A DNA stretch of 64,000 nucleotides from an uncultured Parasphingopyxis sp. (lineage in GTDB: Bacteria > Pseudomonadota > Alphaproteobacteria > Sphingomonadales > Sphingomonadaceae). Location of the stretch: assembly GCA_947259005.1 (NCBI GenBank), contig CAMYKP010000007.1, forward strand, positions 186,001 through 250,000, given 5' to 3'. How positions within the stretch are numbered: position 1 is the stretch's first letter; each line of letters starts with the position of its first letter. The notes beneath the pieces were generated by a model, which did no database searches, was not told where the DNA came from, and saw only the letters and a program-made list of their open reading frames with translations. A program made the position numbers and the translations under genes. This document shows positions 1-64,000 of this stretch, piece after piece.

Positions 1-2
1 CG

Positions 3-947
3 TCAGGCAGCCGGCTGTTTCTTCTTCTTCCAGCGCCGGCGGGCAACCAGTGCTGCGGCACCGCCACCGAAGAGCAAGAGCATCGGAGGAGCCGGAACAT
101 CCGTGCCACCCGAAGAACCATGGCTGCTGGAGCCATGGCTGCTCGAACCACGGCTGCTGGAACCACGGCTGCTGGAACCCCGACTGCTCGAACCGTAGCT
201 GCTCGACCCGCCGGTCGCGCCACTGCTGGTCGAAGAGCTGGATGATGTCGATGAAGATGTCGAGCTGCTCGTTGACGAACTGGTCGACGAAGAGCTGCTG
301 ACATTGCCGGAGCTGCTGCTCGTGGAACTGACATTGCCGGAACTGGTGCTCGTTGAGCTGCCACCCGTCGATGTCGATGTCGAGCTGCCGCCTGTGGAAG
401 TCGAGCTGCCACCGGTTGATGTCGAGGTCGAGCTTCCGCCCGTGCTGTTTTCATTCTTGATGACGATATCACCTTCGCGGACGAAGAAGCCTCCGCCGCC
501 GGATGATCCGCCGCCACCGCCAAAGCCTCCGAAGAAGCCTCCGCCGCCGCCGACATATCCGCCGCCGCCGCCGCCGATGATGCCGACTTCACCGCCGCCG
601 CCGAAGCTGGGGATCTCGGTGATATAGGGCGCGGGAGGGGGAACTTCGTACACGGCCGGAGTCGGTGCTGAAGCCGCGACCTGATTGGTTACGCTGACCA
701 CGGTTGGAGAAGGCGCACAGCTGGTCGTCGTCGTCACGGTGCGGACACGGCGAATTTTCCGATGCGCCCGAGGACGGTTTCCGATGCTGCGCGCGGCAAC
801 CCGGTGTTGGGCAACGCGCGGCTGGGCAACCCGAATTTCAGCGGGGCCGCCGGCCGGTGCGTCGGATACATGGACCGCGCCGCCGCCAACGATGGCGCCG
901 CCGCAAGCGCAGGCGCATAATTTTGCAAGAGCCATTCTGACAGACAT
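3..947 (-). CDS. Secreted Ser/Gly-rich low-complexity protein with PEP-CTERM-like C-terminal anchor
   Basis: Predicted exported surface protein of 314 residues. The N-terminus has a short hydrophobic segment rich in Ala, Cys and Gly that can act as a signal peptide. The middle carries poly-Gly stretches (residues about 115-155) and then about 100 residues of Ser/Thr/Gly repeats (GGSSTST, SSSGNVS, RGSSS units). The C-terminus has the layout of a PEP-CTERM sorting signal: VPAPPMLLLFG, a short hydrophobic helix, then an Arg/Lys-rich tail. Known exosortase substrates of this kind are cleaved and anchored or released at the cell surface. The start has a good Shine-Dalgarno (GGAAGAG). No exosortase gene is visible in the window. 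The function of the repeat region is not recognisable. Confidence 0.7.
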   Translation of the reverse strand: MSVRMALAKLCACACGGAIVGGGAVHVSDAPAGGPAEIRVAQPRVAQHRVAARSIGNRPRAHRKIRRVRTVTTTTSCAPSPTVVSVTNQVAASAPTPAVYEVPPPAPYITEIPSFGGGGEVGIIGGGGGGYVGGGGGFFGGFGGGGGSSGGGGFFVREGDIVIKNENSTGGSSTSTSTGGSSTSTGGSSTSTSTGGSSTSTSSGNVSSTSSSSGNVSSSSSTSSSTSSSTSSSTSSSSSTSSGATGGSSSYGSSSRGSSSRGSSSRGSSSHGSSSHGSSGGTDVPAPPMLLLFGGGAAALVARRRWKKKKQPAA

Positions 948-1356
948 GGGTTTTCTCTTCCTATAGTTCTGAGCATCGAACTATTGCAGCGACAGTGCGC
1001 AAAACCCGGTGCTCGGCATTGGCACAAGGCAGCAAGAGAAGATTAATCGCAATATCGTTAACCATGATTTCGATGGTTAATCAGAGATTTGCAGGTAATC
1101 CTTTTCAATATTGATAGTTAATGTCCCATTGAGGGGCAGTTTCACGGTCTCGATCGCCACTGTCTTAAGTTCGACGCCAGCCATAATCCGGCCCCGTATT
1201 TCCCACGATAGGCAGTTTCATCGATTCGCAGCTTGTGTGACCCTCATGGGATGCGTATAGGCCCGCGCCATAGGGGAACGCCGATTCATCCTTGAGTCTC
1301 AGAGCGTTTCGCGTCGCAATCTGTTTATGCCGGTTAAGCGGTGAGGGAACGTAAAT
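948..1356. other. Divergent intergenic region between the surface protein and the DksA-like gene
   Basis: About 400 bases without a convincing gene; the long minus-strand frame starting here mainly shadows the DksA-like gene. It must hold the promoters of both neighbours, which point away from each other. The only clear structure is the inverted repeat at 1058-1080. The stretch around 1020-1130 is clearly richer in A+T than the surroundings. The downstream gene has a GAGGGAA ribosome site just before 1357. Confidence 0.5.
1058..1080. promoter_or_regulatory. 8-bp perfect inverted repeat, candidate operator
   Basis: TTAACCAT and ATGGTTAA form perfect 8-base arms separated by 7 bases, about 110 bases upstream of the surface-protein start and about 280 upstream of the DksA-like gene. 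The TTAA half-sites recall alphaproteobacterial CtrA boxes, but the spacing is not the canonical TTAA-N7-TTAA, so no regulator is assigned. Confidence 0.4.
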
Positions 1357-1818
1357 ATGGCAACTGCGGTGCAACCAACCAAAAAGAAGTCCGCTGGCGA
1401 CCTGAGCGAACCGCCGAAAACCGATGCCGTTCTGGATTATGACGCTCCGTTTATGGGCAAGTCGCATCAAGCCTATTTCTTCCAGAAGCTGACCGAATGG
1501 AAAGCCGGGATCGTTCGCGATGTGGATGGCACGCGAGAGCAATTGCGCGAAGGCCCTATCCGTGAGCCCGATGCGACCGATCGCGCCTCGAGTGAAACCG
1601 ACTGGTCGATCGAATTGCGACGCCGGGATCGGCAGCGCAAACTCGTCGCCAAGATCGATGCTGCGCTGCGCCGCCTGGAGAATGGCGAATATGGTTATTG
1701 CGTGGTCACCGGTGAACCGATTTCCTTGGCGCGCTTGGACGCGCGACCGATCGCAACGATGACCGTCGAAGCCCAGGAACGGCACGAGCGCAACGAACGC
1801 ACGACGCGCGACGAATAG
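1357..1818 (+). CDS. dksA: DksA/TraR-family RNA polymerase-binding regulator
   Basis: 153-residue DksA-like protein, expected to enter the RNA polymerase secondary channel and modulate transcription together with ppGpp. The coiled-coil tip carries the DxxDxA-type motif (DATDRA, about residue 74), the residues known to be needed for DksA action. The C-terminal globular part retains only one of the four zinc-binding cysteines: it reads YGYCVVTGEP, and the later CxxC pair is absent (DARPIATM). DksA variants with fewer cysteines are known and can act without zinc. The start has a GAGGGAA ribosome site. A long hydrophilic N-terminus (about 45 residues) precedes the coiled coil, as usual in alphaproteobacteria. 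The family call is firm; orthology to canonical dksA is an inference. Confidence 0.8.
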   Translation: MATAVQPTKKKSAGDLSEPPKTDAVLDYDAPFMGKSHQAYFFQKLTEWKAGIVRDVDGTREQLREGPIREPDATDRASSETDWSIELRRRDRQRKLVAKIDAALRRLENGEYGYCVVTGEPISLARLDARPIATMTVEAQERHERNERTTRDE

Positions 1819-1853
1819 GCTCAATCAGCCGGCAAGCATGCCGCAGGGCCCGT

Positions 1854-2009
1854 CTAATGCGTGACGAGCTGCTCCTTAATTCTCAATTTCTGCTTTTTTA
1901 GCTCTGCAAGCTTGATCTGATCGGGTGAGGGTCGCTGCATTTCCATCTCTATCTTGGCATCCAGGCCGGCATGCTTGGCTTCAAGGGCGGATTCATGAGC
2001 GTTATCCAT
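1854..2009 (-). CDS. Small DUF465 (YdcH-like) protein
   Basis: 51-residue helical protein beginning MDNAHESALEAKHAGLDAKI and ending with the basic KLAELKKQKLRIKEQL helix typical of DUF465/YdcH proteins, where an H-x-L-D/E core is followed by LKKxKLxxKDxI. It has a strong Shine-Dalgarno (AGGAGA, about 7 bases upstream). It lies between the dksA-like gene (opposite strand) and a second DUF465 gene pointing the other way. The biochemical function of the family is unknown. The length is normal for this family. Confidence 0.75.
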   Translation of the reverse strand: MDNAHESALEAKHAGLDAKIEMEMQRPSPDQIKLAELKKQKLRIKEQLVTH

Positions 2010-2118
2010 CACTGTCTCCTTATGCTTGGGGAATGGAAGCTAACCCATTTTGCATGGCCTTGTCTGCCCTTTTTTTGTTGCGCGCGGCAGGACGTGGCCT
2101 TGCAACCACGGAGCGTTG

Positions 2119-2334
2119 ATGACATCGCCTTTCGGCATGGAAGACGCGATCCTACGGGTGAAACTCGCAGCCTTGAAATCGGAGCATCGCGATCTCGACG
2201 ATGCGATCGAAATGTTGCTTGAAGCACCGGGAAAGGACCAGCTTCAGCTCGCGCGCCTCAAGAAACGCAAGCTGCGTCTCAAGGACGAAATTGCGGAAAT
2301 CGAAGACCGGTTGCTGCCCGATATCATCGCCTGA
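2119..2334 (+). CDS. DUF465 (YdcH-like) protein
   Basis: 71-residue protein with the family pattern: LKSEHRDLDDAIEMLLEAP followed by LQLARLKKRKLRLKDEI and an acidic tail. The chosen ATG has a GGAG ribosome site about 5 bases upstream; an earlier in-frame ATG at 2050 would add 23 Cys/Trp-containing residues unlike the family and is rejected. It is divergent from the other DUF465 gene, with about 110 bases between them. Proteins of this family form short helical hairpins; the cellular role is not established. Confidence 0.75.
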   Translation: MTSPFGMEDAILRVKLAALKSEHRDLDDAIEMLLEAPGKDQLQLARLKKRKLRLKDEIAEIEDRLLPDIIA

Positions 2335-2352
2335 CCAGCGGGATGCGCAAGC

Positions 2353-2389
2353 AAAAAGGGGCCGGCCCGGAAATCCGGACCGACCCTCC
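2353..2389 (-). terminator. Rho-independent terminator after hsp20
   Basis: On the minus strand a G+C-rich hairpin built around TCCGGATTTCCGGG, with outer GGTCGG/CCGGCC arms, is followed by CCTTTTTGC. It is placed 37 bases after the stop of the Hsp20 gene, and also close to the end of the convergent DUF465 gene. Confidence 0.65.
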
Positions 2390-2425
2390 ATTCAGGTAAA
2401 AATGACAGACTAATCGTCCGGCCGC

Positions 2426-2902
2426 TTATGCGGCTTCGCGATCCTCGTCATTATGCGCATCGATTACTTTGGGAGCGGAGTTGCTGCCAATTGCAATCTT
2501 GCGCGGTTTCTTCTCTTCGGGGATTTCGCGGGTGAGCTCGATATTGAGCAGGCCGTTGGCATATCCCGCGCCGGTCACCTTGATCGTGTCGGCGAGTTCG
2601 AAACGACGCTCGAAAGCGCGCGTGCCGATGCCGCGATGGAGGAATTCGCGCGTGGCGTCTTCTTCGCGTTCGGCGACCCGGCCGGTGATGATCAGCACAT
2701 TCTCATGCACGGTTACATCAAGCTCGTCTTCGGCAAAACCGGCGACTGCCATCGATATCTGATAGGCGTCATCGCCGAGTTTTTCGATGTTATAGGGCGG
2801 ATAGGCATTGCCTTCGCCGCGGCTTGCCGCATCGACAAGACGGTTCAAATTCTCGAATCCGACCGAAGAACGGAGGAGGGGGGTAAAATCAAAACTACGC
2901 AT
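2426..2902 (-). CDS. Small heat shock protein, Hsp20/IbpA family
   Basis: 158-residue class A small heat-shock protein, an ATP-independent holdase that keeps unfolding proteins soluble. The N-terminus (MRSFDFTPLLRSSVGFENL) is the standard alphaproteobacterial IbpA start. The alpha-crystallin domain spans about residues 33-130, with PPYNIEKLGDDAYQISMAVAGF, the VTVHENVLIITGR strand and the conserved AFERRFELAD and A-x-x-x-x-G-L-L motif (AGYANGLLNIELTREIPEEKKP). An upstream TTG at 2920 is rejected because the ATG at 2902 has an AAAGGA site and the family start. The 5' region folds like a ROSE thermometer, implying heat-induced translation. Confidence 0.9.
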   Translation of the reverse strand: MRSFDFTPLLRSSVGFENLNRLVDAASRGEGNAYPPYNIEKLGDDAYQISMAVAGFAEDELDVTVHENVLIITGRVAEREEDATREFLHRGIGTRAFERRFELADTIKVTGAGYANGLLNIELTREIPEEKKPRKIAIGSNSAPKVIDAHNDEDREAA

Positions 2903-2910
2903 TTTCAAAA

Positions 2911-3014
2911 ATCCTTTCAAAGCGATTTAAGACTATTCCAGCCCACGGATCGTCCGTGCGGCCTGTCTCGACCGCCCCAAAATAGGCGACGGTTTCGACA
3001 CCCATAAAATGGGT
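2911..3014 (-). promoter_or_regulatory. Candidate ROSE-type RNA thermometer in the hsp20 leader
   Basis: Reading the minus strand toward hsp20: a hairpin ACCCAT-TTT-ATGGGT (3000-3014), an imperfect ACCG.../...CGGT hairpin, a perfect CACGGA/TCCGTG hairpin (2944-2958), then TCGCTTTGAAAGGA (2912-2925) ending in the ribosome site. ROSE elements are known to mask the Shine-Dalgarno with a UYGCU segment a few bases upstream; UCGCU here fits. Heat regulation is inferred. Confidence 0.55.
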
Positions 3015-3135
3015 TTTCACCGATCATTTTCAAGAGGTCGGTATGGCCCCGAAGCGGGACAATGCCGGTTAACCAGACCTGCTCACCCTGTTTGCGCTTG
3101 GCGTGCGCGCCCGGGCTGTGGCAAGAGAGCAGCCC

Positions 3136-3603
3136 ATGTCGAACGATATCGCCCAGACCCAGCTTACCCGCAAACTTGTGGACTCGCTTTATGTCGAGGC
3201 CATGGTGCTGGCCGACGAGGCCCGCGCCTATTTCGAGGATCACGGCGTTGCCGCGCGGGACACGCTCTCGCCCGCGCTGCGCGTGGGCTATGCGGTGGAA
3301 TCGCTGAAGGTAACGACGCGACTGATGCACGTTATCGCCTGGCTGTTGACCTGGCGCGGCGAAGCCCGGGGCGAGATCGATGCCGAGATGGCCAGCCATC
3401 CCGACCGCCGCCTGGGACTGACCGGCAGGAGCGACGAGATTGTCGTCGTGCAGTTGCCGGAGGGCGCCCGCAAACTGATCGCGGCGAGCGAGGATCTCTA
3501 CAAGCGCGTCAGCCGCCTTGAGCGGGAACTGCTTGCGCCGCCCGCAGAACCGGCGGCAAGCCCCGCGCGGAGCCTGTTGGGCAGGCTTGAGCGCGCTTTT
3601 TAG
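3136..3603 (+). CDS. rcdA: DUF1465 / RcdA-like protein
   Basis: 155-residue protein of the DUF1465 family, which contains RcdA of Caulobacter, a helical adaptor that helps ClpXP degrade CtrA and other substrates at the cell pole. The three-helix core is visible: KLVDSLYVEAMVLADEARAYF, then LSPALRVGYAVESLKVTTRLMHVIAWLL, then a helix ending in LIAASEDLYKRVSRLERELL. The tail is Ala/Pro-rich and disordered, as in other family members. The ATG at 3136 is chosen because the family begins with about 15 residues before the first helix; the frame is open further up but adds unrelated residues. It stands alone, divergent from hsp20. The family is clear; a role in CtrA turnover here is inferred. Confidence 0.75.
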   Translation: MSNDIAQTQLTRKLVDSLYVEAMVLADEARAYFEDHGVAARDTLSPALRVGYAVESLKVTTRLMHVIAWLLTWRGEARGEIDAEMASHPDRRLGLTGRSDEIVVVQLPEGARKLIAASEDLYKRVSRLERELLAPPAEPAASPARSLLGRLERAF

Positions 3604-3651
3604 TTAGTCAGAATTTCCCTTGCAGGAAATCGCCGCACCGGCCCGCTCCCC

Positions 3652-4623
3652 CTATTTCATCCGCGCGAGCAGACTCTCCTTCGCCGCCCGGTATTCGGCT
3701 TCCAAGCGGTCCACCCGGTCTGCGACGCTCTCGACCGTGCCGACCGCGCCGACACCCTGTCCGGCGCCCCAGATGTCCTTCCAGGCTTTCTTGTCCTGAT
3801 TGCCGCCCGAGCCGAAATCCATCGTCTTGTAATCGCCCTCGGGCAGATTGTCGGGGTCGAGACCCGCGCGCTCGATCGAGCCGCGCAGATAATTGCCTTT
3901 CACGCCCGTAAACAGGTCCGAATAGACAATATCGGCGGCCTGGCCCTCGACGATGCCCTGCTTATAGCCTTCGACCGCATTGGCCTCTTCGGTCGCGATA
4001 AAGGCGGTACCGATATAGGCGAGGTCCGCACCCATGGCCTGCGCGCCGAGAATGGCGGCGCCGGTCGAGATTGAACCGGAAAGCAGCAGCGGTCCGTCCC
4101 ACCATTCGCGGATTTCGCCGACCAGCGCGAAGGGCGATGTCACCCCGGCATGGCCGCCGGCGCCGGCGGCAACGGCGATGATCCCGTCCGCGCCTTTTTC
4201 GACTGCCTTGCGGGCAAAGCGATCATTGATGATGTCATGCAGGGTGATGCCGCCCCAACCATGAACCGCGTCATTCAGCTCGGTGCGCGCGCCCAGCGAG
4301 GTAATGGTGATCGGCACCTGCCATTTCTCGCAGGTCGCAAGATCCTCTTCGAGCCGGTTGTTCGATTTATGGACGATCTGGTTGACGGCGAAGGGGGCGG
4401 CCGGGCGGTCCGGGTTCTCGCGGTTATGCTTGGCCAGCTCCTCGGTGATCTGGTGCAGCCATTCGTCGAGCATCGTCTGCGGCCGGGCGTTAAGCGCCGG
4501 GAAGGAGCCGACAATCCCCGCCTTGCACTGGGCAATGACGAGTTCTGGGCCGGAAATGATGAACAGGGGCGCACCGACCAGGGGCAGGCGGAGCGGATCG
4601 AAAAGGGGGCTGGGTAATGTCAT
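3652..4623 (-). CDS. Nitronate monooxygenase / 2-nitropropane dioxygenase-like flavoprotein
   Basis: 323-residue TIM-barrel FMN enzyme of the nitronate monooxygenase family, which oxidises alkyl nitronates or, in other branches, acts as an NAD(P)H:quinone reductase. Seen are the N-terminal LPLVGAPLFIISGPELVIAQCKAGIVGSF segment, the phosphate-binding AAGAGGHAG motif (about residue 150), PLLLSGSISTGAAILGAQAMGADLAYIGTAF (about 175-205), and a C-terminal IWGAGQGVGAV loop. ATG with AGGAAA ribosome site. The gene stands alone, convergent with the RcdA-like gene. The exact substrate cannot be read from sequence. Confidence 0.85.
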   Translation of the reverse strand: MTLPSPLFDPLRLPLVGAPLFIISGPELVIAQCKAGIVGSFPALNARPQTMLDEWLHQITEELAKHNRENPDRPAAPFAVNQIVHKSNNRLEEDLATCEKWQVPITITSLGARTELNDAVHGWGGITLHDIINDRFARKAVEKGADGIIAVAAGAGGHAGVTSPFALVGEIREWWDGPLLLSGSISTGAAILGAQAMGADLAYIGTAFIATEEANAVEGYKQGIVEGQAADIVYSDLFTGVKGNYLRGSIERAGLDPDNLPEGDYKTMDFGSGGNQDKKAWKDIWGAGQGVGAVGTVESVADRVDRLEAEYRAAKESLLARMK

Positions 4624-4802
4624 TTGGGTTTCCTAGCGAAACTTGTTTCCGTGTCCAGTTGGGAAGATGGAAAGGCGCGGGAAAAGCCACCTTAAGTTCG
4701 CAAAGTTCGCAGGGTTGGAGCGACTTCTCCCCGCAAAGGCGCAGAAAACCGGGGTTTGCGTGTAGGAGGGCAAAACAGTTATCGTCGGGCGCCGAAGCCG
4801 GG

Positions 4803-5378
4803 TCACAGGAAATGCAGCCTTGGCGCGCGAATTTCCTTATTCTTATCAAGGCTTTCGGCGGCTTTTGTGGGTGATGGAGGAGGTGCATCACACGCCCATT
4901 GGCCGGTATATTCGGTCGTCTTGATTGTACGCTGTCGCATTCTCTCCTGCCGCGATGGTCCCGCTGCCGCCTCGCGGCGATAGGATAGCAGCGCGGCGAT
5001 AAGCGCCCGATCGTTGAATTTTTCGGAATAGCCGACAATCTTTCCGCGATACCAGCGCGGCGCAAGCCTGCCATTGCGCCACCGCTCAAGGATCAGATCG
5101 CGGGCCTGACTGACGCCGACCTCCAGCGCCTCTTCCCAGACCATCGCAAATCCCTCCGCGCCCTCCTTCTCCCGCAGCTTGTACGCCGAGCGCGCCGACA
5201 GACCGATGCACCGGGCCGCGACGGTAACGCTGCCCGTCTCGGCCAGCATCGCAATAAACAGCTGCTGGTTCTCGGGCGTCCACCCTTTGGCCCGGCGGCG
5301 CTGCATCGGAACGGGCGCGAAATCGGGCAGGAAGAAATCGGTTTCATCGCTGGGATCGAGGCTGGGGTAATGCGGCAT
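4803..5378 (-). CDS. Hypothetical protein with N-terminal helix-turn-helix-like region
   Basis: 191-residue protein. Residues about 30-75 (GWTPENQQLFIAMLAETGSV, then AARCIGLSARSAYKLREKEG) have the layout of a homeodomain-like helix-turn-helix, resembling the N-terminus of phage small terminases or transposase-type HTH proteins. The remainder (RWRNGRLAPRWYRGKIVGY, FNDRALIAALLSYRREAA) is conserved-looking but unassigned. I recall similar stand-alone proteins in sphingomonads, without a known role. The ATG at 5378 is preferred over 5435 because the protein family starts shortly before an acidic stretch. Coding is supported by codon use and the long open frame. Confidence 0.6.
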   Translation of the reverse strand: MPHYPSLDPSDETDFFLPDFAPVPMQRRRAKGWTPENQQLFIAMLAETGSVTVAARCIGLSARSAYKLREKEGAEGFAMVWEEALEVGVSQARDLILERWRNGRLAPRWYRGKIVGYSEKFNDRALIAALLSYRREAAAGPSRQERMRQRTIKTTEYTGQWACDAPPPSPTKAAESLDKNKEIRAPRLHFL

Positions 5379-5511
5379 GAGCCAATTATGCCGGAGTGGG
5401 GTGTGTGTAGGACAGGGAAATATACGCTCCGCCAATTCCGTGAAGACGCAACTTGACGATCATCGCTACAGCTGTCGCAGATCATCGCAGCGTTGAATGC
5501 GGTATGATCCG

Positions 5512-5540
5512 ATGTCCGCTAACGACCCAATAGCGGACAT
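5512..5540. repeat. 10-bp perfect inverted repeat ATGTCCGCTA / TAGCGGACAT
   Basis: Perfect 10-base arms with a 9-base loop in the non-coding stretch 5436-5688, which has no gene. The core TGTCCGCT recurs at about 7056-7063 in the next gene-free stretch (AATGTCCGCTTTCC). This suggests a dispersed chromosomal repeat rather than a gene-specific operator. Confidence 0.45.
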
Positions 5541-5688
5541 TGGGCGAGGATCAGAACACTGTTTGTTAGACCTCCACTCAAGTCAGTGTGACAATGCCCC
5601 CTAGTCTAGCTCCCCGGGCAAAGGCTATTGCGTTCATAGACAATAGGAGAACGTCCCCAGAATGAGCGGCCGAGCACAGCCCATCCCG

Positions 5689-6828
5689 TCACTCCACACG
5701 ATTGTTTAGCGCCCCCATAGCGTCAACGCGGATTGTTACCTGATCGCCTTGCTCTAGATATTCGTTCCGCGCTTCGGCATGCGTGATTTGCGCTTCGATC
5801 ACGTTGCGCGTGATGGACTCGCGCCAGCCGCCGGCCAGAAATCGCCATAGGCCCATCGGGTAGGCGCGGGTGTATATGCCTGCGAAAATCGTTCCATCGG
5901 GCGTGCCCGCCAGAATGAGCGTGCGCGCGGGGATGATGCCGTCTTCGGAGATTGGCAGCCGCGCCTCTCCCTCGCGCCACGCCCAGCTGCGATCCCGGGC
6001 TTGCCCTGTTTCGATCAAGATTTGATCCAGACCCCATAGCCAATTAGTGACGGCCGTGCGTTGCCGCTCGACGCCGTTGACCGACAGTTGCAGCGTCAGC
6101 CCCTGCACAAAGGCATCCAAATCCCTCGGCACGACATAGAGATCGCCAACCGGGAGAAAGCCCGGCGCGCTCTTGCCATCGGTAAAGCCTTCGCCTGATG
6201 TCGGATCATCCGGGTCCAGATTGCGTAGCAACATTGCCCGGTCCGTTACGTCATTGCACAAGATCAGGCCGCCCTGCGAGCCATCCGAAACCGGTGTCGG
6301 CCCGGTCGTGACCAGACACAGCTCAACTTCATAATCGAGCAATCCGCTGCCCAATGGAATCGGCGCATGAGCGCTGGTTGGGGTTACATATTTGGGGAAA
6401 AGAAAGGGGCCGTCTTGCACCTCTGACTCTACCGCATGGGCGGGATAATTGGTGCCCACCGCGATATGCTGGGACTCCAGATTGACGGGCATCGACAGCG
6501 ACGTTGCATCAATCTCCACCGTTTCGGTTATGCCATCGATCAGGGCCAGCACGGCATCATAACCCAATCGATTGATAAGGTCGATCGCATCTTCGCCGGC
6601 TTCTCCGATCGGCACGCCCTGAACAACGCCGCTCGAATAATGGGTGACCGCGATAGTGCTGTCTCCGGATCGCGCAAAGGTGAGCGCATCATTCCGATCG
6701 GCAATCGCAATGCTGGCAGGCGGGATCGGCGCAGAAAATTTCTCGACCGGCACCGGAGCCGACCACCACAATGCGGCACCAATGCCCGCGACGATGAGCA
6801 ATGCAGCGATTATGAGTATTTTCTTCAC
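5689..6828 (-). CDS. Membrane-anchored FAH-family (fumarylacetoacetate hydrolase-like) protein
   Basis: About 379 residues starting at a GTG. An N-terminal signal anchor (KKILIIAALLIVAGIGAALWW) is followed by a periplasmic domain with the fumarylacetoacetase fold: GTNYPAH, FLFPKYVTPTSA, LLDYEVELCLVT, VTDRAMLLRNL and TLILAGTPDGTIF match the order of FAH motifs, with the metal-ligand E-x-E pattern of the family at YEVEL. FAH hydrolases are normally cytosolic, so an exported or membrane-tethered version is unusual. An upstream TTG start (6867) would give an N-terminal extension of 13 residues before the anchor. Substrate unknown. The gene stands alone, with no catabolic neighbours. Confidence 0.65.
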   Translation of the reverse strand: MKKILIIAALLIVAGIGAALWWSAPVPVEKFSAPIPPASIAIADRNDALTFARSGDSTIAVTHYSSGVVQGVPIGEAGEDAIDLINRLGYDAVLALIDGITETVEIDATSLSMPVNLESQHIAVGTNYPAHAVESEVQDGPFLFPKYVTPTSAHAPIPLGSGLLDYEVELCLVTTGPTPVSDGSQGGLILCNDVTDRAMLLRNLDPDDPTSGEGFTDGKSAPGFLPVGDLYVVPRDLDAFVQGLTLQLSVNGVERQRTAVTNWLWGLDQILIETGQARDRSWAWREGEARLPISEDGIIPARTLILAGTPDGTIFAGIYTRAYPMGLWRFLAGGWRESITRNVIEAQITHAEARNEYLEQGDQVTIRVDAMGALNNRVE

Positions 6829-7267
6829 GGCGTGATCCCAGCAGGCAAGAGTTTCAAACGATGCCAAGAGCTACCAGACCATTCCCAATTAGACGAGTTT
6901 GGCCAACACCAACTAACCATTGGATGGCGTTGAACGAAAAACGCACCGGAGTTTCACCGCTCAGTCTAACATTGCTGACAAGGATGCGATATTCATTGCT
7001 GGATAGCCGACATTCCAGTTTCGGCGAGTTCCGACCATTCCGCGTTAGCGTCGCAATGTCCGCTTTCCACCCTTTGCAGACAATAATGAACGTGCATGGC
7101 ATCTGGGTGGCCAATTCATAGCTATATGTGCGCTATCAAAGCATCCCCCCGATCAAGCCCGGGGTTACGGGCAAGGGCAGCTATTCGCCCCGCCGCAAAA
7201 GCCCGCTCACCAGTAGCGGCACGAAGAGCAGCGCCAAAAGTGCGGCTTTCGCTACCGCGCTCCGCCT
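6829..7267. other. Gene-poor intergenic stretch
   Basis: About 440 bases with no independent gene recognised. Two things stand out. The region 6990-7090 contains TGTCCGCT and GGCGAGTTCCGACC segments typical of dispersed non-coding repeats. The part next to the TIR gene (7181-7267, minus strand) continues the TIR reading frame past its stop codon for 28 codons that encode a hydrophobic helix. Confidence 0.4.
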
Positions 7268-7951
7268 CTACTCCCCGCGCAGTCTACGGATCGCGCCGAA
7301 GCTTACGGCCAGCCCGGCTGCCAGACATAGCAATCCGACAAGGACGAGCATCGGCAGTCCGCCGAGAGATGTTTCGAGATTCTGGCCGCTGATTGCCCGG
7401 TTCAGGATTGCCACGCCCAAAAATAGCAGGAGCCCCAGCGCGGTGCCGCCAAGGCTGCGTAGAACCGCGCGAAGGACCGGACGGCGTCGGCGTCTTGGCC
7501 CGGTGCGGCCCTGCAAGGCGTCGACCAGAAAATCGACATCCTGGCTGAAGGAATGATGGCGCAGGAAGAGGGCGTTGCGCTCCAATAATGGCTGGACATC
7601 CTTGGGCAGTATCTCCCTATCCGGCATGGGGGCATCGTCGAGGATGAGCGGGATGACCCGCATGTCGCTGGCCAGCGCCTTGGCGACTTCCAAGCGGACG
7701 AAATCGCCGGGGCGGGTGATCCGGGGTTCGCCGTCATCCACCGGGCCGATCCATTTATCGCCCATCAGCACAAGGCAGACATCCGCCTGGCTGAGGGACG
7801 CCTCCAGCCGCTCGGGGAAGGAATCGCCTGCCGCGATATCGTCAATGTCGAGAAAGGCCGATTTTATATGCGGCACATCGCCCAGTGCGTCGGCGAGCCG
7901 CCCGGCGCTGTGCTTGCTGTCATCGCGGCGATAGCTGATGAAAATGCGCAT
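7268..7951 (-). CDS. TIR-domain protein with C-terminal membrane helices
   Basis: 227 residues. Residues 1-145 form a TIR domain: MRIFISYRRDDS start, LDIDDIAAGDSFPERLEASL, DVCLVLMGDKW, and a conserved Glu in FVRLEVAKAL that corresponds to the catalytic glutamate of NAD-cleaving TIR domains. An Arg-rich stretch (TGPRRRRRPVLR) precedes two membrane helices (about 160-180 and 195-215). The start abuts the stop of the upstream secreted-protein gene with no gap, so the two are co-transcribed. An in-frame UAG ends the protein, but a hydrophobic stretch continues beyond it to 7181, suggesting loss of a third helix or readthrough. Possible roles include immunity or signalling; neither is shown. Confidence 0.8.
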   Translation of the reverse strand: MRIFISYRRDDSKHSAGRLADALGDVPHIKSAFLDIDDIAAGDSFPERLEASLSQADVCLVLMGDKWIGPVDDGEPRITRPGDFVRLEVAKALASDMRVIPLILDDAPMPDREILPKDVQPLLERNALFLRHHSFSQDVDFLVDALQGRTGPRRRRRPVLRAVLRSLGGTALGLLLFLGVAILNRAISGQNLETSLGGLPMLVLVGLLCLAAGLAVSFGAIRRLRGE

Positions 7952-9307
7952 CTAGCGGAAACGGCTGCGCACGGCTCTTGCAAGGCCGGTCCGGGTGAGA
8001 TGGTCCTGCGGCGATACGCGGCCCGGTTCCAGCATCCGCACCGGGCTGTCGCCGCCATCCCAGCGGAATTCATAGATCAGCGCATCGACGTTATAGTCAT
8101 CGGTAAAGGGCACGCGGCGATAGACGGAGGAGAGCCGGTTTGCGCCGCTGCGCAGCCGCCGGAGCGCCTCGTCATCGTCTAGCAGCCGGTTGCGGGTCGC
8201 AAAGGGCCGCACGGACACGACGACGACGATATAGCGATAATAGCCGGGCGGCGCGTTGACGAAGAGGCTGTAGAGAATGTTGGTGAGCGAATCCCGGGCC
8301 CGCTGGCCGGGCAGCTCGTACCGCGCGGATCCGCGCAGGCGGTTTCCGGCGCTGTCCATCTGTTCGATGCGGGTGACGATCGCAAAGCCGCCGGGCACCG
8401 CATAATAGCTATGCTCCAGATAGCCGGCGCTTTCGAACGCGGCCTGTAGCCGGCTTCCTGCCGTGCCGAGCGACATCCCGTCGCGCGAGCCGATATAGCG
8501 ATCGAGGCTGAACTGCCAGGTCGGCGATTCCGGCGGCCAGACCGGATAGACGGGGATGCCTGAGCGGGCCGGGGAAGGGGGCGTAAGCGATCCCATCAAG
8601 GGTGGCGGCGGTGACGGTGCGGGCGGTGGTGGTGGGGAAGGCGGCGGCGTATCGTCCGATCCTTCGTTGCCCGGCCATTCGAAGTTCCGAATGGCAAAGG
8701 TGCGCGTCTGCTCCTGCTCTTCAAGACTGAAGCTGCCGGGGCCCGTGAAGCTGCGTGTTCCGTTGGCGGTAAGGACAGTGATGCTGTCACCCTCTCGCAG
8801 CGTGAGCGTTGAATCCCGGTCGATTTGCGTCCCGCGGGGATAGTGTTCTGCAGAGGGGCCGGCAGAGCGGATGACGATGGGGTCGTAGGAAGGGTCCGGC
8901 GCTGCCCCGATGGTCAGGTTGGTCAGTTCGCGCTCCGCGCCGCGCATCGCTTCGTCATCGGCATCCAAAATGCCGGACAGGCCGAATATCGCGCGGCGGT
9001 ATAGCGGCACGGCATCTGATCGGTAACCGCTGTCGCGGTAGAATCGCGCAAGCTCCAGCAAGGCCATCAGGGTCGAGTGGTCGTCTGCGCCAAGGCTGCT
9101 TTCACGTAGCTCGAGGATGTGAAGATAGAGCGCTTCGGCTTCGTCGGGATCTTCGGTCGCCAGCAGCCGCGCCTGCTCGATGAGCGGCGCGGCGGTTTCG
9201 GTTTCGGCGGGATCCTGGAAGGCGTGGGCGGGCAGGGCGAACAATGCCAGCGCCCCAAGAGCGAGGGCTGCATACCGAAACACTGCTGACTGTCCGTAAC
9301 TCGCCAT
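7952..9307 (-). CDS. Secreted protein with TPR-like N-terminus and Pro-rich linker, partner of the TIR gene
   Basis: About 451 residues. It has a signal peptide (FRYAALALGALALFALPAHA), a helical region resembling the 42-residue TPR type (LYLHILELRESSLGADDHSTLMALLELARFY...AVPLYRRAI), a beta-rich segment (STLTLREGDSITVLTANGTRSFTGPGSFSL), a Pro-rich linker, and a C-terminal domain of about 190 residues that I do not recognise (SLDRYIGSRDG, YYAVPGGFAIVTRIEQMD, YYRYIVVVVSVRPF). Its stop touches the TIR start, so the pair is an operon. The ATG at 9307 is used; a GTG two codons up is also possible. An extracytoplasmic sensor feeding a TIR effector would fit the pairing, but this is inference. Confidence 0.65.
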   Translation of the reverse strand: MASYGQSAVFRYAALALGALALFALPAHAFQDPAETETAAPLIEQARLLATEDPDEAEALYLHILELRESSLGADDHSTLMALLELARFYRDSGYRSDAVPLYRRAIFGLSGILDADDEAMRGAERELTNLTIGAAPDPSYDPIVIRSAGPSAEHYPRGTQIDRDSTLTLREGDSITVLTANGTRSFTGPGSFSLEEQEQTRTFAIRNFEWPGNEGSDDTPPPSPPPPPAPSPPPPLMGSLTPPSPARSGIPVYPVWPPESPTWQFSLDRYIGSRDGMSLGTAGSRLQAAFESAGYLEHSYYAVPGGFAIVTRIEQMDSAGNRLRGSARYELPGQRARDSLTNILYSLFVNAPPGYYRYIVVVVSVRPFATRNRLLDDDEALRRLRSGANRLSSVYRRVPFTDDYNVDALIYEFRWDGGDSPVRMLEPGRVSPQDHLTRTGLARAVRSRFR

Positions 9308-9411
9308 TGTCACCCATCCCCTGTTAGGTGCGTGGGAACGTCCTACCAGACGGCGGCAATGTCAATTTTCGTATCGCGGCTGTTCCAGTCCGATATTGGC
9401 CGTGACAGGCA

Positions 9412-9915
9412 TCAGGCCTGGGCCAGGCGCTTGTCAAAGCTGATCCGGTCGAGCGCCGCGTCCATTTTCAGCAAAGCTTCGTGAACATCCACGCCGATCT
9501 CATCAAACAATTGGCGATAGGCGATCTGGGCCTTTTCGATGACGATGCTCACATTCTTGGCCACCCGCTTGCCCTTTGCGGTCAGGGAAAGCGGTTTGCG
9601 CCGGCCGTCGGCCGGGTCGTCGCTACGCACCAATATGCCTTTTTCGATCAGGATGCGGGTTGTCTTGATGGCCGCGACATGGCTGACATTGAGGGCATCG
9701 GCGATCTCCGTCACACTCGCCGGGCTATCCTTCAGCGCCATGATGGTGGACATGGTGTTGACCGGGATTTCCAGTCCCATAGTCGCGGTAAAGCGAGCGC
9801 CCTCACTCGAAATTCGGTCGTTTAGCTTCGAAGCCAGCAGGGCGAGAAAGGCTGGGGCATACGCCTGTATCGGCGGCTGTAGGGGCCTTTTTTCCGGTGA
9901 TTGGTTTTCGGTCAT
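9412..9915 (-). CDS. MarR-family transcriptional regulator
   Basis: 167-residue winged-helix protein. The recognition region is SVTEIADALNVSHVAAIKTTRILIEKGILVRS and the wing is DDPADGRRKPLSLTAKGK, the usual MarR signature. The N- and C-terminal helices form the dimer interface. It is divergent from an S41 peptidase gene, with a near-palindrome in the 62 bases between them, suggesting that it controls itself and its neighbour. The ligand is unknown. Confidence 0.85.
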   Translation of the reverse strand: MTENQSPEKRPLQPPIQAYAPAFLALLASKLNDRISSEGARFTATMGLEIPVNTMSTIMALKDSPASVTEIADALNVSHVAAIKTTRILIEKGILVRSDDPADGRRKPLSLTAKGKRVAKNVSIVIEKAQIAYRQLFDEIGVDVHEALLKMDAALDRISFDKRLAQA

Positions 9916-9945
9916 TGTGAATTTTGTTCGTCCATGTTATTTAAC

Positions 9946-9957
9946 GTAATCGGTTAC
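9946..9957. promoter_or_regulatory. Candidate MarR operator
   Basis: GTAATCGGTTAC is a near-perfect palindrome (GTAA/TTAC arms) centred between the divergent MarR and S41 genes, within the expected promoter spacing of both. The upstream flank (TTATTTAAC) is A+T-rich. Confidence 0.45.
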
Positions 9958-9977
9958 ATATATTGGAGTGGCGTACA

Positions 9978-11291
9978 ATGATGAATTTCGGTTTGCGATC
10001 TATGGTTTTGATCGTGCTCGCCTCGATGGTTTTTGGCAAGGCGGCGTCGGCGCAGATTACCGAGCACCAGTTGCGAACGGATGTCGAGGCATGGCGGGAC
10101 TGGATGGAGTCGGTGCATCCGGATCGTGCTTTCTCGGCCGATGTGGCGGTCGTCGACGCGGCATTCGATGCCATGACCCGCCGGTTCCAGGGCGAGTATG
10201 ACATCCGCATGGCATGGCGCGAACTCGCCACGATGAACCCTGTGCTCAACGATGCCCATACCGGGCTGCGCCTGCCGGACACGGCGTATGACGCCGCAGT
10301 CGCGGACGGCGCTATCGCCTTTTCCGTCCCCGTCCGTGTTTCGGGGAACCGGCTTTTCATTGAATCGACGATCCAGTCATCAAGCCCGTTGAATCCGGGT
10401 GACGAAATCCTCACCGTAAACGGCCAGGCTGTCGGCAGCCTGATCGCCGAGTTGGTGCCGCGTATGCGCGGAGAAAGCCGGAGCCTGCGCGAGCGGGTTC
10501 TGTCCCTGCGGTTCCCCATCGCGCTGTGGACGGTGCAGGGCCAACGAGGGCCCCATGTCCTCACCCTCGCAGGGGAGGACTGCCCCCGGACAGTAATTCT
10601 GGACCCGGAGCGCGATATCGCGGTGCCCGGTGAAGGCGCTTACGGTCTCGATATTCGCGGCACTGTTGCCGTCATGCGGGTCGACAGTTTCGATGCGTCG
10701 AGGGAAGAGGAGATTGCCGCTTTCCTGCCGGGAGCGTTCGCCCGCATCGCTAGCGCCAATGTCGAAACGCTAATTATCGATGTGCGGGAGAATGGTGGCG
10801 GCGCGCGGCAAGTCTCCGATCGGCTGATGGCCTATCTGACCAGCGAGCGCTACACGCCGATCTCGGCCGTCAAAGCTCGTATTGTCGCGGAAAACCGGGC
10901 CCTTATTCCCGGGTCGGAAATCGGACAGGTGATTGAGACACCGTTTACGCAATGGGTCCAGCCGCCAGCGGAGCTTGCCAACCGGTTCGAGGGGCGGACG
11001 ATCATCCTGATCGGCCCGGCCAGCTATTCTCAAGCGATTGTCTTCGGTGTGACGGCCCAGGATTTCGGGATTGCCGAAATTGCTGGCACGCCCACCGAGG
11101 GATTTGCCAACCAGACCGGGCAGGTTCAACGTTTCACGCTCCCCGAAACCGGACTTGTCGTGCAGGCACCCCTCTACATATTGATGCGTCCATCGGGTGA
11201 GGTTGGTCGTACCCCGCTGGTTCCCGACCGCATCATTCCCGGCCGGGGCGAGGAGCAGCTCAGCGCATTGATTGCGGCCCTGAACGACTGA
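9978..11291 (+). CDS. Exported S41-family peptidase
   Basis: 437 residues with a signal peptide (MVLIVLASMVFGKAASA). An N-terminal helical part carries MNPVLNDAHTGLRLP, as in S41 proteases that have a tri-helical domain. A PDZ-like segment (NPGDEILTVNGQAVGSL) is followed by the catalytic core: LIIDVRENGGGARQVSDRLMAYL and IILIGPASYSQAIVFGV, where the Ser of GPASYSQA aligns with the S41 nucleophile. The substrate is unknown; the family includes C-terminal processing proteases and tricorn-like enzymes. ATG at 9978 (double ATG) with GGAG 9 bases upstream; a TTG at 9963 is less likely. It is probably under control of the divergent MarR protein. Confidence 0.75.
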   Translation: MMNFGLRSMVLIVLASMVFGKAASAQITEHQLRTDVEAWRDWMESVHPDRAFSADVAVVDAAFDAMTRRFQGEYDIRMAWRELATMNPVLNDAHTGLRLPDTAYDAAVADGAIAFSVPVRVSGNRLFIESTIQSSSPLNPGDEILTVNGQAVGSLIAELVPRMRGESRSLRERVLSLRFPIALWTVQGQRGPHVLTLAGEDCPRTVILDPERDIAVPGEGAYGLDIRGTVAVMRVDSFDASREEEIAAFLPGAFARIASANVETLIIDVRENGGGARQVSDRLMAYLTSERYTPISAVKARIVAENRALIPGSEIGQVIETPFTQWVQPPAELANRFEGRTIILIGPASYSQAIVFGVTAQDFGIAEIAGTPTEGFANQTGQVQRFTLPETGLVVQAPLYILMRPSGEVGRTPLVPDRIIPGRGEEQLSALIAALND

Positions 11292-11345
11292 GTTTCGGTG
11301 AGGGGCGGCTTTCCCGTTCCCGCTTTCTCCGGCATAGCCGCTCCC

Positions 11346-12119
11346 ATGCCGCAACTGGCCGCCCTCTTTGCGCTGACCGCCCTGCTATACGCCATGGTCG
11401 GATTTGGCGGCGGTTCGACCTATAATGCGCTGCTGGTGCTCAGCGGGACGGACTACCGGATCCTCCCGGCGATTGCGTTGATCTGCAACATCATTGTCGT
11501 GGCGGGTGGCAGCTGGCGTTTCTGGCAGGCCGGGCATCTCCGGCTCGCCCGGATATTGCCTTGGATTTTGCTATCGGTTCCCGCTGCATGGCTCGGCGGG
11601 CGGCTGGTTGTTTCGGAGATGGTCTTTATCGGCGTGCTGGGCGGTTCGCTGCTGGTCGCCGGTTTGCAGCTCGCTCTTGAGCGCAAACAGGTCGTCGCGG
11701 AAGGCACGGCGCGGCATGTCTCCCGACCGGTCAGCTATGCGGTCGGCGGGGGGATCGGTTTCCTTTCCGGCATGGTCGGCATCGGCGGCGGGATTTTTCT
11801 CGCACCGGTTCTCTATCTGCTGCGCTGGGGCGGGCCGCGTGAAATTGCCGGGACGGCGAGCATCTTCATCCTCGTCAACTCGCTGGCCGGGCTGGCGGGC
11901 CAGTTGATGAAGCTGGAGGCCGATTATGGCGTGGCGAGCGCGGTCGACCTGCTGCGCGACTATTGGCTGATTTTCCCGGCGGTTCTGGTTGCCGGGCAGA
12001 TCGGATCGCGGCTGGGCAGCACGCGGATTCCGCCACTGCTCGTCAAGCGGCTGACGGCGGCGCTGATCCTTTATGTAGCGGCGCGATTGCTGTGGCGCTG
12101 GTTTGGCCTCATAACATAG
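11346..12119 (+). CDS. TauE/SafE-family (TSUP) membrane permease
   Basis: 257 residues, about eight membrane helices. It carries the duplicated glycine-rich loops of the TSUP family: MVGFGGGSTYNALLVL in the first half and SGMVGIGGGIFLAPVLYL in the second. Family members export sulfite, sulfoacetate or other organosulfur anions; the substrate here is not predictable. The ATG at 11346 is used because the upstream GTG-initiated segment is not hydrophobic and the usual family start follows directly. It lies 54 bases after the S41 peptidase gene on the same strand and may share its transcript. Confidence 0.8.
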   Translation: MPQLAALFALTALLYAMVGFGGGSTYNALLVLSGTDYRILPAIALICNIIVVAGGSWRFWQAGHLRLARILPWILLSVPAAWLGGRLVVSEMVFIGVLGGSLLVAGLQLALERKQVVAEGTARHVSRPVSYAVGGGIGFLSGMVGIGGGIFLAPVLYLLRWGGPREIAGTASIFILVNSLAGLAGQLMKLEADYGVASAVDLLRDYWLIFPAVLVAGQIGSRLGSTRIPPLLVKRLTAALILYVAARLLWRWFGLIT

Positions 12120-12166
12120 GCGGGGAGCGTGTCGCACACAGGCGATGCGCTGATGAGGGGGAAATC

Positions 12167-12859
12167 ATGCATTATCTGACGCGCATTACGCGCATCGCAC
12201 TAATCGGCATCGGCGTCCTTTGTCTGGCCTCCGGGCAGATTGTTCCTGGATTTGCACAACCGGCACAAGCGCAAGCGAATGCGCAGGGGGTTAATGGCTG
12301 GAACGTTATTCGCGCTACCTTTGACGGGGGCGTATTCCAACAGACCGCACCGGGCCAATGGACAGAATTCGGCAATAGCGGCCAGAATTTCTATTTCGAG
12401 GAACGCAATCGCGATGACTGGTCGGTCTATCTGCATGATGTGTCCCGCGACATCTCAATCCAGATCGACATTTTCCGCAATTGGATCAGCTATGCTCAGG
12501 GCAGTGGCCAGCGCACCGATCTCTATCAGATAACCAGTTCTGCGGCGGGGTCCAATACGAGCCCGGCGAACAACAACCCATTGGCAGCACAAGGTATCAA
12601 CGGGTTCAACGTGATCCGCGCCAATTATGATGGCGGCCTGTTTCAGTTGATGGGCGGTGATGAATGGATCGAAGTGACGGACGATGCCCATACGTACAGA
12701 TTTCGCGAGACACAGCGCGATGACTGGTCCGTCTATATGTTCGATGCGTCGCGGAACGTCCATTTGCAGATCGATATCCATCGCCAGATGATTACGCTGG
12801 CAGATGGCGACGGGCCGCACCGGAACCTGTACTCGATAGTATCGGCTCATCGTCGGTAG
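12167..12859 (+). CDS. Secreted protein with two tandem copies of an unrecognised ~78-residue domain
   Basis: 230 residues. A signal peptide (RIALIGIGVLCLASGQIVPGFAQPAQA) precedes two similar domains. Copy one starts GVNGWNVIRATFDGGVFQQ and contains RDDWSVYLHDVSRDISIQID. Copy two starts GINGFNVIRANYDGGLFQL and contains RDDWSVYMFDASRNVHLQID. The shared pattern is G-x-NG-x-NVIRA-x-(F/Y)DGG-x-FQ ... FxExxRDDWSVY ... DIxRxxI. The pattern suggests a small beta-rich domain. The ATG follows a GAGGGGG ribosome site. No function is assigned. Confidence 0.7.
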   Translation: MHYLTRITRIALIGIGVLCLASGQIVPGFAQPAQAQANAQGVNGWNVIRATFDGGVFQQTAPGQWTEFGNSGQNFYFEERNRDDWSVYLHDVSRDISIQIDIFRNWISYAQGSGQRTDLYQITSSAAGSNTSPANNNPLAAQGINGFNVIRANYDGGLFQLMGGDEWIEVTDDAHTYRFRETQRDDWSVYMFDASRNVHLQIDIHRQMITLADGDGPHRNLYSIVSAHRR

Positions 12860-12907
12860 TGCAGAGCCGCAGATAGGGAGCGGCCGCGAGCATATGGAGA
12901 GATCAGA

Positions 12908-13462
12908 ATGACTCAGTTTCAATTCGTCATGGTGCTGCTGTCGATCATTATTGGCCTAGGGGTGACCGATCTGTTGTCGAATATTTCGCGCCAGATAAAG
13001 CTCCGGTCGACCATAACATTCTCCTGGCTGCAATCGACCCTTGTACTGTTCGTCTTTGTCGCGCTGCTTCAACAATGGTGGGAAACTTGGGGGTTGCAGT
13101 CGATAGATCACTGGAACTTTGGCACAATGCTCCTCATGCTGAGTGGGCCTGTTGGCCTTTACATAGCCTCACACATGCTGTTCCCGCACGAGATTGAGGA
13201 TACCGATCTTGAAGACCATTATTTCGAAAACGCCAGGGCTTTCTGGTTGATTGCCGCAGCCGTTGTGGTGGCATCAACGCTCTTCCGCCCGATCGGTTTT
13301 GGTATGCCTTTGATCGACCCTGACAACGCCCCATCCCTGTTCATGTTTTTTGCGTGCCTCGGGATGGCATTCATCAAAAATCGCTTGGTTCACAAACTGG
13401 CTGTTCCGATCATCTTTTTTTCGATCCTTCTCGATATTTTTGTCTTCAACGCAAATATTTAG
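12908..13462 (+). CDS. Small integral membrane protein
   Basis: 184 residues with about five predicted membrane helices (FVMVLLSIIIGLGVTDLL, TLVLFVFVALLQQWW, GTMLLMLSGPVGLYIASHML, AFWLIAAAVVVASTLF, LAVPIIFFSILLDIFVF). The acidic loop after helix three (PHEIEDTDLEDHYFENAR) is likely cytoplasmic. Strong ribosome site (GGAGAGATCAGA). Located 48 bases after the secreted tandem-domain gene on the same strand. No functional motif is recognised. Confidence 0.65.
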   Translation: MTQFQFVMVLLSIIIGLGVTDLLSNISRQIKLRSTITFSWLQSTLVLFVFVALLQQWWETWGLQSIDHWNFGTMLLMLSGPVGLYIASHMLFPHEIEDTDLEDHYFENARAFWLIAAAVVVASTLFRPIGFGMPLIDPDNAPSLFMFFACLGMAFIKNRLVHKLAVPIIFFSILLDIFVFNANI

Positions 13463-13480
13463 AACGAAGGAAATATGCGC

Positions 13481-14071
13481 ATGGCCATCCCGCAAGTTCG
13501 TATTGCCCTTGAAGACGACCGTGCACGGGTGATCGACACCGTGACGCTCGGCTTTGCCAGCGATCCGTTCGTCCGCTGGATGCTGCCTGGCGCGGCGACC
13601 TATCTTGCGGTCGCGCCGCAGATGACGGAGGCCTTTGGCGGCAGCGCTATCGGTGCGGGGTCTGCCTATATCGCCGATGAAGGGAAAGCAGCGGCGCTCT
13701 GGATACCGCCCGGGCTGGAATCCGACGACAGCGCGATCGGGGAAATATTGGGCGCAAATGTGCCAGCGGAAATTCAGGACGACGCAAAGGCTATGTTCGC
13801 GGAGATGGACGCCTATCATCCTCATGACGCACCGTGCTGGTTCCTGCCGATGATTGCTGCCGATCCGGCATGGCTGGGGCAGGGGCTTGGCGGAGCTCTG
13901 ATGAAACATGCCCTGCGCCGCGTCGATGAGGACGGGCTTCCCGCCTATCTGGAGTCATCCAATCCGCGCAACATTTCGCTCTATCGGCGGCATGGCTTTG
14001 AGGTGCTGGGCGAAATCCAGCACGGCAGTTCCCCCATAGTCACGCCGATGCTGCGCCCCGCACGAGGCTGA
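13481..14071 (+). CDS. GNAT-family N-acetyltransferase
   Basis: 196-residue GNAT fold. The acetyl-CoA-binding motif A is seen as WFLPMIAADPAWLGQGLGGALMKHALRRVDEDGLPAYLESSNPRN, with Q-x-x-G-x-G/A in LGQGLGG, and motif B as ISLYRRHGFEVLGEI. The substrate is not predictable. Two in-frame ATGs exist (13475 and 13481); the second is preferred because AAGGA lies 9 bases before it. It follows the membrane protein by 18 bases, so a small operon is possible. Confidence 0.8.
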   Translation: MAIPQVRIALEDDRARVIDTVTLGFASDPFVRWMLPGAATYLAVAPQMTEAFGGSAIGAGSAYIADEGKAAALWIPPGLESDDSAIGEILGANVPAEIQDDAKAMFAEMDAYHPHDAPCWFLPMIAADPAWLGQGLGGALMKHALRRVDEDGLPAYLESSNPRNISLYRRHGFEVLGEIQHGSSPIVTPMLRPARG

Positions 14072-14115
14072 GACGAAACGGGACGGACGGCGCGCGAAAT
14101 TCATGTCGCCAGCGA

Positions 14116-14595
14116 CTATTTCGCTGCGCCCGCCAATCTGATGGCCTCAGCGACTGCCTCGGCGCTGCCCTCAAGCAGGAAGCGCGAGATATAATATTCG
14201 CCGTCGGTAAGCCCGTTGGCGAAACTGACAAAGCTGTCCTGTTCGAACATCTCAACCATCGTTTCGGTATATTCGGTTGCCCAGATCGGATCGCCGTCAT
14301 TTTCGATACAGATGAATTCGGGCGCGAAGACATTGTTCCCGGTATTGACCAGCATCGGCACGGTCATGCCATTGTCGCACGTGGTATCGAACTGGACCAC
14401 GACGAGGCAGTCGTCGGAACACAGCACGCCGAAGCTGGAGCCGGTATCATTGGTCGTACTGGCCAGCACGAGGTTATTCTGGTCGGTGCTTTCGACCGTC
14501 CAATAACCATATTCCGCAGTTTGCGACGGTGCGGCGGATGCGAGTGCCAGCAGCGTCGCCGCCAGCGCAATTCGTGCCATGTTTCCCATTGTCAT
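14116..14595 (-). CDS. Secreted hypothetical protein with paired cysteines
   Basis: 159 residues with a signal peptide (MARIALAATLLALASAAPSQTA). The mature part has the pattern VLCSDDCLVVVQFDTTCDNG and EFICIENDG, that is four cysteines suited to two disulfide bonds in the periplasm. Ribosome site AGGGGCAACC before the ATG. No family recognised. It is convergent with the acetyltransferase gene. Confidence 0.6.
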   Translation of the reverse strand: MTMGNMARIALAATLLALASAAPSQTAEYGYWTVESTDQNNLVLASTTNDTGSSFGVLCSDDCLVVVQFDTTCDNGMTVPMLVNTGNNVFAPEFICIENDGDPIWATEYTETMVEMFEQDSFVSFANGLTDGEYYISRFLLEGSAEAVAEAIRLAGAAK

Positions 14596-14733
14596 GTGGT
14601 TGCCCCTTTTCCCCTAAGGCGTGCATCCTGCACCGATCGGGCGCGAAGGGCAATTTTAGAGATTTATCCCGGCGCGTATCCCGCGGCGACGGAATTCGCT
14701 CCTCCGGTCAAGCATGGCTTCACCAGCGCTCGC

Positions 14734-15225
14734 TTACCAGTTTCGGCCGCGACCACCGCTACTGCTCCGGCCGCCGCTGCTACTCCGACCGCCTGAACTG
14801 CCATTGTTGCCGCCCGAGCTGGCGTTGTTACCGCCTGAGCTGCCGTTATTGCCACCAGAGCTTCCATTGTTGCCACCGGAACTGCCGTTGTTCCCGCCAG
14901 AGCTGCCTGAGCTGCTGCCGCCTGAAGAAGTCGAGCTTCCTCCGGTAGAGCTGCCGCCGGAACTGCCGCTTGAAGATGAGGATGATCCTCCGCTGCCGCC
15001 GGAACCACCGCTTGAACCGCTTGCATTGCTGCAATCCGTGCTTGCGCCGCTCAGGCATTCCTCGATCGTTGCCATGGTTGAGTTTACAGATTCACCAGTA
15101 TCGGAAGCAGCGGACAGGATGCCCACACCAATCAACGCGACGATCAGGCCATATTCGATAGCCGATGCGCCTGAACTGTCTTCAAGGAGATTCTTTATCG
15201 CCTTCTTCGTCTTCAACATTGTCAT
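14734..15225 (-). CDS. Flp/Fap-type pilin with long Ser/Gly/Asn-rich tail
   Basis: 163 residues. Residues 1-55 are a class IVb (Flp) prepilin: basic leader KTKKAIKNLLEDSSG, then ASAIEYGLIVALIGVGILSA with Glu at +5 and Tyr at +6 after the predicted prepilin-peptidase cut. Flp pilins normally end soon after this helix. Here about 95 residues of low complexity follow: Ser/Gly runs, then five 7-residue units NNGSSGG (one reads NNASSGG), then GRSSSGG repeats. One Cys pair lies in EECLSGASTDCSN. No other tad/flp assembly genes are in the window. The tail could decorate the fibre surface or form a matrix; this is inferred. Confidence 0.75.
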   Translation of the reverse strand: MTMLKTKKAIKNLLEDSSGASAIEYGLIVALIGVGILSAASDTGESVNSTMATIEECLSGASTDCSNASGSSGGSGGSGGSSSSSSGSSGGSSTGGSSTSSGGSSSGSSGGNNGSSGGNNGSSGGNNGSSGGNNASSGGNNGSSGGRSSSGGRSSSGGRGRNW

Positions 15226-15389
15226 TCGATCCCGGCAATTGGCCCCCCGGTATCTCGAAATGGCTATAGCTGATTGAAGGATAATATTGGATTAAGGGCG
15301 GGGCCAATGGATGGGCGCGTTGCCCGTCGATCATCAGCCAATGCGCGCCGCGCAATTCTGCATATGCCGGTAAATCCGCAGATGTCGGG

Positions 15390-15439
15390 AAAAATGGTGA
15401 ACGCACCAGGGCTCGAACCTGGGACCCGCTGATTAAGAG
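15390..15439. repeat. attL: 50-bp direct repeat, displaced 3' part of tRNA-Lys
   Basis: Fifty bases identical to 38137-38186, covering the 3' 45 bases of tRNA-Lys(CTT) plus flanking A's. After GATTAAGAG the match to the tRNA stops, so this copy lacks the anticodon 5' arm, D-arm and acceptor 5' strand and is not a tRNA gene. It is the left boundary of the integrated island. The 15226-15389 stretch to its left is chromosomal and has no gene. Confidence 0.92.
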
Positions 15440-15578
15440 GCAAGGGCCTGTTTCTTTCAGCGTGTTTCATTGAATTTCATTTCATCAAGGCGTGTACGCT
15501 CATCGCCGGATTGCCTTGCTCTATACCGAAATAGGCGTATCATCGCGTTTCAACAGACAACATTCTAGCTCGCCTTCT

Positions 15579-15599
15579 ATGTTGCCCGCATGTTGCCCT
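15579..15599. promoter_or_regulatory. Doubled GTTGCCC motif upstream of the integrase, candidate arm-type site
   Basis: ATGTTGCCCGCATGTTGCCCT: two GTTGCCC copies 11 bases apart, directly upstream of the integrase start and 140 bases inside attL. A matching pair lies inside the other island end (38065-38083) in the same orientation, and the three internal repeats carry the complement. Integrase arm-site function is inferred. Confidence 0.5.
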
Positions 15600-15616
15600 G
15601 AGATCAGGATCGCGTG

Positions 15617-16984
15617 ATGCCGACACCAAAAGAAGAACTGACGCCCAAGAGGCTCGAGGCGTTGCGCCCTGCTGACACTGGGCAGCGGTATGAGATTGCC
15701 GACACGCACGTCAAAGGTCTCCGCGTCCGTGTCGGCGACGCTGCCGTTGAGTCCGGAAATCGCCGCAGGAAAGGGAAAGCGGCTCAAATTAGCTTCGTTC
15801 TGCTCGCGCGCTTCAAACCAAAAGCAAATCCTACACGCCGAACACTCGGAACTTTTCCTGAGATGATGCTTGCCGATGCGAGGCAAAAGGCGGTGGTTTG
15901 GAAAAGTCTCATTCGGAAAGGTATCGATCCCGCCGACGAAGCTGAGCGCATCAGAATTGAAGCAGCTCGTGCGCTGAATAATCGCCGAGTTCTTTCGGAT
16001 GTGCTCGATCAATATGAGCGGGAGAAGCTTGTCGGCCTCCGTCGAGGAAAAGCTACTAGGCTAGCTCTCGATGGTAAGTGTGGATTGCTCGCGGGATTTA
16101 GAAGTCGAGAGCCGTCTTCAATTTTGCGCTCCGAGATTAGAGTTGCCTTGCGAAAGCGAGCCCTGATCTCGCCAATTTCCGCAAACCGGCAGCTGGCTTA
16201 TGCGAAAGCATTTTTTAACTGGTGCGTGGTCGAGGAAGTTTTGCCTGAGAGCCCGGCGAGATCAATTCCTAAGCCCTCACCGGAGATCGCTCGCGATCGA
16301 CACCATTCTATCGAAGAGTTGAGAGAAATTTGGGCGGCAGCCAATCGTATTGAATATCCTTTTGGTCCGCTGGTCCGTCTTCTCATGGTCTTGCCGATGC
16401 GGCGAGGAGAGTTGGCTGCAATGCCGATTGCCGAACTGCACTTAGACGATGACGATGTGGACGAAGGGATTTGGGTCTTACCAGCCGATCGAACGAAGCG
16501 GGCCAACGCGCTTAGAGTGCCCTTATCGCCGTTGGCAAGATCGATTATCATGGAAGCAATTACGGACGAGCGTCGTCCTGAAAATAGCCCGTTCGTATTT
16601 ACAACGACTGGAAATACGTCGATTTCAGGCTTCGCCAAGGCAAAGCGAAGGCTGGATCGGTTTATCGCCGAGGCTCGCGAAAAAGTGGCAGCTGAGAGTA
16701 ATGTTCAGCCAACGCCAATGCCCCATTGGACGTTTCACGACCTTCGAACGACTTTCACGACATTAGCTTGTGAGGAACTTAATGTGGACGCGGCTGTGGC
16801 CGATCGCATTCTAAACCACGTCGCAAGCGCCACCACATCCAAGATCATGCGCATCTACAACATGTCGGAATTATTTGAGCCACGTCGACACGCGTTGAGG
16901 TCTTGGGCATCACTGATCGACTCTCAGGTGGCATCACCGGACAACATTTCAAACGTCGTCAACTTTCGTTCAACTGGCCAATGA
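15617..16984 (+). CDS. int: Tyrosine-family site-specific integrase of the island
   Basis: 455 residues. The N-terminal part is of the P4-integrase kind (RYEIADTHVKGLRVRVGD ... RRTLGTFPEMMLADARQKA). A core-binding SAM-like region follows, then the catalytic domain with the first Arg in LPMRRGELAAMP, a central Lys region, the H-x-x-R box in WTFHDLRTTFT, and the last His/Tyr in ILNHVASATTSKIMRIYN. It catalyses recombination between attP and the tRNA-Lys 3' end. It lies 178 bases inside attL, reading into the island. The ATG at 15617 is used; a GTG immediately before it is possible. Codon use is more A+T-rich than the flanking chromosome. Confidence 0.92.
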   Translation: MPTPKEELTPKRLEALRPADTGQRYEIADTHVKGLRVRVGDAAVESGNRRRKGKAAQISFVLLARFKPKANPTRRTLGTFPEMMLADARQKAVVWKSLIRKGIDPADEAERIRIEAARALNNRRVLSDVLDQYEREKLVGLRRGKATRLALDGKCGLLAGFRSREPSSILRSEIRVALRKRALISPISANRQLAYAKAFFNWCVVEEVLPESPARSIPKPSPEIARDRHHSIEELREIWAAANRIEYPFGPLVRLLMVLPMRRGELAAMPIAELHLDDDDVDEGIWVLPADRTKRANALRVPLSPLARSIIMEAITDERRPENSPFVFTTTGNTSISGFAKAKRRLDRFIAEAREKVAAESNVQPTPMPHWTFHDLRTTFTTLACEELNVDAAVADRILNHVASATTSKIMRIYNMSELFEPRRHALRSWASLIDSQVASPDNISNVVNFRSTGQ

Positions 16985-17649
16985 CACTACTCTTCAAACC
17001 GATTCCCATTTTCTTAGGTGATACATTTGGCTCGACGATATCAGTGATGCTTTTTCCCGATGATTTGTCGAAGGCGCGAGCTTGGCATGCAAGGCATCTC
17101 TCTCGAGGCGCATTGCAGACCTATTTGGATGCTGGGCATTCGTTTGATGACCGCTTTTCGGCATTTGCCAGCGCAGTGGGTGAAGTAGATGTAGATTTCC
17201 AGCAGACGCACGCAAGGCTTTCTGGGGCAAGTCTCGCTGCAGATGCGCTCAAGGTCCTTTGGGCGTTGGTTTGCGACGGCGATGAAAATGCTAGTTGGAC
17301 CATTGCGATTGAGAGGGTCTGTGACGCCACTTCAGTGAAAGAAGCCGGTTCAATCTCTCATATTCGCAAGCAACTAAAGCTTTTTGCTCCTGTCATGCAT
17401 CTATGGCTCGGCTGGCAACTATCGGACGAAGCATGCCCGCGAGAGGCTGAACTATTCCATATCGGTTATCCAATTCTCTTCGCCTTACGCGCATGGGCGA
17501 AGTCACGTCCTGAAGCATTCCGGTCAGCGAACAGCTATTTGGAGGTAGAGGAATTTGGCCCTTGGCCGGAGTTGGCGGAGGAGATGGGACGGAGAGGTGG
17601 TTACCCTAGAAAACTATCGCTGCGTCAAGGTGTACAAAATAGTTTGTAG
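16981..17649 (+). CDS. Island hypothetical protein coupled to the integrase
   Basis: 222-residue protein with its ATG overlapping the integrase stop (ATGA), so it is translated from the integrase message. It is Ala/Leu-rich and largely helical (LFPDDLSKARAWHARHLSRG, LAADALKVLWALVCDGDENASW, FAPVMHLWLGWQL, LFHIGYPILFALRAWAKSRP). No family recognised. An accessory role in mobility or host takeover is a guess based only on position. Confidence 0.6.
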   Translation: MTLLFKPIPIFLGDTFGSTISVMLFPDDLSKARAWHARHLSRGALQTYLDAGHSFDDRFSAFASAVGEVDVDFQQTHARLSGASLAADALKVLWALVCDGDENASWTIAIERVCDATSVKEAGSISHIRKQLKLFAPVMHLWLGWQLSDEACPREAELFHIGYPILFALRAWAKSRPEAFRSANSYLEVEEFGPWPELAEEMGRRGGYPRKLSLRQGVQNSL

Positions 17650-17710
17650 ACCATGAAGTGAGGCCGTTGGCATGCTTTCTTCACGCCTCATCGTTTTCCG
17701 GGAGGTATCA

Positions 17711-18031
17711 ATGATCGACAATAAGAAATCTGATAAAGGGCGTTACTTGCAACGCCAGGTAGATAAGGATCAGGCAATCAGGTCGAGTCTTCGTCGCCTC
17801 GACGCAGCTGGGATTGATCCCATCATACCTAGATTTGATTGTCTAATTGCCCTGAATCTTTCTGCTCCCACGATTTCGCGAATGCAGCGGCGGAACGAAC
17901 TGCCTCGCTTTGAAGAAATCAGCCCGGGCAGAAAAGGTTGGCGACGAGCCACTCTTCTGGAAGTTATCAGCGGGCGCCGGACGTGGCCCAAACTGGAAAC
18001 GAATGGCCAATCTAAAGATTTGATCAAATGA
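17711..18031 (+). CDS. Small DNA-binding (excisionase/AlpA-like) protein
   Basis: 106 residues. The centre reads RFDCLIALNLSAPTISRMQRRNELPRF...GRKGWRRATLLEVISGRRTWP, the order of an AlpA/MerR-type winged HTH: helix, turn, recognition helix with a Pro, then a wing and an Arg-Trp pair. AlpA-like proteins in P4-type islands are known excisionases or activators of integrase genes. Strong GGGAGG ribosome site before ATG 17711. It overlaps the next gene by 4 bases (ATGA). Confidence 0.6.
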   Translation: MIDNKKSDKGRYLQRQVDKDQAIRSSLRRLDAAGIDPIIPRFDCLIALNLSAPTISRMQRRNELPRFEEISPGRKGWRRATLLEVISGRRTWPKLETNGQSKDLIK

Positions 18032-18609
18032 AGAACTCAGTCGAAATCTGGATGCCTTTTTATATCGGCGATTATCTAGCAGACACTCAGCGACTCACTA
18101 CCGAGCAGCACGGAGCATATTTACTTATCATCTTGGACTACTGGCGGAATGGTCCACCGCCATTGGACGGCGCGATTCTGCAATCAATCGCTCGGCTCGA
18201 TCAACGCGGCTGGAAAAGAAATGAAAAGGCAATACTGAGCCTTTTTGAGGTCAGGAATGAACATCTCTGGCAAGAGCGGATTGAGAGGGCGAGGGCCGAT
18301 GCGATTCGTAATAGAAGAGAAGCTTCAGCACGGGCCGCTACCGCAGCCAATGCACGCTGGGAGAAGGAAAGGAACTCAAAGAAAGCGTCGACCGGCTATG
18401 AGACCAAAGATGCTGAGAGCAATGCCGGAAGCAATGCATCGTGCATTGCATCCGTTGTGCTGGATGAAGTGCCTGCGGATTGCTCTTCATCTTCATCTAC
18501 ATCGCCAAATACATCCTCACCCCATCCCATTTCCGACACGATTCCAGAAGCGCGCCAAATCGGCAATATTGCCGAAGAGTTTCTGCGTGGTAGATCTGTC
18601 ACCAACTAA
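18028..18609 (+). CDS. DUF1376 (YdaU-like) phage-type protein
   Basis: 193 residues. The N-terminal 85 residues match the DUF1376/YdaU pattern found in phage replication regions: WMPFYIGDYLADTQRLTTEQHGAYLLIILDYWRNG, followed by LFEVRNEHLWQERIERARADA. The C-terminus is a basic helix (RRREAS-like) and a Ser-rich tail with an acidic end. It starts inside the stop of the AlpA-like gene. The pair suggests that the left end of the island derives from a prophage or satellite. No helicase loader is seen next to it. Confidence 0.7.
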   Translation: MKNSVEIWMPFYIGDYLADTQRLTTEQHGAYLLIILDYWRNGPPPLDGAILQSIARLDQRGWKRNEKAILSLFEVRNEHLWQERIERARADAIRNRREASARAATAANARWEKERNSKKASTGYETKDAESNAGSNASCIASVVLDEVPADCSSSSSTSPNTSSPHPISDTIPEARQIGNIAEEFLRGRSVTN

Positions 18610-19062
18610 GCGCCGAGGGCGAGGTAAACTGTCATTCGAAACAGACGCGCGAGGATGCTTCCCGAGATGACACTTTGGTTCTGGCGAGAGCCCGACGAAG
18701 GCTTAGCGTAGGCCTCTACATAAAACCGCGATTGATCTAGGCTTCGGCTTCATCAAAAAATGGAGGGACGCGGGAATAGACTTCGACCGCGTCATCATTC
18801 CCACTAGGCTTTACCGATGCCTGGTAACGCTTCCGCTTTGGGTGTCTGTGGGCGCTTGGGTGCCCCCGAGAGAGTAGGGCAGTGAGAGTGAGTGAAACGA
18901 AGTTTTATTGTGTAATTATATTACAAGGCTCGGCCGATGGGGTCGGGCTTCAACAGCAAGGAGATGAATTATGAGCAACAGTCACGCGCGCGCGCGCGCG
19001 AGGCAAACATGAAAATCGTTTATGATATTTGGGCCGCTGTGCTGCTGGCGAGAGAGAAGCGC
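18610..19062. other. Non-coding stretch with short decayed frames
   Basis: About 450 bases without a convincing gene. It contains an alternating CG run (CACGCGCGCGCGCGCGCGAG, about 18984-19003) that sits in a 13-codon frame starting at 18971 behind AAGGAG. A second 16-codon frame begins at 19010 and runs into the repeat. Both look like remnants rather than genes. Base composition is lower in G+C than the chromosome. Confidence 0.4.
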
Positions 19063-19200
19063 TGATCGTTGATCAGAGTTTCCTGGGTAAATCATTCAAA
19101 GAAATTAGAAGCTTCGTTCCAACCTCTTGTTCAAAAGCCAATGAGGGGCAACATGAATAGTTAAAGTCATTGGTGACGTCAGCTTTGCGCCCCAAAAGCC
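19063..19200. repeat. Island intergenic repeat, copy 1
   Basis: About 138 bases closely matching copies at 23671 and 27096. Shared landmarks in order: TGATCGTTGATCAGAG, TCCTGG, AAATCATTCA, GAAGCTTCGTTCCA, CCTCTTGTTCAAA, CCAATG, GGGGCAACATG, GTCATTGGTGACGTCAG. It lies downstream of the left module, at the 3' side of the TPR gene. This copy has a single GGGCAAC box followed by GAATAGTT, which also follows the box near the right island end (reverse complement). Confidence 0.85.
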
Positions 19201-19279
19201 GACGTTCAAGGCGAAATGTTCCACTAAAGCCCGACCGCCGATTTTCGTGCTTTCTCACCGATTGCAGCTGATAAGTCGG

Positions 19280-21856
19280 TCAGGCAGAGATCCAGCGCAC
19301 CGAAGGAGGTGTCCTGCACATGCGGGTTGGCATTCTCACTTCCTCTCCTTCTTTGATGACAATATCGGTGACGATCAAGCAGGTCTGACCATTCAACACG
19401 GAGGCGCCAGTATCGGTGGACTGACCGGTTGCATCGCTGCCATTTGCAGCCTCAGCCTCGCTGCGATTGCGTTCTAGGTTCTGAAGTGTAGTCAGGTTTG
19501 CTTGGGCGGCAACCGTTTCTGGATGCCCAGAGCCCTGATTTCGCTCAGTTCCCTCTATCACTCGACGGAACTGCGCTTCTGCCTCGGCGTACCGGCCCTG
19601 TTCCTGCAGTGAAACAGCGAGATTATTGGTGGCAGCCAAAGTTTCGGGAGCGTCCGGACCTAGCTCGGCTTCGGCGACTGTCTGCGAACGACGCGTAAGT
19701 TGCTCGGCCTCCGAATGACGCCCTTGTGAGATGAACAAGCTTGCTAGATTGTTATTAAGACTAAGCGAATTTGGATGTTCGGAACCGAGCAAACGAATGC
19801 TTGCTTCGAGCGCCCGCTGATAGAGCTGCTCCGCCTCATCATAGCTGCCCTGCTCCTGATACAGAAAACCCAAATTGTTCAGAGTTAATAGCGTGGATGG
19901 ATGCTCGCGTCCCAGTGTGCGCTCCCGAGCTTCGAGCGCCCGCTGGTAGAGCTGCTCCGCCTCGGCGTATCGGCCCTGGGCACTGTATATCTTTGCCAAA
20001 TTGTTGACTGAGGTGAGCGTGTCTGAATGCTCGCGTCCCAGTGTGCGCTCTCGGGCTTCTAGTGCCCGCTGCATGAACCGCTCTGCCTCGGCATGTCGGC
20101 CCAGAGCAAGGTACATTTCGGCCAGATTATTGACCGAGCTGAGCGTTAGTGGATGCTCGCGGCCTAGGGTGCGTTCCCGAGATTCCAGTGCCCGCTGCAT
20201 GAGCCGCTCTGCCTCGGCGTACCGCCCCTGGGCACGGTTTAGCACAGCCAAATTGTTGATTGCGGTGAGCGTGTCTGAATGCTCGCGGCCCAGGGTGCGC
20301 TCCCGAGATTCGAGCACCCGCTGGTAGAGCGGCTCGGCTACGTCATGACGTCCTTGAGCACGGTATAGCACGGCCAGATTGGTGACTGAAGTAAGCGTGT
20401 CGGGATGCTCGCGGCCCAGGGTGCGCTCCAGGCCTTCGAGCGCCCGTTGGTTGAGCGGCTCCGCTTCGTCATAGCGGCCCAGAGCTTGGTATAGCACGGC
20501 CAGATTTGCGACTGACGTGAGCGTGTCGGGATGCTCGCGGCCCAGGGTGCGCTCCCGAGATTCGAGCGCCCGCTGGTAGAGCGGCTCCGCCTCGTCGTAA
20601 CGTCCTTGAGCACGGTATAGCACGGCCAGATTTGCGACTGACGTGAGCGTGTCGGGATGCTCGCGGCCCAGGGTGCGCTCCCGAGATTCGAGCGCCCGCT
20701 GGTAGAGCGGCTCCGCCTCGTCATAGCGGCCCAGAGCTTGGTATAGCACGGCCAGATTGGCGACTGACGTGAGCGTGTCGGGATGTTCGCGGCCCAGGGT
20801 GCGCTCCCGAGATTCGAGCGCCCGCTGGTAGAGCGGCTCCGCCTCGTCGTAACGTCCTTGAGCACGGTATAGCACGGCCAAATTGCTAACTGACGTGAGC
20901 GTGTCGGGATGCTCGCGGCCCAAGGTGCGCTCCAAGGCTTCGAGCGCCCGCTCATAGAGCGGCTCCGCTTCGTCATGACGTCCTTGGGCATGGTATAGCA
21001 CGGCCAAATTGGCGACTGATGTGAGCGTGTCGGGATGCTCGCGACCCAAGGTGCGCTCTTGGGCTTCGAGCGCCCGCTGGTACATCGACTCAGCCTCGTG
21101 ATATCGGCCAAGGAAATGGTATAACACGGCCAGATTGGCGACTGATGTGAGCGTGTCAGGATGCTCGCGGCCTAGAGTGCGTTCTCGAGCTTCGAGTGCC
21201 TGTTGAAAGAGTGACTCCGCCTCTTCGTAACGTCCTTGGGCGAGGTAGAGTTCGGACATATCGCTGACTGACGTGAGCGTGTCGGGATGCTCGCGGCCCA
21301 AGGTGCGTTCCCGGGCTTCCAGTGCCCGCTGCATGAGCCGCTCCGCTTCATCGTAACGTCCCTGGGCACGGTAAAGCACGGCCAGATTGGCGAGTGACGT
21401 GAGTGTGTCTGAATGCTCGCGGCCTAAGGTGCGCTCTTGGGCTTCGAGCGCCCGCTGGTAGAGCGGCTCGGCTTCGTCATGACGTCCTTGAGCACGGTAT
21501 AGCACGGCCAGATTGGCGACTGATGTGAGCGTGTCGGGATGCTCGCGGCCTAGAGTGCGTTCTCGAGCTTCGAGTACCCGCTGATTGAGTGATTCCGCCT
21601 CGTCGTAACGTCCCTGGGCAAAGTAGAGTTCGGACATATCGCTGACTGACGTGAGCGTGTCGGGATGCTCGCGGCCCAAGGTACGCTCAGCTTCTTCCAG
21701 CGCCTGTCGGAACAGCGGTTCTGCATTGCCGTATTGGCCTGCCCGGTACAATTCGACTGCCCTTTCCGAAAGGCTCTGCTGGGCTTGCGTTTGGACCCCG
21801 AACGTCAGGGCGGTGACGGCCAGGGTGACTGTCCAAGCCGACCGCAAGATGTACTT
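19280..21856 (-). CDS. Secreted protein with about 18 tandem 42-residue TPR repeats
   Basis: About 858 residues from a GTG start. A signal peptide (LRSAWTVTLAVTALTFGVQTQAQ) leads into roughly 18 repeats of the kinesin-light-chain type, each NLAVLYRAQGRYDEAEPLYQ followed by RALExRERTLGREHPDTLTSVA. The central repeats are nearly identical in DNA as well as protein, so the array is recent and prone to expansion or loss. The C-terminal 50 residues leave the repeat (GQTCLIVTDIVIKEGEEVRM...MCRTPPSVRW) and hold two cysteines. TPR arrays are protein-binding scaffolds; TPR proteins accompany some defence systems, but an exported one does not fit that simply. The start is uncertain: a TTG 20 codons up is also open. 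Confidence 0.75.
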   Translation of the reverse strand, partial: KYILRSAWTVTLAVTALTFGVQTQAQQSLSERAVELYRAGQYGNAEPLFRQALEEAERTLGREHPDTLTSVSDMSELYFAQGRYDEAESLNQRVLEARERTLGREHPDTLTSVANLAVLYRAQGRHDEAEPLYQRALEAQERTLGREHSDTLTSLANLAVLYRAQGRYDEAERLMQRALEARERTLGREHPDTLTSVSDMSELYLAQGRYEEAESLFQQALEARERTLGREHPDTLTSVANLAVLYHFLGRYHEAESMYQRALEAQERTLGREHPDTLTSVANLAVLYHAQGRHDEAEPLYERALEALERTLGREHPDTLTSVSNLAVLYRAQGRYDEAEPLYQRALESRERTLGREHPDTLTSVANLAVLYQALGRYDEAEPLYQRALESRERTLGREHPDTLTSVANLAVLYRAQGRYDEAEPLYQRALESRERTLGREHPDTLTSVANLAVLYQALGRYDEAEPLNQRALEGLERTLGREHPDTLTSVTNLAVLYRAQGRHDVAEPLYQRVLESRERTLGREHSDTLTAINNLAVLNRAQGRYAEAERLMQRALESRERTLGREHPLTLSSVNNLAEMYLALGRHAEAERFMQRALEARERTLGREHSDTLTSVNNLAKIYSAQGRYAEAEQLYQRALEARERTLGREHPSTLLTLNNLGFLYQEQGSYDEAEQLYQRALEASIRLLGSEHPNSLSLNNNLASLFISQGRHSEAEQLTRRSQTVAEAELGPDAPETLAATNNLAVSLQEQGRYAEAEAQFRRVIEGTERNQGSGHPETVAAQANLTTLQNLERNRSEAEAANGSDATGQSTDTGASVLNGQTCLIVTDIVIKEGEEVRMPTRMCRTPPSVRWISA
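19700..21720 (-). repeat. 126-bp tandem coding repeats of the TPR gene
   Basis: The phrases GTGAGCGTGTCGGGATGCTC and GCGGCCCAGGGTGCGCTC recur about every 126 bases on the plus strand. The units from about 20380 to 21060 are nearly identical, while those at the two ends have diverged, the pattern expected from recent unequal exchange in the middle. Confidence 0.85.
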
Positions 21857-22078
21857 CACCCGTCGATCAAGTGATTTACCAGCTATGGCAGACCTCCCCC
21901 AAAAGTCGCTATGCAATGATTTACATAGGAGCTATCTGATGAAAAGTCTTTCAGGCCGAATGCGTTTTCGGTCGAATGAGTGACGCCTGCGGAATGAAAC
22001 GTCCGCTTCTGATGCTGTGGACGGCTCTCCACCCCTCCAGCGATGATCTTCGCGGGATGAGTCGGAAGGAGAGTCACG

Positions 22079-22322
22079 ATGGAAGAAATAGTTACGATCG
22101 GTCTGGATATCGCGAAGTCGGTGTTTCAAGTGCATGGGGTGAACAGCGCGGGTGAAGCTGTCGTGCGTCGTCAGTTGAAGCGCGCAAGGATGCTACCCTT
22201 CTTTGCCAAGCTGCCGCCGTGCTTGATCGGGATCGAAGCCTGCAACAACTCGCATTACTGGGCCCGTGAGCTGAGTGCGCTTGGGCACGACGTTAAGCTG
22301 ATGCCGGCGCAATATGTGAACC
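22079..22322 (+). pseudogene. IS110-family transposase, N-terminal fragment
   Basis: The first 81 residues of an IS110-family DEDD transposase are intact: EIVTIGLDIAKSVFQVHGV with the first catalytic Asp, LPPCLIGIEACNNSHYWARELSALGH with the conserved Glu, ending at VKLMPAQYV. The match then stops abruptly at about 22322 and unrelated sequence follows, so the transposase lacks more than two thirds of its length and cannot act. The usual IS110 upstream segment with GGAAGGAGAGTC ribosome site is kept. The break coincides with the truncated start of the next gene, which points to one deletion joining the two. Confidence 0.85.
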
Positions 22323-22323
22323 C

Positions 22324-23118
22324 GTGTCGGTTGCCGTCGCGGAGGAAGCGTCGGCAACCTATCAGCTGCTAGCTGCTTCGCTGCGTGATAGGAGTGAGGG
22401 CATCCCCGAAGGTCGGATGACTGCGGCACAGTTGCGCAATGCTTTCCGCGCCGGACCCGACGGCCCCGGTCTGCTGCTGGTCGGCAAGCAGTGGTGCTCG
22501 CCGGAGCAGGTTCTGCGGGGGCCAGCTAACTTCGGTTCGCGAAGACCTTTCGCCCCGCACGTCGACGGGCTTGAGTCGATGTGGAAGACGCTTGGGGTTG
22601 GTCTACCGACAGAGGTCGAAGCGATCGCGGTTCTCAAGGAAATGGTTGAGGGTCCGCCATCACCAGCCGATCTCGGTGTCGCGATCCGTGCGCTCACCAT
22701 CGTAGCGGATGCCGTAGCCGACATGTCATCTCAGTTTCGGGCTACACTGCGACAGCTGCCGCTCTGGATTGGCCGGGAGTGGACGGTGGAGCGCCCCGTT
22801 TACGCGCTCGAGGGTGAGGCACTTCTGGCGAGCGCCTCTGCTGACATGAGGGTCTGGCGGCCCGGCTTGACCTCCTTCACGGTGCTGGAGCCGCTTCTCG
22901 ATCCGCTTGGCTTGGTGCGGTTGACCCTCTCCGACTTCCAGGCCGCCCCGACACCGGCATACGGCATAGCGGAAGGCGAGGCGCCACGGCCAACCTTTTC
23001 AGGTGCCGTCTCGCTGTTGAGACAGGAGTTAGATCGTGAACGAAGGGGCAAGGCCTTCGGGCGACATGGTGTTCGCCAAGCGCCACAAGACCAAGGAACG
23101 CGCGTTCACATCTGGTAG
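22324..23118 (+). pseudogene. N-terminally truncated gene, probably of a large sacsin/DUF3883-type protein
   Basis: About 264 codons are open from a GTG that lies at the junction with the IS110 fragment and lacks a ribosome site. The text (EGRMTAAQLRNAFRAGPDGPGLL, RRPFAPHVDGLESMWKTLGV, LRQLPLWIGREWTVERPVYALEGEALL) resembles the middle of large ATP-binding proteins that end in a DUF3883 nuclease domain; such proteins are known in defence islands. The N-terminal ATPase half is missing. The last 27 codons overlap the next gene and look out of frame. The family call is by memory and only moderate. Confidence 0.5.
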
Positions 23119-23575
23119 TGGCACTCAGAGGAAGTCGGGCAGCCCTCCGGTCCGCACCGTCTTGCCTCCGAGCAGTGATCGCGAAAGTATGGCGCTTGAC
23201 GCGGTTCGCCGGGCGCTGCGACTGGAATCGCTGCAGCTCAACGACCTGCGCGCTGCGCGGGGTGTCGGCGTTGATGCGATCGACGAGTTGAGGCAATGCT
23301 ATGAGATCAAGATGAACTCGGGTGCCGGGATACCAGCCGACGTCACGCTGACCGCCAGCGAGGTCGAGGCGGCGCGAAACGACCCAAACTTTTTTCTCGC
23401 GATCGTCAGTGGACTAGAGGATGGTATCGGCCAGTTGCGTGTCCGCTTCATCTTCGATCCGCTAAGTACTTTGGACGTGAGAGTTCGCGGTGACCTGACG
23501 TTGACGGGCGTCGATAAGGCGGAGGCGCTCGAGTTTACTTTCCAAAAACGGGACGGAGAGGATGGGGCAAACTGA
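23036..23575 (+). CDS. DUF3883-like nuclease-fold protein
   Basis: 179 residues from a GTG with an AGGAG ribosome site 7 bases upstream; a TAG two codons before the GTG rules out an upstream extension. The C-terminal 100 residues follow the DUF3883 pattern: GVDAIDELRQCYEIKMNSG (with the E-x-K of a restriction-endonuclease fold), ITL-type strand as DVTLTASEVEAARNDPNFFLAIVSGLE, then beta strands to the end. The N-terminus is basic and disordered (MVFAKRHKTKERAFTSGSGT). It overlaps the truncated gene before it by about 80 bases. It was probably the nuclease part of a two-gene or fused defence protein; activity without the lost half is doubtful. Confidence 0.6.
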   Translation: MNEGARPSGDMVFAKRHKTKERAFTSGSGTQRKSGSPPVRTVLPPSSDRESMALDAVRRALRLESLQLNDLRAARGVGVDAIDELRQCYEIKMNSGAGIPADVTLTASEVEAARNDPNFFLAIVSGLEDGIGQLRVRFIFDPLSTLDVRVRGDLTLTGVDKAEALEFTFQKRDGEDGAN

Positions 23576-23670
23576 AACAGAAGTAACGTTCGCTAGTTGA
23601 ATCTCCCGTCCAAGGGCCGTCCGTTCGAAATCGAGCTAGGACCCGGCTCATTCGTGAAATTCGGACTCTC

Positions 23671-23810
23671 TGAACGTTGATCAGAGCCTCCTGGACAAAT
23701 TATTCAAAGAAATTAAGAGCTTCGTTCCAACCTCTTGTTCAATAGCCAATGAAGGACAACATGAAGGCAACATAGATAGCGTAGGTCATTGGTTCCGGAC
23801 GCTTTTCGCC
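23671..23810. repeat. Island intergenic repeat, copy 2
   Basis: About 140 bases matching copies 1 and 3, with GTTGATCAGAG, CATTC/TATTCAAAGAAATTA, GAGCTTCGTTCCAACCTCTTG, CCAATGAAGGACAACATG, GGCAACATAGATAGCG and GTCATTGG in the same order. It carries the doubled (G)GCAACAT box. It occupies most of the 350-base gene-free stretch between the DUF3883 gene and the convergent nuclease-like gene. Confidence 0.85.
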
Positions 23811-23924
23811 TCATTTTCCGCCGCTAGATTTGCATCCAACGGATCCAAAAAACTGTCGCTCTGCTTGCACGACGGACGGTCAGTGGTGAGTATTCGTCAC
23901 GCCTGATTGCGAGCAGGGTAGTGG

Positions 23925-25694
23925 CTACGCGCCGGACTTCCCACGTTTGCCGCCCTGTTTCTTTGTGTGATCAATGACAACGAGATCCGGCGGCCGGTGC
24001 TCAAAGACGTCGCAGGGGTGCAGGCCATCGACGATAAACGAGTCGATCAACCCTTGTCGCTCGAGATCGCTGCGCCAGTTTCCCTCCGGAAACTCCAACA
24101 CCGGGCCGACGGTCACTCCCTCATAGGCGACCGTTAACGGCCCCAGTTGGAACTCAACCATTTTCGTAACCAGCGCATTGTCGGCGTGCCCGGAATAGGT
24201 GCGTAAGACATGCTGGATCAACGCCATGTCGCCGTCCGACCTTTGGAGCAGCCGCTCAAGCGTCCGGAAGTTAATCACCTTTGTGTTCTCTGCACCGAAG
24301 AACATGCCGCCATTGTCGGACGTGATGACAAGAGTATCGAGTGCGACCACGAAGCCCTCGAAGTTCGGATGGCCCTCTTTCGGCAAAATGCGCGACAGCC
24401 AGCGGGCGCCGTTCTCTGTCCGGATGAAACGCTGAAGCGCCTCGACCTGACGAAAGGCTTTGGATACGCTGTCTTTGTTGAGCACTTTGAGTTGGTCCTT
24501 TGCCCAGCGTGGCGGAATTGGGCATTTGAGCTCACAGACGAAAATCATATAGCCAAGCGTTGGCTCGACGGAGATTACCAGCAGGTCTACGTCGGGTAAG
24601 GCGGCGTCGTAGTCGCGAAGCGACACCTCGCTGTGACAGATAAAGCCCTCAGCTTCCCACAACGCCTTGACGCGCCTTACGAACGCGCTACCAATTTCGT
24701 TGCTCACCTGCTCCAAGAAGATTTCTGGGCGACGCTGCGCGATGACGCGCAGCATGTTAACCAAGCCTTCCGCGATTGCTAAATGGTGAGGCCGCATCGC
24801 TATGCGTCCATCCGGTTCGCCCTCGCGCATGAGCGAGAAATAGCTCGCGTCGATCTTCCCGGCAGTCGCGTCGCGATCATACGCAATATCTTTCAGGATC
24901 CGGTGCGCAATGCCGGGCGCGACGCCAAGCTCCTCCGATATGCCTTCAAGCAGATCGCCTTCCGGCATGTAAATCGCACCGACCGCTTCTTGTGCGCGAG
25001 CCAGATAGCGATGGTAGAGCGCCTTCTTCAGCAATATCCCGTAGACCTCGTGAAATTGGCGGTAAGAGTAGCCGCCGAGGTCGATCTGGCTGTCGGGCGA
25101 GATTAACGAGAAATAGGCCGCAAGCTTTAGGTCGACTTCCGCCTGGATCAGCGGGGCGGCCGCTTCCAAATTGGGTGTGACCATGCCCTCGGGTTCGGTT
25201 TTGAGTAGCCGCATGATCTCTTCGGAATGATTGAAGTCTCGGAAATGATGGCTCGACCCGAGTACATGGTCGTTGTGAACGGTGAAAAACTGGCGTGGGA
25301 TCGACTTATCCGCAAATCGAATCTCGACTCGCTCACCTTCGAAAGACCAGCTCATCGAACCCGGCGCGTTGTACGAGTAATAGAGATATTCGCGGATCAT
25401 GTAATAATGCGCCGCGAACGCGAGATCGTCCATCATCTGCCGGAGATCCGCCTCCCGAGAGATGTCCGCCTGATAACCATCCATGCCCGCAACGAGATGG
25501 CTGGCCATGATCGAGTAGCCGCACTGGATCCACTCGGCCGCATCGGGGCGATTCTTCAACGCCCCGATTTCGTATAGTTCGGATGCAATGTGGAGCGCGC
25601 TCGTGCTATTCCACCGTCGGCTTGGCAGCGCATCGAGTGCGGTGTCGAGCTGCCGCTCGAAATCCTGCAATTGCGCCTTCAGTCCTGTGGGCAT
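23925..25694 (-). CDS. Large PD-(D/E)XK-like protein of unknown family
   Basis: 589 residues, mostly helical in the first 340. At about residues 345-395 the text reads GFICHSEVSLRDYDAALPDVDLLVISVEPTLGYMIFVCELKC (quoted here in parts): a Glu in the first helix-strand, Asp in PDVDLLVI and ELK on the next strand, the order of a PD-(D/E)XK nuclease core. Before it is a helix-turn-helix-like piece (LEGISEELGVAPGIAHRILKDI). The C-terminus is basic (HTKKQGGKRGKSG). It is divergent from the ATPase-Mrr gene, with 106 bases between starts, and this pair is framed by repeats 2 and 3. I do not recognise the full protein. A nuclease in a two-gene defence module is inferred. Confidence 0.65.
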   Translation of the reverse strand: MPTGLKAQLQDFERQLDTALDALPSRRWNSTSALHIASELYEIGALKNRPDAAEWIQCGYSIMASHLVAGMDGYQADISREADLRQMMDDLAFAAHYYMIREYLYYSYNAPGSMSWSFEGERVEIRFADKSIPRQFFTVHNDHVLGSSHHFRDFNHSEEIMRLLKTEPEGMVTPNLEAAAPLIQAEVDLKLAAYFSLISPDSQIDLGGYSYRQFHEVYGILLKKALYHRYLARAQEAVGAIYMPEGDLLEGISEELGVAPGIAHRILKDIAYDRDATAGKIDASYFSLMREGEPDGRIAMRPHHLAIAEGLVNMLRVIAQRRPEIFLEQVSNEIGSAFVRRVKALWEAEGFICHSEVSLRDYDAALPDVDLLVISVEPTLGYMIFVCELKCPIPPRWAKDQLKVLNKDSVSKAFRQVEALQRFIRTENGARWLSRILPKEGHPNFEGFVVALDTLVITSDNGGMFFGAENTKVINFRTLERLLQRSDGDMALIQHVLRTYSGHADNALVTKMVEFQLGPLTVAYEGVTVGPVLEFPEGNWRSDLERQGLIDSFIVDGLHPCDVFEHRPPDLVVIDHTKKQGGKRGKSGA

Positions 25695-25800
25695 CGCCGA
25701 TCAACTTTCTGTCTTTGGCTCCAGTTCTATCCAGCGCGCCGGCCGTAGTCGACTTGTCTGCCCGAGCGGGGCTAGAGGTAATTGATTTCCTTCGGCGTGG

Positions 25801-26946
25801 ATGTTCTATGCTACGTCTATGAGCCGCGCACTGAAAGAACTAATGAGCCAGCCGGTGGTGGCTGGATATGTTCGCAATGAGCCCGTCCTGCAGAACCTGC
25901 TTGCTGCGCTCGGTGACGGTGATCCGATAATCGAGCTGGTCGGCGCTCCTGGCACCGGCAAGACCACATTCCTTCAATCGCTCATACATGACCGGCCTGA
26001 TCTCTTTGATGGTACCATCGAGTATTTTGCTGGAAGTCCTAGCTTTCCGCTCGTCGAAGCCGTCGATGTGATCGCTGAAAGCTTCCGCCGTTCTGGTGGC
26101 CGTAACCTCCTCGTCATCGATGAGGGTGAGCGCATGAACAAGAGCGATCTGCTTGAAGGCATCAATCGCCTCGGTACGGGTCCCTGGCGATTTGCGACCA
26201 TTATTGGCACGACCGAGCCACTCGATGTTGGTCGGGCCATTCACATCATGCCGCTGAACTACACCGACATGGCGGCGCTGCTGGAAAGCCAGCTTGAACA
26301 AGCGTTGCCACCCGATGTACTCAACAAGCTTTGGGTAGCATCGCAGGGTGTGCCGCGCCTGGCGCATATTCTCGCCGAACGCTGGCGTACCGGTGGCGTA
26401 CGCACCTTTGACGCGCTCGCCGATCTATTCAACCCGCTCGCTGTTCCAGGTCTGATCGATTCTTATGGACGTCCGCTGGCGCGCGGCAGTCACGAAGAGA
26501 AGACGATCATTTCGCACGTTCGCTTCGTCAGCGACGAGCTGTTTCAGACGGTGAGCAAGGATCCGGATCTTGTTCATGCCCTGACGCCACGCGAGTTTGA
26601 GGAACTATCAGCAGAGCTGTTCCGGCGGCAGGGCTACACGGTGAAGATGACGCCGCAGACCCGCGATGGGGGCAAGGACCTCTATCTAGCCAAGGCAGAT
26701 GGCTTTGGATCGTTCCTGTACATCGTCGAATGCAAGCGTTGGGCACCAGATAATCCCGTCGACGTCGGTGTCGTCCGGGCGTTGTACGGGGTGGCTCAGC
26801 ATGAGCGCGTCACCGCCGCCATGACCCTGACTACTTCGTATTTCAGTAAGGACGCAGCAGATTTCGCCGAAGAGGTACAATATCAGCTGACCCTGAAGGA
26901 CTTCATCGACCTGAAACTCCTGCTCGCGCCCCATCGCGAGAGTTGA
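25801..26946 (+). CDS. AAA-type ATPase fused to an Mrr-like restriction endonuclease domain
   Basis: 381 residues. Residues 30-200 are a P-loop ATPase: Walker A GAPGTGKT (48-55), Walker B NLLVIDEGE (about 102-110), sensor-like ATIIGTTE, and a lid helix region. Residues about 255-375 are an Mrr-type nuclease: LTPREFEELSAELFRRQGY, the D of RDGGKDL and the ExK of VECKRW (about 309-311), then a Q-containing helix VGVVRALYGVAQHE as in Mrr_cat. The ATPase-first, nuclease-last order is uncommon. It is divergent from the PD-(D/E)XK-like gene and likely works with it. The second in-frame ATG (25819) is an alternative start. Confident on domains, not on the system. Confidence 0.75.
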   Translation: MFYATSMSRALKELMSQPVVAGYVRNEPVLQNLLAALGDGDPIIELVGAPGTGKTTFLQSLIHDRPDLFDGTIEYFAGSPSFPLVEAVDVIAESFRRSGGRNLLVIDEGERMNKSDLLEGINRLGTGPWRFATIIGTTEPLDVGRAIHIMPLNYTDMAALLESQLEQALPPDVLNKLWVASQGVPRLAHILAERWRTGGVRTFDALADLFNPLAVPGLIDSYGRPLARGSHEEKTIISHVRFVSDELFQTVSKDPDLVHALTPREFEELSAELFRRQGYTVKMTPQTRDGGKDLYLAKADGFGSFLYIVECKRWAPDNPVDVGVVRALYGVAQHERVTAAMTLTTSYFSKDAADFAEEVQYQLTLKDFIDLKLLLAPHRES

Positions 26947-27095
26947 CTCCAATCCCGTCCGTGGGCACTCGCAACTGCCGACAATCCGGCCAACACTGCG
27001 ACCTAGGTGAGCAGCAGCTATCTCGCTTGGTCGCCTGAAAGCAATTATTCCGATACCAGCCCAGGACCTGCCGCTTGTCCATTGCGGTGAGCGTT
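26947..27095. other. Short non-coding spacer before repeat 3
   Basis: The 149 bases between the ATPase-Mrr stop and repeat 3 show no open frame worth reporting and no clear terminator. Together with repeat 3 and the stretch 27241-27477 they form a gene-free interval of about 530 bases. The right part, just before the methyltransferase stump, may hold remnants of the deleted methyltransferase region. Confidence 0.35.
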
Positions 27096-27240
27096 TGATC
27101 GTTGATCAGAGTTTCCTGAGTAAATCATTCATCGAAACTAGAAGCTTTGTTCCAGCCTCTTGTTCAAAATCCAATGGTGGGCAACATGGGGCAACGTAGT
27201 TAGCGAAAGTCATTGGTGACGTCAGTTTTGCGTCCAAAAG
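27096..27240. repeat. Island intergenic repeat, copy 3
   Basis: About 145 bases, closest to copy 1: TGATCGTTGATCAGAGTTTC, TAAATCATTCA, GAAGCTTTGTTCCA, CCTCTTGTTCAAAA, TGGGCAACATGGGGCAACGT, GCGAAAGTCATTGGTGACGT and CAGTTTTGCG. It has the doubled GGGCAAC box in full. It separates the nuclease/ATPase pair from the helicase module. Confidence 0.85.
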
Positions 27241-27477
27241 TCGTTCGGAGAATCCGCAACCATGCCGGAAAGTAAATGTTCGTTAAGAGGGGGATGCCCT
27301 TCCTTCCAGATTCTTAGTGAACTCAAACGAATTATAACAGAGATTGCCAACGCGCAGCCGACGGCACGTGTCATTGAAACTGAATGGATTTCGACGGAAG
27401 GCTGTCAAAGTAATCTGGCATTCTCTACATGGTGATTTTGGCGGTGACGGTGGCAGTAAGTCTGGAGGGGCGATAAC

Positions 27478-27735
27478 TTGTCAATTCGGTACATATGTAA
27501 CGGCTATTTCGACCGCATCCTGCGAAAGAACGACGCTGCCGCGAAGGAACTGAAGAAGACCACGTTCACCAACCTCTTCAATACGCGCCCGGCTTGGCTC
27601 GGCCATACCCACTACGCGGTCAATGAAGTTGTCGTCGATGCCTTTGGCTTGGGTGACGATTTCCGCTACATTTTAACCAACGACGAAATCCTCGCCCGCC
27701 TGTTCAGGCTCAATCAGAAAAGGGCGTTGCCATGA
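27478..27735 (+). pseudogene. C-terminal stump of a DNA methyltransferase (type IIG/BREX-like)
   Basis: 85 codons from a TTG. The text (LKKTTFTNLFNTRPAWLGHTHYAVNEVVVDAFGLG...LTNDEILARLFRLNQKRA) matches the very end of large adenine methyltransferases, where NLYNxRPxWL, a YG-W-type loop and LSDEEILxRLLALNxER are typical. The catalytic and AdoMet-binding parts are absent upstream, where repeat 3 and non-coding sequence lie. The stop overlaps the helicase start (ATGA), so the intact ancestor was translationally coupled to the helicase. Whether the stump is translated today is unknown. Confidence 0.6.
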
Positions 27736-30700
27736 CGCGCCCGCTTCTGCAAGAGACAATTTCTGACTTGCGCCAGCGCGTCGAGCGAAATTGGGAATCA
27801 GTCGCAGAGCTGGAGCTGGTGCGCAGTGAATTGATGCACCGAAGCACCCAAGCGGCACGCGATCTTCGCGCATCGGTCGAACAACACCTCGCCAGCCTGC
27901 GTGCGTCCGATCGCGTTGTTGACGCCCGGACGGATGAAGAGGTTCACCCGAACCCGGCGGCTCAACCGGGCGGTGCTGTACCTCAACCGTTTGACGCGCA
28001 GGTCATTGCCAGCTCTGCTTTGCGCAAACTATTCGATGGTACACGAGAGCGGCTTGTCGAAACTGGCACTCGCAATCGCCTCGTCCATGTCAATCGGGCT
28101 AACTCCCGCGCAAATGTATTGAACATCGTCAATGAGCGGTCGGATGATGTCTTCTCATTTCTCTCGTCTGATAAGAAAATGCGGTTCTTGGCGATTGGGA
28201 AGGATAAAGACGATCAAAGCGACCAGATAAAATTCTTCGATGCCGGTGAAGGGGGCTTTGAAGAGGCCCGCTACGGAGACAATCAGCTTGAAGCGAAGTT
28301 GGGCCCCGATGCCCTTCAGAAGCGGCTGCTCAAGCTCGCGAGGGAAGCAAAAACTGCTGAGGAAGAGCAGGGGATCAACATCCTCTACCTGGCAATGGGT
28401 TTCCTCACGTGGTTTGAAGACAAATCGTCAGCCGTACAACGCGAAGCGCCGCTTGTTCTGTTGCCTGTGGAACTCAAACGGAACGAGCGCACATCGACCT
28501 ACGACGTTCAAGCACGCGGCGACGAGATCGTTACAAATCTGCCCCTAGCGAGGCGTTTAAAGGATGATTTTGGCCTGGAGTTGCCTGAAGTCGAAATAGA
28601 AGATGAGTGGCTCCCCTCATACTATTTCGACCGCGTCGAAGAGATCATCGCCAAGCGGGAACGTTGGTCGATCGACCGGGACGGAATGCAGATCGGTTTT
28701 TTCTCTTTCGCCAAACTGCTGATGTATCTCGACCTCGATCCAGAACGCTGGCACGGTGGAGGGCTTGAAAAGCATGCACTTGTCAAAGGCTTGCTACACG
28801 AAGGATTTAGCAGCGAAGAGCCAATTTTCGGCAAAGATGATCGGCTCGACGAGGTCTTGCCGCCTGAAGAAATCTTCCATGTCGTAGATGCGGATAGCTC
28901 GCAGACAAAAGTGATTGAGGAGGTTCGCAAGGGCCGCAATCTGGTAGTGCAGGGCCCGCCGGGCACCGGTAAGTCGCAGACCATTACCAACATCATCGCC
29001 ACCGCCGCGCGCGAGGGAAAAACGGTGCTGTTTGTTGCGGAGAAGATGGCTGCGCTGTCTGTAGTGCATGATAGGTTAGTGAAGACCGGGCTATCGGACA
29101 TTTGCCTCGAACTGCATTCCAAAGCTTCAAACAAGAAGGCGGTGCTGGCCGAATTGGGGCGCACCTTGGGCGCAGCAACTGCAATCCCGGATGTGCCGGG
29201 CGCCCCCGAGAAGCTCAGGAGCGCGCGCGACAGGCTGAACCACTTCGCCGATGCATTGCACCAAACGATTGGTGATACCGGGGAGACACCTTTCACTGCG
29301 CTAGCGCGGCAAGCTCACTACATCGGCCTTGGCGTCAAACCGCCGACTTTGCAGGCCGATCCTCTCGCGACAATGACAAGCGAAGACGAGATCGAGATGA
29401 TCTCGGCACTTGAGCGAATTGGTGAGCTGGTTTCCCGTTTGGGCGCGCCAGACACGCACCCACTCAGAGGTGTGCGGAAGCTCGATCTACAACCTGTGGA
29501 ACTCGAGCGCTTCGGACAAAAGCTTTCGGCCGCAATTAACAAGGTGCAGGATTTCCGAGAGGCATTTGATCGGGTTATAGACCGATTGGGCCTGACCACT
29601 CCGTGCAGCTTTGCCGCGGTGGCTCCATTACTCGATGTGGTCGAGAGGCTGGACGGGATGCCCGATGTCTCTGCACATATCATCGAAACGCTTTTGGAGG
29701 CTGAAGATAGGGCACGGTTGCTGGAAACGCTCATCGAAGGCGAGCAGTGGCGCCAACGGTATGATGCATTGCAGCCAGTCTTTGTCGAAAGCGCCTTCCC
29801 GTCATCGACAACGCATTTGCGCGGCCCGATTGCGGCGGGGGAGGGCTCTTTCTTCGCACGGCTTGGTTCGGCCTACCGTTCCGCGTCGCGCGAATTAGCA
29901 GGTCTTCTGAAGGAGAAGCTTCCGAGGAAGGCAACCGAGCGGCTTGCGCTGTTGGATGGCTTGCTCGATGTGCAGGCCCGACATTCGCGTTGGAGCGAGG
30001 ACGAGGCCTACTGCGCCGGCGTACTAGGAGACGCATGGCGTGGATCCCGCACCGATTTTGGCTTGTTGAGGCAGTCGGCTGAGTGGGCCGAACGAATGGG
30101 TTGCGCCGAGATACAACTGCCGACAAAAAAGGCGTTCGAAGCAGCTTCAGATCTGGGCTCGCTTGAGGAGCCTCGTAACAAAGTTGAGGCAACAACCGGT
30201 GCGGCGCACTCAGAAATTACTGAGGCCTTGGCCATCGTTCACTTGCCGACCGAAGAAATCGGCGAGTATGGACTTGATAAACTTTACGCAGAGAAACTTG
30301 CTAGTCGACTTGAAGCGATGATTGCCTCGCTGCCCAATTACAAAGACTGGGCTCTCTATTGCCGACTGGTCGATAAGCTTGATAACTCCGGATTTGGAGA
30401 CCTTTCGGATAGGATTCGCTCAGAGGAGCTGACTGGAGAAGGCGCGATTGCAGAATTGCGCTACGCGCGTGCTGAGCGTTTGTGGACACGGGCGATTGAG
30501 GAAGATCCTGCTCTGCTAGATCTGCGCGATTTCGACAGGCACCTGCTTGTTAGCGAATATCAGGATCTCGAAAAGGTGCAGTTCGATGCTAATGTCGCAA
30601 CGATCCGCGCGCAGCATCTCGCCCAGGTCCCACAGGGAGCGCAGGGAGAAATGCGGGTCATTCGCGGCGAGCTCGGCAAGAGACGGGCGCATATCGCGCT

Positions 30701-32681
30701 GCGAAAACTCTTCTCGACTGCACCAACAGCGTTGCGGCGGATAAAGCCTGTGCTGTTGATGAGCCCGATCTCAGTAGCACAGTTTCTCGAACCAGGCTTA
30801 CACGATTTCGACCTGCTCGTGATTGACGAAGCGAGCCAGGTTAGGCCTGAAGACGCACTCGGGGCCATCGCAAGGGCGCGCCAGATCGTTGTCGTCGGTG
30901 ATCAGAAACAGTTGCCTCCGACGTCTTTCTTTGACCGCCTGCTAGGGGATGGGGACGGCGATACAGACGACGACCACGAAAGCGAACAGGAAGACCTGCT
31001 AGGCGGAGCCGCCAAGTTGGGCGAGCTCGAAAGCGTTTTAACACTTTGTGAAGCACGTGGCCTTGGCTCACGCATGCTCGAATGGCATTATCGTTCGCGT
31101 GACCCTTCGCTGATCATGGTTTCCAACCGAGAGTTCTATAATAGTGGCCTGATCCTTCCACCGTCGCCACTACAAGATAATCCCGACTACGGTTTGTGTT
31201 TCACCCGAGTAAACGGTGCCTATGATCGTGGTGGCAAGCGCGACAATCGCATTGAAGGCGAGGCGATCGTCGAACGGATTCGCGAGCACGCTTGCGAGAC
31301 GCCGAAACTTTCACTCGGCGTTGTGACGTTTTCTTCGGCGCAGCGCAACTTGCTGACCGAGCTCCTTGAGCTAGCCCGACGACAAGACAAGGTCCTGGAT
31401 GAATTTCTCAGGGAGGGCAAAGCCGAGGACTTTTTTGTTAAAAACATTGAGAATGTGCAGGGGGACGAACGCGACGTAATCTTGGTCAGTGTGGGCTATG
31501 GACCGGTTGTACCCGGCGGACCGCTTACCAGTATGTCATTCGGGCCGGTGAATGCCGAAGGCGGCGAACGACGTCTCAACGTTCTTTTTACTCGGGCGAG
31601 ACTGCGTTGCGAGGTATTCGCATCTTTCGAACCCTCGGCGATGGACACCAGCCGAACGAGCCGAGAAGGGCCAAAGGTCCTTAAGCGCTTTCTTGAGTTC
31701 GCTCAGTCGGGAGTGTTTTCTAACGCAGAGGTTACTGGCGACGGCGCAGACTCTCCTTTTGAAGAAGATGTTGCAGCGGCGATCGAATCCTTTGGTTTCA
31801 TCGCAGATAATCAGGTCGGTTCTGCCGGGTTCAAAATCGACTTGGGTATTCGCGATCCAGAAAGGCCGGGGACATACATTCTCGCGGTCGAATGCGATGG
31901 AGCGACTTATCATTCCGCACTTTGGGCACGAGAACGGGATCGTTTGCGGCAGGGCGTTCTGGAGCATCTAGGCTGGCGATTCTATCGCATCTGGAGCACG
32001 GACTGGTTTTACAATCGCGCGGCGGAGCTGAAGCGATTGCAGTCGGCCCTGGATGCGGCACTTGAGGCTTGTGCTGAAGGGGTGAAGGTTTCTGGCTCCA
32101 ATACCGTTGCGCCGACACCTCGTGAGATTATGGGAGCCACGGAGATCCAGGTACCCGAAATCGTACAGCGACAGATGCCGCCTTATGAGCGTGCGGTTAT
32201 CCAAGCTACGCGCTCGCAGGAACCTCATGAAGTACGCATAAGTGTGATTACAGAACTGGTCCAAAAGATCGTGGCTGTTGAGGGGCCAATCCATAAGCAA
32301 GAAGTAGCAAGAAGGGTCGCGGAGGCATTTGGGAAGGAGCGGGCGGGTTCGCGAATTGCCAATCTGACACTGAGAGCCCTACGTGGGGCGCGGCAGGTTT
32401 CCGACACTCTGCGAGACAGTGATGAATTTTGGTTCACCTTAGATCAAAAAAAGAACCCGCCAGTCCGCGATCGATCGATAGAGCAAGGCTCGGTTCTAAA
32501 GGCGGAAAATATCTCGCTTCTGGAAATCACAGCCGCAATTTCTGTCGCACGTGAGGACAATGCAGGCGGAACGGATGATGATCTTGTCCGGACTGCAGCA
32601 CAATTACTTGGGTTCAGGCGGGTCGGACCTGATCTACGAGCCAGGTTTGAAAAGGCTCTCCTAGTCGCAGATCTGACGTGA
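27732..32681 (+). CDS. DUF4011 SF1 helicase with Vsr-like nuclease and DUF3320 domains
   Basis: 1649 residues. In order: a short coiled N-terminus; DUF4011 (about 100-380; LVETGTRNRLVHVNR, INILYLAMGFLTWFED); SF1 helicase with Walker A GPPGTGKS (about 407-414), a long insertion, Walker B LLVIDEAS (about 1030) and motif III VVGDQKQLPPTSF (about 1056); helicase C-terminal part with motif V/VI-like NVQGDERDVILVS and RLNVLFTRAR; a Vsr/MTES_1575-like nuclease (about 1350-1440) with AVECDGATYHSA and GWRFYRIWSTDWF; then DUF3320 (about 1480-1580). Proteins of this architecture are known antiphage factors acting as single genes (named Hhe as I recall). It overlaps the methyltransferase stump by 4 bases. 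Cytoplasmic, DNA-directed. Confidence 0.85.
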   Translation: MTRPLLQETISDLRQRVERNWESVAELELVRSELMHRSTQAARDLRASVEQHLASLRASDRVVDARTDEEVHPNPAAQPGGAVPQPFDAQVIASSALRKLFDGTRERLVETGTRNRLVHVNRANSRANVLNIVNERSDDVFSFLSSDKKMRFLAIGKDKDDQSDQIKFFDAGEGGFEEARYGDNQLEAKLGPDALQKRLLKLAREAKTAEEEQGINILYLAMGFLTWFEDKSSAVQREAPLVLLPVELKRNERTSTYDVQARGDEIVTNLPLARRLKDDFGLELPEVEIEDEWLPSYYFDRVEEIIAKRERWSIDRDGMQIGFFSFAKLLMYLDLDPERWHGGGLEKHALVKGLLHEGFSSEEPIFGKDDRLDEVLPPEEIFHVVDADSSQTKVIEEVRKGRNLVVQGPPGTGKSQTITNIIATAAREGKTVLFVAEKMAALSVVHDRLVKTGLSDICLELHSKASNKKAVLAELGRTLGAATAIPDVPGAPEKLRSARDRLNHFADALHQTIGDTGETPFTALARQAHYIGLGVKPPTLQADPLATMTSEDEIEMISALERIGELVSRLGAPDTHPLRGVRKLDLQPVELERFGQKLSAAINKVQDFREAFDRVIDRLGLTTPCSFAAVAPLLDVVERLDGMPDVSAHIIETLLEAEDRARLLETLIEGEQWRQRYDALQPVFVESAFPSSTTHLRGPIAAGEGSFFARLGSAYRSASRELAGLLKEKLPRKATERLALLDGLLDVQARHSRWSEDEAYCAGVLGDAWRGSRTDFGLLRQSAEWAERMGCAEIQLPTKKAFEAASDLGSLEEPRNKVEATTGAAHSEITEALAIVHLPTEEIGEYGLDKLYAEKLASRLEAMIASLPNYKDWALYCRLVDKLDNSGFGDLSDRIRSEELTGEGAIAELRYARAERLWTRAIEEDPALLDLRDFDRHLLVSEYQDLEKVQFDANVATIRAQHLAQVPQGAQGEMRVIRGELGKRRAHIALRKLFSTAPTALRRIKPVLLMSPISVAQFLEPGLHDFDLLVIDEASQVRPEDALGAIARARQIVVVGDQKQLPPTSFFDRLLGDGDGDTDDDHESEQEDLLGGAAKLGELESVLTLCEARGLGSRMLEWHYRSRDPSLIMVSNREFYNSGLILPPSPLQDNPDYGLCFTRVNGAYDRGGKRDNRIEGEAIVERIREHACETPKLSLGVVTFSSAQRNLLTELLELARRQDKVLDEFLREGKAEDFFVKNIENVQGDERDVILVSVGYGPVVPGGPLTSMSFGPVNAEGGERRLNVLFTRARLRCEVFASFEPSAMDTSRTSREGPKVLKRFLEFAQSGVFSNAEVTGDGADSPFEEDVAAAIESFGFIADNQVGSAGFKIDLGIRDPERPGTYILAVECDGATYHSALWARERDRLRQGVLEHLGWRFYRIWSTDWFYNRAAELKRLQSALDAALEACAEGVKVSGSNTVAPTPREIMGATEIQVPEIVQRQMPPYERAVIQATRSQEPHEVRISVITELVQKIVAVEGPIHKQEVARRVAEAFGKERAGSRIANLTLRALRGARQVSDTLRDSDEFWFTLDQKKNPPVRDRSIEQGSVLKAENISLLEITAAISVAREDNAGGTDDDLVRTAAQLLGFRRVGPDLRARFEKALLVADLT

Positions 32682-32906
32682 GTATGGGACATTTGCCGAT
32701 TACGTTGAAGAACAACAATCACAAAGAAATATGCTGCGGATTGAAAACCCGACAAGTACGCTGAGTATGCGGCCAGCTTTCCTCTAATGCCCTGCGCGCC
32801 GAGACGCGCCACTAAGCGATCCGGGCTATTGTGCGTCGCGGCTTGATGTGGCTTATTGCTGCCTCAGCGTTGGGGCGTTCACTGGGGGCACTAAAAGATC
32901 GTAGCA

Positions 32907-34640
32907 TTGAATACAATTCCTGCCGACACCGTCGATCTCCGTGACACACTGGCCATGCTCGAAGAGCACTTCACCGCGCTCGCTGATGCGGTCGGGGCGG
33001 GCAAGTTTGCACTATGGGTCGGTTCAGGGATCTCGAGAGAAAAGGCGCCTGACCTCGGCGTTTTAGCAAGCGACTTGATTGAGCACCTGCGTCTAAAAAT
33101 AAATCCCGGTCTCGCCAACGATCCGTACCGTAACACCCTCGAGAGGATCATGGGCGAGGTGGTCGGCATGGACGTGAATACCGTCGGCTTACTACCGCTT
33201 GACGTGCCGTTCGCCGCTTGGCCGAACAACGCCGACATCATCCAAACGCTTCGGAGCCGCTACTCGGCGATGCTAAATCTCCGAGTTCCTGGCGAGCCCC
33301 GCGACTATCTCCTTTGGGATGCCGTCGATGTGAGGGCCAAATACGGTAACCTCGATGATCCCGATGTTGAGCATCTCGCTATCGCTCTACTCGTTCTGGA
33401 GGGAGCCGTCAGTGAGATCGCTTCCGCGAACTGGGACGGATTGATTGAGGTTGCCGTGAACCGGCTAAATCCCACCGGTCGAGCTGGAGTGCTGCGCACC
33501 GTTGTAAATCCTGAGGACGTTCGCGATCCGCCGGCCACCGCGACGCTGCTCAAGTTCCATGGCTGCGCAGTCGCTTGCGTAGCCGACCCCGATGCGTTCC
33601 GACCGTTCTTGGTAGGTGCCGAGCGAGACATCATCGATTGGCCCAATATCGATGATCCATTGCGCCGCGAGGTAGTCCGAGTGGCGACCAACCTACGCGC
33701 CATCGTCGTCGGCCTTTCGCTTCAGGACGGGAACCTGAAGGACGTGTTCTCGCGGGCGAAGAATGTGCATGCGTGGCACTGGCCGGTCGCGCCCGAAGCA
33801 CAGCCACACGTGTTCTGCGAGGATGAACTGGGCGCCCCGCAACGCGTCGTTCTCGAGGTGATCTATGGCGACGACTTCGATGCTAACGAGAACGACATTC
33901 TCGCGGCCGCGCTGCTACGCGCGAGGCCCCGTACCGCGCTTCCCGCCCTCGCACTCTACGTCGTTTCAGACAAGCTGTGTGCTCTAGTCGAGCGCTGCGC
34001 CTCCGGCCTCGACCCGGGCGAGCTAACGGAACTCATCAACGGAATCAAACATCTGCGCGACTTGGCAACGGATGGTTCACCTGCCGACCGGCTCATGCTG
34101 GCGGGTTTCCTGACCGATGCCATCGCAGCGTGGAGCCGGTCTATGACTCTTTTCCGAAGGGGAGAGGTTCCAGCCGCAGGCGCCCAGTCTTATCGAGCAA
34201 TCAGTCCACTCCGGAAGGCGGCAATGATGGGAGATCAAAACGTCGCGGATTCCGGGCTCGACGAGGCGGCGACAGCGCTTGCCTTGATCGGCCGCCTAGA
34301 GAGCTCGGGGCAAGCGAGCGTTGAGGTGGCTTATGGTCCCGCAACCAACGGCTCGCTCTTGGTCACCGCCTCATACAACAACGCCACCACGAAACGCATC
34401 ACGTTTGTCGGGAGCTCGGATGCTGCTCTGCGGCTGGCGGCCGATGGCGCGCTAGGCGACAAGGATGCGATATTCCTACATAGCGGTGATCAGTATGTTC
34501 GCGCAGCATTGGACACAAGACGATCACCCAGCGGAAGCAGCAAATCAAGGGCGCGACACGTAAGCGTTCGACAGCTGATCAACGAGGGGCTAGACTTGGC
34601 AACGCTCGAACAGAGGTTCCTCGAGGAGGTAGCACTATGA
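32907..34640 (+). CDS. SIR2-like effector of a putative Lamassu / ABC three-component system
   Basis: 577 residues. The N-terminal half is a SIR2-type NAD-binding fold: FALWVGSGISREKAP (GSGIS at about 39-43), SANWDGLIE (the TxNYD-like position with Asn, about 175) and LLKFHGCA (catalytic-type His, about 218). In defence systems such domains deplete NAD to stop infected cells. The C-terminal half is unassigned and may sense the partner proteins. The stop overlaps the next start (ATGA). The assigned TTG start lacks a clear ribosome site; an ATG at 32955 is the main alternative. Position first in an effector, middle-component, SMC order fits Lamassu-Sir2; the assignment rests on architecture. 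Confidence 0.75.
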   Translation: MNTIPADTVDLRDTLAMLEEHFTALADAVGAGKFALWVGSGISREKAPDLGVLASDLIEHLRLKINPGLANDPYRNTLERIMGEVVGMDVNTVGLLPLDVPFAAWPNNADIIQTLRSRYSAMLNLRVPGEPRDYLLWDAVDVRAKYGNLDDPDVEHLAIALLVLEGAVSEIASANWDGLIEVAVNRLNPTGRAGVLRTVVNPEDVRDPPATATLLKFHGCAVACVADPDAFRPFLVGAERDIIDWPNIDDPLRREVVRVATNLRAIVVGLSLQDGNLKDVFSRAKNVHAWHWPVAPEAQPHVFCEDELGAPQRVVLEVIYGDDFDANENDILAAALLRARPRTALPALALYVVSDKLCALVERCASGLDPGELTELINGIKHLRDLATDGSPADRLMLAGFLTDAIAAWSRSMTLFRRGEVPAAGAQSYRAISPLRKAAMMGDQNVADSGLDEAATALALIGRLESSGQASVEVAYGPATNGSLLVTASYNNATTKRITFVGSSDAALRLAADGALGDKDAIFLHSGDQYVRAALDTRRSPSGSSKSRARHVSVRQLINEGLDLATLEQRFLEEVAL

Positions 34641-35242
34641 ACGCGAGCGATGCGATAGCCGCAGTGTCGGAACGTCTGGTGGCGACCGGCTTTGAGCCAA
34701 TCAGCGGACGATTCAAGGTTGCCGCGGTGAGTTTCGACTTCCCTGCAGTGCTCACGGGCAAGCCAGAGCGCGGCTCCGACCTCGTCGTCGTGATCGACAC
34801 GAGCGACAACGATGCGATCGGCGAACGGGGCGTTCGCGCGCGCCAGAAACTCGACGCGCTAACCATGGCGCTTGATGTCGCGGAATGGCGCGTCGTTGTG
34901 ACTGCGATCCTCGTCGGCCCGCCACTCCCGCCGGCGACAGTTGAGGAGATTACTCGGACGTGTCGAGTGCTGAGCGTTTCACAAGCCACACTTGATGGTC
35001 GCGACACTGCGCCGCTACTTGACGACCGCTTACGTGTCCTGCTCCCGCTAGATGCGCGGCTTGGCGAGGATGTCCTCGCCGCCGACCCGCTCGGCCAGCT
35101 GGAGGCGCAGCTCCGAGGCACACCGGATGGGAGACTTGCCAACCAACTTATCGCCGCCTCGCTGCGCGGCGAAGACGAGGTCAGGCGAGTTCTGTCGCGC
35201 GCCATAGAGGCAGCCGTCGCTCCGGGGCTTACATCGGCATGA
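34637..35242 (+). CDS. Middle component of the SIR2-SMC operon (LmuC-like position)
   Basis: 201 residues, alpha/beta at the start (FKVAAVSFDFPAVLTGK...SDLVVVIDTSDNDAIGERGVRARQKLDAL, WRVVVTAILVGP) and helical at the end. It has no catalytic motif that I recognise. Four-base ATGA overlaps at both ends place it in a tightly coupled operon between the SIR2-like and SMC-like genes. In ABC three-component systems a protein of about this size bridges the ATPase and the effector; that role is inferred here from order and size. Confidence 0.6.
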   Translation: MNASDAIAAVSERLVATGFEPISGRFKVAAVSFDFPAVLTGKPERGSDLVVVIDTSDNDAIGERGVRARQKLDALTMALDVAEWRVVVTAILVGPPLPPATVEEITRTCRVLSVSQATLDGRDTAPLLDDRLRVLLPLDARLGEDVLAADPLGQLEAQLRGTPDGRLANQLIAASLRGEDEVRRVLSRAIEAAVAPGLTSA

Positions 35243-37653
35243 CGACGCCCCGCCTCTCATCGATTCAAATCAACGGCTTCCGCAGCATCAATCAGCCGGT
35301 GTCTCTGCAACTCGACGCACCTATGGTCCTCATCCACGGTAACAACGGTGCAGGCAAGACGAGCTTGCTTTCGGCGCTCGAACTCGCACTAACCGGCTCC
35401 GTTCCATCGCTTGCGCGTGCCGACAAGGGATACCGACGAGAACTGGCGAACTACGACACAGGTGTCGGCTCGATCAGTCTGCGTGTCGACGGACTGGGAG
35501 AAGATTTCCGTGATTTGGACATCGAACTCTCGCGGTCGACGAGGCGGACGCCAAGCGGCCTCAGCGAGCGCGCTGCGCATTTCTACAGTGAGCGCTGCTA
35601 CCTCGCGCAGACGACCCTGAGCCAACTCCTTGCCATCTATAGCGGCGACGACACCAGCATTGACACGCCCCTTTCCCAGTTTGCCGCAGAACTTCTCGGT
35701 CTCGACCGTCTCGACGCGCTCCAGCGCGGGCTCCATCCCGCTCGGGATGCGAGAAACGTCCGCCCACTGGTCCCGACCTATCGAACGCTTGAGGACCGTC
35801 GCGACGTCTTGGCGCAAAGCGTGACCTCCATCGAGGCCGAAATCGAATCTCTAAAAGCAGCGTTGGTGGGCTTAAGTCGGCGCTCTTCCGATCCCGAAAT
35901 AGCGGCAACCGCGCCGGGGTCTCCGGATGAGGACGGCGAAGAATCTCTCCGTCAGTCACTAGTCAGCCTCGACGATCAAGCCCGGATGACTGCTGAGCTG
36001 GCGCGGTCGCTTGAACGCATTATGGCTGCGCGAACCGGAACCGGTCGTGAGACATCCGCCCTGCTCACGAATGCAGCCGAGGCCGAGGTAATGGAGTGGC
36101 GTGGCAAGTTTGCGAGTCGAATCGAGCAGTTGCTAGCTGCCTCAGCGGCACATCTTCCCGAGGTCCCGACGGGAATTACCGTGGAAATCGGCCATGACAT
36201 CGCTCGCCTGGCAGACGAGCTGGGACGGCTTTCGCGCGCGTCTGAAGCTGCAATTTTGAACGCCGCGGCCAACGAGGCTCGCCTTAAAGAAATCGACTAC
36301 GATCTAGCTACCTCGCAATCAAGCGTCGCCGACCTTGATCGCAATATCGAAGTATTGGGCCGGGCTGCGCCTGATCTGGCGGCAATGCTTTCGACCGTGC
36401 TTCCACACATCCATGGCGACGATTGTCCTGTCTGCGGCCGTGACTTTTCCGAGGATTCCGAAAAGCCGCTCGCGGATGTGGTCCGCGAGCGCGTTTCCGC
36501 GCTTACTTCGGCGCACTCTCGTCTAGCAGAGGTAACCAACCAGCGCTCCACGCTAACCGGGAGAATCGCCGAACTCAACCGAGAGCGCGAGCTACTGTTG
36601 GCACGCTCGGCAACTGCGGAGGAGCGCTTGCAAGACCAGGCGGCTGCAGCGAAGCTCCAGAGTCTGCTCGCCGAGGCGAAGCAGTTGGAGGAACCGGCGG
36701 CAACCGGCGGTGCCACCCTGCTGCATCATACGGAGGTCGCCCGCGCATCTGAACTTTTGGCCCGGTCAGATGTGGAGGAGCGCATACTGGTCGATGATCT
36801 TCTGACGCTTGAACGCCAACTGGGCGTCCAGAATGCAACGGCCGGACGGCTGGACGATCGCATATCGACGCTCTCAACCGATATCGAGGCTCGGCGCAAG
36901 GCACTGATCGAAAAGCTGGAGCAAGCCCGGACCGCCGACGTGGCACGGCAGGAGCTGGCAGCCGCATCGCTCAAGTTGAACGACGCCGAGCGCCGACTAG
37001 GAGAACAGATGGTCGCTAAGAAACGCGCAGACGACGCGTTTCGGGCGGCTCGCGCCGTCCGCAAGAGCGTGGTCAGGATCGCGGATGCTGCGGCCAACGC
37101 TCGGTCCCGGGTCGTCGCTGATGTTTTCAATGACCGGCTCAATTCGCTGTGGCGCGACCTGTTCGTGCGTCTCGCTCCCGACGAGGAGTTCATTCCTTCC
37201 TTCGACGTTCCCATCGGGCAATCTGGTCAGGTTCGTCCGGTCCTCAAGACGCTGCACAGGTCCGGTGAAGTAGGCGGTTCGCCTGGTGTCATGCTGAGCT
37301 CCGGAAATCTCAACACGGCGGCACTCACGCTTTTCCTTGCCCTGCATCTTTCCGTTCAACCCAAGCTGCCGTGGCTGATCCTCGATGATCCGGTCCAGTC
37401 GATGGATGACGTACACATCGCACACTTCGCGGCGCTCCTGCGCACTCTCTCAAAAGAGAAAGGGAGGCAGATTCTGGTCGCGGTCCACGATCGCGCACTG
37501 TTCGACTACCTCGCATTCGAAATGAGCCCGGCATTTCCCGAGGACGAACTCATTACCGTTGAACTCTCGCGTTCGTCAGCGGGTGAGACTCGCTACAAGA
37601 CGATGCGCCACGGATACGTTGAACGTCCCCGCATCGTTGCAAGCGCTGCATAG
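35239..37653 (+). CDS. SMC/Rad50-like ABC ATPase with zinc hook (LmuB-like)
   Basis: 804 residues. The N-terminal AAA_23-like part has INGFRSINQPVSLQ and Walker A HGNNGAGKTS (about 34-42). Coiled coil runs to about 640, interrupted by a zinc-hook CPVC (about 396-399). The C-terminal head has an ABC signature-like MLSSGNLNTAAL (about 685), Walker B LPWLILDDPVQSMDD (about 711-725) and an H-loop-type VAVHDRALF (about 750). Such ATPases sense DNA ends or foreign DNA structures in Lamassu and related systems. The start overlaps the middle component by 4 bases. It is the last gene of the operon. Confidence 0.82.
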   Translation: MTTPRLSSIQINGFRSINQPVSLQLDAPMVLIHGNNGAGKTSLLSALELALTGSVPSLARADKGYRRELANYDTGVGSISLRVDGLGEDFRDLDIELSRSTRRTPSGLSERAAHFYSERCYLAQTTLSQLLAIYSGDDTSIDTPLSQFAAELLGLDRLDALQRGLHPARDARNVRPLVPTYRTLEDRRDVLAQSVTSIEAEIESLKAALVGLSRRSSDPEIAATAPGSPDEDGEESLRQSLVSLDDQARMTAELARSLERIMAARTGTGRETSALLTNAAEAEVMEWRGKFASRIEQLLAASAAHLPEVPTGITVEIGHDIARLADELGRLSRASEAAILNAAANEARLKEIDYDLATSQSSVADLDRNIEVLGRAAPDLAAMLSTVLPHIHGDDCPVCGRDFSEDSEKPLADVVRERVSALTSAHSRLAEVTNQRSTLTGRIAELNRERELLLARSATAEERLQDQAAAAKLQSLLAEAKQLEEPAATGGATLLHHTEVARASELLARSDVEERILVDDLLTLERQLGVQNATAGRLDDRISTLSTDIEARRKALIEKLEQARTADVARQELAAASLKLNDAERRLGEQMVAKKRADDAFRAARAVRKSVVRIADAAANARSRVVADVFNDRLNSLWRDLFVRLAPDEEFIPSFDVPIGQSGQVRPVLKTLHRSGEVGGSPGVMLSSGNLNTAALTLFLALHLSVQPKLPWLILDDPVQSMDDVHIAHFAALLRTLSKEKGRQILVAVHDRALFDYLAFEMSPAFPEDELITVELSRSSAGETRYKTMRHGYVERPRIVASAA

Positions 37654-38062
37654 CATACAGACTCGGTCCAAGGTAGTGGCTCGGGCATAAATTCGCCGTC
37701 CGTTCCGAACCCCGAGGAATGCCGGAATAGTGGCACGACTTCCGAAATGATAAGCATTCGTTCGTATGGCCACCCACGAGGCGATGCCAGAGGTCTGGGC
37801 CATGTTGAGCATCCGAAAGGATGACATTGAAACAGTGTGCGGGAGGCGCAACCTCTTGCACAAGAAGAACCTGAGGAAACACCGGATTGTGAACTTGAGC
37901 GTCCATGTCACTGGAGGGGGAAGTAAGCTCCTGTGGGTGAGCTCTGCCGCGACAGCCGCCCTTTTCCCATACACATCGAAAAGAATAGGGATCGCATAGT
38001 ACTAAATTGAGGCGCGAGGAGAGTTACGGTCGGATAGAGTTAGCGCGCCTAGAACTATTCAA
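37654..38062. other. Gene-free right end of the island
   Basis: About 400 bases without a recognisable gene. Frames of 60-130 codons exist on both strands (for example 37766-37999 plus and 37576-37974 minus), but they show no family pattern or ribosome site. The stretch ends with the doubled GTTGCCC motif and the attR repeat. Confidence 0.4.
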
Positions 38063-38064
38063 AT

Positions 38065-38083
38065 GTTGCCCAGATTGTTGCCC
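38065..38083. promoter_or_regulatory. Doubled GTTGCCC motif near attR, candidate arm-type site
   Basis: GTTGCCCAGATTGTTGCCC: two GTTGCCC copies 12 bases apart, 54 bases inside the right end, in the same orientation as the pair next to the integrase (15581-15598). The reverse complement reads GGGCAAC...GGGCAACATTTGAATAGTT, and repeat copy 1 has GGGGCAACATGAATAGTT. Confidence 0.5.
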
Positions 38084-38136
38084 TATAAATAAACGAGCTG
38101 TGTGATCTGAACCCAACTTTAAGATAACCTATTGAA

Positions 38137-38217
<81 letters not shown>

Positions 38218-38306
38218 ACTGTCTCTCGAAAGAGGCGGGGCGGTTAGCATGAGGCATCGCGTGGTGCAACAGTTGTGATTGCCGCTGCGATTCGCGACGA
38301 TAGAGT

Positions 38307-40268
38307 CTATCCGGTAAACTCCGCCGTGATTTGATCGACCATCCTGTCCAACCCGAAAGTCTTGCGAACAAATTGGGAGCCGGTTCGACCAGCCCTTTTC
38401 CTGCGCCATCTCTTGCCGAGCCAGGACAATGCGGCCTCGGCCAGCGCTTCGGCACTATGGTCTTCGACAAGCTGGGCCGATTTGCCGGGAAGTACCGCTT
38501 CTCTGACGCCCCCGATATCGAAGGAGATGACGGGCACTCTGGCCGCCTGGGCCTCGATCACGACATTGGGCAATCCCTCGGATGCCGAACTGAGGAGAAA
38601 CAGGTCGAACAGGGGAAGTCTCGACGGAAGATCCGATACGTTCCCAGGCATGTGGACCTGATCGCCAAAGCCGAGGGAATCCGCGAGGGCGCGGCACGAT
38701 CCATGCAATTCGCCATCGCCGAACAGGATGAAATGGGTTTCGGGCCGTCGACGATGGATCAGCGCGGCAGTTTCCAGCCATAGTTCCGGTTGTTTCACCT
38801 CGGCAAACCGAAAGGCTGTGCCGATGATCAGTGTCCCGGCAGGGATGCCAAACGCTTCGCGTGCTTCGGCAAGACTGGCCCTGTCGGGCAGCGCGTTGAA
38901 CGGTGCCATGTCTATGCCGTTATGGATGACGTTGGCGCGATCCATCCGGCCTCCGTCGATCCAGTCGAGATAGTCGTCCAACCCTGTTTGGGAGCAGTTC
39001 AGGAAACGGATTTCGGGTCTAGCGAGAAACGCACGATAAGCCTCGGCCCATCCTTCGGTTTTCTCCGGACGGGTATATTGGTTGGGATGCATGCCGTGGG
39101 TATGGAGAATGATCCGGGGGACCCCGGCCAGGATCCCGGCCATGGCGCCCAGAAGGCAACACTGATCGAGCCAGCAATGCAATATGGCGGGCCGTCTTTC
39201 CCTGAGCATTTCCACCAGAGCAGAGCCGCGCATCGCATAATGCCCGATGGCACTGCGCAACGCTGGTTCGACATTTTGCATCCGGACACTTCCTACCTCG
39301 ACAATCTCATCCGGCGAGGCACCGGTTTCCGGCAGGTAGAAACGGCAATCCCGTGCCCCATTACCCTGACCGAAATTCATCAGCCACAGGTTTAGAGGCT
39401 CGATATCTCCGCGTTCGCGCAACTCTCGATAACAATTCGCCATGATGCGTTCAGCGCCGCCGCATGCAAGCGAGCCGCCCAGTATAACCGCGCCGTTCCG
39501 GCCGGCATGATCGTCACCCGGCGGTCGCCGCGCGATGAGCCGTGCGGTCAGTTCGGTCATTGTCGGTGGCGGTTCCGCCTCGTTCCGATCGGCAGCGGCA
39601 AGAGTTCTCAACGATGAGCCATCCTGCTGCAGCGCATCATCGAGCCATTTCAAACGCAGGCCGATATTGTCGTCGTCCGGAAGCATCTGGCGGGCTTCAT
39701 GCAGGAGAGCTGCATTCCGGCCTATATCCCCGCGGACAAGGACGGTTCGCGCAGCCAGCCGCCAGAGCGCAAGGTCGTTAGCGGGAATGCCGCCCTGGCG
39801 GTGCCCCATCCGCGCTGCGACTATTGCTGCATCCCTGTCCTCCTTCAACAGATGCTGCTCGATATCGAGAAAGACATCCGGTTTGCGGCTCAGACGGACG
39901 GAGATTGCTTGCCCCAGCGCTTCGACCGGATTTTGCTCCATGACGCGAATGGCACCGATCGCAGCACGGGCTACGCGAGTTGAGCTGTCAGAATCGTTCA
40001 ACAGGCGCCAGGCAAGACTGAGCACGGCCTCGCAATTCTGCGGTTTAAGGCCGGGTGAAGCCAGGTTTGCCTGCCGCATCGCGATCAGCGCTGCCGTGTC
40101 AATCGCAGGCTCCCGGTCGAGAATATGGAGCGCCGTTTCGACGGCCGCTTCGTGATCGCCGGAAGCCGCCTGTGCGCGGGCGATCCTCGTCTGCGCGCGG
40201 ATCGTTTTCTTTGGTAGTGACGCAGTGTCGGCACGCCCTGATTCCAAAGGATCCGGGCCGGTCGTCAT
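38307..40268 (-). CDS. GT4-family glycosyltransferase with helical N-terminal domain
   Basis: 653 residues. The first 230 are helical and may form TPR-like repeats (TRIARAQAASGDHEAAVETALHIL). From about 265 a GT-B fold begins with VILGGSLACGGAERIMANCY (glycine-rich loop), HCWLDQCCLLGAMAGILAGV and IILHTHGMHP. The donor-site half has VIHNGIDMAPF, IIGTAFRFAEVKQPELWLE and the E-x7-E motif in SASEGLPNVVIEAQAARVPV. It likely transfers a sugar to a cell-surface polysaccharide or lipid. It ends next to tRNA-Lys and lies 3 bases downstream of rodA on the same strand, so it may be transcribed with the cell-shape operon. Confidence 0.8.
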   Translation of the reverse strand: MTTGPDPLESGRADTASLPKKTIRAQTRIARAQAASGDHEAAVETALHILDREPAIDTAALIAMRQANLASPGLKPQNCEAVLSLAWRLLNDSDSSTRVARAAIGAIRVMEQNPVEALGQAISVRLSRKPDVFLDIEQHLLKEDRDAAIVAARMGHRQGGIPANDLALWRLAARTVLVRGDIGRNAALLHEARQMLPDDDNIGLRLKWLDDALQQDGSSLRTLAAADRNEAEPPPTMTELTARLIARRPPGDDHAGRNGAVILGGSLACGGAERIMANCYRELRERGDIEPLNLWLMNFGQGNGARDCRFYLPETGASPDEIVEVGSVRMQNVEPALRSAIGHYAMRGSALVEMLRERRPAILHCWLDQCCLLGAMAGILAGVPRIILHTHGMHPNQYTRPEKTEGWAEAYRAFLARPEIRFLNCSQTGLDDYLDWIDGGRMDRANVIHNGIDMAPFNALPDRASLAEAREAFGIPAGTLIIGTAFRFAEVKQPELWLETAALIHRRRPETHFILFGDGELHGSCRALADSLGFGDQVHMPGNVSDLPSRLPLFDLFLLSSASEGLPNVVIEAQAARVPVISFDIGGVREAVLPGKSAQLVEDHSAEALAEAALSWLGKRWRRKRAGRTGSQFVRKTFGLDRMVDQITAEFTG

Positions 40269-40271
40269 TGC

Positions 40272-41387
40272 CTAGCGTCTCCGCATCCGGTTTTCGCGGT
40301 CGATGGACATCAATATGCCGATGCAGATCAGCACGGTAAGCATCGCCGAGCCGCCATAGGAGACCAGCGGCAACGGGATGCCGACGACCGGCGCAAGGCC
40401 CATCACCATCATCAGGTTGATCGCGAAATAGAAGAAAATGGTTGTCGAAAGCCCGGCTGCCGTGAGCTTTGAGAAAGTGCTCTGGGCGTTCTGGCCAACC
40501 CGGATACCCCAGCGGATCAGCATGGCGAATGCGAAAATCAGCAGGAGTCCGCCAAACAGGCCGAATTCTTCCGCCATGGTCGCGAAAACGAAATCGGTAT
40601 GGCCTTCGGGCAGATAGGAGAGGTGGCTCTGGGTGCCGTTAAGGAAGCCCTTGCCGAACAGGCCGCCAGATCCGATCGCGATCTTGGACTGGGTGATGTG
40701 ATAGCCGGTGCCAAGTGGATCATTTTCCGGGTTTAGAAAAGTGAGGACCCGGTTGCGCTGATAGTCTTCGAGCAGGAACATGAAGGCGAGGGGAATGGCG
40801 GCGGCCAACGCCACGGCTCCTCCGATAAACAGTCGCAGAGGCAGGCCGGCGAGGAACATGATCGTGACGCCGGCGGCAACGAGCACAACCGTCGTCCCGA
40901 GATCGGGCTGGATGACGACCAGCGCGGCGGGCAGGCCGATCAGCAGCAATGCCGGCCAGATCGCTACGAGCCGCCGCAATTCGCCCGAAGGCAGCGTGTC
41001 ATAATATTTGGCAAGGGCGAGCACGAGCACGGGTTTCATGATTTCGGAAGGCTGGATGGTCATGAAGCCGAGATTGAGCCAGCGCTGGCTGCCGCCGCCG
41101 ACCTGGCCGATGATCTCGACACCAAGCAGCGCCAGCAATGTCACGATATAGACCGGGTAGGCGAAAAATTTCCAATGCTCCTCGCGAAACCGCGACAGCA
41201 TGATGGCCATGGCGAAAAAGACCATGAAGCGGACGGCTTGGGAGGCTGCCCAGGGCTGTATCTGCCCGCCTGCCGCCGAATAGAGAATAGCCAGGCCGAA
41301 TCCGGCAATCGCCAGAACCAGCAGGATCAACCGCCACGGCAGCTGGGCGATCTGCTCGGGGACGAGAGAGTCCTGATGCGTGCTCAT
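40272..41387 (-). CDS. rodA: Peptidoglycan glycosyltransferase RodA
   Basis: 371-residue SEDS protein with ten predicted membrane helices. Landmarks: QPSEIMKPVLVLALAKYYDTL (about 130), IQPDLGTTVVLVAAG (about 160) with the catalytic-type Asp in the QPDLG loop region, ENDPLGTGYHITQSKIAIGSGGLFGKGF (about 235), LPEGHTDFVFATMAEEFGL and LVSYGGSAML near the end. It polymerises lipid II during cell elongation with PBP2. Its ATG overlaps the mrdA stop by 4 bases (ATGA). Confidence 0.93.
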   Translation of the reverse strand: MSTHQDSLVPEQIAQLPWRLILLVLAIAGFGLAILYSAAGGQIQPWAASQAVRFMVFFAMAIMLSRFREEHWKFFAYPVYIVTLLALLGVEIIGQVGGGSQRWLNLGFMTIQPSEIMKPVLVLALAKYYDTLPSGELRRLVAIWPALLLIGLPAALVVIQPDLGTTVVLVAAGVTIMFLAGLPLRLFIGGAVALAAAIPLAFMFLLEDYQRNRVLTFLNPENDPLGTGYHITQSKIAIGSGGLFGKGFLNGTQSHLSYLPEGHTDFVFATMAEEFGLFGGLLLIFAFAMLIRWGIRVGQNAQSTFSKLTAAGLSTTIFFYFAINLMMVMGLAPVVGIPLPLVSYGGSAMLTVLICIGILMSIDRENRMRRR

Positions 41388-43366
41388 TCGCCGGTTTCCG
41401 GATCGCGGGATGCGCGGCTTGCCAGAGGGTCGCGCATCGTGCCCGCTTCGGCAGCGGCCTGACGCGCGCGATATTCGGCTTCCTGCCGCGCCATGCGCGT
41501 TGCGATGTCTCCGCCCCAGCCCGCTTCGTAGCGTTCAAGCGCTTCCATCGCGAGATCCTGATCGTACAGATATGTGAGAACATCGCGGGCGACGGGATAG
41601 GCCGCTCCGGAACCGCCGCCATGCTCGATCACTACGGCAGCGGCATAGCGGGGGTTGTCCGTCGGTGCGTAGCAGACGAACAGGCCGTGATCGCGCAGTT
41701 CCCATGGCAGGCTGGCATTGGACCGCACACCGCCGCGCCGTTCTGCCATCGTGATCCGCCGCACCTGTGCAGTCCCCGTCTTGCCGGCAAGCTGGACACC
41801 CTCGATCGGCAGGCGGGCACGTCCGGCCGTGCCTGCGCCGTTGACGACATCGCTCATGCCCTGGCGAACGATATCGAAATGCTCGGCACTGAAATTGAGC
41901 GGTGCGGCGCGAGGGCCGGCATTGGCGGCTACGAGATGGGGCGTCAGGTTGCGGCCCGATCCAAGCCTCGCCGCCATGACGGCGAGCTGCAGGGGGTTGG
42001 TCAGCATATAGCCCTGGCCGATCGTGGCGTTCACCGTGTCATAGGTCTGCCATTCTTCATTGAACCGCCGCCGTTTCCATGCCGGATCGGGCACGGTGCC
42101 GAAATATTGATAGGGGACGGGCAGGTCGTCGAACCGCTGCCCGAGGCCCAGCGTCCGGGCCGTCTGCGCGATCGGGTCCATCCCGATACGCACCCCCATC
42201 TGGTAGAAATAGATGTCACAGCTCTGGGCGACTGCGCGGTTCATGTTGACCGCGCCATGCCCGCCGCGCCGCCAGCAGTGGAAATTGCCGCCGGCAATGC
42301 GCGTCCGCCCCGAACAGGTCACCGTTTCTTCGGGATCGATGCCCTGACCGAGCAGCGCAAGCGCGTTCATCGGCTTCACCGTCGAGCCTGGGGGATAAAG
42401 GCCCTGGAGCGTCTTGTTGCGCAGCGGCACATGATCGTCTTCGGACAGCATGTTCCATTCAAGATGGCTGATGCCGTCGGAAAAGCTGTTGGGATCATAA
42501 GCCGGCATGGAGGTCATGCAGAGAATACCGCCGGTCAGCGTGTCGATTACCACGACCGATCCCGATTCCGTGCCCAGCCTGCGCGCCGCATATTCCTGCA
42601 GGCCGGCATCGACAGTCAGCCGCAGCACATCGCCGCTCACATCGGGCCGGGTCTCGAGTTCGCGGACCAGTTCGCCCCGTGCCGTGACTTCGGCGCGCCG
42701 GGCGCCGGGCTCACCGCGCAGGCGATCTTCCATCGTCTGTTCGAGCATGTCCTTGCCGATCTTGAACCCGGGAACCATCAGGATCGGATCGCGCGTTTCT
42801 TCGTAATCCTCGCGGCTCGGTGCGCCAACATAGCCAACCAGATGGGCGACAGCGGGGCCTGCCGGATAATAGCGCGAATAGCCCTGTAGCGGCGCGACGC
42901 CGGGCAGATCGGGCAGGCGGACATTGACGGCCGCGAACTGTTCCCACTCCAGTCCATCGGCGACCTGCACCGGCTGGTAGCCGGCCGCATCCTCCAGATC
43001 GGCGCGAATCCGGGCGACCTCCTCCTCCGGCAGGTCGAGCAGCTCAACCAGAGACGCGATCACGCGGTTCGGATTTTGCAGCCTGTCGGGGATCAGGTCG
43101 ACGCGAAAGTCCGAACGGTTCATCGCGATGGGCTGACCGGCCCGGTCGACAATCCAGCCGCGGCGGGGAGGGATCAGGCTCAGCTGGACGCGGTTGCTTT
43201 CCGAAAGCAGTTGCCAGCGCTCATTTTCGGCAATCGAAATCCAGGCCATGCGCGCACCCAGCAATCCGGCCACGCCAAGCTGCGCGCCGCCGAGCAGCAT
43301 CGACCGGCGCGAGAACATAGTCTTGCGCATATTGTCGTTGATCGAAAGCGGCGCCCTGCGCTTCAC
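41384..43366 (-). CDS. mrdA: Penicillin-binding protein 2 (MrdA)
   Basis: 660-residue class B PBP, the elongasome transpeptidase. An N-terminal anchor (SMLLGGAQLGVAGLLGARMAW) is followed by a dimerisation domain. The transpeptidase domain has STVKP (active Ser about 327), the S-x-N-type motif region with SCDIYFYQMGVRIG, and KTGTAQ (about 530). The start is a GTG overlapping the mreD stop. The C-terminus is extended by about 40 charged residues (ATRMARQEAEYRARQAAAEAG). It forms one operon with mreB-C-D and rodA. Confidence 0.93.
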   Translation of the reverse strand: MKRRAPLSINDNMRKTMFSRRSMLLGGAQLGVAGLLGARMAWISIAENERWQLLSESNRVQLSLIPPRRGWIVDRAGQPIAMNRSDFRVDLIPDRLQNPNRVIASLVELLDLPEEEVARIRADLEDAAGYQPVQVADGLEWEQFAAVNVRLPDLPGVAPLQGYSRYYPAGPAVAHLVGYVGAPSREDYEETRDPILMVPGFKIGKDMLEQTMEDRLRGEPGARRAEVTARGELVRELETRPDVSGDVLRLTVDAGLQEYAARRLGTESGSVVVIDTLTGGILCMTSMPAYDPNSFSDGISHLEWNMLSEDDHVPLRNKTLQGLYPPGSTVKPMNALALLGQGIDPEETVTCSGRTRIAGGNFHCWRRGGHGAVNMNRAVAQSCDIYFYQMGVRIGMDPIAQTARTLGLGQRFDDLPVPYQYFGTVPDPAWKRRRFNEEWQTYDTVNATIGQGYMLTNPLQLAVMAARLGSGRNLTPHLVAANAGPRAAPLNFSAEHFDIVRQGMSDVVNGAGTAGRARLPIEGVQLAGKTGTAQVRRITMAERRGGVRSNASLPWELRDHGLFVCYAPTDNPRYAAAVVIEHGGGSGAAYPVARDVLTYLYDQDLAMEALERYEAGWGGDIATRMARQEAEYRARQAAAEAGTMRDPLASRASRDPETGE

Positions 43367-43878
43367 AGGGTAAGCCTCCGCCGGTCAAGCCGCGCGCACA
43401 GGCGCAGGCAGAGCGGGAACAGCAAGATCGCAGCGGCAATTTGGGGCAGCAACGGGACGAAAACCCATCCACCGCCGGTAAGCACAGTCAACACCATGTC
43501 AGCCATGATATAGAAAATCAATGCGCCTGTCGCGGCCAGCCAGTCGATCCAGTAATCGCGCCACATTGCGCGGTTCACGGCGAAATCGAGCGTGAGCAGG
43601 ATGATCGTCCAGAGCAGCATGCCGCTGCCGATCGGGCTTCCGGAAATCAGGTCGTCGAACAGGCCGAAGGGCAGGCCGGCCCATATCGGCCAGATTTCGG
43701 GACGAAGGAAACGCCATGCGAGAAAGATCATCAGCGCGATCGGCGGGAGGATCGGTGCCTGCGCAACCAGGGGCACGAGGCAGACGAGCGATCCGGCCAC
43801 CACACTGGCCGAGGGAATGAGGCTGAGCTGCGCACGGACCAGCGCCAGGTTTTCGTCCGCCGCATGCAGCCGGGTCAT
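43363..43878 (-). CDS. mreD: Rod shape-determining protein MreD
   Basis: 171-residue membrane protein with about five helices (PLVAQAPILPPIALMIFLAW, IWAGLPFGLFDDLISGSPIGSG as a re-entrant-like conserved loop, MLLWTIILLTLDFAV, ATGALIFYIMADMVLTVL). It links MreC to the elongasome. ATGA overlap with mreC upstream and GTGA overlap with mrdA downstream. Confidence 0.85.
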   Translation of the reverse strand: MTRLHAADENLALVRAQLSLIPSASVVAGSLVCLVPLVAQAPILPPIALMIFLAWRFLRPEIWPIWAGLPFGLFDDLISGSPIGSGMLLWTIILLTLDFAVNRAMWRDYWIDWLAATGALIFYIMADMVLTVLTGGGWVFVPLLPQIAAAILLFPLCLRLCARLDRRRLTL

Positions 43879-44795
43879 GGGGTTTCCGAAAAGCCGGGGG
43901 CGAGATCGCTATCGTCCGGTTCGATGTCTTCGGACGTTTCGGTTTCTTCTACGGGCGGCTCGTAGGCAGGCTGGACGATAGCGAAATCGAGTGCGGCCGG
44001 GTTGGCCAGCGGCATCGCCAGTGCCGTATCGCCGAAAACCCGGGTAATCACGGCCACCGGCACATTGGGCGGATAGATGCCGCCTGTGCCGCTGGTGACA
44101 AGGATATCGCCTTCTTCGAAGGAATTGCGCCCGGCTTCGAGCGAACGGACTTCGACACTGCCGTCTCCGCGTCCGGTCGTGAAAGCGGGCGTGCCGTCAC
44201 GGGTGAGCTTGACGGGCACGATGTTGGACCGGTCGGTGAGAAGCAGCACACGCGATGCGGTGCGCCCGCTGTCGATGATGCGACCGACCAGCCCGTCTGC
44301 GGCACGGACGGGCTGCCCGGACATTACGCCCTGGTTGCGACCGGCAAACAGCGTGGCGGTGCGGCGCGTGCTGGTGAGGCTGGAATTGACGAGCCGGGCC
44401 GTGGCCAGTGTTTCGGTCTCGCCCTCGATAAGGTTGACGAGTTCGCGCAGTCTGCGGTTCTCCAAATCGGTCGCCCGGGCTTCGATAAGCTGGCGCCGGG
44501 CGATTTCGAGTTCTGCGCGCAGATCGGCATTCTGCTGCCCGGCATTCCACCAGTTCGCGATATAGTCGTCGATCCGCCCGCCGCTTTGCACCGCGCCGCG
44601 CCCGGTAGAGGAAATCGGGGCCGTCACATCGCTTACTCCGCCCCGAATGGAGGCAAAGCCCTGCGGATCGAATATCGCGATGATGACAAGACCTGCACCG
44701 ATCAGCGCGCCCGTAATCGCGACCACATATCCGGCGAACAGGCCGAAGCGCGCGCGGCGGGAAAATCCGGGGCGCTTCGATCCTTCTGAGGCCAT
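43875..44795 (-). CDS. mreC: Rod shape-determining protein MreC
   Basis: 306 residues. A single N-terminal membrane anchor (ARFGLFAGYVVAITGALIGAGLVIIAIF) is followed by a periplasmic coiled coil (NADLRAELEIARRQLIEARATDLENRRLRELV) and the beta-domain with LVGRIIDSGRTASRVLLLTDRSNIVPVKL and GDILVTSGTGGIYPPNVPVAVI. It has an acidic disordered tail. It scaffolds PBP2 and RodA in the periplasm. Located 31 bases downstream of mreB. Confidence 0.9.
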   Translation of the reverse strand: MASEGSKRPGFSRRARFGLFAGYVVAITGALIGAGLVIIAIFDPQGFASIRGGVSDVTAPISSTGRGAVQSGGRIDDYIANWWNAGQQNADLRAELEIARRQLIEARATDLENRRLRELVNLIEGETETLATARLVNSSLTSTRRTATLFAGRNQGVMSGQPVRAADGLVGRIIDSGRTASRVLLLTDRSNIVPVKLTRDGTPAFTTGRGDGSVEVRSLEAGRNSFEEGDILVTSGTGGIYPPNVPVAVITRVFGDTALAMPLANPAALDFAIVQPAYEPPVEETETSEDIEPDDSDLAPGFSETP

Positions 44796-44826
44796 CTGGC
44801 CTTCTCCCTTGGCTTATCTGGCCGGC

Positions 44827-45909
<1,083 letters not shown>

Positions 45910-46031
45910 TCAGCGCTTAAAAGGCCTTGACACCCACATAGCGGTTATCCGTGCATTTGCACTAACATTTTGTGCGAATCGCTGTGGATCAACCGCTCGT
46001 GCGACCATGGGACATGCGGTAAAGGATTATT

Positions 46032-47855
46032 ATGCCAATTCGCCGCCTTCCCGAACATCTGATCAACCGCATTGCAGCGGGCGAGGTTGTCGAACGCCCG
46101 GCAAGCGCGCTGAAGGAATTGGTCGAAAATTCCATGGATTCGGGGGCTACGCGCATTGTCGTGCGGCTCTCGTCCGGGGGAATCGACAAGGTTGAGGTGA
46201 TCGACGATGGCTGCGGCATGAGCGCCGAGGAAATGGCGCTGGCGCTTGAGCGTCATGCCACTTCCAAGCTCCCCGGCGACGATATCGAAGGCGTTGAAAC
46301 GCTCGGTTTTCGGGGCGAAGCGCTGCCTTCGATAGCCAGCGTGTCACGATTGATGCTGGAGAGCAGGGTAAGGGGCGCGGAAGGCTGGTCGCGGATCGTC
46401 GACAATGGCGATTTGCTGGAAGAGGGGCCGGCGGCCCTGCCGCCAGGCACGCGCGTCGTCGTCGAAAATCTTTTCGCCAAGGTTCCCGCGCGCCGCAAAT
46501 TCCTGCGCACGCCGCGCTCCGAATATGCCGCCGCCGCCGATGCCATCCGCCGCCTCGCCATGGCGCGGCCCGATATCGGATTCACGCTTGAGCATGACGG
46601 GCGGCGCAATATTTCGGTGCAACCGGGGGAAACCCGTCCGGAACGCGTCGCCGCGCTGACCGACCGGCAGTTGATCGAGAACAGCGTCGTGGTCGATTAT
46701 GATCGCGGCACGGCCAGGCTGGAGGGCGTGGCGAGCCTGCCGACTTTCAACCGCGGTGTCGCCGATCACCAATATCTGTTCGTCAATGGCCGTCCGGTGA
46801 AAGACCGGCTGCTGATCGGCGCCGTGCGCGGCGCCTATCAGGATCTTCTGGCGCGGGACCGGCACCCGGTGCTTGCGCTGTTCCTCACCGTTCCGGCGGG
46901 CGAAGTGGATGTGAATGTCCATCCGGCGAAAACCGAAGTGCGGTTCCGCGAACCGGCCAATATCCGCGGGCTCATCGTTGGCGGACTGCGCCATGCGCTC
47001 GACGAGGCCGGGTTTCGCAGCGTGCAGCGACCATCTGCCGCCGCACTGGGCAACTGGCAGGCGGAACCCGTCGGGGCGCAGCCGGGCCAAGCGTCCACAG
47101 CTTATCCACAAGGTTATCCTCCCGGTCAGCAACAGGGTTTTCAACAGCGCCCGTCCTTTTTCACTCCGCCTCCGGCGCCGGATCAGGGCAGCGTCTGGGA
47201 ACAGTCGCCCGGCTATCAGCCCGCACCCGAAGGCAAGGCGGAAGCTGCCGAAGCGCCGGTTCCAGACGTCACCACCCATCCGCTCGGCATTGCGCGCGGA
47301 CAGGTATCCGAAACCTATATCGTGGCGGAGGCCGAGGACGGGCTTGTGATTGTCGACCAGCACGCCGCCCATGAACGGCTGGTGCTGGAACGGATGAACA
47401 GGGCGATGGCCGAAGGCGGCGTGGCAAGCCAAGGCCTGCTCGTCCCCGAAGTCGTTGATCTCGATGAAAGCGCTTGCGACGCGCTGGAGGAGCGGATCGG
47501 CGAACTCGCCGAAATGGGCCTCGAACTCGAACGCTTTGGCCCCAAGGCGATGCTGGTGCGCGCGACCCCGGCGATGCTCGGCGCAGGCGACACCAAAGGG
47601 CTGGTCACCGACCTGGCCGATGAAATCGCCGCCTATGACCAGCATTTGAGTTTGAAAGAGAAGCTCGATCATGTTGCCGCGACCATGGCCTGTCACGGCT
47701 CGGTGCGAGCGGGCAGGGTGCTCAACGTTGCCGAAATGAACGCGCTGCTCCGTGAAATGGAAGTCACCCCGCATTCGGGCCAGTGCAATCACGGACGCCC
47801 GACCTGGGTGAAGCTCGGTCACGGCGATATCGAGAAACTGTTCGGGCGGAAGTGA
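46032..47855 (+). CDS. mutL: DNA mismatch repair protein MutL
   Basis: 607 residues. The N-terminal GHKL ATPase has IRRLPEHLINRIAAGEVVER, ELVENSMDSGATRI, DDGCGM and TLGFRGEALPSIAS. A transducer domain follows, then a Gln/Pro-rich linker (about 345-400), then the C-terminal dimerisation domain with DQHAAHERLVLE, the metal-binding DQHA(x)2E(x)4E motif of nicking MutL proteins, and a terminal GRPT motif (HGRPTWVKL). This is the endonuclease type expected in bacteria without MutH. Divergent from mreB and overlapped by one base with the MOSC gene. Confidence 0.94.
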   Translation: MPIRRLPEHLINRIAAGEVVERPASALKELVENSMDSGATRIVVRLSSGGIDKVEVIDDGCGMSAEEMALALERHATSKLPGDDIEGVETLGFRGEALPSIASVSRLMLESRVRGAEGWSRIVDNGDLLEEGPAALPPGTRVVVENLFAKVPARRKFLRTPRSEYAAAADAIRRLAMARPDIGFTLEHDGRRNISVQPGETRPERVAALTDRQLIENSVVVDYDRGTARLEGVASLPTFNRGVADHQYLFVNGRPVKDRLLIGAVRGAYQDLLARDRHPVLALFLTVPAGEVDVNVHPAKTEVRFREPANIRGLIVGGLRHALDEAGFRSVQRPSAAALGNWQAEPVGAQPGQASTAYPQGYPPGQQQGFQQRPSFFTPPPAPDQGSVWEQSPGYQPAPEGKAEAAEAPVPDVTTHPLGIARGQVSETYIVAEAEDGLVIVDQHAAHERLVLERMNRAMAEGGVASQGLLVPEVVDLDESACDALEERIGELAEMGLELERFGPKAMLVRATPAMLGAGDTKGLVTDLADEIAAYDQHLSLKEKLDHVAATMACHGSVRAGRVLNVAEMNALLREMEVTPHSGQCNHGRPTWVKLGHGDIEKLFGRK

Positions 47856-48394
47856 TGGCTGAAGTCATCGCCGTCTCCTGCAACTCCTCACACGGCATCG
47901 CCAAGCCCAATGTCGAAGCTATCCGGTTGATCGCGGGCCATGGCGTCGAGGGCGACGCGCATTACGGCGAGACCGTGCAGCATCGCTCGCGTGTGGCCCA
48001 AAATCCGGACCAGCCGAATTTGCGGCAGGTGCATTTGATTCATGCCGAACTGTTGGACGAACTGGCGGGGCAGGGGTTTCAAGTTGCACCCGGCGATATG
48101 GGGGAGAATATCACGACGCGGGGCGTGGATCTGTTGGCTTTGCCTGAGGGGACGGAGCTGGCGCTGGGCGATGCGGCGCGGGTGCGGATCACGGGCCTGC
48201 GCAATCCGTGCAAGCAGCTCAACGGCCATGCTCCGGGGCTGATGAATGCGGTGCTGGACAAGGATACGGACGGCACGCTTATCCGCAAGGCGGGCGTGAT
48301 GGCGGTTGTTCTGGAAGGCGGCGATGTGCGGGCAGGGGATACGATCACTGTGCATCTGCCTGAGGGCGAGCAGCGGGCACTGGCGCCGGTGTAA
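47855..48394 (+). CDS. MOSC-domain protein
   Basis: 179 residues of the MOSC family (molybdenum cofactor sulfurase C-terminal-like; YiiM kin). Landmarks: AGHGVEGDAHYG near the N-terminus, RQVHLIHAELLDEL, PGDMGENITTRGVDLLALPEGTELALGD and the conserved Cys in TGLRNPCKQLNG (about residue 120). Family members bind Mo-cofactor or carry out related sulfur or hydroxylamine reductase chemistry; the role here is unknown. The start overlaps the mutL stop by one base, so it is likely translated with mutL. Confidence 0.85.
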   Translation: MAEVIAVSCNSSHGIAKPNVEAIRLIAGHGVEGDAHYGETVQHRSRVAQNPDQPNLRQVHLIHAELLDELAGQGFQVAPGDMGENITTRGVDLLALPEGTELALGDAARVRITGLRNPCKQLNGHAPGLMNAVLDKDTDGTLIRKAGVMAVVLEGGDVRAGDTITVHLPEGEQRALAPV

Positions 48395-48395
48395 A

Positions 48396-48565
48396 CCCTT
48401 CTCCCCTTGTGGGAGAAGGATAAGAAGCCTTGGCGAATGTAATGAGCCTAGGCGAAGTTGGATGAGGGGTTGAAACCTATCGATAGGGCGATACCCCTCA
48501 CCCAGCTCCGACTAGGCAGCACGCTGCCAAGTCTGCGCAACCCTCTCCCACAAGGGGAGAGGGGC
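48396..48565. repeat. Large imperfect palindrome, non-coding dispersed-repeat type
   Basis: About 170 bases that fold on themselves. The ends are two hairpins that are also complementary to each other: CTTCTCCCCTTGTGGGAGAAG on the left and CTCTCCCACAAGGGGAGAG on the right. The interior has GAGGGGT...ACCCCTC, CCTATCGATAGG and GCCTAGGCG/CGACTAGGC pairings. It fills the gap between the convergent MOSC and DUF167 genes. The ends resemble intergenic repeats common in alphaproteobacterial genomes and could serve as a bidirectional terminator. Confidence 0.7.
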
Positions 48566-48569
48566 AGGA

Positions 48570-48893
48570 TCAATCGGTTTCTCCGACCACCACTTCCAGT
48601 TTTTCCGCCAACTCCTTCGCATTCCCGGCCAGTTCAACCTGTTTGATCCGTGCGGTTTCGCCTGACGCGATTGTCACTGACGCTTTCGAAACGGCGAGGG
48701 TCTCGGAAAACCAGCGCAGGATAGCCTTGTTGGCGGCCCCATCAACCGGCGGCGCTTTTATTCGCATGCGCAATACCGCGCGGCCATGACCGTCAAGTTC
48801 GACGCCCGTCGCTTCTGTCCTGTTGGCCCGCGGGGTGGCTTTGACCGCGACCAGCAAACCCCGGCCGCCTGCGCGCCAGGGCCGTTCCGTCAC
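48570..48893 (-). CDS. DUF167 (YggU-like) protein
   Basis: 107 residues. The family pattern is clear: LLVAVKATPRANRTEATG, VLRMRIKAPPVDGAANKAILRWFSETL, SKASVTIASGETARIKQVEL. The family is small and of unknown function. The GTG start overlaps the leuA stop (GTGA), so it is translated from the leuA message. Confidence 0.85.
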   Translation of the reverse strand: MTERPWRAGGRGLLVAVKATPRANRTEATGVELDGHGRAVLRMRIKAPPVDGAANKAILRWFSETLAVSKASVTIASGETARIKQVELAGNAKELAEKLEVVVGETD

Positions 48894-50557
48894 GCCGCCC
48901 CGTTGGCCGCGCTGAGCACGGCACGGACGCTCGCAGTCGCCACGTCGCGGCTGATGCCGACGCCGAACACCGTGTTGCCGTCGCCATCCGTGCATTCGAG
49001 ATAGGCGGCGGCTTGAGCGTCAGAGCCATGGCCGATGGCGTGTTCGTTGTAATTCACGACGTCGAGCTGGATGCCCCATTCGTCGCGCAGCGCGGCGAGT
49101 ACGGATGAGATCAGGCCGTTGCCGCGCCCGCTGACCGAGCGTTCCTCGCCCTTGTGGACGATCGTGCCGGTAAAGATGCGTTCATTGCCCGCACGGCTTT
49201 CATTATAATCGACCAGGGCAAAGGATTTTTCGCCGGCCAGGCCGTAGCGGTTCCGGAAGGCCTGCCAGATATCCTCGGCATCAAGTTCTCGGCTGGTCTT
49301 GTCGGCCAGTTCCTGCACGACAAGGCTGAAATGGGCCTGCAACCGCTTGGGCAGTTTCAACCCCTGATCCTGCTCCAACACCCAGGCGACGCCGCCCTTG
49401 CCAGACTGCGAGTTCACGCGGATCACGGCCTCATAGCTGGTGCCAATATCGTTGGGGTCGAGCGGGAGATAGGGCACTTCCCACAGTTCGTCGTTGCGCG
49501 CATCCTGCGCGGCAAAGCCCTTTTTGATGGCGTCCTGGTGCGAACCGGAAAAGGCCGTGAACACCAGCTCCCCGGCATAGGGGTGGCGCGGATGGACAGG
49601 AATATCGTTGCAATATTCAACCGTCGATTTGATCTCTTCAATGTCCGAGAAATCGAGGCCGGGATGCACGCCCTGTGTGTACATGTTGAGGCCCAGCGTC
49701 ACGAGATCGACATTGCCGGTGCGTTCGCCATTGCCGAACAGGCAGCCCTCGACCCGGTCCGCGCCCGCCATCATGCCAAGCTCTGCCGCAGCAATGCCGG
49801 ACCCGCGATCATTGTGCGGATGCAGGCTGATAACCACGCTGTCCCGACACGAGATATGTTTGCAGAAATATTCGATCTGGTCGGCATAGATATTGGGCGT
49901 TGCCGCCTCGACCGTGGCGGGAAGATTGAGGATCAGCGGCTTTTCGGGCGTTGGCCCAACAATCGCGATCACTTCCTCGCAAACCTGAACACTGAAATCG
50001 ATTTCGGCCGTGCTGAACGTCTCGGGCGAATATTCGAAATGCCAGTCGGTCTCGGGATATTTCGCCGCCTGTTCCATCAGGATATCCGCGCCCTGCTTGG
50101 CGATATCGATCACGCCCTGCTGGTCCATCTGGAACACGATCTTGCGCCAGGCGGGAGAGACGGCATTGTAGAGATGGACGATGGCGCGCGGGGCACCGGC
50201 CATGCTGGCAAATGTCGTCTCGATCAGATCGCGGCGAGACTGGGTCAGGCCCTGGATCACGACATCGTCGGGGATCGCTCCGCTTTCGACGAGCCCGCGG
50301 ATGAAATCGAAATCTGTCGCGCCCGATGCCGGAAATCCGACCTCGATTTCCTTGAGGCCGATCTTGACGAGCAGGTCGAAGAAGCGGCGCTTTTTCTCGC
50401 CGTCCATCGGATCGATCAGCGCCTGATTGCCGTCGCGCAAATCGGTCGAGAGCCAGCGGGGAGGCGCGGTGATCGTCTTGGACGGCCATTGCCGGTCCGG
50501 CAGGTCGATCTGCGGGAACGGGCGATATTTTACGGAGGGGTCATTGAGCATGGGCAT
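48890..50557 (-). CDS. leuA: 2-isopropylmalate synthase LeuA
   Basis: 555 residues, the longer LeuA form. It condenses 2-oxoisovalerate with acetyl-CoA, the first step of leucine synthesis. The catalytic barrel begins LSTDLRDGNQALIDPMDGEKK with the LRDG(N)Q motif. The metal-binding H-x-H is in SLHPHNDRGSGIAAAEL. GNGERTGNVDLVTL is conserved. The C-terminus is the LeuA dimer/allosteric domain (SGKGGVAWVLEQDQGLKLP). ATG 50557 follows CAGG at 8 bases; that ribosome site is predicted to be masked by the upstream leader. Downstream DUF167 is coupled. Confidence 0.94.
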   Translation of the reverse strand: MPMLNDPSVKYRPFPQIDLPDRQWPSKTITAPPRWLSTDLRDGNQALIDPMDGEKKRRFFDLLVKIGLKEIEVGFPASGATDFDFIRGLVESGAIPDDVVIQGLTQSRRDLIETTFASMAGAPRAIVHLYNAVSPAWRKIVFQMDQQGVIDIAKQGADILMEQAAKYPETDWHFEYSPETFSTAEIDFSVQVCEEVIAIVGPTPEKPLILNLPATVEAATPNIYADQIEYFCKHISCRDSVVISLHPHNDRGSGIAAAELGMMAGADRVEGCLFGNGERTGNVDLVTLGLNMYTQGVHPGLDFSDIEEIKSTVEYCNDIPVHPRHPYAGELVFTAFSGSHQDAIKKGFAAQDARNDELWEVPYLPLDPNDIGTSYEAVIRVNSQSGKGGVAWVLEQDQGLKLPKRLQAHFSLVVQELADKTSRELDAEDIWQAFRNRYGLAGEKSFALVDYNESRAGNERIFTGTIVHKGEERSVSGRGNGLISSVLAALRDEWGIQLDVVNYNEHAIGHGSDAQAAAYLECTDGDGNTVFGVGISRDVATASVRAVLSAANGAA

Positions 50558-50565
50558 GAGAATAG

Positions 50566-50691
50566 CCTGTTTCTTCTTCGGTTTCGGTGGTTTTGCAAGA
50601 AGCCCTTAGGCCGTGTGTGCTGCATGCAGCACCAAAGGCACGCCTAAGGGCGTGTAAGTCGAAGAATAAGCAGGGCGTTATGCGCTGTCAT
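50566..50691 (-). promoter_or_regulatory. leuA leader RNA, predicted translational attenuator
   Basis: In the minus-strand transcript the leader peptide's Leu-codon stretch (50660-50674, CCUGCUUAUUCUUCG) is complementary at 13 of 15 bases to 50566-50580 (CGAAGAAGAAACAGG), which holds the leuA ribosome site. Between them, GCCCTTAGG/CCTAAGGGC arms (50643-50651 with 50602-50610) enclose a perfect 16-base palindrome GTGCTGCATGCAGCAC (50617-50632). A ribosome stalled on Leu codons would open the outer stem and expose the leuA start. No U-run follows, so control of translation is more likely than termination. Confidence 0.6.
50644..50691 (-). CDS. leuL: leuA leader peptide (15 residues)
   Basis: Frame ATG...TAG encoding MTAHNALLILRLTRP: four Leu and one Ile in six residues (LLILRL), located 87 bases before leuA. 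Leucine-rich leader peptides are the known sensors of leu attenuation in proteobacteria. The ribosome site is weak (GCGG close to the ATG), so the start is the least certain part. The stop codon lies within the 5' arm of the inner stem. Confidence 0.6.
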   Translation of the reverse strand: MTAHNALLILRLTRP

Positions 50692-50741
50692 GACCGCACT
50701 ATTGAAGGCAAATGGTTAACAAGTCCAGACCCTGAATCCGA

Positions 50742-50764
50742 CACCCCGGGCGGAACCCGGGGTG
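50742..50764. terminator. Strong hairpin downstream of ilvC
   Basis: CACCCCGGG and CCCGGGGTG are perfect 9-base arms around CGGAA, 13 bases past the ilvC stop. There is no U-tract on the minus strand, so it may act as a transcript 3' end stabiliser or a weak terminator separating ilvC from leuA. Confidence 0.45.
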
Positions 50765-50776
50765 CCGGTGAGGGTG

Positions 50777-52115
<1,339 letters not shown>

Positions 52116-52126
52116 GGAAAGGATAT

Positions 52127-52642
52127 TTAGCTCGCTTCCTTGCCGCGGCCAATGGCCACCACGCCGGTGCGCGCCACCTCGACCAGCCCGACTTCGCGCA
52201 TCAGTTCGATGAAGCTGTCTACCTTGTCGCTGTTGCCGGTGACTTCGAAGACGAAGCTCTGCGTCGTGGAATCGACCACCCGTGCCCGGTAAACATCGGC
52301 GAGCCGCAGGGCCTCGATCCGGTTGTCGCCGGTGCCGGCAACCTTGACCAGCGCCATGTCACGCTCGACATGCGGGCCGATCTCGGTGAGGTCGGTAACC
52401 TTGTAGACGGGCGGCATCCGCTCGGTCTGCGAGATAATCTGCTCGATCACATGGGGCGAACCGCCGGTAACGATGGTGATCCGGCTGATCGTCTCGTCTT
52501 CGCTGACCCCGGTTACCGTCAGGCTTTCGATATTATAGCCGCGCGCGGTAAACATGCCGGCGATCCGCGCGAGGATGCCCGGCTCGTTGTCGACCAGGAT
52601 GGAAAGCGTATGGCGCTCGGCAGTTTCTGTTTGGATTTTCAT
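52127..52642 (-). CDS. ilvH: Acetolactate synthase small subunit IlvH
   Basis: 171 residues. The N-terminal ACT domain (HTLSILVDNEPGILARIAGMFTARGYNIESLTV) binds the feedback inhibitor valine, followed by the ALS_ss_C domain (RVVDSTTQSFVFEVTGNSDKVDSFIELMREVGLVEVARTGVVAIGRG). It regulates and activates the large subunit. The ATG at 52642 overlaps the ilvB stop by one base (TGATG); upstream in-frame codons lie inside ilvB and are rejected. Confidence 0.94.
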   Translation of the reverse strand: MKIQTETAERHTLSILVDNEPGILARIAGMFTARGYNIESLTVTGVSEDETISRITIVTGGSPHVIEQIISQTERMPPVYKVTDLTEIGPHVERDMALVKVAGTGDNRIEALRLADVYRARVVDSTTQSFVFEVTGNSDKVDSFIELMREVGLVEVARTGVVAIGRGKEAS

Positions 52643-54390
52643 CAGACCAGCGCCTTTGCTTCGTCTTCCATGACACCCGAAACGGTATCGGACTGGAGGA
52701 TCATCTCGGTATGGGCTGCGCCTGAAGGGATCATCGGGAAGCAGTTTGCCAATTTGGACACGCAGCAATCGACGAGTACCGGGCCGTCATAGGCCAGCAT
52801 TTCGGCGATGCCGGGTTCCAGCTCCTGCTGTCCTTCGATCCGGATGCCTTTCCAGCCATAGGCTTCGGCCAACTTCACAAAATCTGGAAGGGAATCGCTA
52901 TAACTTTCTGAATAACGACCGGAATATGTCAATTCCTGCCACTGGCGGACCATGCCCATATATTCGTTGTTGAGGACGAAAATCTTGACCGGAAGCCGAT
53001 ACTGGCTGGCCGTTCCGAGTTCCTGGATGCACATCTGGATAGAGGCTTCGCCGGCAATATCGACAACGAGCGCGTTCGGATTACCGATCTGTGCGCCGAT
53101 AGCCGCAGGCAGGCCATAGCCCATCGTGCCAAGACCGCCCGAAGTCAGCCATTTGTTCGGTTTTTCGAAATCGAAATGCTGGGCCGCCCACATCTGATGC
53201 TGACCGACCTCGGTGGTAATGATCGGGTTTTTCTTGTGCGTGGCTTCCCAAAGCGCCCGAATGGCGGCCTGGGGCATGATTTCGTCTTTGGATTCCGGGA
53301 AAGCGAGGCATTTGGTCGCACGCCAGCCATCGATCCGCGCCCACCAGTCCTGCAGATCCGCCTTTTTATGCTGGCGCGCTTTCCAGACCTTGACGATATC
53401 TTCCATCGCGCGCCCGGCATCGGCGTTTATGCCAAGGTCTACAGGCACGATCTTGTTGATCGAGCTGCGGTCGATATCGATATGGATTTTTTTGGAGTCC
53501 GGCGAAAAGGCATCGAGCCGCCCGGTCACGCGGTCATCGAAGCGCGCGCCGATCGCGATAATCAGATCGGCCTTGTTCATCGCCATATTGGCCTCGAACG
53601 TACCGTGCATGCCGAGCATGCCCAGCCATTGTTCGGACGAGGCGGGCAGGGCGCCAAGGCCCATCAGCGTCGAAGTAACCGGTGCTCCGGTGATGCGCGC
53701 CAGTTCGCACAGCATCTGGCTGGCGCCGGGCCCGGCATTGATGATGCCGCCGCCGGTATAGAAGACCGGGCGTTTGGCGGCCGCAATCATTTCGACAGCT
53801 TCTTCTATCTGCTTGGGGTCGGGCTTGTCGCGCGGGACATAGGCCTTGTGCGCAATCGGCCCCGATTTGCGATACACGCCGGTCGCGACCTGCACATCCT
53901 TGGGAACGTCGACAACCACGGGCCCGGGCCGGCCAGTAGTGGCGATGAAAAAGGCTTCCTGGATAACATTGCCCAGCTTGTCCGGGTCTTTGACCAGATA
54001 ATTATGCTTGGTGCAGTGGCGCGTGATGCCGATCGTGTCGGCTTCCTGAAAGGCGTCGGTGCCGATCAACGTGGTGGGAACCTGACCGGTGATGACCACC
54101 ATCGGGATCGAATCCATCAGCGCATCGGCGATGCCCGTGACCGCATTGGTCGCGCCCGGGCCGGACGTGACGAGAACGACGCCGGGCTTGCCAGTCGCGC
54201 GGGCATAGCCTTCCGCGGCATGGGCCGCGCCCTGTTCGTGGCGGCACAGGATGTGGCGGATTCGCTTCTGCTCGAACAGCGCGTCATAGATCGGGAGAAC
54301 CGCGCCGCCCGGATAGCCGAAAATGACTTCCACACCGCAATCCAGCAGCGCTTCCACCAATATATCCGCTCCAGCTTTTTCGGCTGCCAT
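52642..54390 (-). CDS. ilvB: Acetolactate synthase large subunit IlvB
   Basis: 582-residue thiamine-diphosphate enzyme. Seen are the N-terminal VEVIFGYPGGAVLPIYDAL with the catalytic Glu in CRHEQGAAHAAEGYARATG, the FAD-binding middle domain, and the C-terminal TPP motif VVDIAGEASIQMCIQELGTA...NNEYMG. The GDG motif reads GEA, with Glu where Asp is usual; I recall the same change in alphaproteobacterial relatives. It makes acetolactate from pyruvate. First gene of ilvB-ilvH-membrane protein-ilvC. Confidence 0.94.
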   Translation of the reverse strand: MAAEKAGADILVEALLDCGVEVIFGYPGGAVLPIYDALFEQKRIRHILCRHEQGAAHAAEGYARATGKPGVVLVTSGPGATNAVTGIADALMDSIPMVVITGQVPTTLIGTDAFQEADTIGITRHCTKHNYLVKDPDKLGNVIQEAFFIATTGRPGPVVVDVPKDVQVATGVYRKSGPIAHKAYVPRDKPDPKQIEEAVEMIAAAKRPVFYTGGGIINAGPGASQMLCELARITGAPVTSTLMGLGALPASSEQWLGMLGMHGTFEANMAMNKADLIIAIGARFDDRVTGRLDAFSPDSKKIHIDIDRSSINKIVPVDLGINADAGRAMEDIVKVWKARQHKKADLQDWWARIDGWRATKCLAFPESKDEIMPQAAIRALWEATHKKNPIITTEVGQHQMWAAQHFDFEKPNKWLTSGGLGTMGYGLPAAIGAQIGNPNALVVDIAGEASIQMCIQELGTASQYRLPVKIFVLNNEYMGMVRQWQELTYSGRYSESYSDSLPDFVKLAEAYGWKGIRIEGQQELEPGIAEMLAYDGPVLVDCCVSKLANCFPMIPSGAAHTEMILQSDTVSGVMEDEAKALV

Positions 54391-54442
54391 GTTCTTCGTC
54401 CGTTACCTGATGTTGCGCTGCGATAGCAGCGTCGAGACCGGG

Positions 54443-54471
54443 CTGCTAGACAGGCAAAAATTGTCTGTCAA
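54443..54471 (-). promoter_or_regulatory. Candidate sigma-70 promoter of ilvB
   Basis: TTGACA (54466-54471) and TAGCAG (54443-54448) on the minus strand with a 17-base spacer, about 53 bases before the ilvB start. The -35 is perfect and the -10 is weak. No leader peptide is seen in this short interval. Confidence 0.4.
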
Positions 54472-54477
54472 CGAATT

Positions 54478-55428
54478 TTACAGTAATTTAGTTACAATTT
54501 TACTCTCATAAACGTTATATTCTGATTCGGATATGCGTGACCACTCGGGGGGCGGCTGATTGGCGAACCAGGTATATTGCCGCTTGGCATAGCGGCGCGT
54601 CGCCTGGGCGGCTGCCGCAACCGCCGCGTCACGCTCCATTTCTCCCTTGAGAAAGGCCGCGATTTCAGGGACTCCGATAGCGCGCATGATCGGCAGGGAA
54701 GGGGCGAGCCCGCGAGCGAGCAGCGTTTTAACCTCTTCCACCGCACCGCTTTCGAACATGTTGGCGAAGCGCCGGTCGCACCGTTCATACAGCCAGTCGC
54801 GGTCGGGCAGCAGGAGCAGCGGCGCAAGCCCGATATCGCCTGCAATGCCTCCGCTTTTCTCCCGCTGCCACTGCTCTATGGGCCGTCCGGTCGACCGAAC
54901 CACCTCGAGCGCGCGGGCGATTCGGCTTGAATCGGCCGGGTTGAGGCGTGTTGCGGACGCGGGATCCTCGCGCTGAAGGGCCGCATAGGCATCGGCAACC
55001 GGCAGGGCGCGTATCTCTGCGCGGATTTCGGCATCGATTTCCGGGATGGGCGCCAGCCCTTCAAGCAGGGTCCGGTGATACAATCCCGTTCCCCCGACAA
55101 GGATGACGGGTTTGCCTTTCCGATGCGCGGCCGCAATCTCCGTCTTGGCGTCATGGGCCCAGCGGGCCGCCGAGCAGGCTTCTTCGCCGCCGATATAGCC
55201 GAACAGGCGATGAGGGAGCGCCGCTTCCTCGGCCTCACTTGGCCGGGCAGTGACAATCCGCATGTCGCGATAGACCTGGGCACTGTCGGCGTTGATGATC
55301 ACGCCGCCGGTACGCTCGGCAATTCGCATTGCAAGAGACGACTTGCCGCTGGCGGTTGGCCCGGCAATAAGCGCGACCCTGGCCCCCGCGATGTTCCCGG
55401 AGGCGTTTTCGTTGGAGTTCCCGCGCAT
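54478..55428 (-). CDS. miaA: tRNA dimethylallyltransferase MiaA
   Basis: 316 residues from ATG 55428. It transfers dimethylallyl to A37 of tRNAs reading UNN codons. P-loop [17 protein letters not shown], then [28 protein letters not shown] with the conserved DSxQx[20 protein letters not shown] and the C-terminal tRNA-binding [13 protein letters not shown]. In-frame ATGs at 55434 and 55446 are alternative starts. The chosen start codon overlaps the divergent serB start (CATG), so part of each 5' end lies in the other gene. Confidence 0.92.
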
Positions 55429-56308
55429 GTTCATTGCAACGCTCATAGCAGCAGATCGGCTTTCCGCAGACGATATTTCGCAGGCGCGTGATTTGCTTGC
55501 GGAAGCGGGGGCAGAAATTCTCGGAACAGACTGGATAGAAAGGGAAAAAGCTGTCGATATCCGTTTTACAGGCGATCTGGCCGGTGCCCGAAATGCACTC
55601 GGTGCGCTGAGCGGAAGTATCGACGTCATCGTGCAGGCGGAAACGGGACGGGCCAAAAAGCTGTTCATCGCCGATATGGATTCGACGATGATAACGGTCG
55701 AATGTCTCGACGAACTGGCCGATTATGCGGGGTTCAAGCCGCAGGTTTCGGCGATTACCGAACGGGCGATGCGCGGCGAGCTGGATTTTGTCGCGGCGCT
55801 CGACGAGCGCGTCGCGCTGCTCGAGGGCATGGATGAAGAGATCGTCACACGCTGCCATATCGAGCGGGTCGCTCTGTCGCCTGGCGCAGTGTCGCTAGTC
55901 CGGACAATGAGGGCGCATGGCACGCATACGGTGTTGGTGTCGGGCGGTTTCACACTGTTTGCCGATCGCGTGGCGGCGGAAATCGGTTTCGACAGGGCCA
56001 TTGCCAATCGGCTTGAAATATCGGCGGGCAGCCTGACCGGCCGGGTCATCCGGCCCATTGTCGATAGCGCCACGAAACGCCGGGTTTTGCTGGAAGAAAC
56101 CGAGAGGCTGGGGCTGGCGCGCGAAGACACGCTGGCGATTGGCGATGGTGCCAATGATCTTGCGATGATCGAGCAATCCGGTCTCGGGATCGCCTATCGC
56201 GGCAAGCCCAAATTGCGCGATGCGGCGGATGCCCGGATCGATCATGGAGATTTGTCTGCCTTGCTCTACGCGCAAGGCTATCCCCGCAGGGAATGGGTCG
56301 AAAGCTAG
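55427..56308 (+). CDS. serB: Phosphoserine phosphatase SerB
   Basis: 293-residue HAD-family enzyme, last step of serine synthesis. An N-terminal ACT-like region precedes the HAD core: motif [18 protein letters not shown] (nucleophile Asp), motif [17 protein letters not shown], Lys region, and motif [24 protein letters not shown]. The ATG at 55427 has GGAG 11 bases upstream; the frame is open further up only because miaA is antisense. Divergent from miaA with overlapping start codons. Confidence 0.93.
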
Positions 56309-56619
56309 TTGGCCCGCGTCATGTCTGCGGCGACCGCGCTGAGCGCAAAAGCTACGGACTCTTCATCGCCAGCGAAGCTGAGCTCGATACCCGCTTCCGA
56401 AATGGCATGAACCTCGGCGATTATCTCGCCCGCTGCCGGGTGAACCAGCCTGACCTTCGCGCCGCATTCCGGATTTACATTGCTGCGAATGGTGGCACCG
56501 CGGCCCGAAACGCTTTCCAGCGCTGCCGGGGAAGGGGCATCGGCATGGATGACGCACATCCGCCGTCTGCGCCATGGCGTTGCCATTGATCCGCCCTGTA
56601 TTCTGTACTGTCGCGACAT
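56305..56619 (-). CDS. PilZ-like small protein
   Basis: About 104 residues. The C-terminal 70 residues (LESVSGRGATIRSNVNPECGAKVRLVH, AGEIIAEVHAISEAGIELSF) have the beta-barrel spacing of a degenerate PilZ domain, and the basic RRRR segment before it could supply the RxxxR of a c-di-GMP site. The ATG at 56619 has AGAGGAAG upstream; ATG 56586 with GGCGG is an alternative. The stop overlaps the serB 3' end by 4 bases (convergent). c-di-GMP binding is not established. Confidence 0.5.
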   Translation of the reverse strand: MSRQYRIQGGSMATPWRRRRMCVIHADAPSPAALESVSGRGATIRSNVNPECGAKVRLVHPAAGEIIAEVHAISEAGIELSFAGDEESVAFALSAVAADMTRAN

Positions 56620-56680
56620 CCACACTTCCTCTGCTCAGGAAGCGAGTAACGACCATCCACGAAAATTCGGTTAAACCGGC

Positions 56681-57715
56681 TTACCGGCGACGAACGGTGA
56701 TGCACTCCGATCCGGCACGGGTGGCGGCGGCACAGGCCTGACGGGCCTGGGCCTGGGTCTGGAAAGGCCCGGCCTGGAGCCGCGTATAGGGCCCTGCGCG
56801 TACCAGAAATGGCTGCAGGTCGGCGAGCGAAGAGTCTCTGGCTGACACCTGGCGCCACAGGGCTTCTGCCCTTGGACGCTCACGGAATGACCCAAGCTGG
56901 ATCCGCCAATCGCCTGTTCGCACGGCCGGAGGAGCGGCTGGAGGCGCTGCTGGCGGCGCCTGAGTGACGGCAACCGGCGGGCGGGTCTGTGCAGGCGGAG
57001 ATGCCATTGGCGGAGATGCGGGCGGCGGGGATGAAGCGGGCGGTTGGGCGACAGGCGCGGGTACCGGAACCGGCGTGAAGGTCGGGGTTGGTGCAGAAGG
57101 CGGCGCACTTGGCGGCGGCGGCGCGCTGGCGATCTCGGTCGTCTGGCTTTCCTGCTGCATCCGCGCGGCCATCGCCGTGCCTTCCTGGCGCTGTTCGAGC
57201 GGGATATAGCTGTCCATCTGCTCGAGGCTGGTCGATGCCTGCGGCAATCCGGCCGCGCTGGCATTGGTCATCAGAGCATAGGCGCGTGGCCAGTCTCGCG
57301 GCGCAAGATCGCCGTTAAACAGTGCCGTGCCATAGATATACTGGGCGCGCGGTTCGCCGCGATTGGCGGCGCGAATGATATAGGGCATCGCCTCTTCGCG
57401 ATTGCCGTCCTGAAACAGGATCAGCCCGTAATTGGCTTCGGCCTGCAAATGGCCTTGCTGCGCAGCGCGGCCGAACAGGTCGCGCGCACGCTCCATATCC
57501 TGCGGCACACCGCGACCGAGCTTGTAGGCCTGACCCAGGTTGAACTGCGCATCGGGATCGCCGGCATCGGACAAAGGCTGCCATTCGGCGATGGCGCGGG
57601 CATAATCGCCGCCGCGCCAGGCTTCGACGCCTTCCTGGACGCCTGCACTGGCCCCCCACGGTAACGCTATCAGGGCCAATGCGGCGCCGATCGCCGCTCT
57701 GTGCCTCATCGCCAT
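56681..57715 (-). CDS. Exported Sel1/TPR protein with C-terminal SPOR domain
   Basis: 344 residues. Signal peptide (AAIGAALALIALPWGASA), then four Sel1-type repeats (about 25-165: DPDAQFNLGQAYKLGRGVPQDMERARDLFGRAAQQGH and similar), a Pro-rich linker (about 190-265), and a SPOR domain at the end (WRIQLGSFRERPRAEALWRQV ... YTRLQAGPFQTQAQARQACAA). SPOR domains bind denuded septal peptidoglycan. Ribosome site GGAGAAC. Divergent from the parA-like operon, whose last gene also ends in SPOR. Confidence 0.85.
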   Translation of the reverse strand: MAMRHRAAIGAALALIALPWGASAGVQEGVEAWRGGDYARAIAEWQPLSDAGDPDAQFNLGQAYKLGRGVPQDMERARDLFGRAAQQGHLQAEANYGLILFQDGNREEAMPYIIRAANRGEPRAQYIYGTALFNGDLAPRDWPRAYALMTNASAAGLPQASTSLEQMDSYIPLEQRQEGTAMAARMQQESQTTEIASAPPPPSAPPSAPTPTFTPVPVPAPVAQPPASSPPPASPPMASPPAQTRPPVAVTQAPPAAPPAAPPAVRTGDWRIQLGSFRERPRAEALWRQVSARDSSLADLQPFLVRAGPYTRLQAGPFQTQAQARQACAAATRAGSECITVRRR

Positions 57716-57821
57716 ATGCAGTTCTCCATAATTTTACGCGCTTTACTTATCGGGGATATTAGCAGGGTTAAAGCCGGATTAGCAAAGTTGAACCGTCCAT
57801 TTCCGGGACATCAATCAAAGT

Positions 57822-57838
57822 TTAACGTCGAGCGTTAA
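57822..57838. promoter_or_regulatory. Palindrome between divergent SPOR loci
   Basis: TTAACG-TCGAG-CGTTAA: perfect 6-base arms with a 5-base spacer, inside the 185-base region between the Sel1-SPOR gene and the ParA-like gene. Contains two TTAA half-sites 9 bases apart, not the canonical CtrA spacing of 7. Candidate shared operator. Confidence 0.4.
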
Positions 57839-57900
57839 CCAGATTTTAGTCACCTGAGTGGCAATGCCGGTCATGAAATACCGCCACCAAAGGGGATATC

Positions 57901-58623
57901 ATGCGGGTCTTGGCATTAGCATCGCAAAAAGGCGGCTCTGGAAAAACAACGCTTTCCGGGCACCTTGCAGTAGAAGCGCAACGCAGCGGCGCCGGTCCGG
58001 TGGTGTTGATCGATATCGACCCCCAGGGATCGCTCGCCGACTGGTGGAATGAACGCGAAGACGACATGCCTGCCTTTGCGCAGACCACCGTCGCGCGGCT
58101 TGCATCGGATCTTGAGGTTTTGCGGCAGCAGGGTTTCAAACTCGCCGTGCTCGATACGCCGCCCGCCATCACGATGGCGATCCAGAGCGTTATCCAGGTT
58201 GCCGAACTCATTGTCATTCCGACCCGCCCGAGCCCGCACGATCTGCGCGCCGTCGGTGCGACGGTCGATTTGTGCGAACGCGCCGGTAAGCCGCTGATCT
58301 TCGTGGTCAACGCGGCAACGCCCAAGGCGAAGATCACCTATGAAGCCGCTGTCGCACTTTCTCAGCACGGCACGGTTGCTCCGGTCACCCTCCATCATCG
58401 CACCGATTTCGCGGCCTCGATGATCGATGGCCGCACGGTCATGGAAGTCGATCCGAACGGTAAATCGGCGACCGAAGTGCATGAGCTGTGGAGCTATATC
58501 TCCGATCGGCTCGAAAAGAATTTCCGCCGCACCGTATTCAGCGGACCCAAGTTCGCAGCCCAACCGGGCGCGGTACATCGACCGGCAGCAGGTGGCTTTG
58601 GCCGCCGGGTGACAGGTCAGTAG
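57901..58623 (+). CDS. ParA/MinD-family ATPase
   Basis: 240 residues. Deviant Walker A KGGSGKTT (about 11-18), Walker A' LIDIDPQGSLADWW, Walker B LAVLDTPPAI and switch regions as in plasmid-type ParA proteins. It lacks an N-terminal HTH. The tail (about 200-240) is basic and disordered. It is not beside parB or parS-like sequences and so is an orphan ParA; its partner is probably the RHH-like protein 7 bases downstream. AAGGGG ribosome site. Confidence 0.85.
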   Translation: MRVLALASQKGGSGKTTLSGHLAVEAQRSGAGPVVLIDIDPQGSLADWWNEREDDMPAFAQTTVARLASDLEVLRQQGFKLAVLDTPPAITMAIQSVIQVAELIVIPTRPSPHDLRAVGATVDLCERAGKPLIFVVNAATPKAKITYEAAVALSQHGTVAPVTLHHRTDFAASMIDGRTVMEVDPNGKSATEVHELWSYISDRLEKNFRRTVFSGPKFAAQPGAVHRPAAGGFGRRVTGQ

Positions 58624-58630
58624 GAGCGAC

Positions 58631-59383
58631 ATGATGGGCGAAGAAAAATTCGCGTCGCTTTCCTCGGGCTTGCTCGCGCGCAAAGGTGCAGCAAAACCCG
58701 CCATGCGACGCCAGGGCTTTATCAATCCCGATGGTGATGTCACCGAAGATCTTGGCTGGAACGATATGGGGCTGGAAACGCCGCATCCGGTCAATGGCGA
58801 TCAGGAATATCACGGCGAAGCACCGCTTCCCGAGGTTCGCAAACAGCAGGAACAGCTCGCTGAAGGTCTGGGCGGTGCGGATTATGCTCCGTTCAACCAG
58901 GTGGATGCGCAGCCGGATGTGGTTTTCGAAGACGAGCCGCAGGATCTGGAACCCTATACGACCAATGGCCATGGGGGCCTGACCCCGATGGAGCCGTCTG
59001 ATGTCGAGCCGGAACCTGTTGAAGATGTACAGGAACAGATCGAACCGGAACCGGCACCACTGCCCGTTGCCGAAGCTGATGAAGGCGTTCTCGCCCATGG
59101 CCAGTCGCCATTGTCGGTCAAGAAAGCCGACCGGGAAGAACCGGTTGAACAGCATCAGCCCACCGAACTGAAAGAGCCCAGGGAACGGGATGTGCCGGCG
59201 CGCCAGAAGGTCGCCTTCACATTGCGGCTCGACAGGGAGCGCCATCTCAAACTGCGCTTGGCATCGGCGGTTACAAACCAGTCCGCCCAGCGTCTGGTGA
59301 CGGAAGCGCTCGATATGTTCCTGGAACAGCATCCCGATGTGCAAGCGCTGACCGGACCGATGTCCGCAGCCAACAAGCACTGA
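58631..59383 (+). CDS. Acidic linker protein with C-terminal ribbon-helix-helix-like domain
   Basis: 250 residues. The N-terminal 30 residues are basic (LLARKGAAKPAMRRQGFINP), then come about 130 acidic, disordered residues, and a C-terminal domain (RQKVAFTLRLDRERHLKLRLASAVTNQSAQRLVTEALDMFLEQ) with the strand-helix-helix order of ribbon-helix-helix DNA-binding proteins. An N-terminal basic tail plus RHH is the common layout of ParA partners, where the tail stimulates ATP hydrolysis. GGAG ribosome site. It sits between the ParA-like and SPOR genes. Confidence 0.65.
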   Translation: MMGEEKFASLSSGLLARKGAAKPAMRRQGFINPDGDVTEDLGWNDMGLETPHPVNGDQEYHGEAPLPEVRKQQEQLAEGLGGADYAPFNQVDAQPDVVFEDEPQDLEPYTTNGHGGLTPMEPSDVEPEPVEDVQEQIEPEPAPLPVAEADEGVLAHGQSPLSVKKADREEPVEQHQPTELKEPRERDVPARQKVAFTLRLDRERHLKLRLASAVTNQSAQRLVTEALDMFLEQHPDVQALTGPMSAANKH

Positions 59384-59398
59384 TTGAGGAGGGGTATA

Positions 59399-60895
59399 AT
59401 GAAGCCTAGCATCATCAAACTCGCAGCATCGACGCTAGCCGTCGGCGCATCGATCGTTGGATTTACGCCGCTGGCAAACAGCGCCTTTTCAACCGGGGCG
59501 TCGGATATGGACAGCCGCGTCGCCCAGCAGGCCGCCCAGGCCGCATCTTCGGCGCGCAGTGCGCTCTCCGAAAATGACAGCGCCGCCGCAATACGTCATG
59601 CCGAACTGGCGGTGAGCCATATGCCGAACAGTGCCGAGTACAGGCACCTGCTTGGCCGAGCCTATCTGGCAGCAGGCCGTTTCGCCTCGGCGGAAACGAG
59701 TTTCCAGGATGCGCTCACGCTCAACCCGGACTTGAACCGGACGGCTTTCAATCTCGCGCTGACCCAGATTGCCCAGGGTGATCGCGCCGATGCGCTTGCC
59801 GAACTGAACAATCTTGAAGGTCGCCTGGGTGCGTCCGATCTCGGCCTCGCCATGGCGCTTGCCGGGAATCATGACCGCGCAATCGAAATTCTTCAGCAGG
59901 CGGCCCGCGCCAATGGCGGCGATCCGCGTGCCCGGCAGAATCTGGCGCTGACCTATGCGATGGCCGGTCGCTGGTCGGAGGCCCGCATCACGGCTGCACA
60001 GGATATCAGCCTTGCCGATCTCGATACCCGGATGCGCGACTGGACCCAGTTCAGCGCGCCGGAGCATGACTGGGATCAGGTTTCCAGCCTGCTTGGCGTT
60101 GAAGCCGACCGGAACGATCCCGGTCAGCCGGTCCAGCTCGCCCTTGTGCGGCAGGACGACACGGTGATGATGGCTGAAGCGCCAGCTACGGTCGATTATG
60201 CCGAACAGAATCCGGTCGTTGCCTTCACGGCACCTGCCGAAGCCGGTTCCGTGGCTGACGTTCCGCCGGTCATCGAAGCCGAACCCGAGCCGATGCGCGT
60301 TGCTGCCGTGGATGTGGAAGATTATTCCGCACCTGCAGCCGATGCATTCATCGTCGAGGACGAAGACAATTTTGAAGAAGCCGATGCGGTCGATGCGATC
60401 GCGGTGGCAGCAGAGCCTTCTTCGCGGCCCGTGGTCGCCCTGACCGCACCGGTTGTTGCAATGGCCCAGGCACCTGTCGAGGAGAGCTGGCTTGCCGTTC
60501 TGCGTGCTGCACGAGCACCGGAACGCCCGGCCATGGCCGCCGCGCCAGTTGCCCAGCCTGCTGCGCCAGCCGCTTCGGCTGCCCCGGCGACCGATGGCGG
60601 CTATGTGGTCCAGCTTGGTGCATTTTCCACCGAAGCCAATGTTCGCGTTGCCTGGGATCGGGCGGTTCGCCGCTATTCCGGTCTTTCCGCCTATACGCCG
60701 TCGCATGCGACTTTCGACCGTGGCCGGACGCTGTACCGCCTTTCTTTCGGTGGTTTTGCAACGAGCCGCGATGCAGCCCGCATGTGCCGGACGCTTCGTT
60801 CGCGCGGTCAGGAATGTTTCGTGCGGACCCGCGCCGGCGATTCGCCGCTGCAGATGGCCGCTCGGGCCGGTGTAGGGGTGGCGGCCCTGCGCTAA
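59399..60895 (+). CDS. Exported TPR protein with C-terminal SPOR domain
   Basis: 498 residues. Signal peptide (LAASTLAVGASIVGFTPLANSA), TPR units (about 50-190: AAIRHAELAVSHMPNSAEYRHLLGRAYLAAGRFASAETSFQDAL quoted in part), a long acidic/Ala-Pro linker and a terminal SPOR domain (GGYVVQLGAFSTEANVRVAWDRAV ... YRLSFGGFATSRDAARMCRTLRSRG). It probably acts at the division septum by binding glycan strands. Strong GAGGAGGGG ribosome site selects ATG 59399 over 59384. Last gene of the ParA-RHH-SPOR operon. Confidence 0.85.
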   Translation: MKPSIIKLAASTLAVGASIVGFTPLANSAFSTGASDMDSRVAQQAAQAASSARSALSENDSAAAIRHAELAVSHMPNSAEYRHLLGRAYLAAGRFASAETSFQDALTLNPDLNRTAFNLALTQIAQGDRADALAELNNLEGRLGASDLGLAMALAGNHDRAIEILQQAARANGGDPRARQNLALTYAMAGRWSEARITAAQDISLADLDTRMRDWTQFSAPEHDWDQVSSLLGVEADRNDPGQPVQLALVRQDDTVMMAEAPATVDYAEQNPVVAFTAPAEAGSVADVPPVIEAEPEPMRVAAVDVEDYSAPAADAFIVEDEDNFEEADAVDAIAVAAEPSSRPVVALTAPVVAMAQAPVEESWLAVLRAARAPERPAMAAAPVAQPAAPAASAAPATDGGYVVQLGAFSTEANVRVAWDRAVRRYSGLSAYTPSHATFDRGRTLYRLSFGGFATSRDAARMCRTLRSRGQECFVRTRAGDSPLQMAARAGVGVAALR

Positions 60896-60914
60896 ACGAT
60901 ATCAATCCAGATTA

Positions 60915-62141
60915 TCAAGAGGGCGGTCGATCCACGGATTGGCCGCCCTTTATCGTATGGACGACCTTGCCCTGTACCGGCAGCTCGTCGAAGGGCGTGT
61001 TGCCGGCGCTTGAGGCCATGTTCATCGTGTCCACACGCCACGGCGCGTCCGCATCGAAAATTACCAGATCGGCCGCTGATCCTGCGCTCATAGCGCCTCC
61101 ATCCACACCGAGCAGTGTTGCCGGATTGCGGGATAGCAGGGCAAACAGCCGCGCCATATCGATATGGCCATCGCGGACCAAGCCCAGCGACAGGGTGAGC
61201 AGCGTTTCCGCGCCCGACATGCCCGGTTCTGCATCGGCATAGGGGAGGCGCTTGGCTTCCGGCCCCTGTGGATCATGCCCCGAACAGATGACGTCGATCG
61301 TTCCATCAGCCAGCGCGACAAGCGCCGCATCGCGATCCTCCGCACTGCGCAGCGGCGGTGAGAGTTTGGCGAAGGTGCGATAGGCCCCGATATCGACATC
61401 GCAGAGCAGCAGATGGCCGGGCGTGATCCCGCAGCTGATATGGACGCCGCGCGCCTTGGCTTCACGGATCAGGTCGAAGCCGCGTGCGGTGGTCACGGTG
61501 CGGAAATGGACATGGGCGCCGGTATCTTCCGCGAGCATCACGTCGCGCGCTATCGCCATCGCTTCGGAAATCGCGGGACCGCTCGGCAAACCCAGCCGGG
61601 TGGCCGTTTCCCCGTCGGTCGCCACGGCATGGCGGGACAGGCCCTCATCCTCGGCATGGGTGATGACCATCAGGTCGAGCGCAGCGGCGTAGGAGAGCAG
61701 CCGGTGCATCAGGCCGGAATCGGCAATGCGTTGGCGCCCGGTCGACACTGCAACCGCTCCGGCGCGCTGCATCAGGCCGATCTCGGTCAGTTCTTCCCCG
61801 TTCAACGCCTGAGTTGCCGCTGCCAAAGGGTGAACCCAGACAGTCGGTTTCCCCGCCGCGGCTGCATGCTGGACCATCGCTGGCTCATCAATCGCCGGAG
61901 ACTGGTCGGGCATCAGTGCGACACGCGTGATTCCGCCTGCGGCAAAGGCCGGAATATCGATGGCGAAACAGCCAAGATCGACAATTCCCGGTGCGACATG
62001 AAGGCCGCCGGCGTCTATGGATTTGGCGGAATCCGGAGCCGAGTCGACGATTTTGCCATCTGCACAGGCGATATCGCCCGGCAAGACGCTTCCGCCGACA
62101 GGATCGACCAGCGTGCCGCCTGTGATCGTGAGCGGGTTCAT
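60915..62141 (-). CDS. pyrC: Dihydroorotase-like protein lacking the metal-binding HxH (PyrC'/PyrX type)
   Basis: 408-residue amidohydrolase-fold protein in the pyrB operon. In active dihydroorotases the strand after VDPHVH holds H-x-H; here the text is [17 protein letters not shown], so both His are missing. The later Asp/His site reads CSGHDPQ. Such pseudo-dihydroorotases are known as structural partners that hold aspartate transcarbamoylase in an active dodecamer. The ATG overlaps the pyrB stop by 4 bases. A true pyrC must lie elsewhere in the genome if this reading is right. Confidence 0.85.
60920..60952 (+). terminator. Terminator-like hairpin after the SPOR operon
   Basis: AGGGCGG (60920-60926) and CCGCCCT (60943-60949) pair around a partly paired loop (GATCC/GGATT) and run into TTATC. 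It lies 25 bases after the TPR-SPOR stop and inside the last codons of the convergent dihydroorotase-like gene. Confidence 0.5.
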
Positions 62142-63127
62142 GCCCAACCCTCCACACCGCGTTGCTGGCGGGTGAGGACATCGAGACAGGCCATGCGGAC
62201 GGCGACGCCCATTTCGACCTGCTCGGTGATGGCCGAACGCTCCAGATCGTCGGCAATGTCGCTGGCGATCTCAACGCCTCGGTTCATTGGCCCCGGATGC
62301 ATGACCAGTGCGCCGGGCGCGGCCCGTTCCAGCCGTTCGCGCGTGAGACCGTACAGCGCGAAATATTCGCGAGAGGAGGGGATGAAGCCGCCCTGCATCC
62401 GTTCATTCTGGACACGCAGCATCATGACCACGTCCGCGCCGTCCAGGCCGGCGTCGAAATCGGTGAACGGGGTGACGCCCAGCCGGTCTATCGCCGCCGG
62501 CATCAGGGTAGGGGGCGCAATCACGCGGACCTCCGCACCCAGCGCCGTTAGCGCAAGGATATTGGAACGGGCGACCCGGCTGTGCAGGATATCGCCGCAA
62601 ATCGCGACCCGCTGTTTCTCCAGCGCGCCCTTGCGGCGGCGGATGGTCAGCGCATCGAGCAACGCTTGTGTCGGATGCTCGTGCCAGCCATCGCCGGCAT
62701 TGAGCACCGGACAATCCACCTTGTCGGCAATCAGTTGCACCGCACCCGAGGCCTGGTGCCGGATCACGATGACATCGGCGCGCATGGCATTCAGCGTGAC
62801 GGCCGTATCGATCAGCGTTTCGCCTTTTTTCACACTGGATTGCGCGGCGTGCATGTTGACGACATCCGCCCCGAGTCGTTTTCCGGCGATCTCGAACGAG
62901 AGTAATGTACGCGTCGAGGCTTCGAAAAAGGCGTTGATCTGTGTAAGCCCGGCCAGCCGGTCATCATGCTTGGACGATTGCCGGTTCAGCTCCACCCATT
63001 GCTCGGCTTCATCGAGCAAAAAAGTGATTTCCCATGGCTGGAGCCCGAAAATACCGGTCAAATGCCTGTGCGGAAACGGGTGCGCGCCTTCGGGTGTGGC
63101 CGCAGAAATAGGAATCGCCTGTGACAT
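62138..63127 (-). CDS. pyrB: Aspartate carbamoyltransferase catalytic chain PyrB
   Basis: 329 residues. Carbamoyl-phosphate site [25 protein letters not shown] (STRT motif), the second-domain [32 protein letters not shown] and the aspartate-binding [12 protein letters not shown]. First committed step of pyrimidine synthesis. No regulatory PyrI is present, as expected when a PyrC' partner is fused to the operon. First gene of the pair. Confidence 0.95.
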
Positions 63128-63220
63128 TAAAGGGGTCTCTTAGACGCGAGAGGTTAAGGGAGCAATACGGCTTGATGCGCAGCGCGTTTACTGGGTGCCA
63201 TCGAGAAGAATCGGTCAAAC

Positions 63221-63249
63221 TTGCTTTACCGCGACATTAGGCGTCTAAT
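63221..63249 (+). promoter_or_regulatory. Candidate promoter of the lipoprotein gene
   Basis: TTGCTT (63221-63226) and TCTAAT (63244-63249) with a 17-base spacer, 31 bases upstream of the start at 63281. Good spacing, moderate match. Confidence 0.35.
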
Positions 63250-63280
63250 TCCCGATCTTAGATTGTCTAAGAGGGGAACG

Positions 63281-63694
63281 ATGATGAAAAAGGTTGTTGT
63301 ACTTGTAAGTGTGTTGGCTCTTGGCGCGTGCGCGGAAAGCGCACCTGAAGCCGAATCCGCGACCGAAGTGGAAGCGACTGAGGATGCAGGCGTGGATATG
63401 TCTGCATGGGTCGGCGACTATTCTCTCGTATATGACGATGGCACGGAAGCCACGCTGAGCATCGCCGCCGATGGCGCCTATACCGGCAGCAATGGCGATG
63501 AGACGGTGACGGGCGCGATCACGCTGGGTGACGGCGGCGCGTTCTGCTACACCGCCGAAGGCAGTGACGACACCGAATGCTGGACGAATGGCGAGGCCAA
63601 TGAAGATGGCAGCTGGGTATCGACCAGCGATGCCGGCCGCAGCGCAACGGTGAGCCGTGTGGAAGAAACCGCTGACGCGGATCCCGCAGCCTAA
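63281..63694 (+). CDS. Small lipoprotein
   Basis: About 137 residues. Lipobox LALGACAES directs lipid attachment to Cys 17 or so after a short signal peptide (KKVVVLVSVLALG). An acidic linker (APEAESATEVEATEDAG) is followed by a small beta domain (WVGDYSLVYDDGTEATLSIAADGAYTGS...FCYTAEGSDDTECWTNGE) with two cysteines. Double ATG; AGAGGGGAACG ribosome site. Function unknown. Confidence 0.75.
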   Translation: MMKKVVVLVSVLALGACAESAPEAESATEVEATEDAGVDMSAWVGDYSLVYDDGTEATLSIAADGAYTGSNGDETVTGAITLGDGGAFCYTAEGSDDTECWTNGEANEDGSWVSTSDAGRSATVSRVEETADADPAA

Positions 63695-63734
63695 GCATTT
63701 TTTAGATCGGGGCGGCAGGCACCGCCTATGGTGC

Positions 63735-63776
63735 AAAAAAAGGGTCGGGACGGCTAGCCGTTACCCGGCCCTTTTT
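63735..63776. terminator. Bidirectional rho-independent terminator
   Basis: AAAAAGGG-TCGGG and CCCGG-CCCTTTTT arms close over an inner perfect palindrome ACGGCTAGCCGT. A-run and T-run on either side serve the convergent lipoprotein and ruvX genes. Confidence 0.85.
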
Positions 63777-63784
63777 GCTTCAGG

Positions 63785-64000
63785 CTATAGCGCCACCAGC
63801 GCATCGATTGCGCCCTGCAGGATAAACGCCGCCGCTGCTGCATCGACCCGGGCGGCGCGCTTTTTGCGGGTGACGTCCTGCTCGATCATCGCGCGTTCGA
63901 CGGCTTGTGTGGACCAGCGTTCGTCGCGGAGCAGGATCGGCAGGTCCAGCGCCTGATCCACATTGCGCGCAAAGGCGCGGGTGGACTGGGTTTGCGGGCT
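63785..64000 (-). CDS. ruvX: Putative Holliday junction resolvase RuvX/YqgF, C-terminal part
   Basis: The last 71 residues of the protein, cut by the window edge: [47 protein letters not shown] matches the C-terminal half of YqgF/RuvX (conserved DERxST, RKKRxxxVDxxAAxxILQ; quoted in part). The catalytic N-terminal Asp lies outside the window. The family acts in pre-16S rRNA processing and has an RNase H-like fold. Confidence 0.88.

Follow-up and report, generated by a model that had tools for sequence, protein, structure and literature searches.

How mobile islands gather their defence genes is an open question. The locus examined here raises it directly: within a 64,000-nucleotide window (the whole stretch of DNA analysed, to which all positions refer) lies a 22.8-kb mobile island that carries phage-defence genes and encodes a tyrosine integrase at one of its ends, and three similar repeats separate groups of its genes. 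What are these repeats, and what might they say about how the island was put together?

The island and its three repeats

The island is bounded by 44-bp direct repeats of tRNA-Lys sequence, the two copies of which are identical (44/44 by BLASTN). One is a 3' fragment of tRNA-Lys(CTT) at the integrase-side end (15396-15439, minus strand), and the other is positions 38143-38186 of the intact tRNA-Lys(CTT) gene (38142-38217, minus strand). The integrase, of 456 amino acids and with Arm-DNA-bind_3 and Phage_integrase domains, is encoded at 15614-16984 on the plus strand. The same strand encodes a 119-aa protein (17672-18031) with a weak match to excisionases or regulators (phrog_66, E=1.5e-4) and none in Pfam, and a DUF1376/primosomal-like protein (18028-18609). 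The defence modules include divergent gene pairs, and the island interior yielded no integrase remnant.

The initial annotation described three intergenic repeats of roughly 140 bp, all in one orientation and never inside a gene, and this description holds, with coordinates that were right to within a few bases. Copy 1 occupies 19062-19205, copy 2 23670-23813 and copy 3 27095-27240, all on the plus strand, and no open reading frame of at least 80 aa overlaps any of them. Counted over columns with letters in both copies, identity is 111/133 (83.5%) between copies 1 and 2, 116/133 (87.2%) between copies 1 and 3, and 107/143 (74.8%) between copies 2 and 3; the corresponding BLASTN E-values (2.8e-27, 1.4e-34 and 1.1e-24) show that the similarity is not due to chance. 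The left border is sharp, the preceding 40 bases being only 28-40% alike between copies, and the right border is softer. All three copies are placed at gene 3' ends: copies 1 and 2 sit between convergent genes, copy 2 following a broken TmtA gene, and copy 3 has a plus-strand gene upstream and a plus-strand gene fragment downstream. G+C content is 52.3% from the integrase gene to copy 1, and 60.1, 57.3 and 57.8% in the segments that follow. The last ~30 bp of the repeat form a palindrome that is dispersed elsewhere in this and related genomes.

Within the assembly (2.45 Mb, 83.9% complete), the full repeat occurs only as these three copies. No full copy outside the window's genome was found in samples of 396, 397 and 367 genomes, or in plasmids or phages; the order, family and class samples overlap and contain the window's own genome, and among the matches listed no genome had more than two candidates scored, so that second copies may be missed. 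For the initial annotation, a repeat occurring mostly outside islands would have counted against its reading; these searches located full copies in this island only. Among the matches listed, short ones of 20-37 bases, which were not counted as copies, occur in six other genomes of the order sample and four of the class sample. The non-palindromic ~110 bp occur nowhere else in the genome and give short matches only in the samples. Short matches in other genomes (L013 and L064-L067) have surroundings that look unrelated and were taken as chance, and a 15/16 match between copy 3 and a site close to the end of island G621 was dropped (E about 1). Three patterns searched against viral contigs gave no exact match, and no free-standing element carrying this end was found.

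These searches bear on the first of two suggestions in the initial annotation, that defence modules are exchanged between the repeats, and they lend it no support. The repeat turned up in no further island. For the 589-aa gene that lies between copies 2 and 3, another genome, G454, encodes a 75% identical relative; there, DNA similarity to the window is confined to that gene and the 59 kb fetched contain no repeat. Moreover, the breakpoints of the broken genes near the repeats (TmtA and a type IIG gene) do not coincide with repeat borders.

A presumed arm-type motif in the repeats

The repeats contain TGTTGCCC, which is presumed to be the arm-type motif for this family of integrases and occurs in pairs spaced 10-12 bp. 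We built a scoring matrix on 14 sites, chosen by hand, from the ends of three islands elsewhere (G234, G621 and G539); it gives four pairs scoring at least 19.8 in the 64 kb, at both island ends and in copies 2 and 3. These putative arm-type pairs lie at 15579-15599 (integrase side, plus strand, spacing 11, score 26.7), 38063-38084 (tRNA side, plus strand, spacing 12, score 29.3), 27178-27197 (copy 3, minus strand, spacing 10, score 27.8) and 23753-23773 (copy 2, minus strand, spacing 11, score 19.8); the fifth-ranked pair scores just 13.5. Copy 1 has no pair, its partner site being missing because of an 11-bp gap there, and retains one putative site, the best single site in the window (19145-19154, minus strand, score 16.2). 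The copy 2 pair is the weakest of the four: scored one by one, its sites come only 18th and 19th among those of the window, and a score of 21.0 was attained in one of 20 random sequences.

Against nulls that preserve dinucleotide frequencies only, pairs of at least 19.8 arise at a mean of 0.025 per random 64-kb sequence, with a maximum of one each (n=200), and two arm pairs inside ~430 bp of repeats are far above chance. When the matrix was applied to 564,510 bases in 11 comparator stretches, nine pairs passed, eight at the ends of the three islands used to train it and one elsewhere. Genome-wide, the motif at spacing 11 with up to two mismatches has three matches, of which one is at the integrase end, one in copy 2 and the third at another place; allowing three mismatches raises the number to 24, versus 8 for the pattern read backwards.

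All three repeats carry the motif in the opposite orientation to the island ends. Beyond the motif, inverted copies 2 and 3 resemble the integrase end (scores 38 and 36, each reached by 2/300 shuffles) and inverted copy 1 the tRNA-side end (score 30, reached by 13/300), so that copies 2 and 3 resemble one end and copy 1 the other; three of the six such end comparisons are not significant. TATCATCGCGTTTCA, a block common to the integrase-side ends of the window's island, G234 and G621, is absent from the repeats, and no partner end for any repeat was found in the island interior.

Is such a motif expected inside an island of this kind? We scanned 12 comparator elements, each with its own motif. 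Both tRNA ends were present in eight; for the other four, one end lay in the fetched stretch and the scan stopped at an arbitrary coordinate of 40,000-45,000. The third G411 element (from 53978) lay outside the scan. Under a one-mismatch rule, direct pairs spaced 11 bp apart occur at the integrase-side end, just upstream of int, in 11 of the 12; the twelfth, G411a, has an integrase-side pair with two mismatches and no pair at its right end. Far-end pairs occur in 7 of the 8 with both ends. Integrase-side pairs are thus a rule of this element group. By the same scan, internal pairs with up to two mismatches and a spacing of 10-12 occur in none of the 12 comparators within the scanned stretches. 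G234 has one internal pair at spacing 9 with two mismatches, and allowing three mismatches adds a few more; weaker pairs in G500 and G453 were inspected and taken as chance. The end motifs of related tRNA-Lys integrases (TGTTGCCC, GTTAGCC, GGAGCCTA, GGAACCTA, GCAACCTA and others) are alike in layout and different in sequence, which makes these integrases useful for reading the specificity of the arm domain. Viral contigs hold 35 loci with related integrases, one of them close (54%, L113) and with a different motif on its integrase side.

Origin of the repeats

With moderate confidence, we read the repeats as relic or cryptic attachment ends of elements related to the island's own. Each repeat would be an attachment-end segment of an integrative element of the same family. 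Its left border would perhaps be a core-like inverted repeat serving as a recombination core, and 68 bp past it would lie a bipartite arm-type site, bound by an integrase of the TGTTGCCC type, such as the island's own, through its arm-binding domain; copy 1 would have lost half of this site. The island was probably assembled from several related elements, or its internal ends were copied from one. Of those elements, the integrases and all other parts of the attachment sites would be gone, with one arm-bearing end left from each, and the copies would stem from separate insertions rather than from duplication. The present island would move, if at all, as a single unit via its tRNA-Lys ends.

The core-like left border is tentative, being weak and identified post hoc. 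It reads CTGA-N7-TCAG in copy 1 (19062-19076) and copy 2 (23670-23684) and TTGA-N7-TCAG in copy 3 (27095-27109), all on the plus strand. The 7-bp centre is TCGTTGA except in copy 2, where it is ACGTTGA; that of tRNA-Lys is CTCTTAA. The core match is 15/22 in copies 1 and 2, level with four other positions behind the two true cores, and 14/22 in copy 3. The window contains six occurrences of CTGA-N7-TCAG, of which three lie outside both the repeats and the tRNA, and a gapped local alignment was not significant. From the coordinates, the core-to-arm distance is 68 bp in the repeats, 91 at the tRNA-side end and 135 on the integrase side. CCTCTTGTTCA of the repeats was also considered as a core and dropped, lying ~21 bp from the arm motif versus 91 at the tRNA-side end.

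The second suggestion in the initial annotation, that elements accreted in a chain and that each left an end behind, is strengthened by the presence in the repeats of the arm motif presumed for the island's integrase family. Its simplest form does not fare as well. Tandem accretion at this tRNA does occur, as three tRNA-Lys fragments in the relative G411 indicate. Here, however, simple tandem accretion is disfavoured because the repeats have no detectable tRNA fragment next to them: BLASTN picks up just the two island ends, and in local alignments 73, 154 and 236 of 300 shuffles attain the observed score. Nor is the inverted motif expected from tandem insertion at one tRNA.

Alternatively, one ancestral arm-bearing segment could have been duplicated within the island, through recombination or by copying, and later diverged, so that the repeats would mark duplications, not insertions. 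That the copies align end to end at 75-87%, while the ends of related islands have only short blocks in common, speaks for this alternative, as does the confinement of the repeat to one island among the genomes searched. We nevertheless consider it rather unlikely, for the left flanks are unalike and nothing else was visibly copied along; furthermore, the divergence would need a long residence, yet the 44-bp island ends are still identical.

The repeats could also be working secondary sites, recombined by the integrase to delete or swap modules, with the 7-base centres preventing reaction with tRNA-Lys. Their direct orientation, the presence of the arm motif in every copy (as a single site in copy 1), the core-like border, the departure of their centres from that of tRNA-Lys and the somewhat differing G+C of the segments between them would fit. 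Such a role is nonetheless improbable: the sites are one-armed, copy 1 retains a single arm site, the copy 2 centre deviates, the geometry is unlike that of the island ends, and no second module arrangement was seen, since no other copy was found. We are at least as doubtful of a two-tier version, whereby the island moves whole via tRNA-Lys and its integrase also acts on one-armed internal sites to delete, invert or acquire modules; on that scheme, the internal sites may keep half-sites and the arm motif and have a 7-bp centre of their own.

That the repeat is a dispersed one of MITE or REP type, or the decayed end of a gene, and resembles the arm motif by chance is very improbable. The palindrome to which the last ~30 bp belong is present at other places, and the copies do lie at gene 3' ends with a 32-codon frame open in all three, but the remaining ~110 bp were found nowhere else beyond short sample matches, and two arm pairs in ~430 bp are hard to ascribe to chance. 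As to MITE traits, there are three copies only, with no terminal inverted repeat apparent by eye. Across 96 ungapped columns, two frames are open or nearly so, a plus-strand frame of 32 codons and a minus-strand frame with a stop near its end, of which 22 codons are open in all three copies; indels disrupt both further along. Differences by codon position are 4/1/3, 2/3/2 and 6/4/5 in the minus frame and 1/5/5, 4/4/4 and 5/9/8 in the plus frame, with a third-position excess over the second in neither, and changed plus-frame codons mostly alter the residue (6/9, 7/9 and 12/16). Searches with the plus-frame peptides found nothing in Pfam at E up to 1, and the copy 1 peptide has no match in plasmids and one insignificant match in phages (E 0.1). 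There is no coding signature, and coding is considered unlikely, though less firmly so for an old gene end. There is also no clear structured RNA: folding z-scores against shuffles lie between -1.73 and +1.78, the minimum, for the minus strand of copy 1, being reached by 9/200 shuffles, and Rfam at gathering scores detects the tRNA alone and nothing at the repeats.

Regulatory sites through which the integrase or excisionase governs cargo transcription are the least credible reading, and a highly improbable one: integrase-side arm pairs do lie just upstream of int, and attP-bound IntS of another element is reported to block further intS transcription (PMC11963761), but copies 1 and 2 are flanked by convergent gene ends and do not lie at promoters.

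If the repeats are indeed relic attachment ends, internal arm-motif repeats would be a physical trace of the steps of island assembly, and site-specific recombination as a builder of defence islands would become testable.

Comparison with known systems

Integron cassettes are gene units separated by same-orientation attC repeats near gene 3' ends, and the units here are arranged alike. However, the integrase here has another domain make-up (Arm-DNA-bind_3 with Phage_integrase), and, unlike attC, the repeats form no hairpin beyond shuffles; the modules also hold divergent gene pairs. Relative to the attachment sites of the island's own integrase family, with direct motifs 11-12 bp apart, copy 2 has a spacing of 11, copy 3 one of 10 and copy 1 a single site.

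Cis-mobilizable elements (CIMEs) and tandem accretion in ICE/IME islands, as described in PMC5704250, yield composite islands at tRNA genes in which decayed elements keep attachment sites and lose their integrase. The present island is likewise at a tRNA gene and probably composite, with putative arm-type sites at internal boundaries (pairs in copies 2 and 3, a single site in copy 1). In contrast to CIMEs, which in that account keep both attL and attR (PMC5704250), the repeats here represent one end each, with an inverted motif and no detectable tRNA-Lys core. The attP of IntS from ICEMlSymR7A has five TGKTGGTATC arm motifs (PMC11963761), similarly short, repeated around a core and adjoining int; there they lie in attP, hence at the element ends, whereas here extra copies lie in the interior. 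Genomic islands of Pseudomonas are reported to contain modular defence hotspots, with defence genes grouped in modules as they are here; the borders described for those hotspots are flanking genes rather than integrase-site repeats (PMC12629846). Set beside these systems, the motif matches suggest a new feature at this locus: internal repeats that bear the presumed arm-type motif of the island's own integrase family.

The island and its three repeats

The island is bounded by an exact 44-bp repeat corresponding to the 3' portion of tRNA-Lys(CTT), which lies at 15396-15439 on the left and at 38143-38186 on the right, where the tRNA is intact. A tyrosine integrase (456 aa, with an Arm-DNA-bind_3 domain) adjoins the left end, and is followed first by a 119-aa protein that weakly matches an excisionase family, then by a DUF1376 primosomal-like protein. 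Three intergenic repeats in one orientation had been described further inside the island in the initial annotation, and we find them as described. The copies (copy 1, 19062-19205; copy 2, 23670-23813; copy 3, 27095-27240; all on the plus strand) align end to end; their left border is sharp, the right one softer, and their identity over columns with letters in both is 83.5% (1-2), 87.2% (1-3) and 74.8% (2-3).

Between copies 1 and 2 lie an 878-aa TPR protein (19283-21916, minus strand), built of 126-bp (42-aa) tandem units in 15 in-register copies, and a broken TmtA. Of 1486 positions this TmtA retains 915-1143 and 1332-1484, its N-terminal part and an internal stretch being lost. The stretch 22079-23575 (plus strand) combines a weakly matched N-terminus of an IS110 transposase (PF01548, E=0.0033) with the broken TmtA, which directly follows it. 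Copies 2 and 3 are separated by an Mrr-type nuclease gene and a 589-aa protein (23928-25694, minus strand), for which Pfam, PADLOC, NCBIfam and PHROGs gave no match. Copy 3 is followed by a fragment of a type IIG restriction enzyme (27478-27735, plus strand; C-terminal, positions 955-1025 of 1136), which immediately precedes the gene for a PDC-S37/ProA-like helicase-nuclease (ProA score under its cut-off), by a SIR2-like protein, which falls just short of its Pfam cut-off, and by an unmatched 201-aa protein and an LmuB-like ATPase.

A sequence-only model of the repeat recovered these three copies and no others, both in the window plus 12 stretches around related integrases and in a scan of the assembly. 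BLAST of the assembly returned the same three and, beyond them, only short hits to the final ~30-40 bp, which are part of a palindrome scattered over this genome and related ones. The 3' end of copy 1 is a member of this dispersed, imperfect, GTCCGCTTTGCGCCCCAAAGCGGAC-like palindrome (19176-19209), also seen in the fetched loci L004-L008, L012 and L014-L017. Two reading frames are open through all three copies, and no family was recognised in them; a coding role is held unlikely, as the differences between copies are unlike a coding pattern.

A probable arm-type motif at island ends and in the repeats

All ten of the closest integrase relatives fetched as loci (L019-L028) have a tRNA-Lys fragment nearby. 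Among 12 comparator elements with related integrases, 11 carry two direct copies of a short end motif near the integrase gene, 11-12 bp apart, when at most one mismatch is allowed; the twelfth has such a pair with two mismatches, and a far-end pair is present in seven of the eight elements having both ends. The motif varies among elements, being TGTTGCCC in the window and in the islands of genomes G234, G621 and G539. From their position, spacing and conservation, the end motifs are probably arm-type sites. Paired end motifs that vary from one element to another were seen in islands of G234, G621, G539, G411, G492, G302, G562, G453, G500, G039 and G484, and related tRNA-Lys integrases with differing motifs provide a natural data set on arm-domain specificity.

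A matrix of 14 sites, hand-picked at the ends of the G234, G621 and G539 islands, was run over the window. Its four best pairs lie at the tRNA-side end (38063-38084, score 29.3), in copy 3 (27178-27197, 27.8), at the integrase end (15579-15599, 26.7) and in copy 2 (23753-23773, 19.8); the fifth scores 13.5. The best pair of one of 20 random control sequences reached 21.0, and copy 2 alone is therefore the weak case. A further 200 random sequences gave a mean of 0.025 pairs scoring at least 19.8, and never more than one per sequence. Across 564,510 bases of comparators, one passing pair lay elsewhere than at an end of the training islands; by eye it resembles chance. Copy 1 holds the best single arm-type site of the window (19145-19154), its partner missing because of an 11-bp gap in the alignment with copy 2. 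In all three copies, the motif strand is opposite to that at the island ends. Internal pairs (at most two mismatches, spacing 10-12) were absent from the scanned stretches of the 12 related elements, G234 having one at spacing 9. When at most two mismatches are allowed, the assembly as a whole holds the spacing-11 pattern in three places: the integrase end, copy 2 and one elsewhere. Judged from the motif that they contain, the repeats are likely to be segments of attachment ends belonging to this same family of integrases.

Beyond the motif, copies 2 and 3, when inverted, score 38 and 36 against the integrase end, each reached by 2 of 300 shuffles, and copy 1 scores 30 against the tRNA-side end, reached by 13 of 300; the remaining three copy-versus-end comparisons were not significant. 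The TATCATCGCGTTTCA block, which the window, G234 and G621 share at their integrase-side ends, is absent from the repeats. The left border of the repeat reads CTGA-N7-TCAG (TTGA in copy 3), the same layout as the tRNA-Lys anticodon arm, CTGA-CTCTTAA-TCAG, where the 44-bp repeat ends. In a 22-base core comparison, copies 1 and 2 match at 15 bases and copy 3 at 14; with 15 matches, copies 1 and 2 are joint third with four other positions, behind the two true cores. A gapped comparison of the repeats with the whole tRNA was no better than shuffles. We regard this core likeness, spotted post hoc after viewing the alignment, as a lead only.

Routes into the island

The route by which the repeats came to be inside the island is less clear. 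The initial annotation had proposed a chain of accreted elements, each leaving its end behind. The motif in the repeats favours this idea, and simple tandem accretion is known in ICE and IME islands (PMC5704250). It is also visible in a relative, G411 (loci L052, L053, L071-L073), as a tandem array at tRNA-Lys: the three tRNA fragments are spaced ~43 and 11 kb apart, and the end motifs differ between the integrases. However, simple tandem accretion would leave tRNA fragments and a single orientation, and neither is seen at the repeats, whose motif is inverted relative to the island ends. A fresh tandem array is thus a poorer fit than ends that are older, decayed or inverted, or that were copied from a single such end.

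The alternative that defence modules are swapped between repeats is possible but unsupported, because no full copy of the repeat turned up elsewhere in the genomes and records searched and DNA similarity to genome G454 is limited to the gene for the 589-aa protein. A search for the repeat around other cargo gave no full copy beyond its own genome: samples of 396 (order), 397 (family) and 367 (class) genomes, which overlap and each contain the window's own genome, yielded short matches only beyond that genome. The repeat was not found in nine other genomes of the genus or among plasmid and phage records, three exact patterns of it had no match in viral contigs, and a model-based search of 218 genomes placed it in its own genome only. 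The G454 relative of the 589-aa gene is 75% identical, with DNA similarity confined to that gene, and the repeat is absent from the 59 kb fetched around it. Among 198 other family genomes one has a 75% relative, and a Rhizobium plasmid has a 72% one, in differing surroundings; the gene is a candidate stand-alone gene.

Composite islands and arm sites are already known. Within the literature reached by a full-text search, which is not proof of absence, we found no internal arm-motif copies at defence-module borders. Another element has an attP with five arm motifs (PMC11963761), and in that comparison the paired end motifs of these islands look as arm-type sites do.
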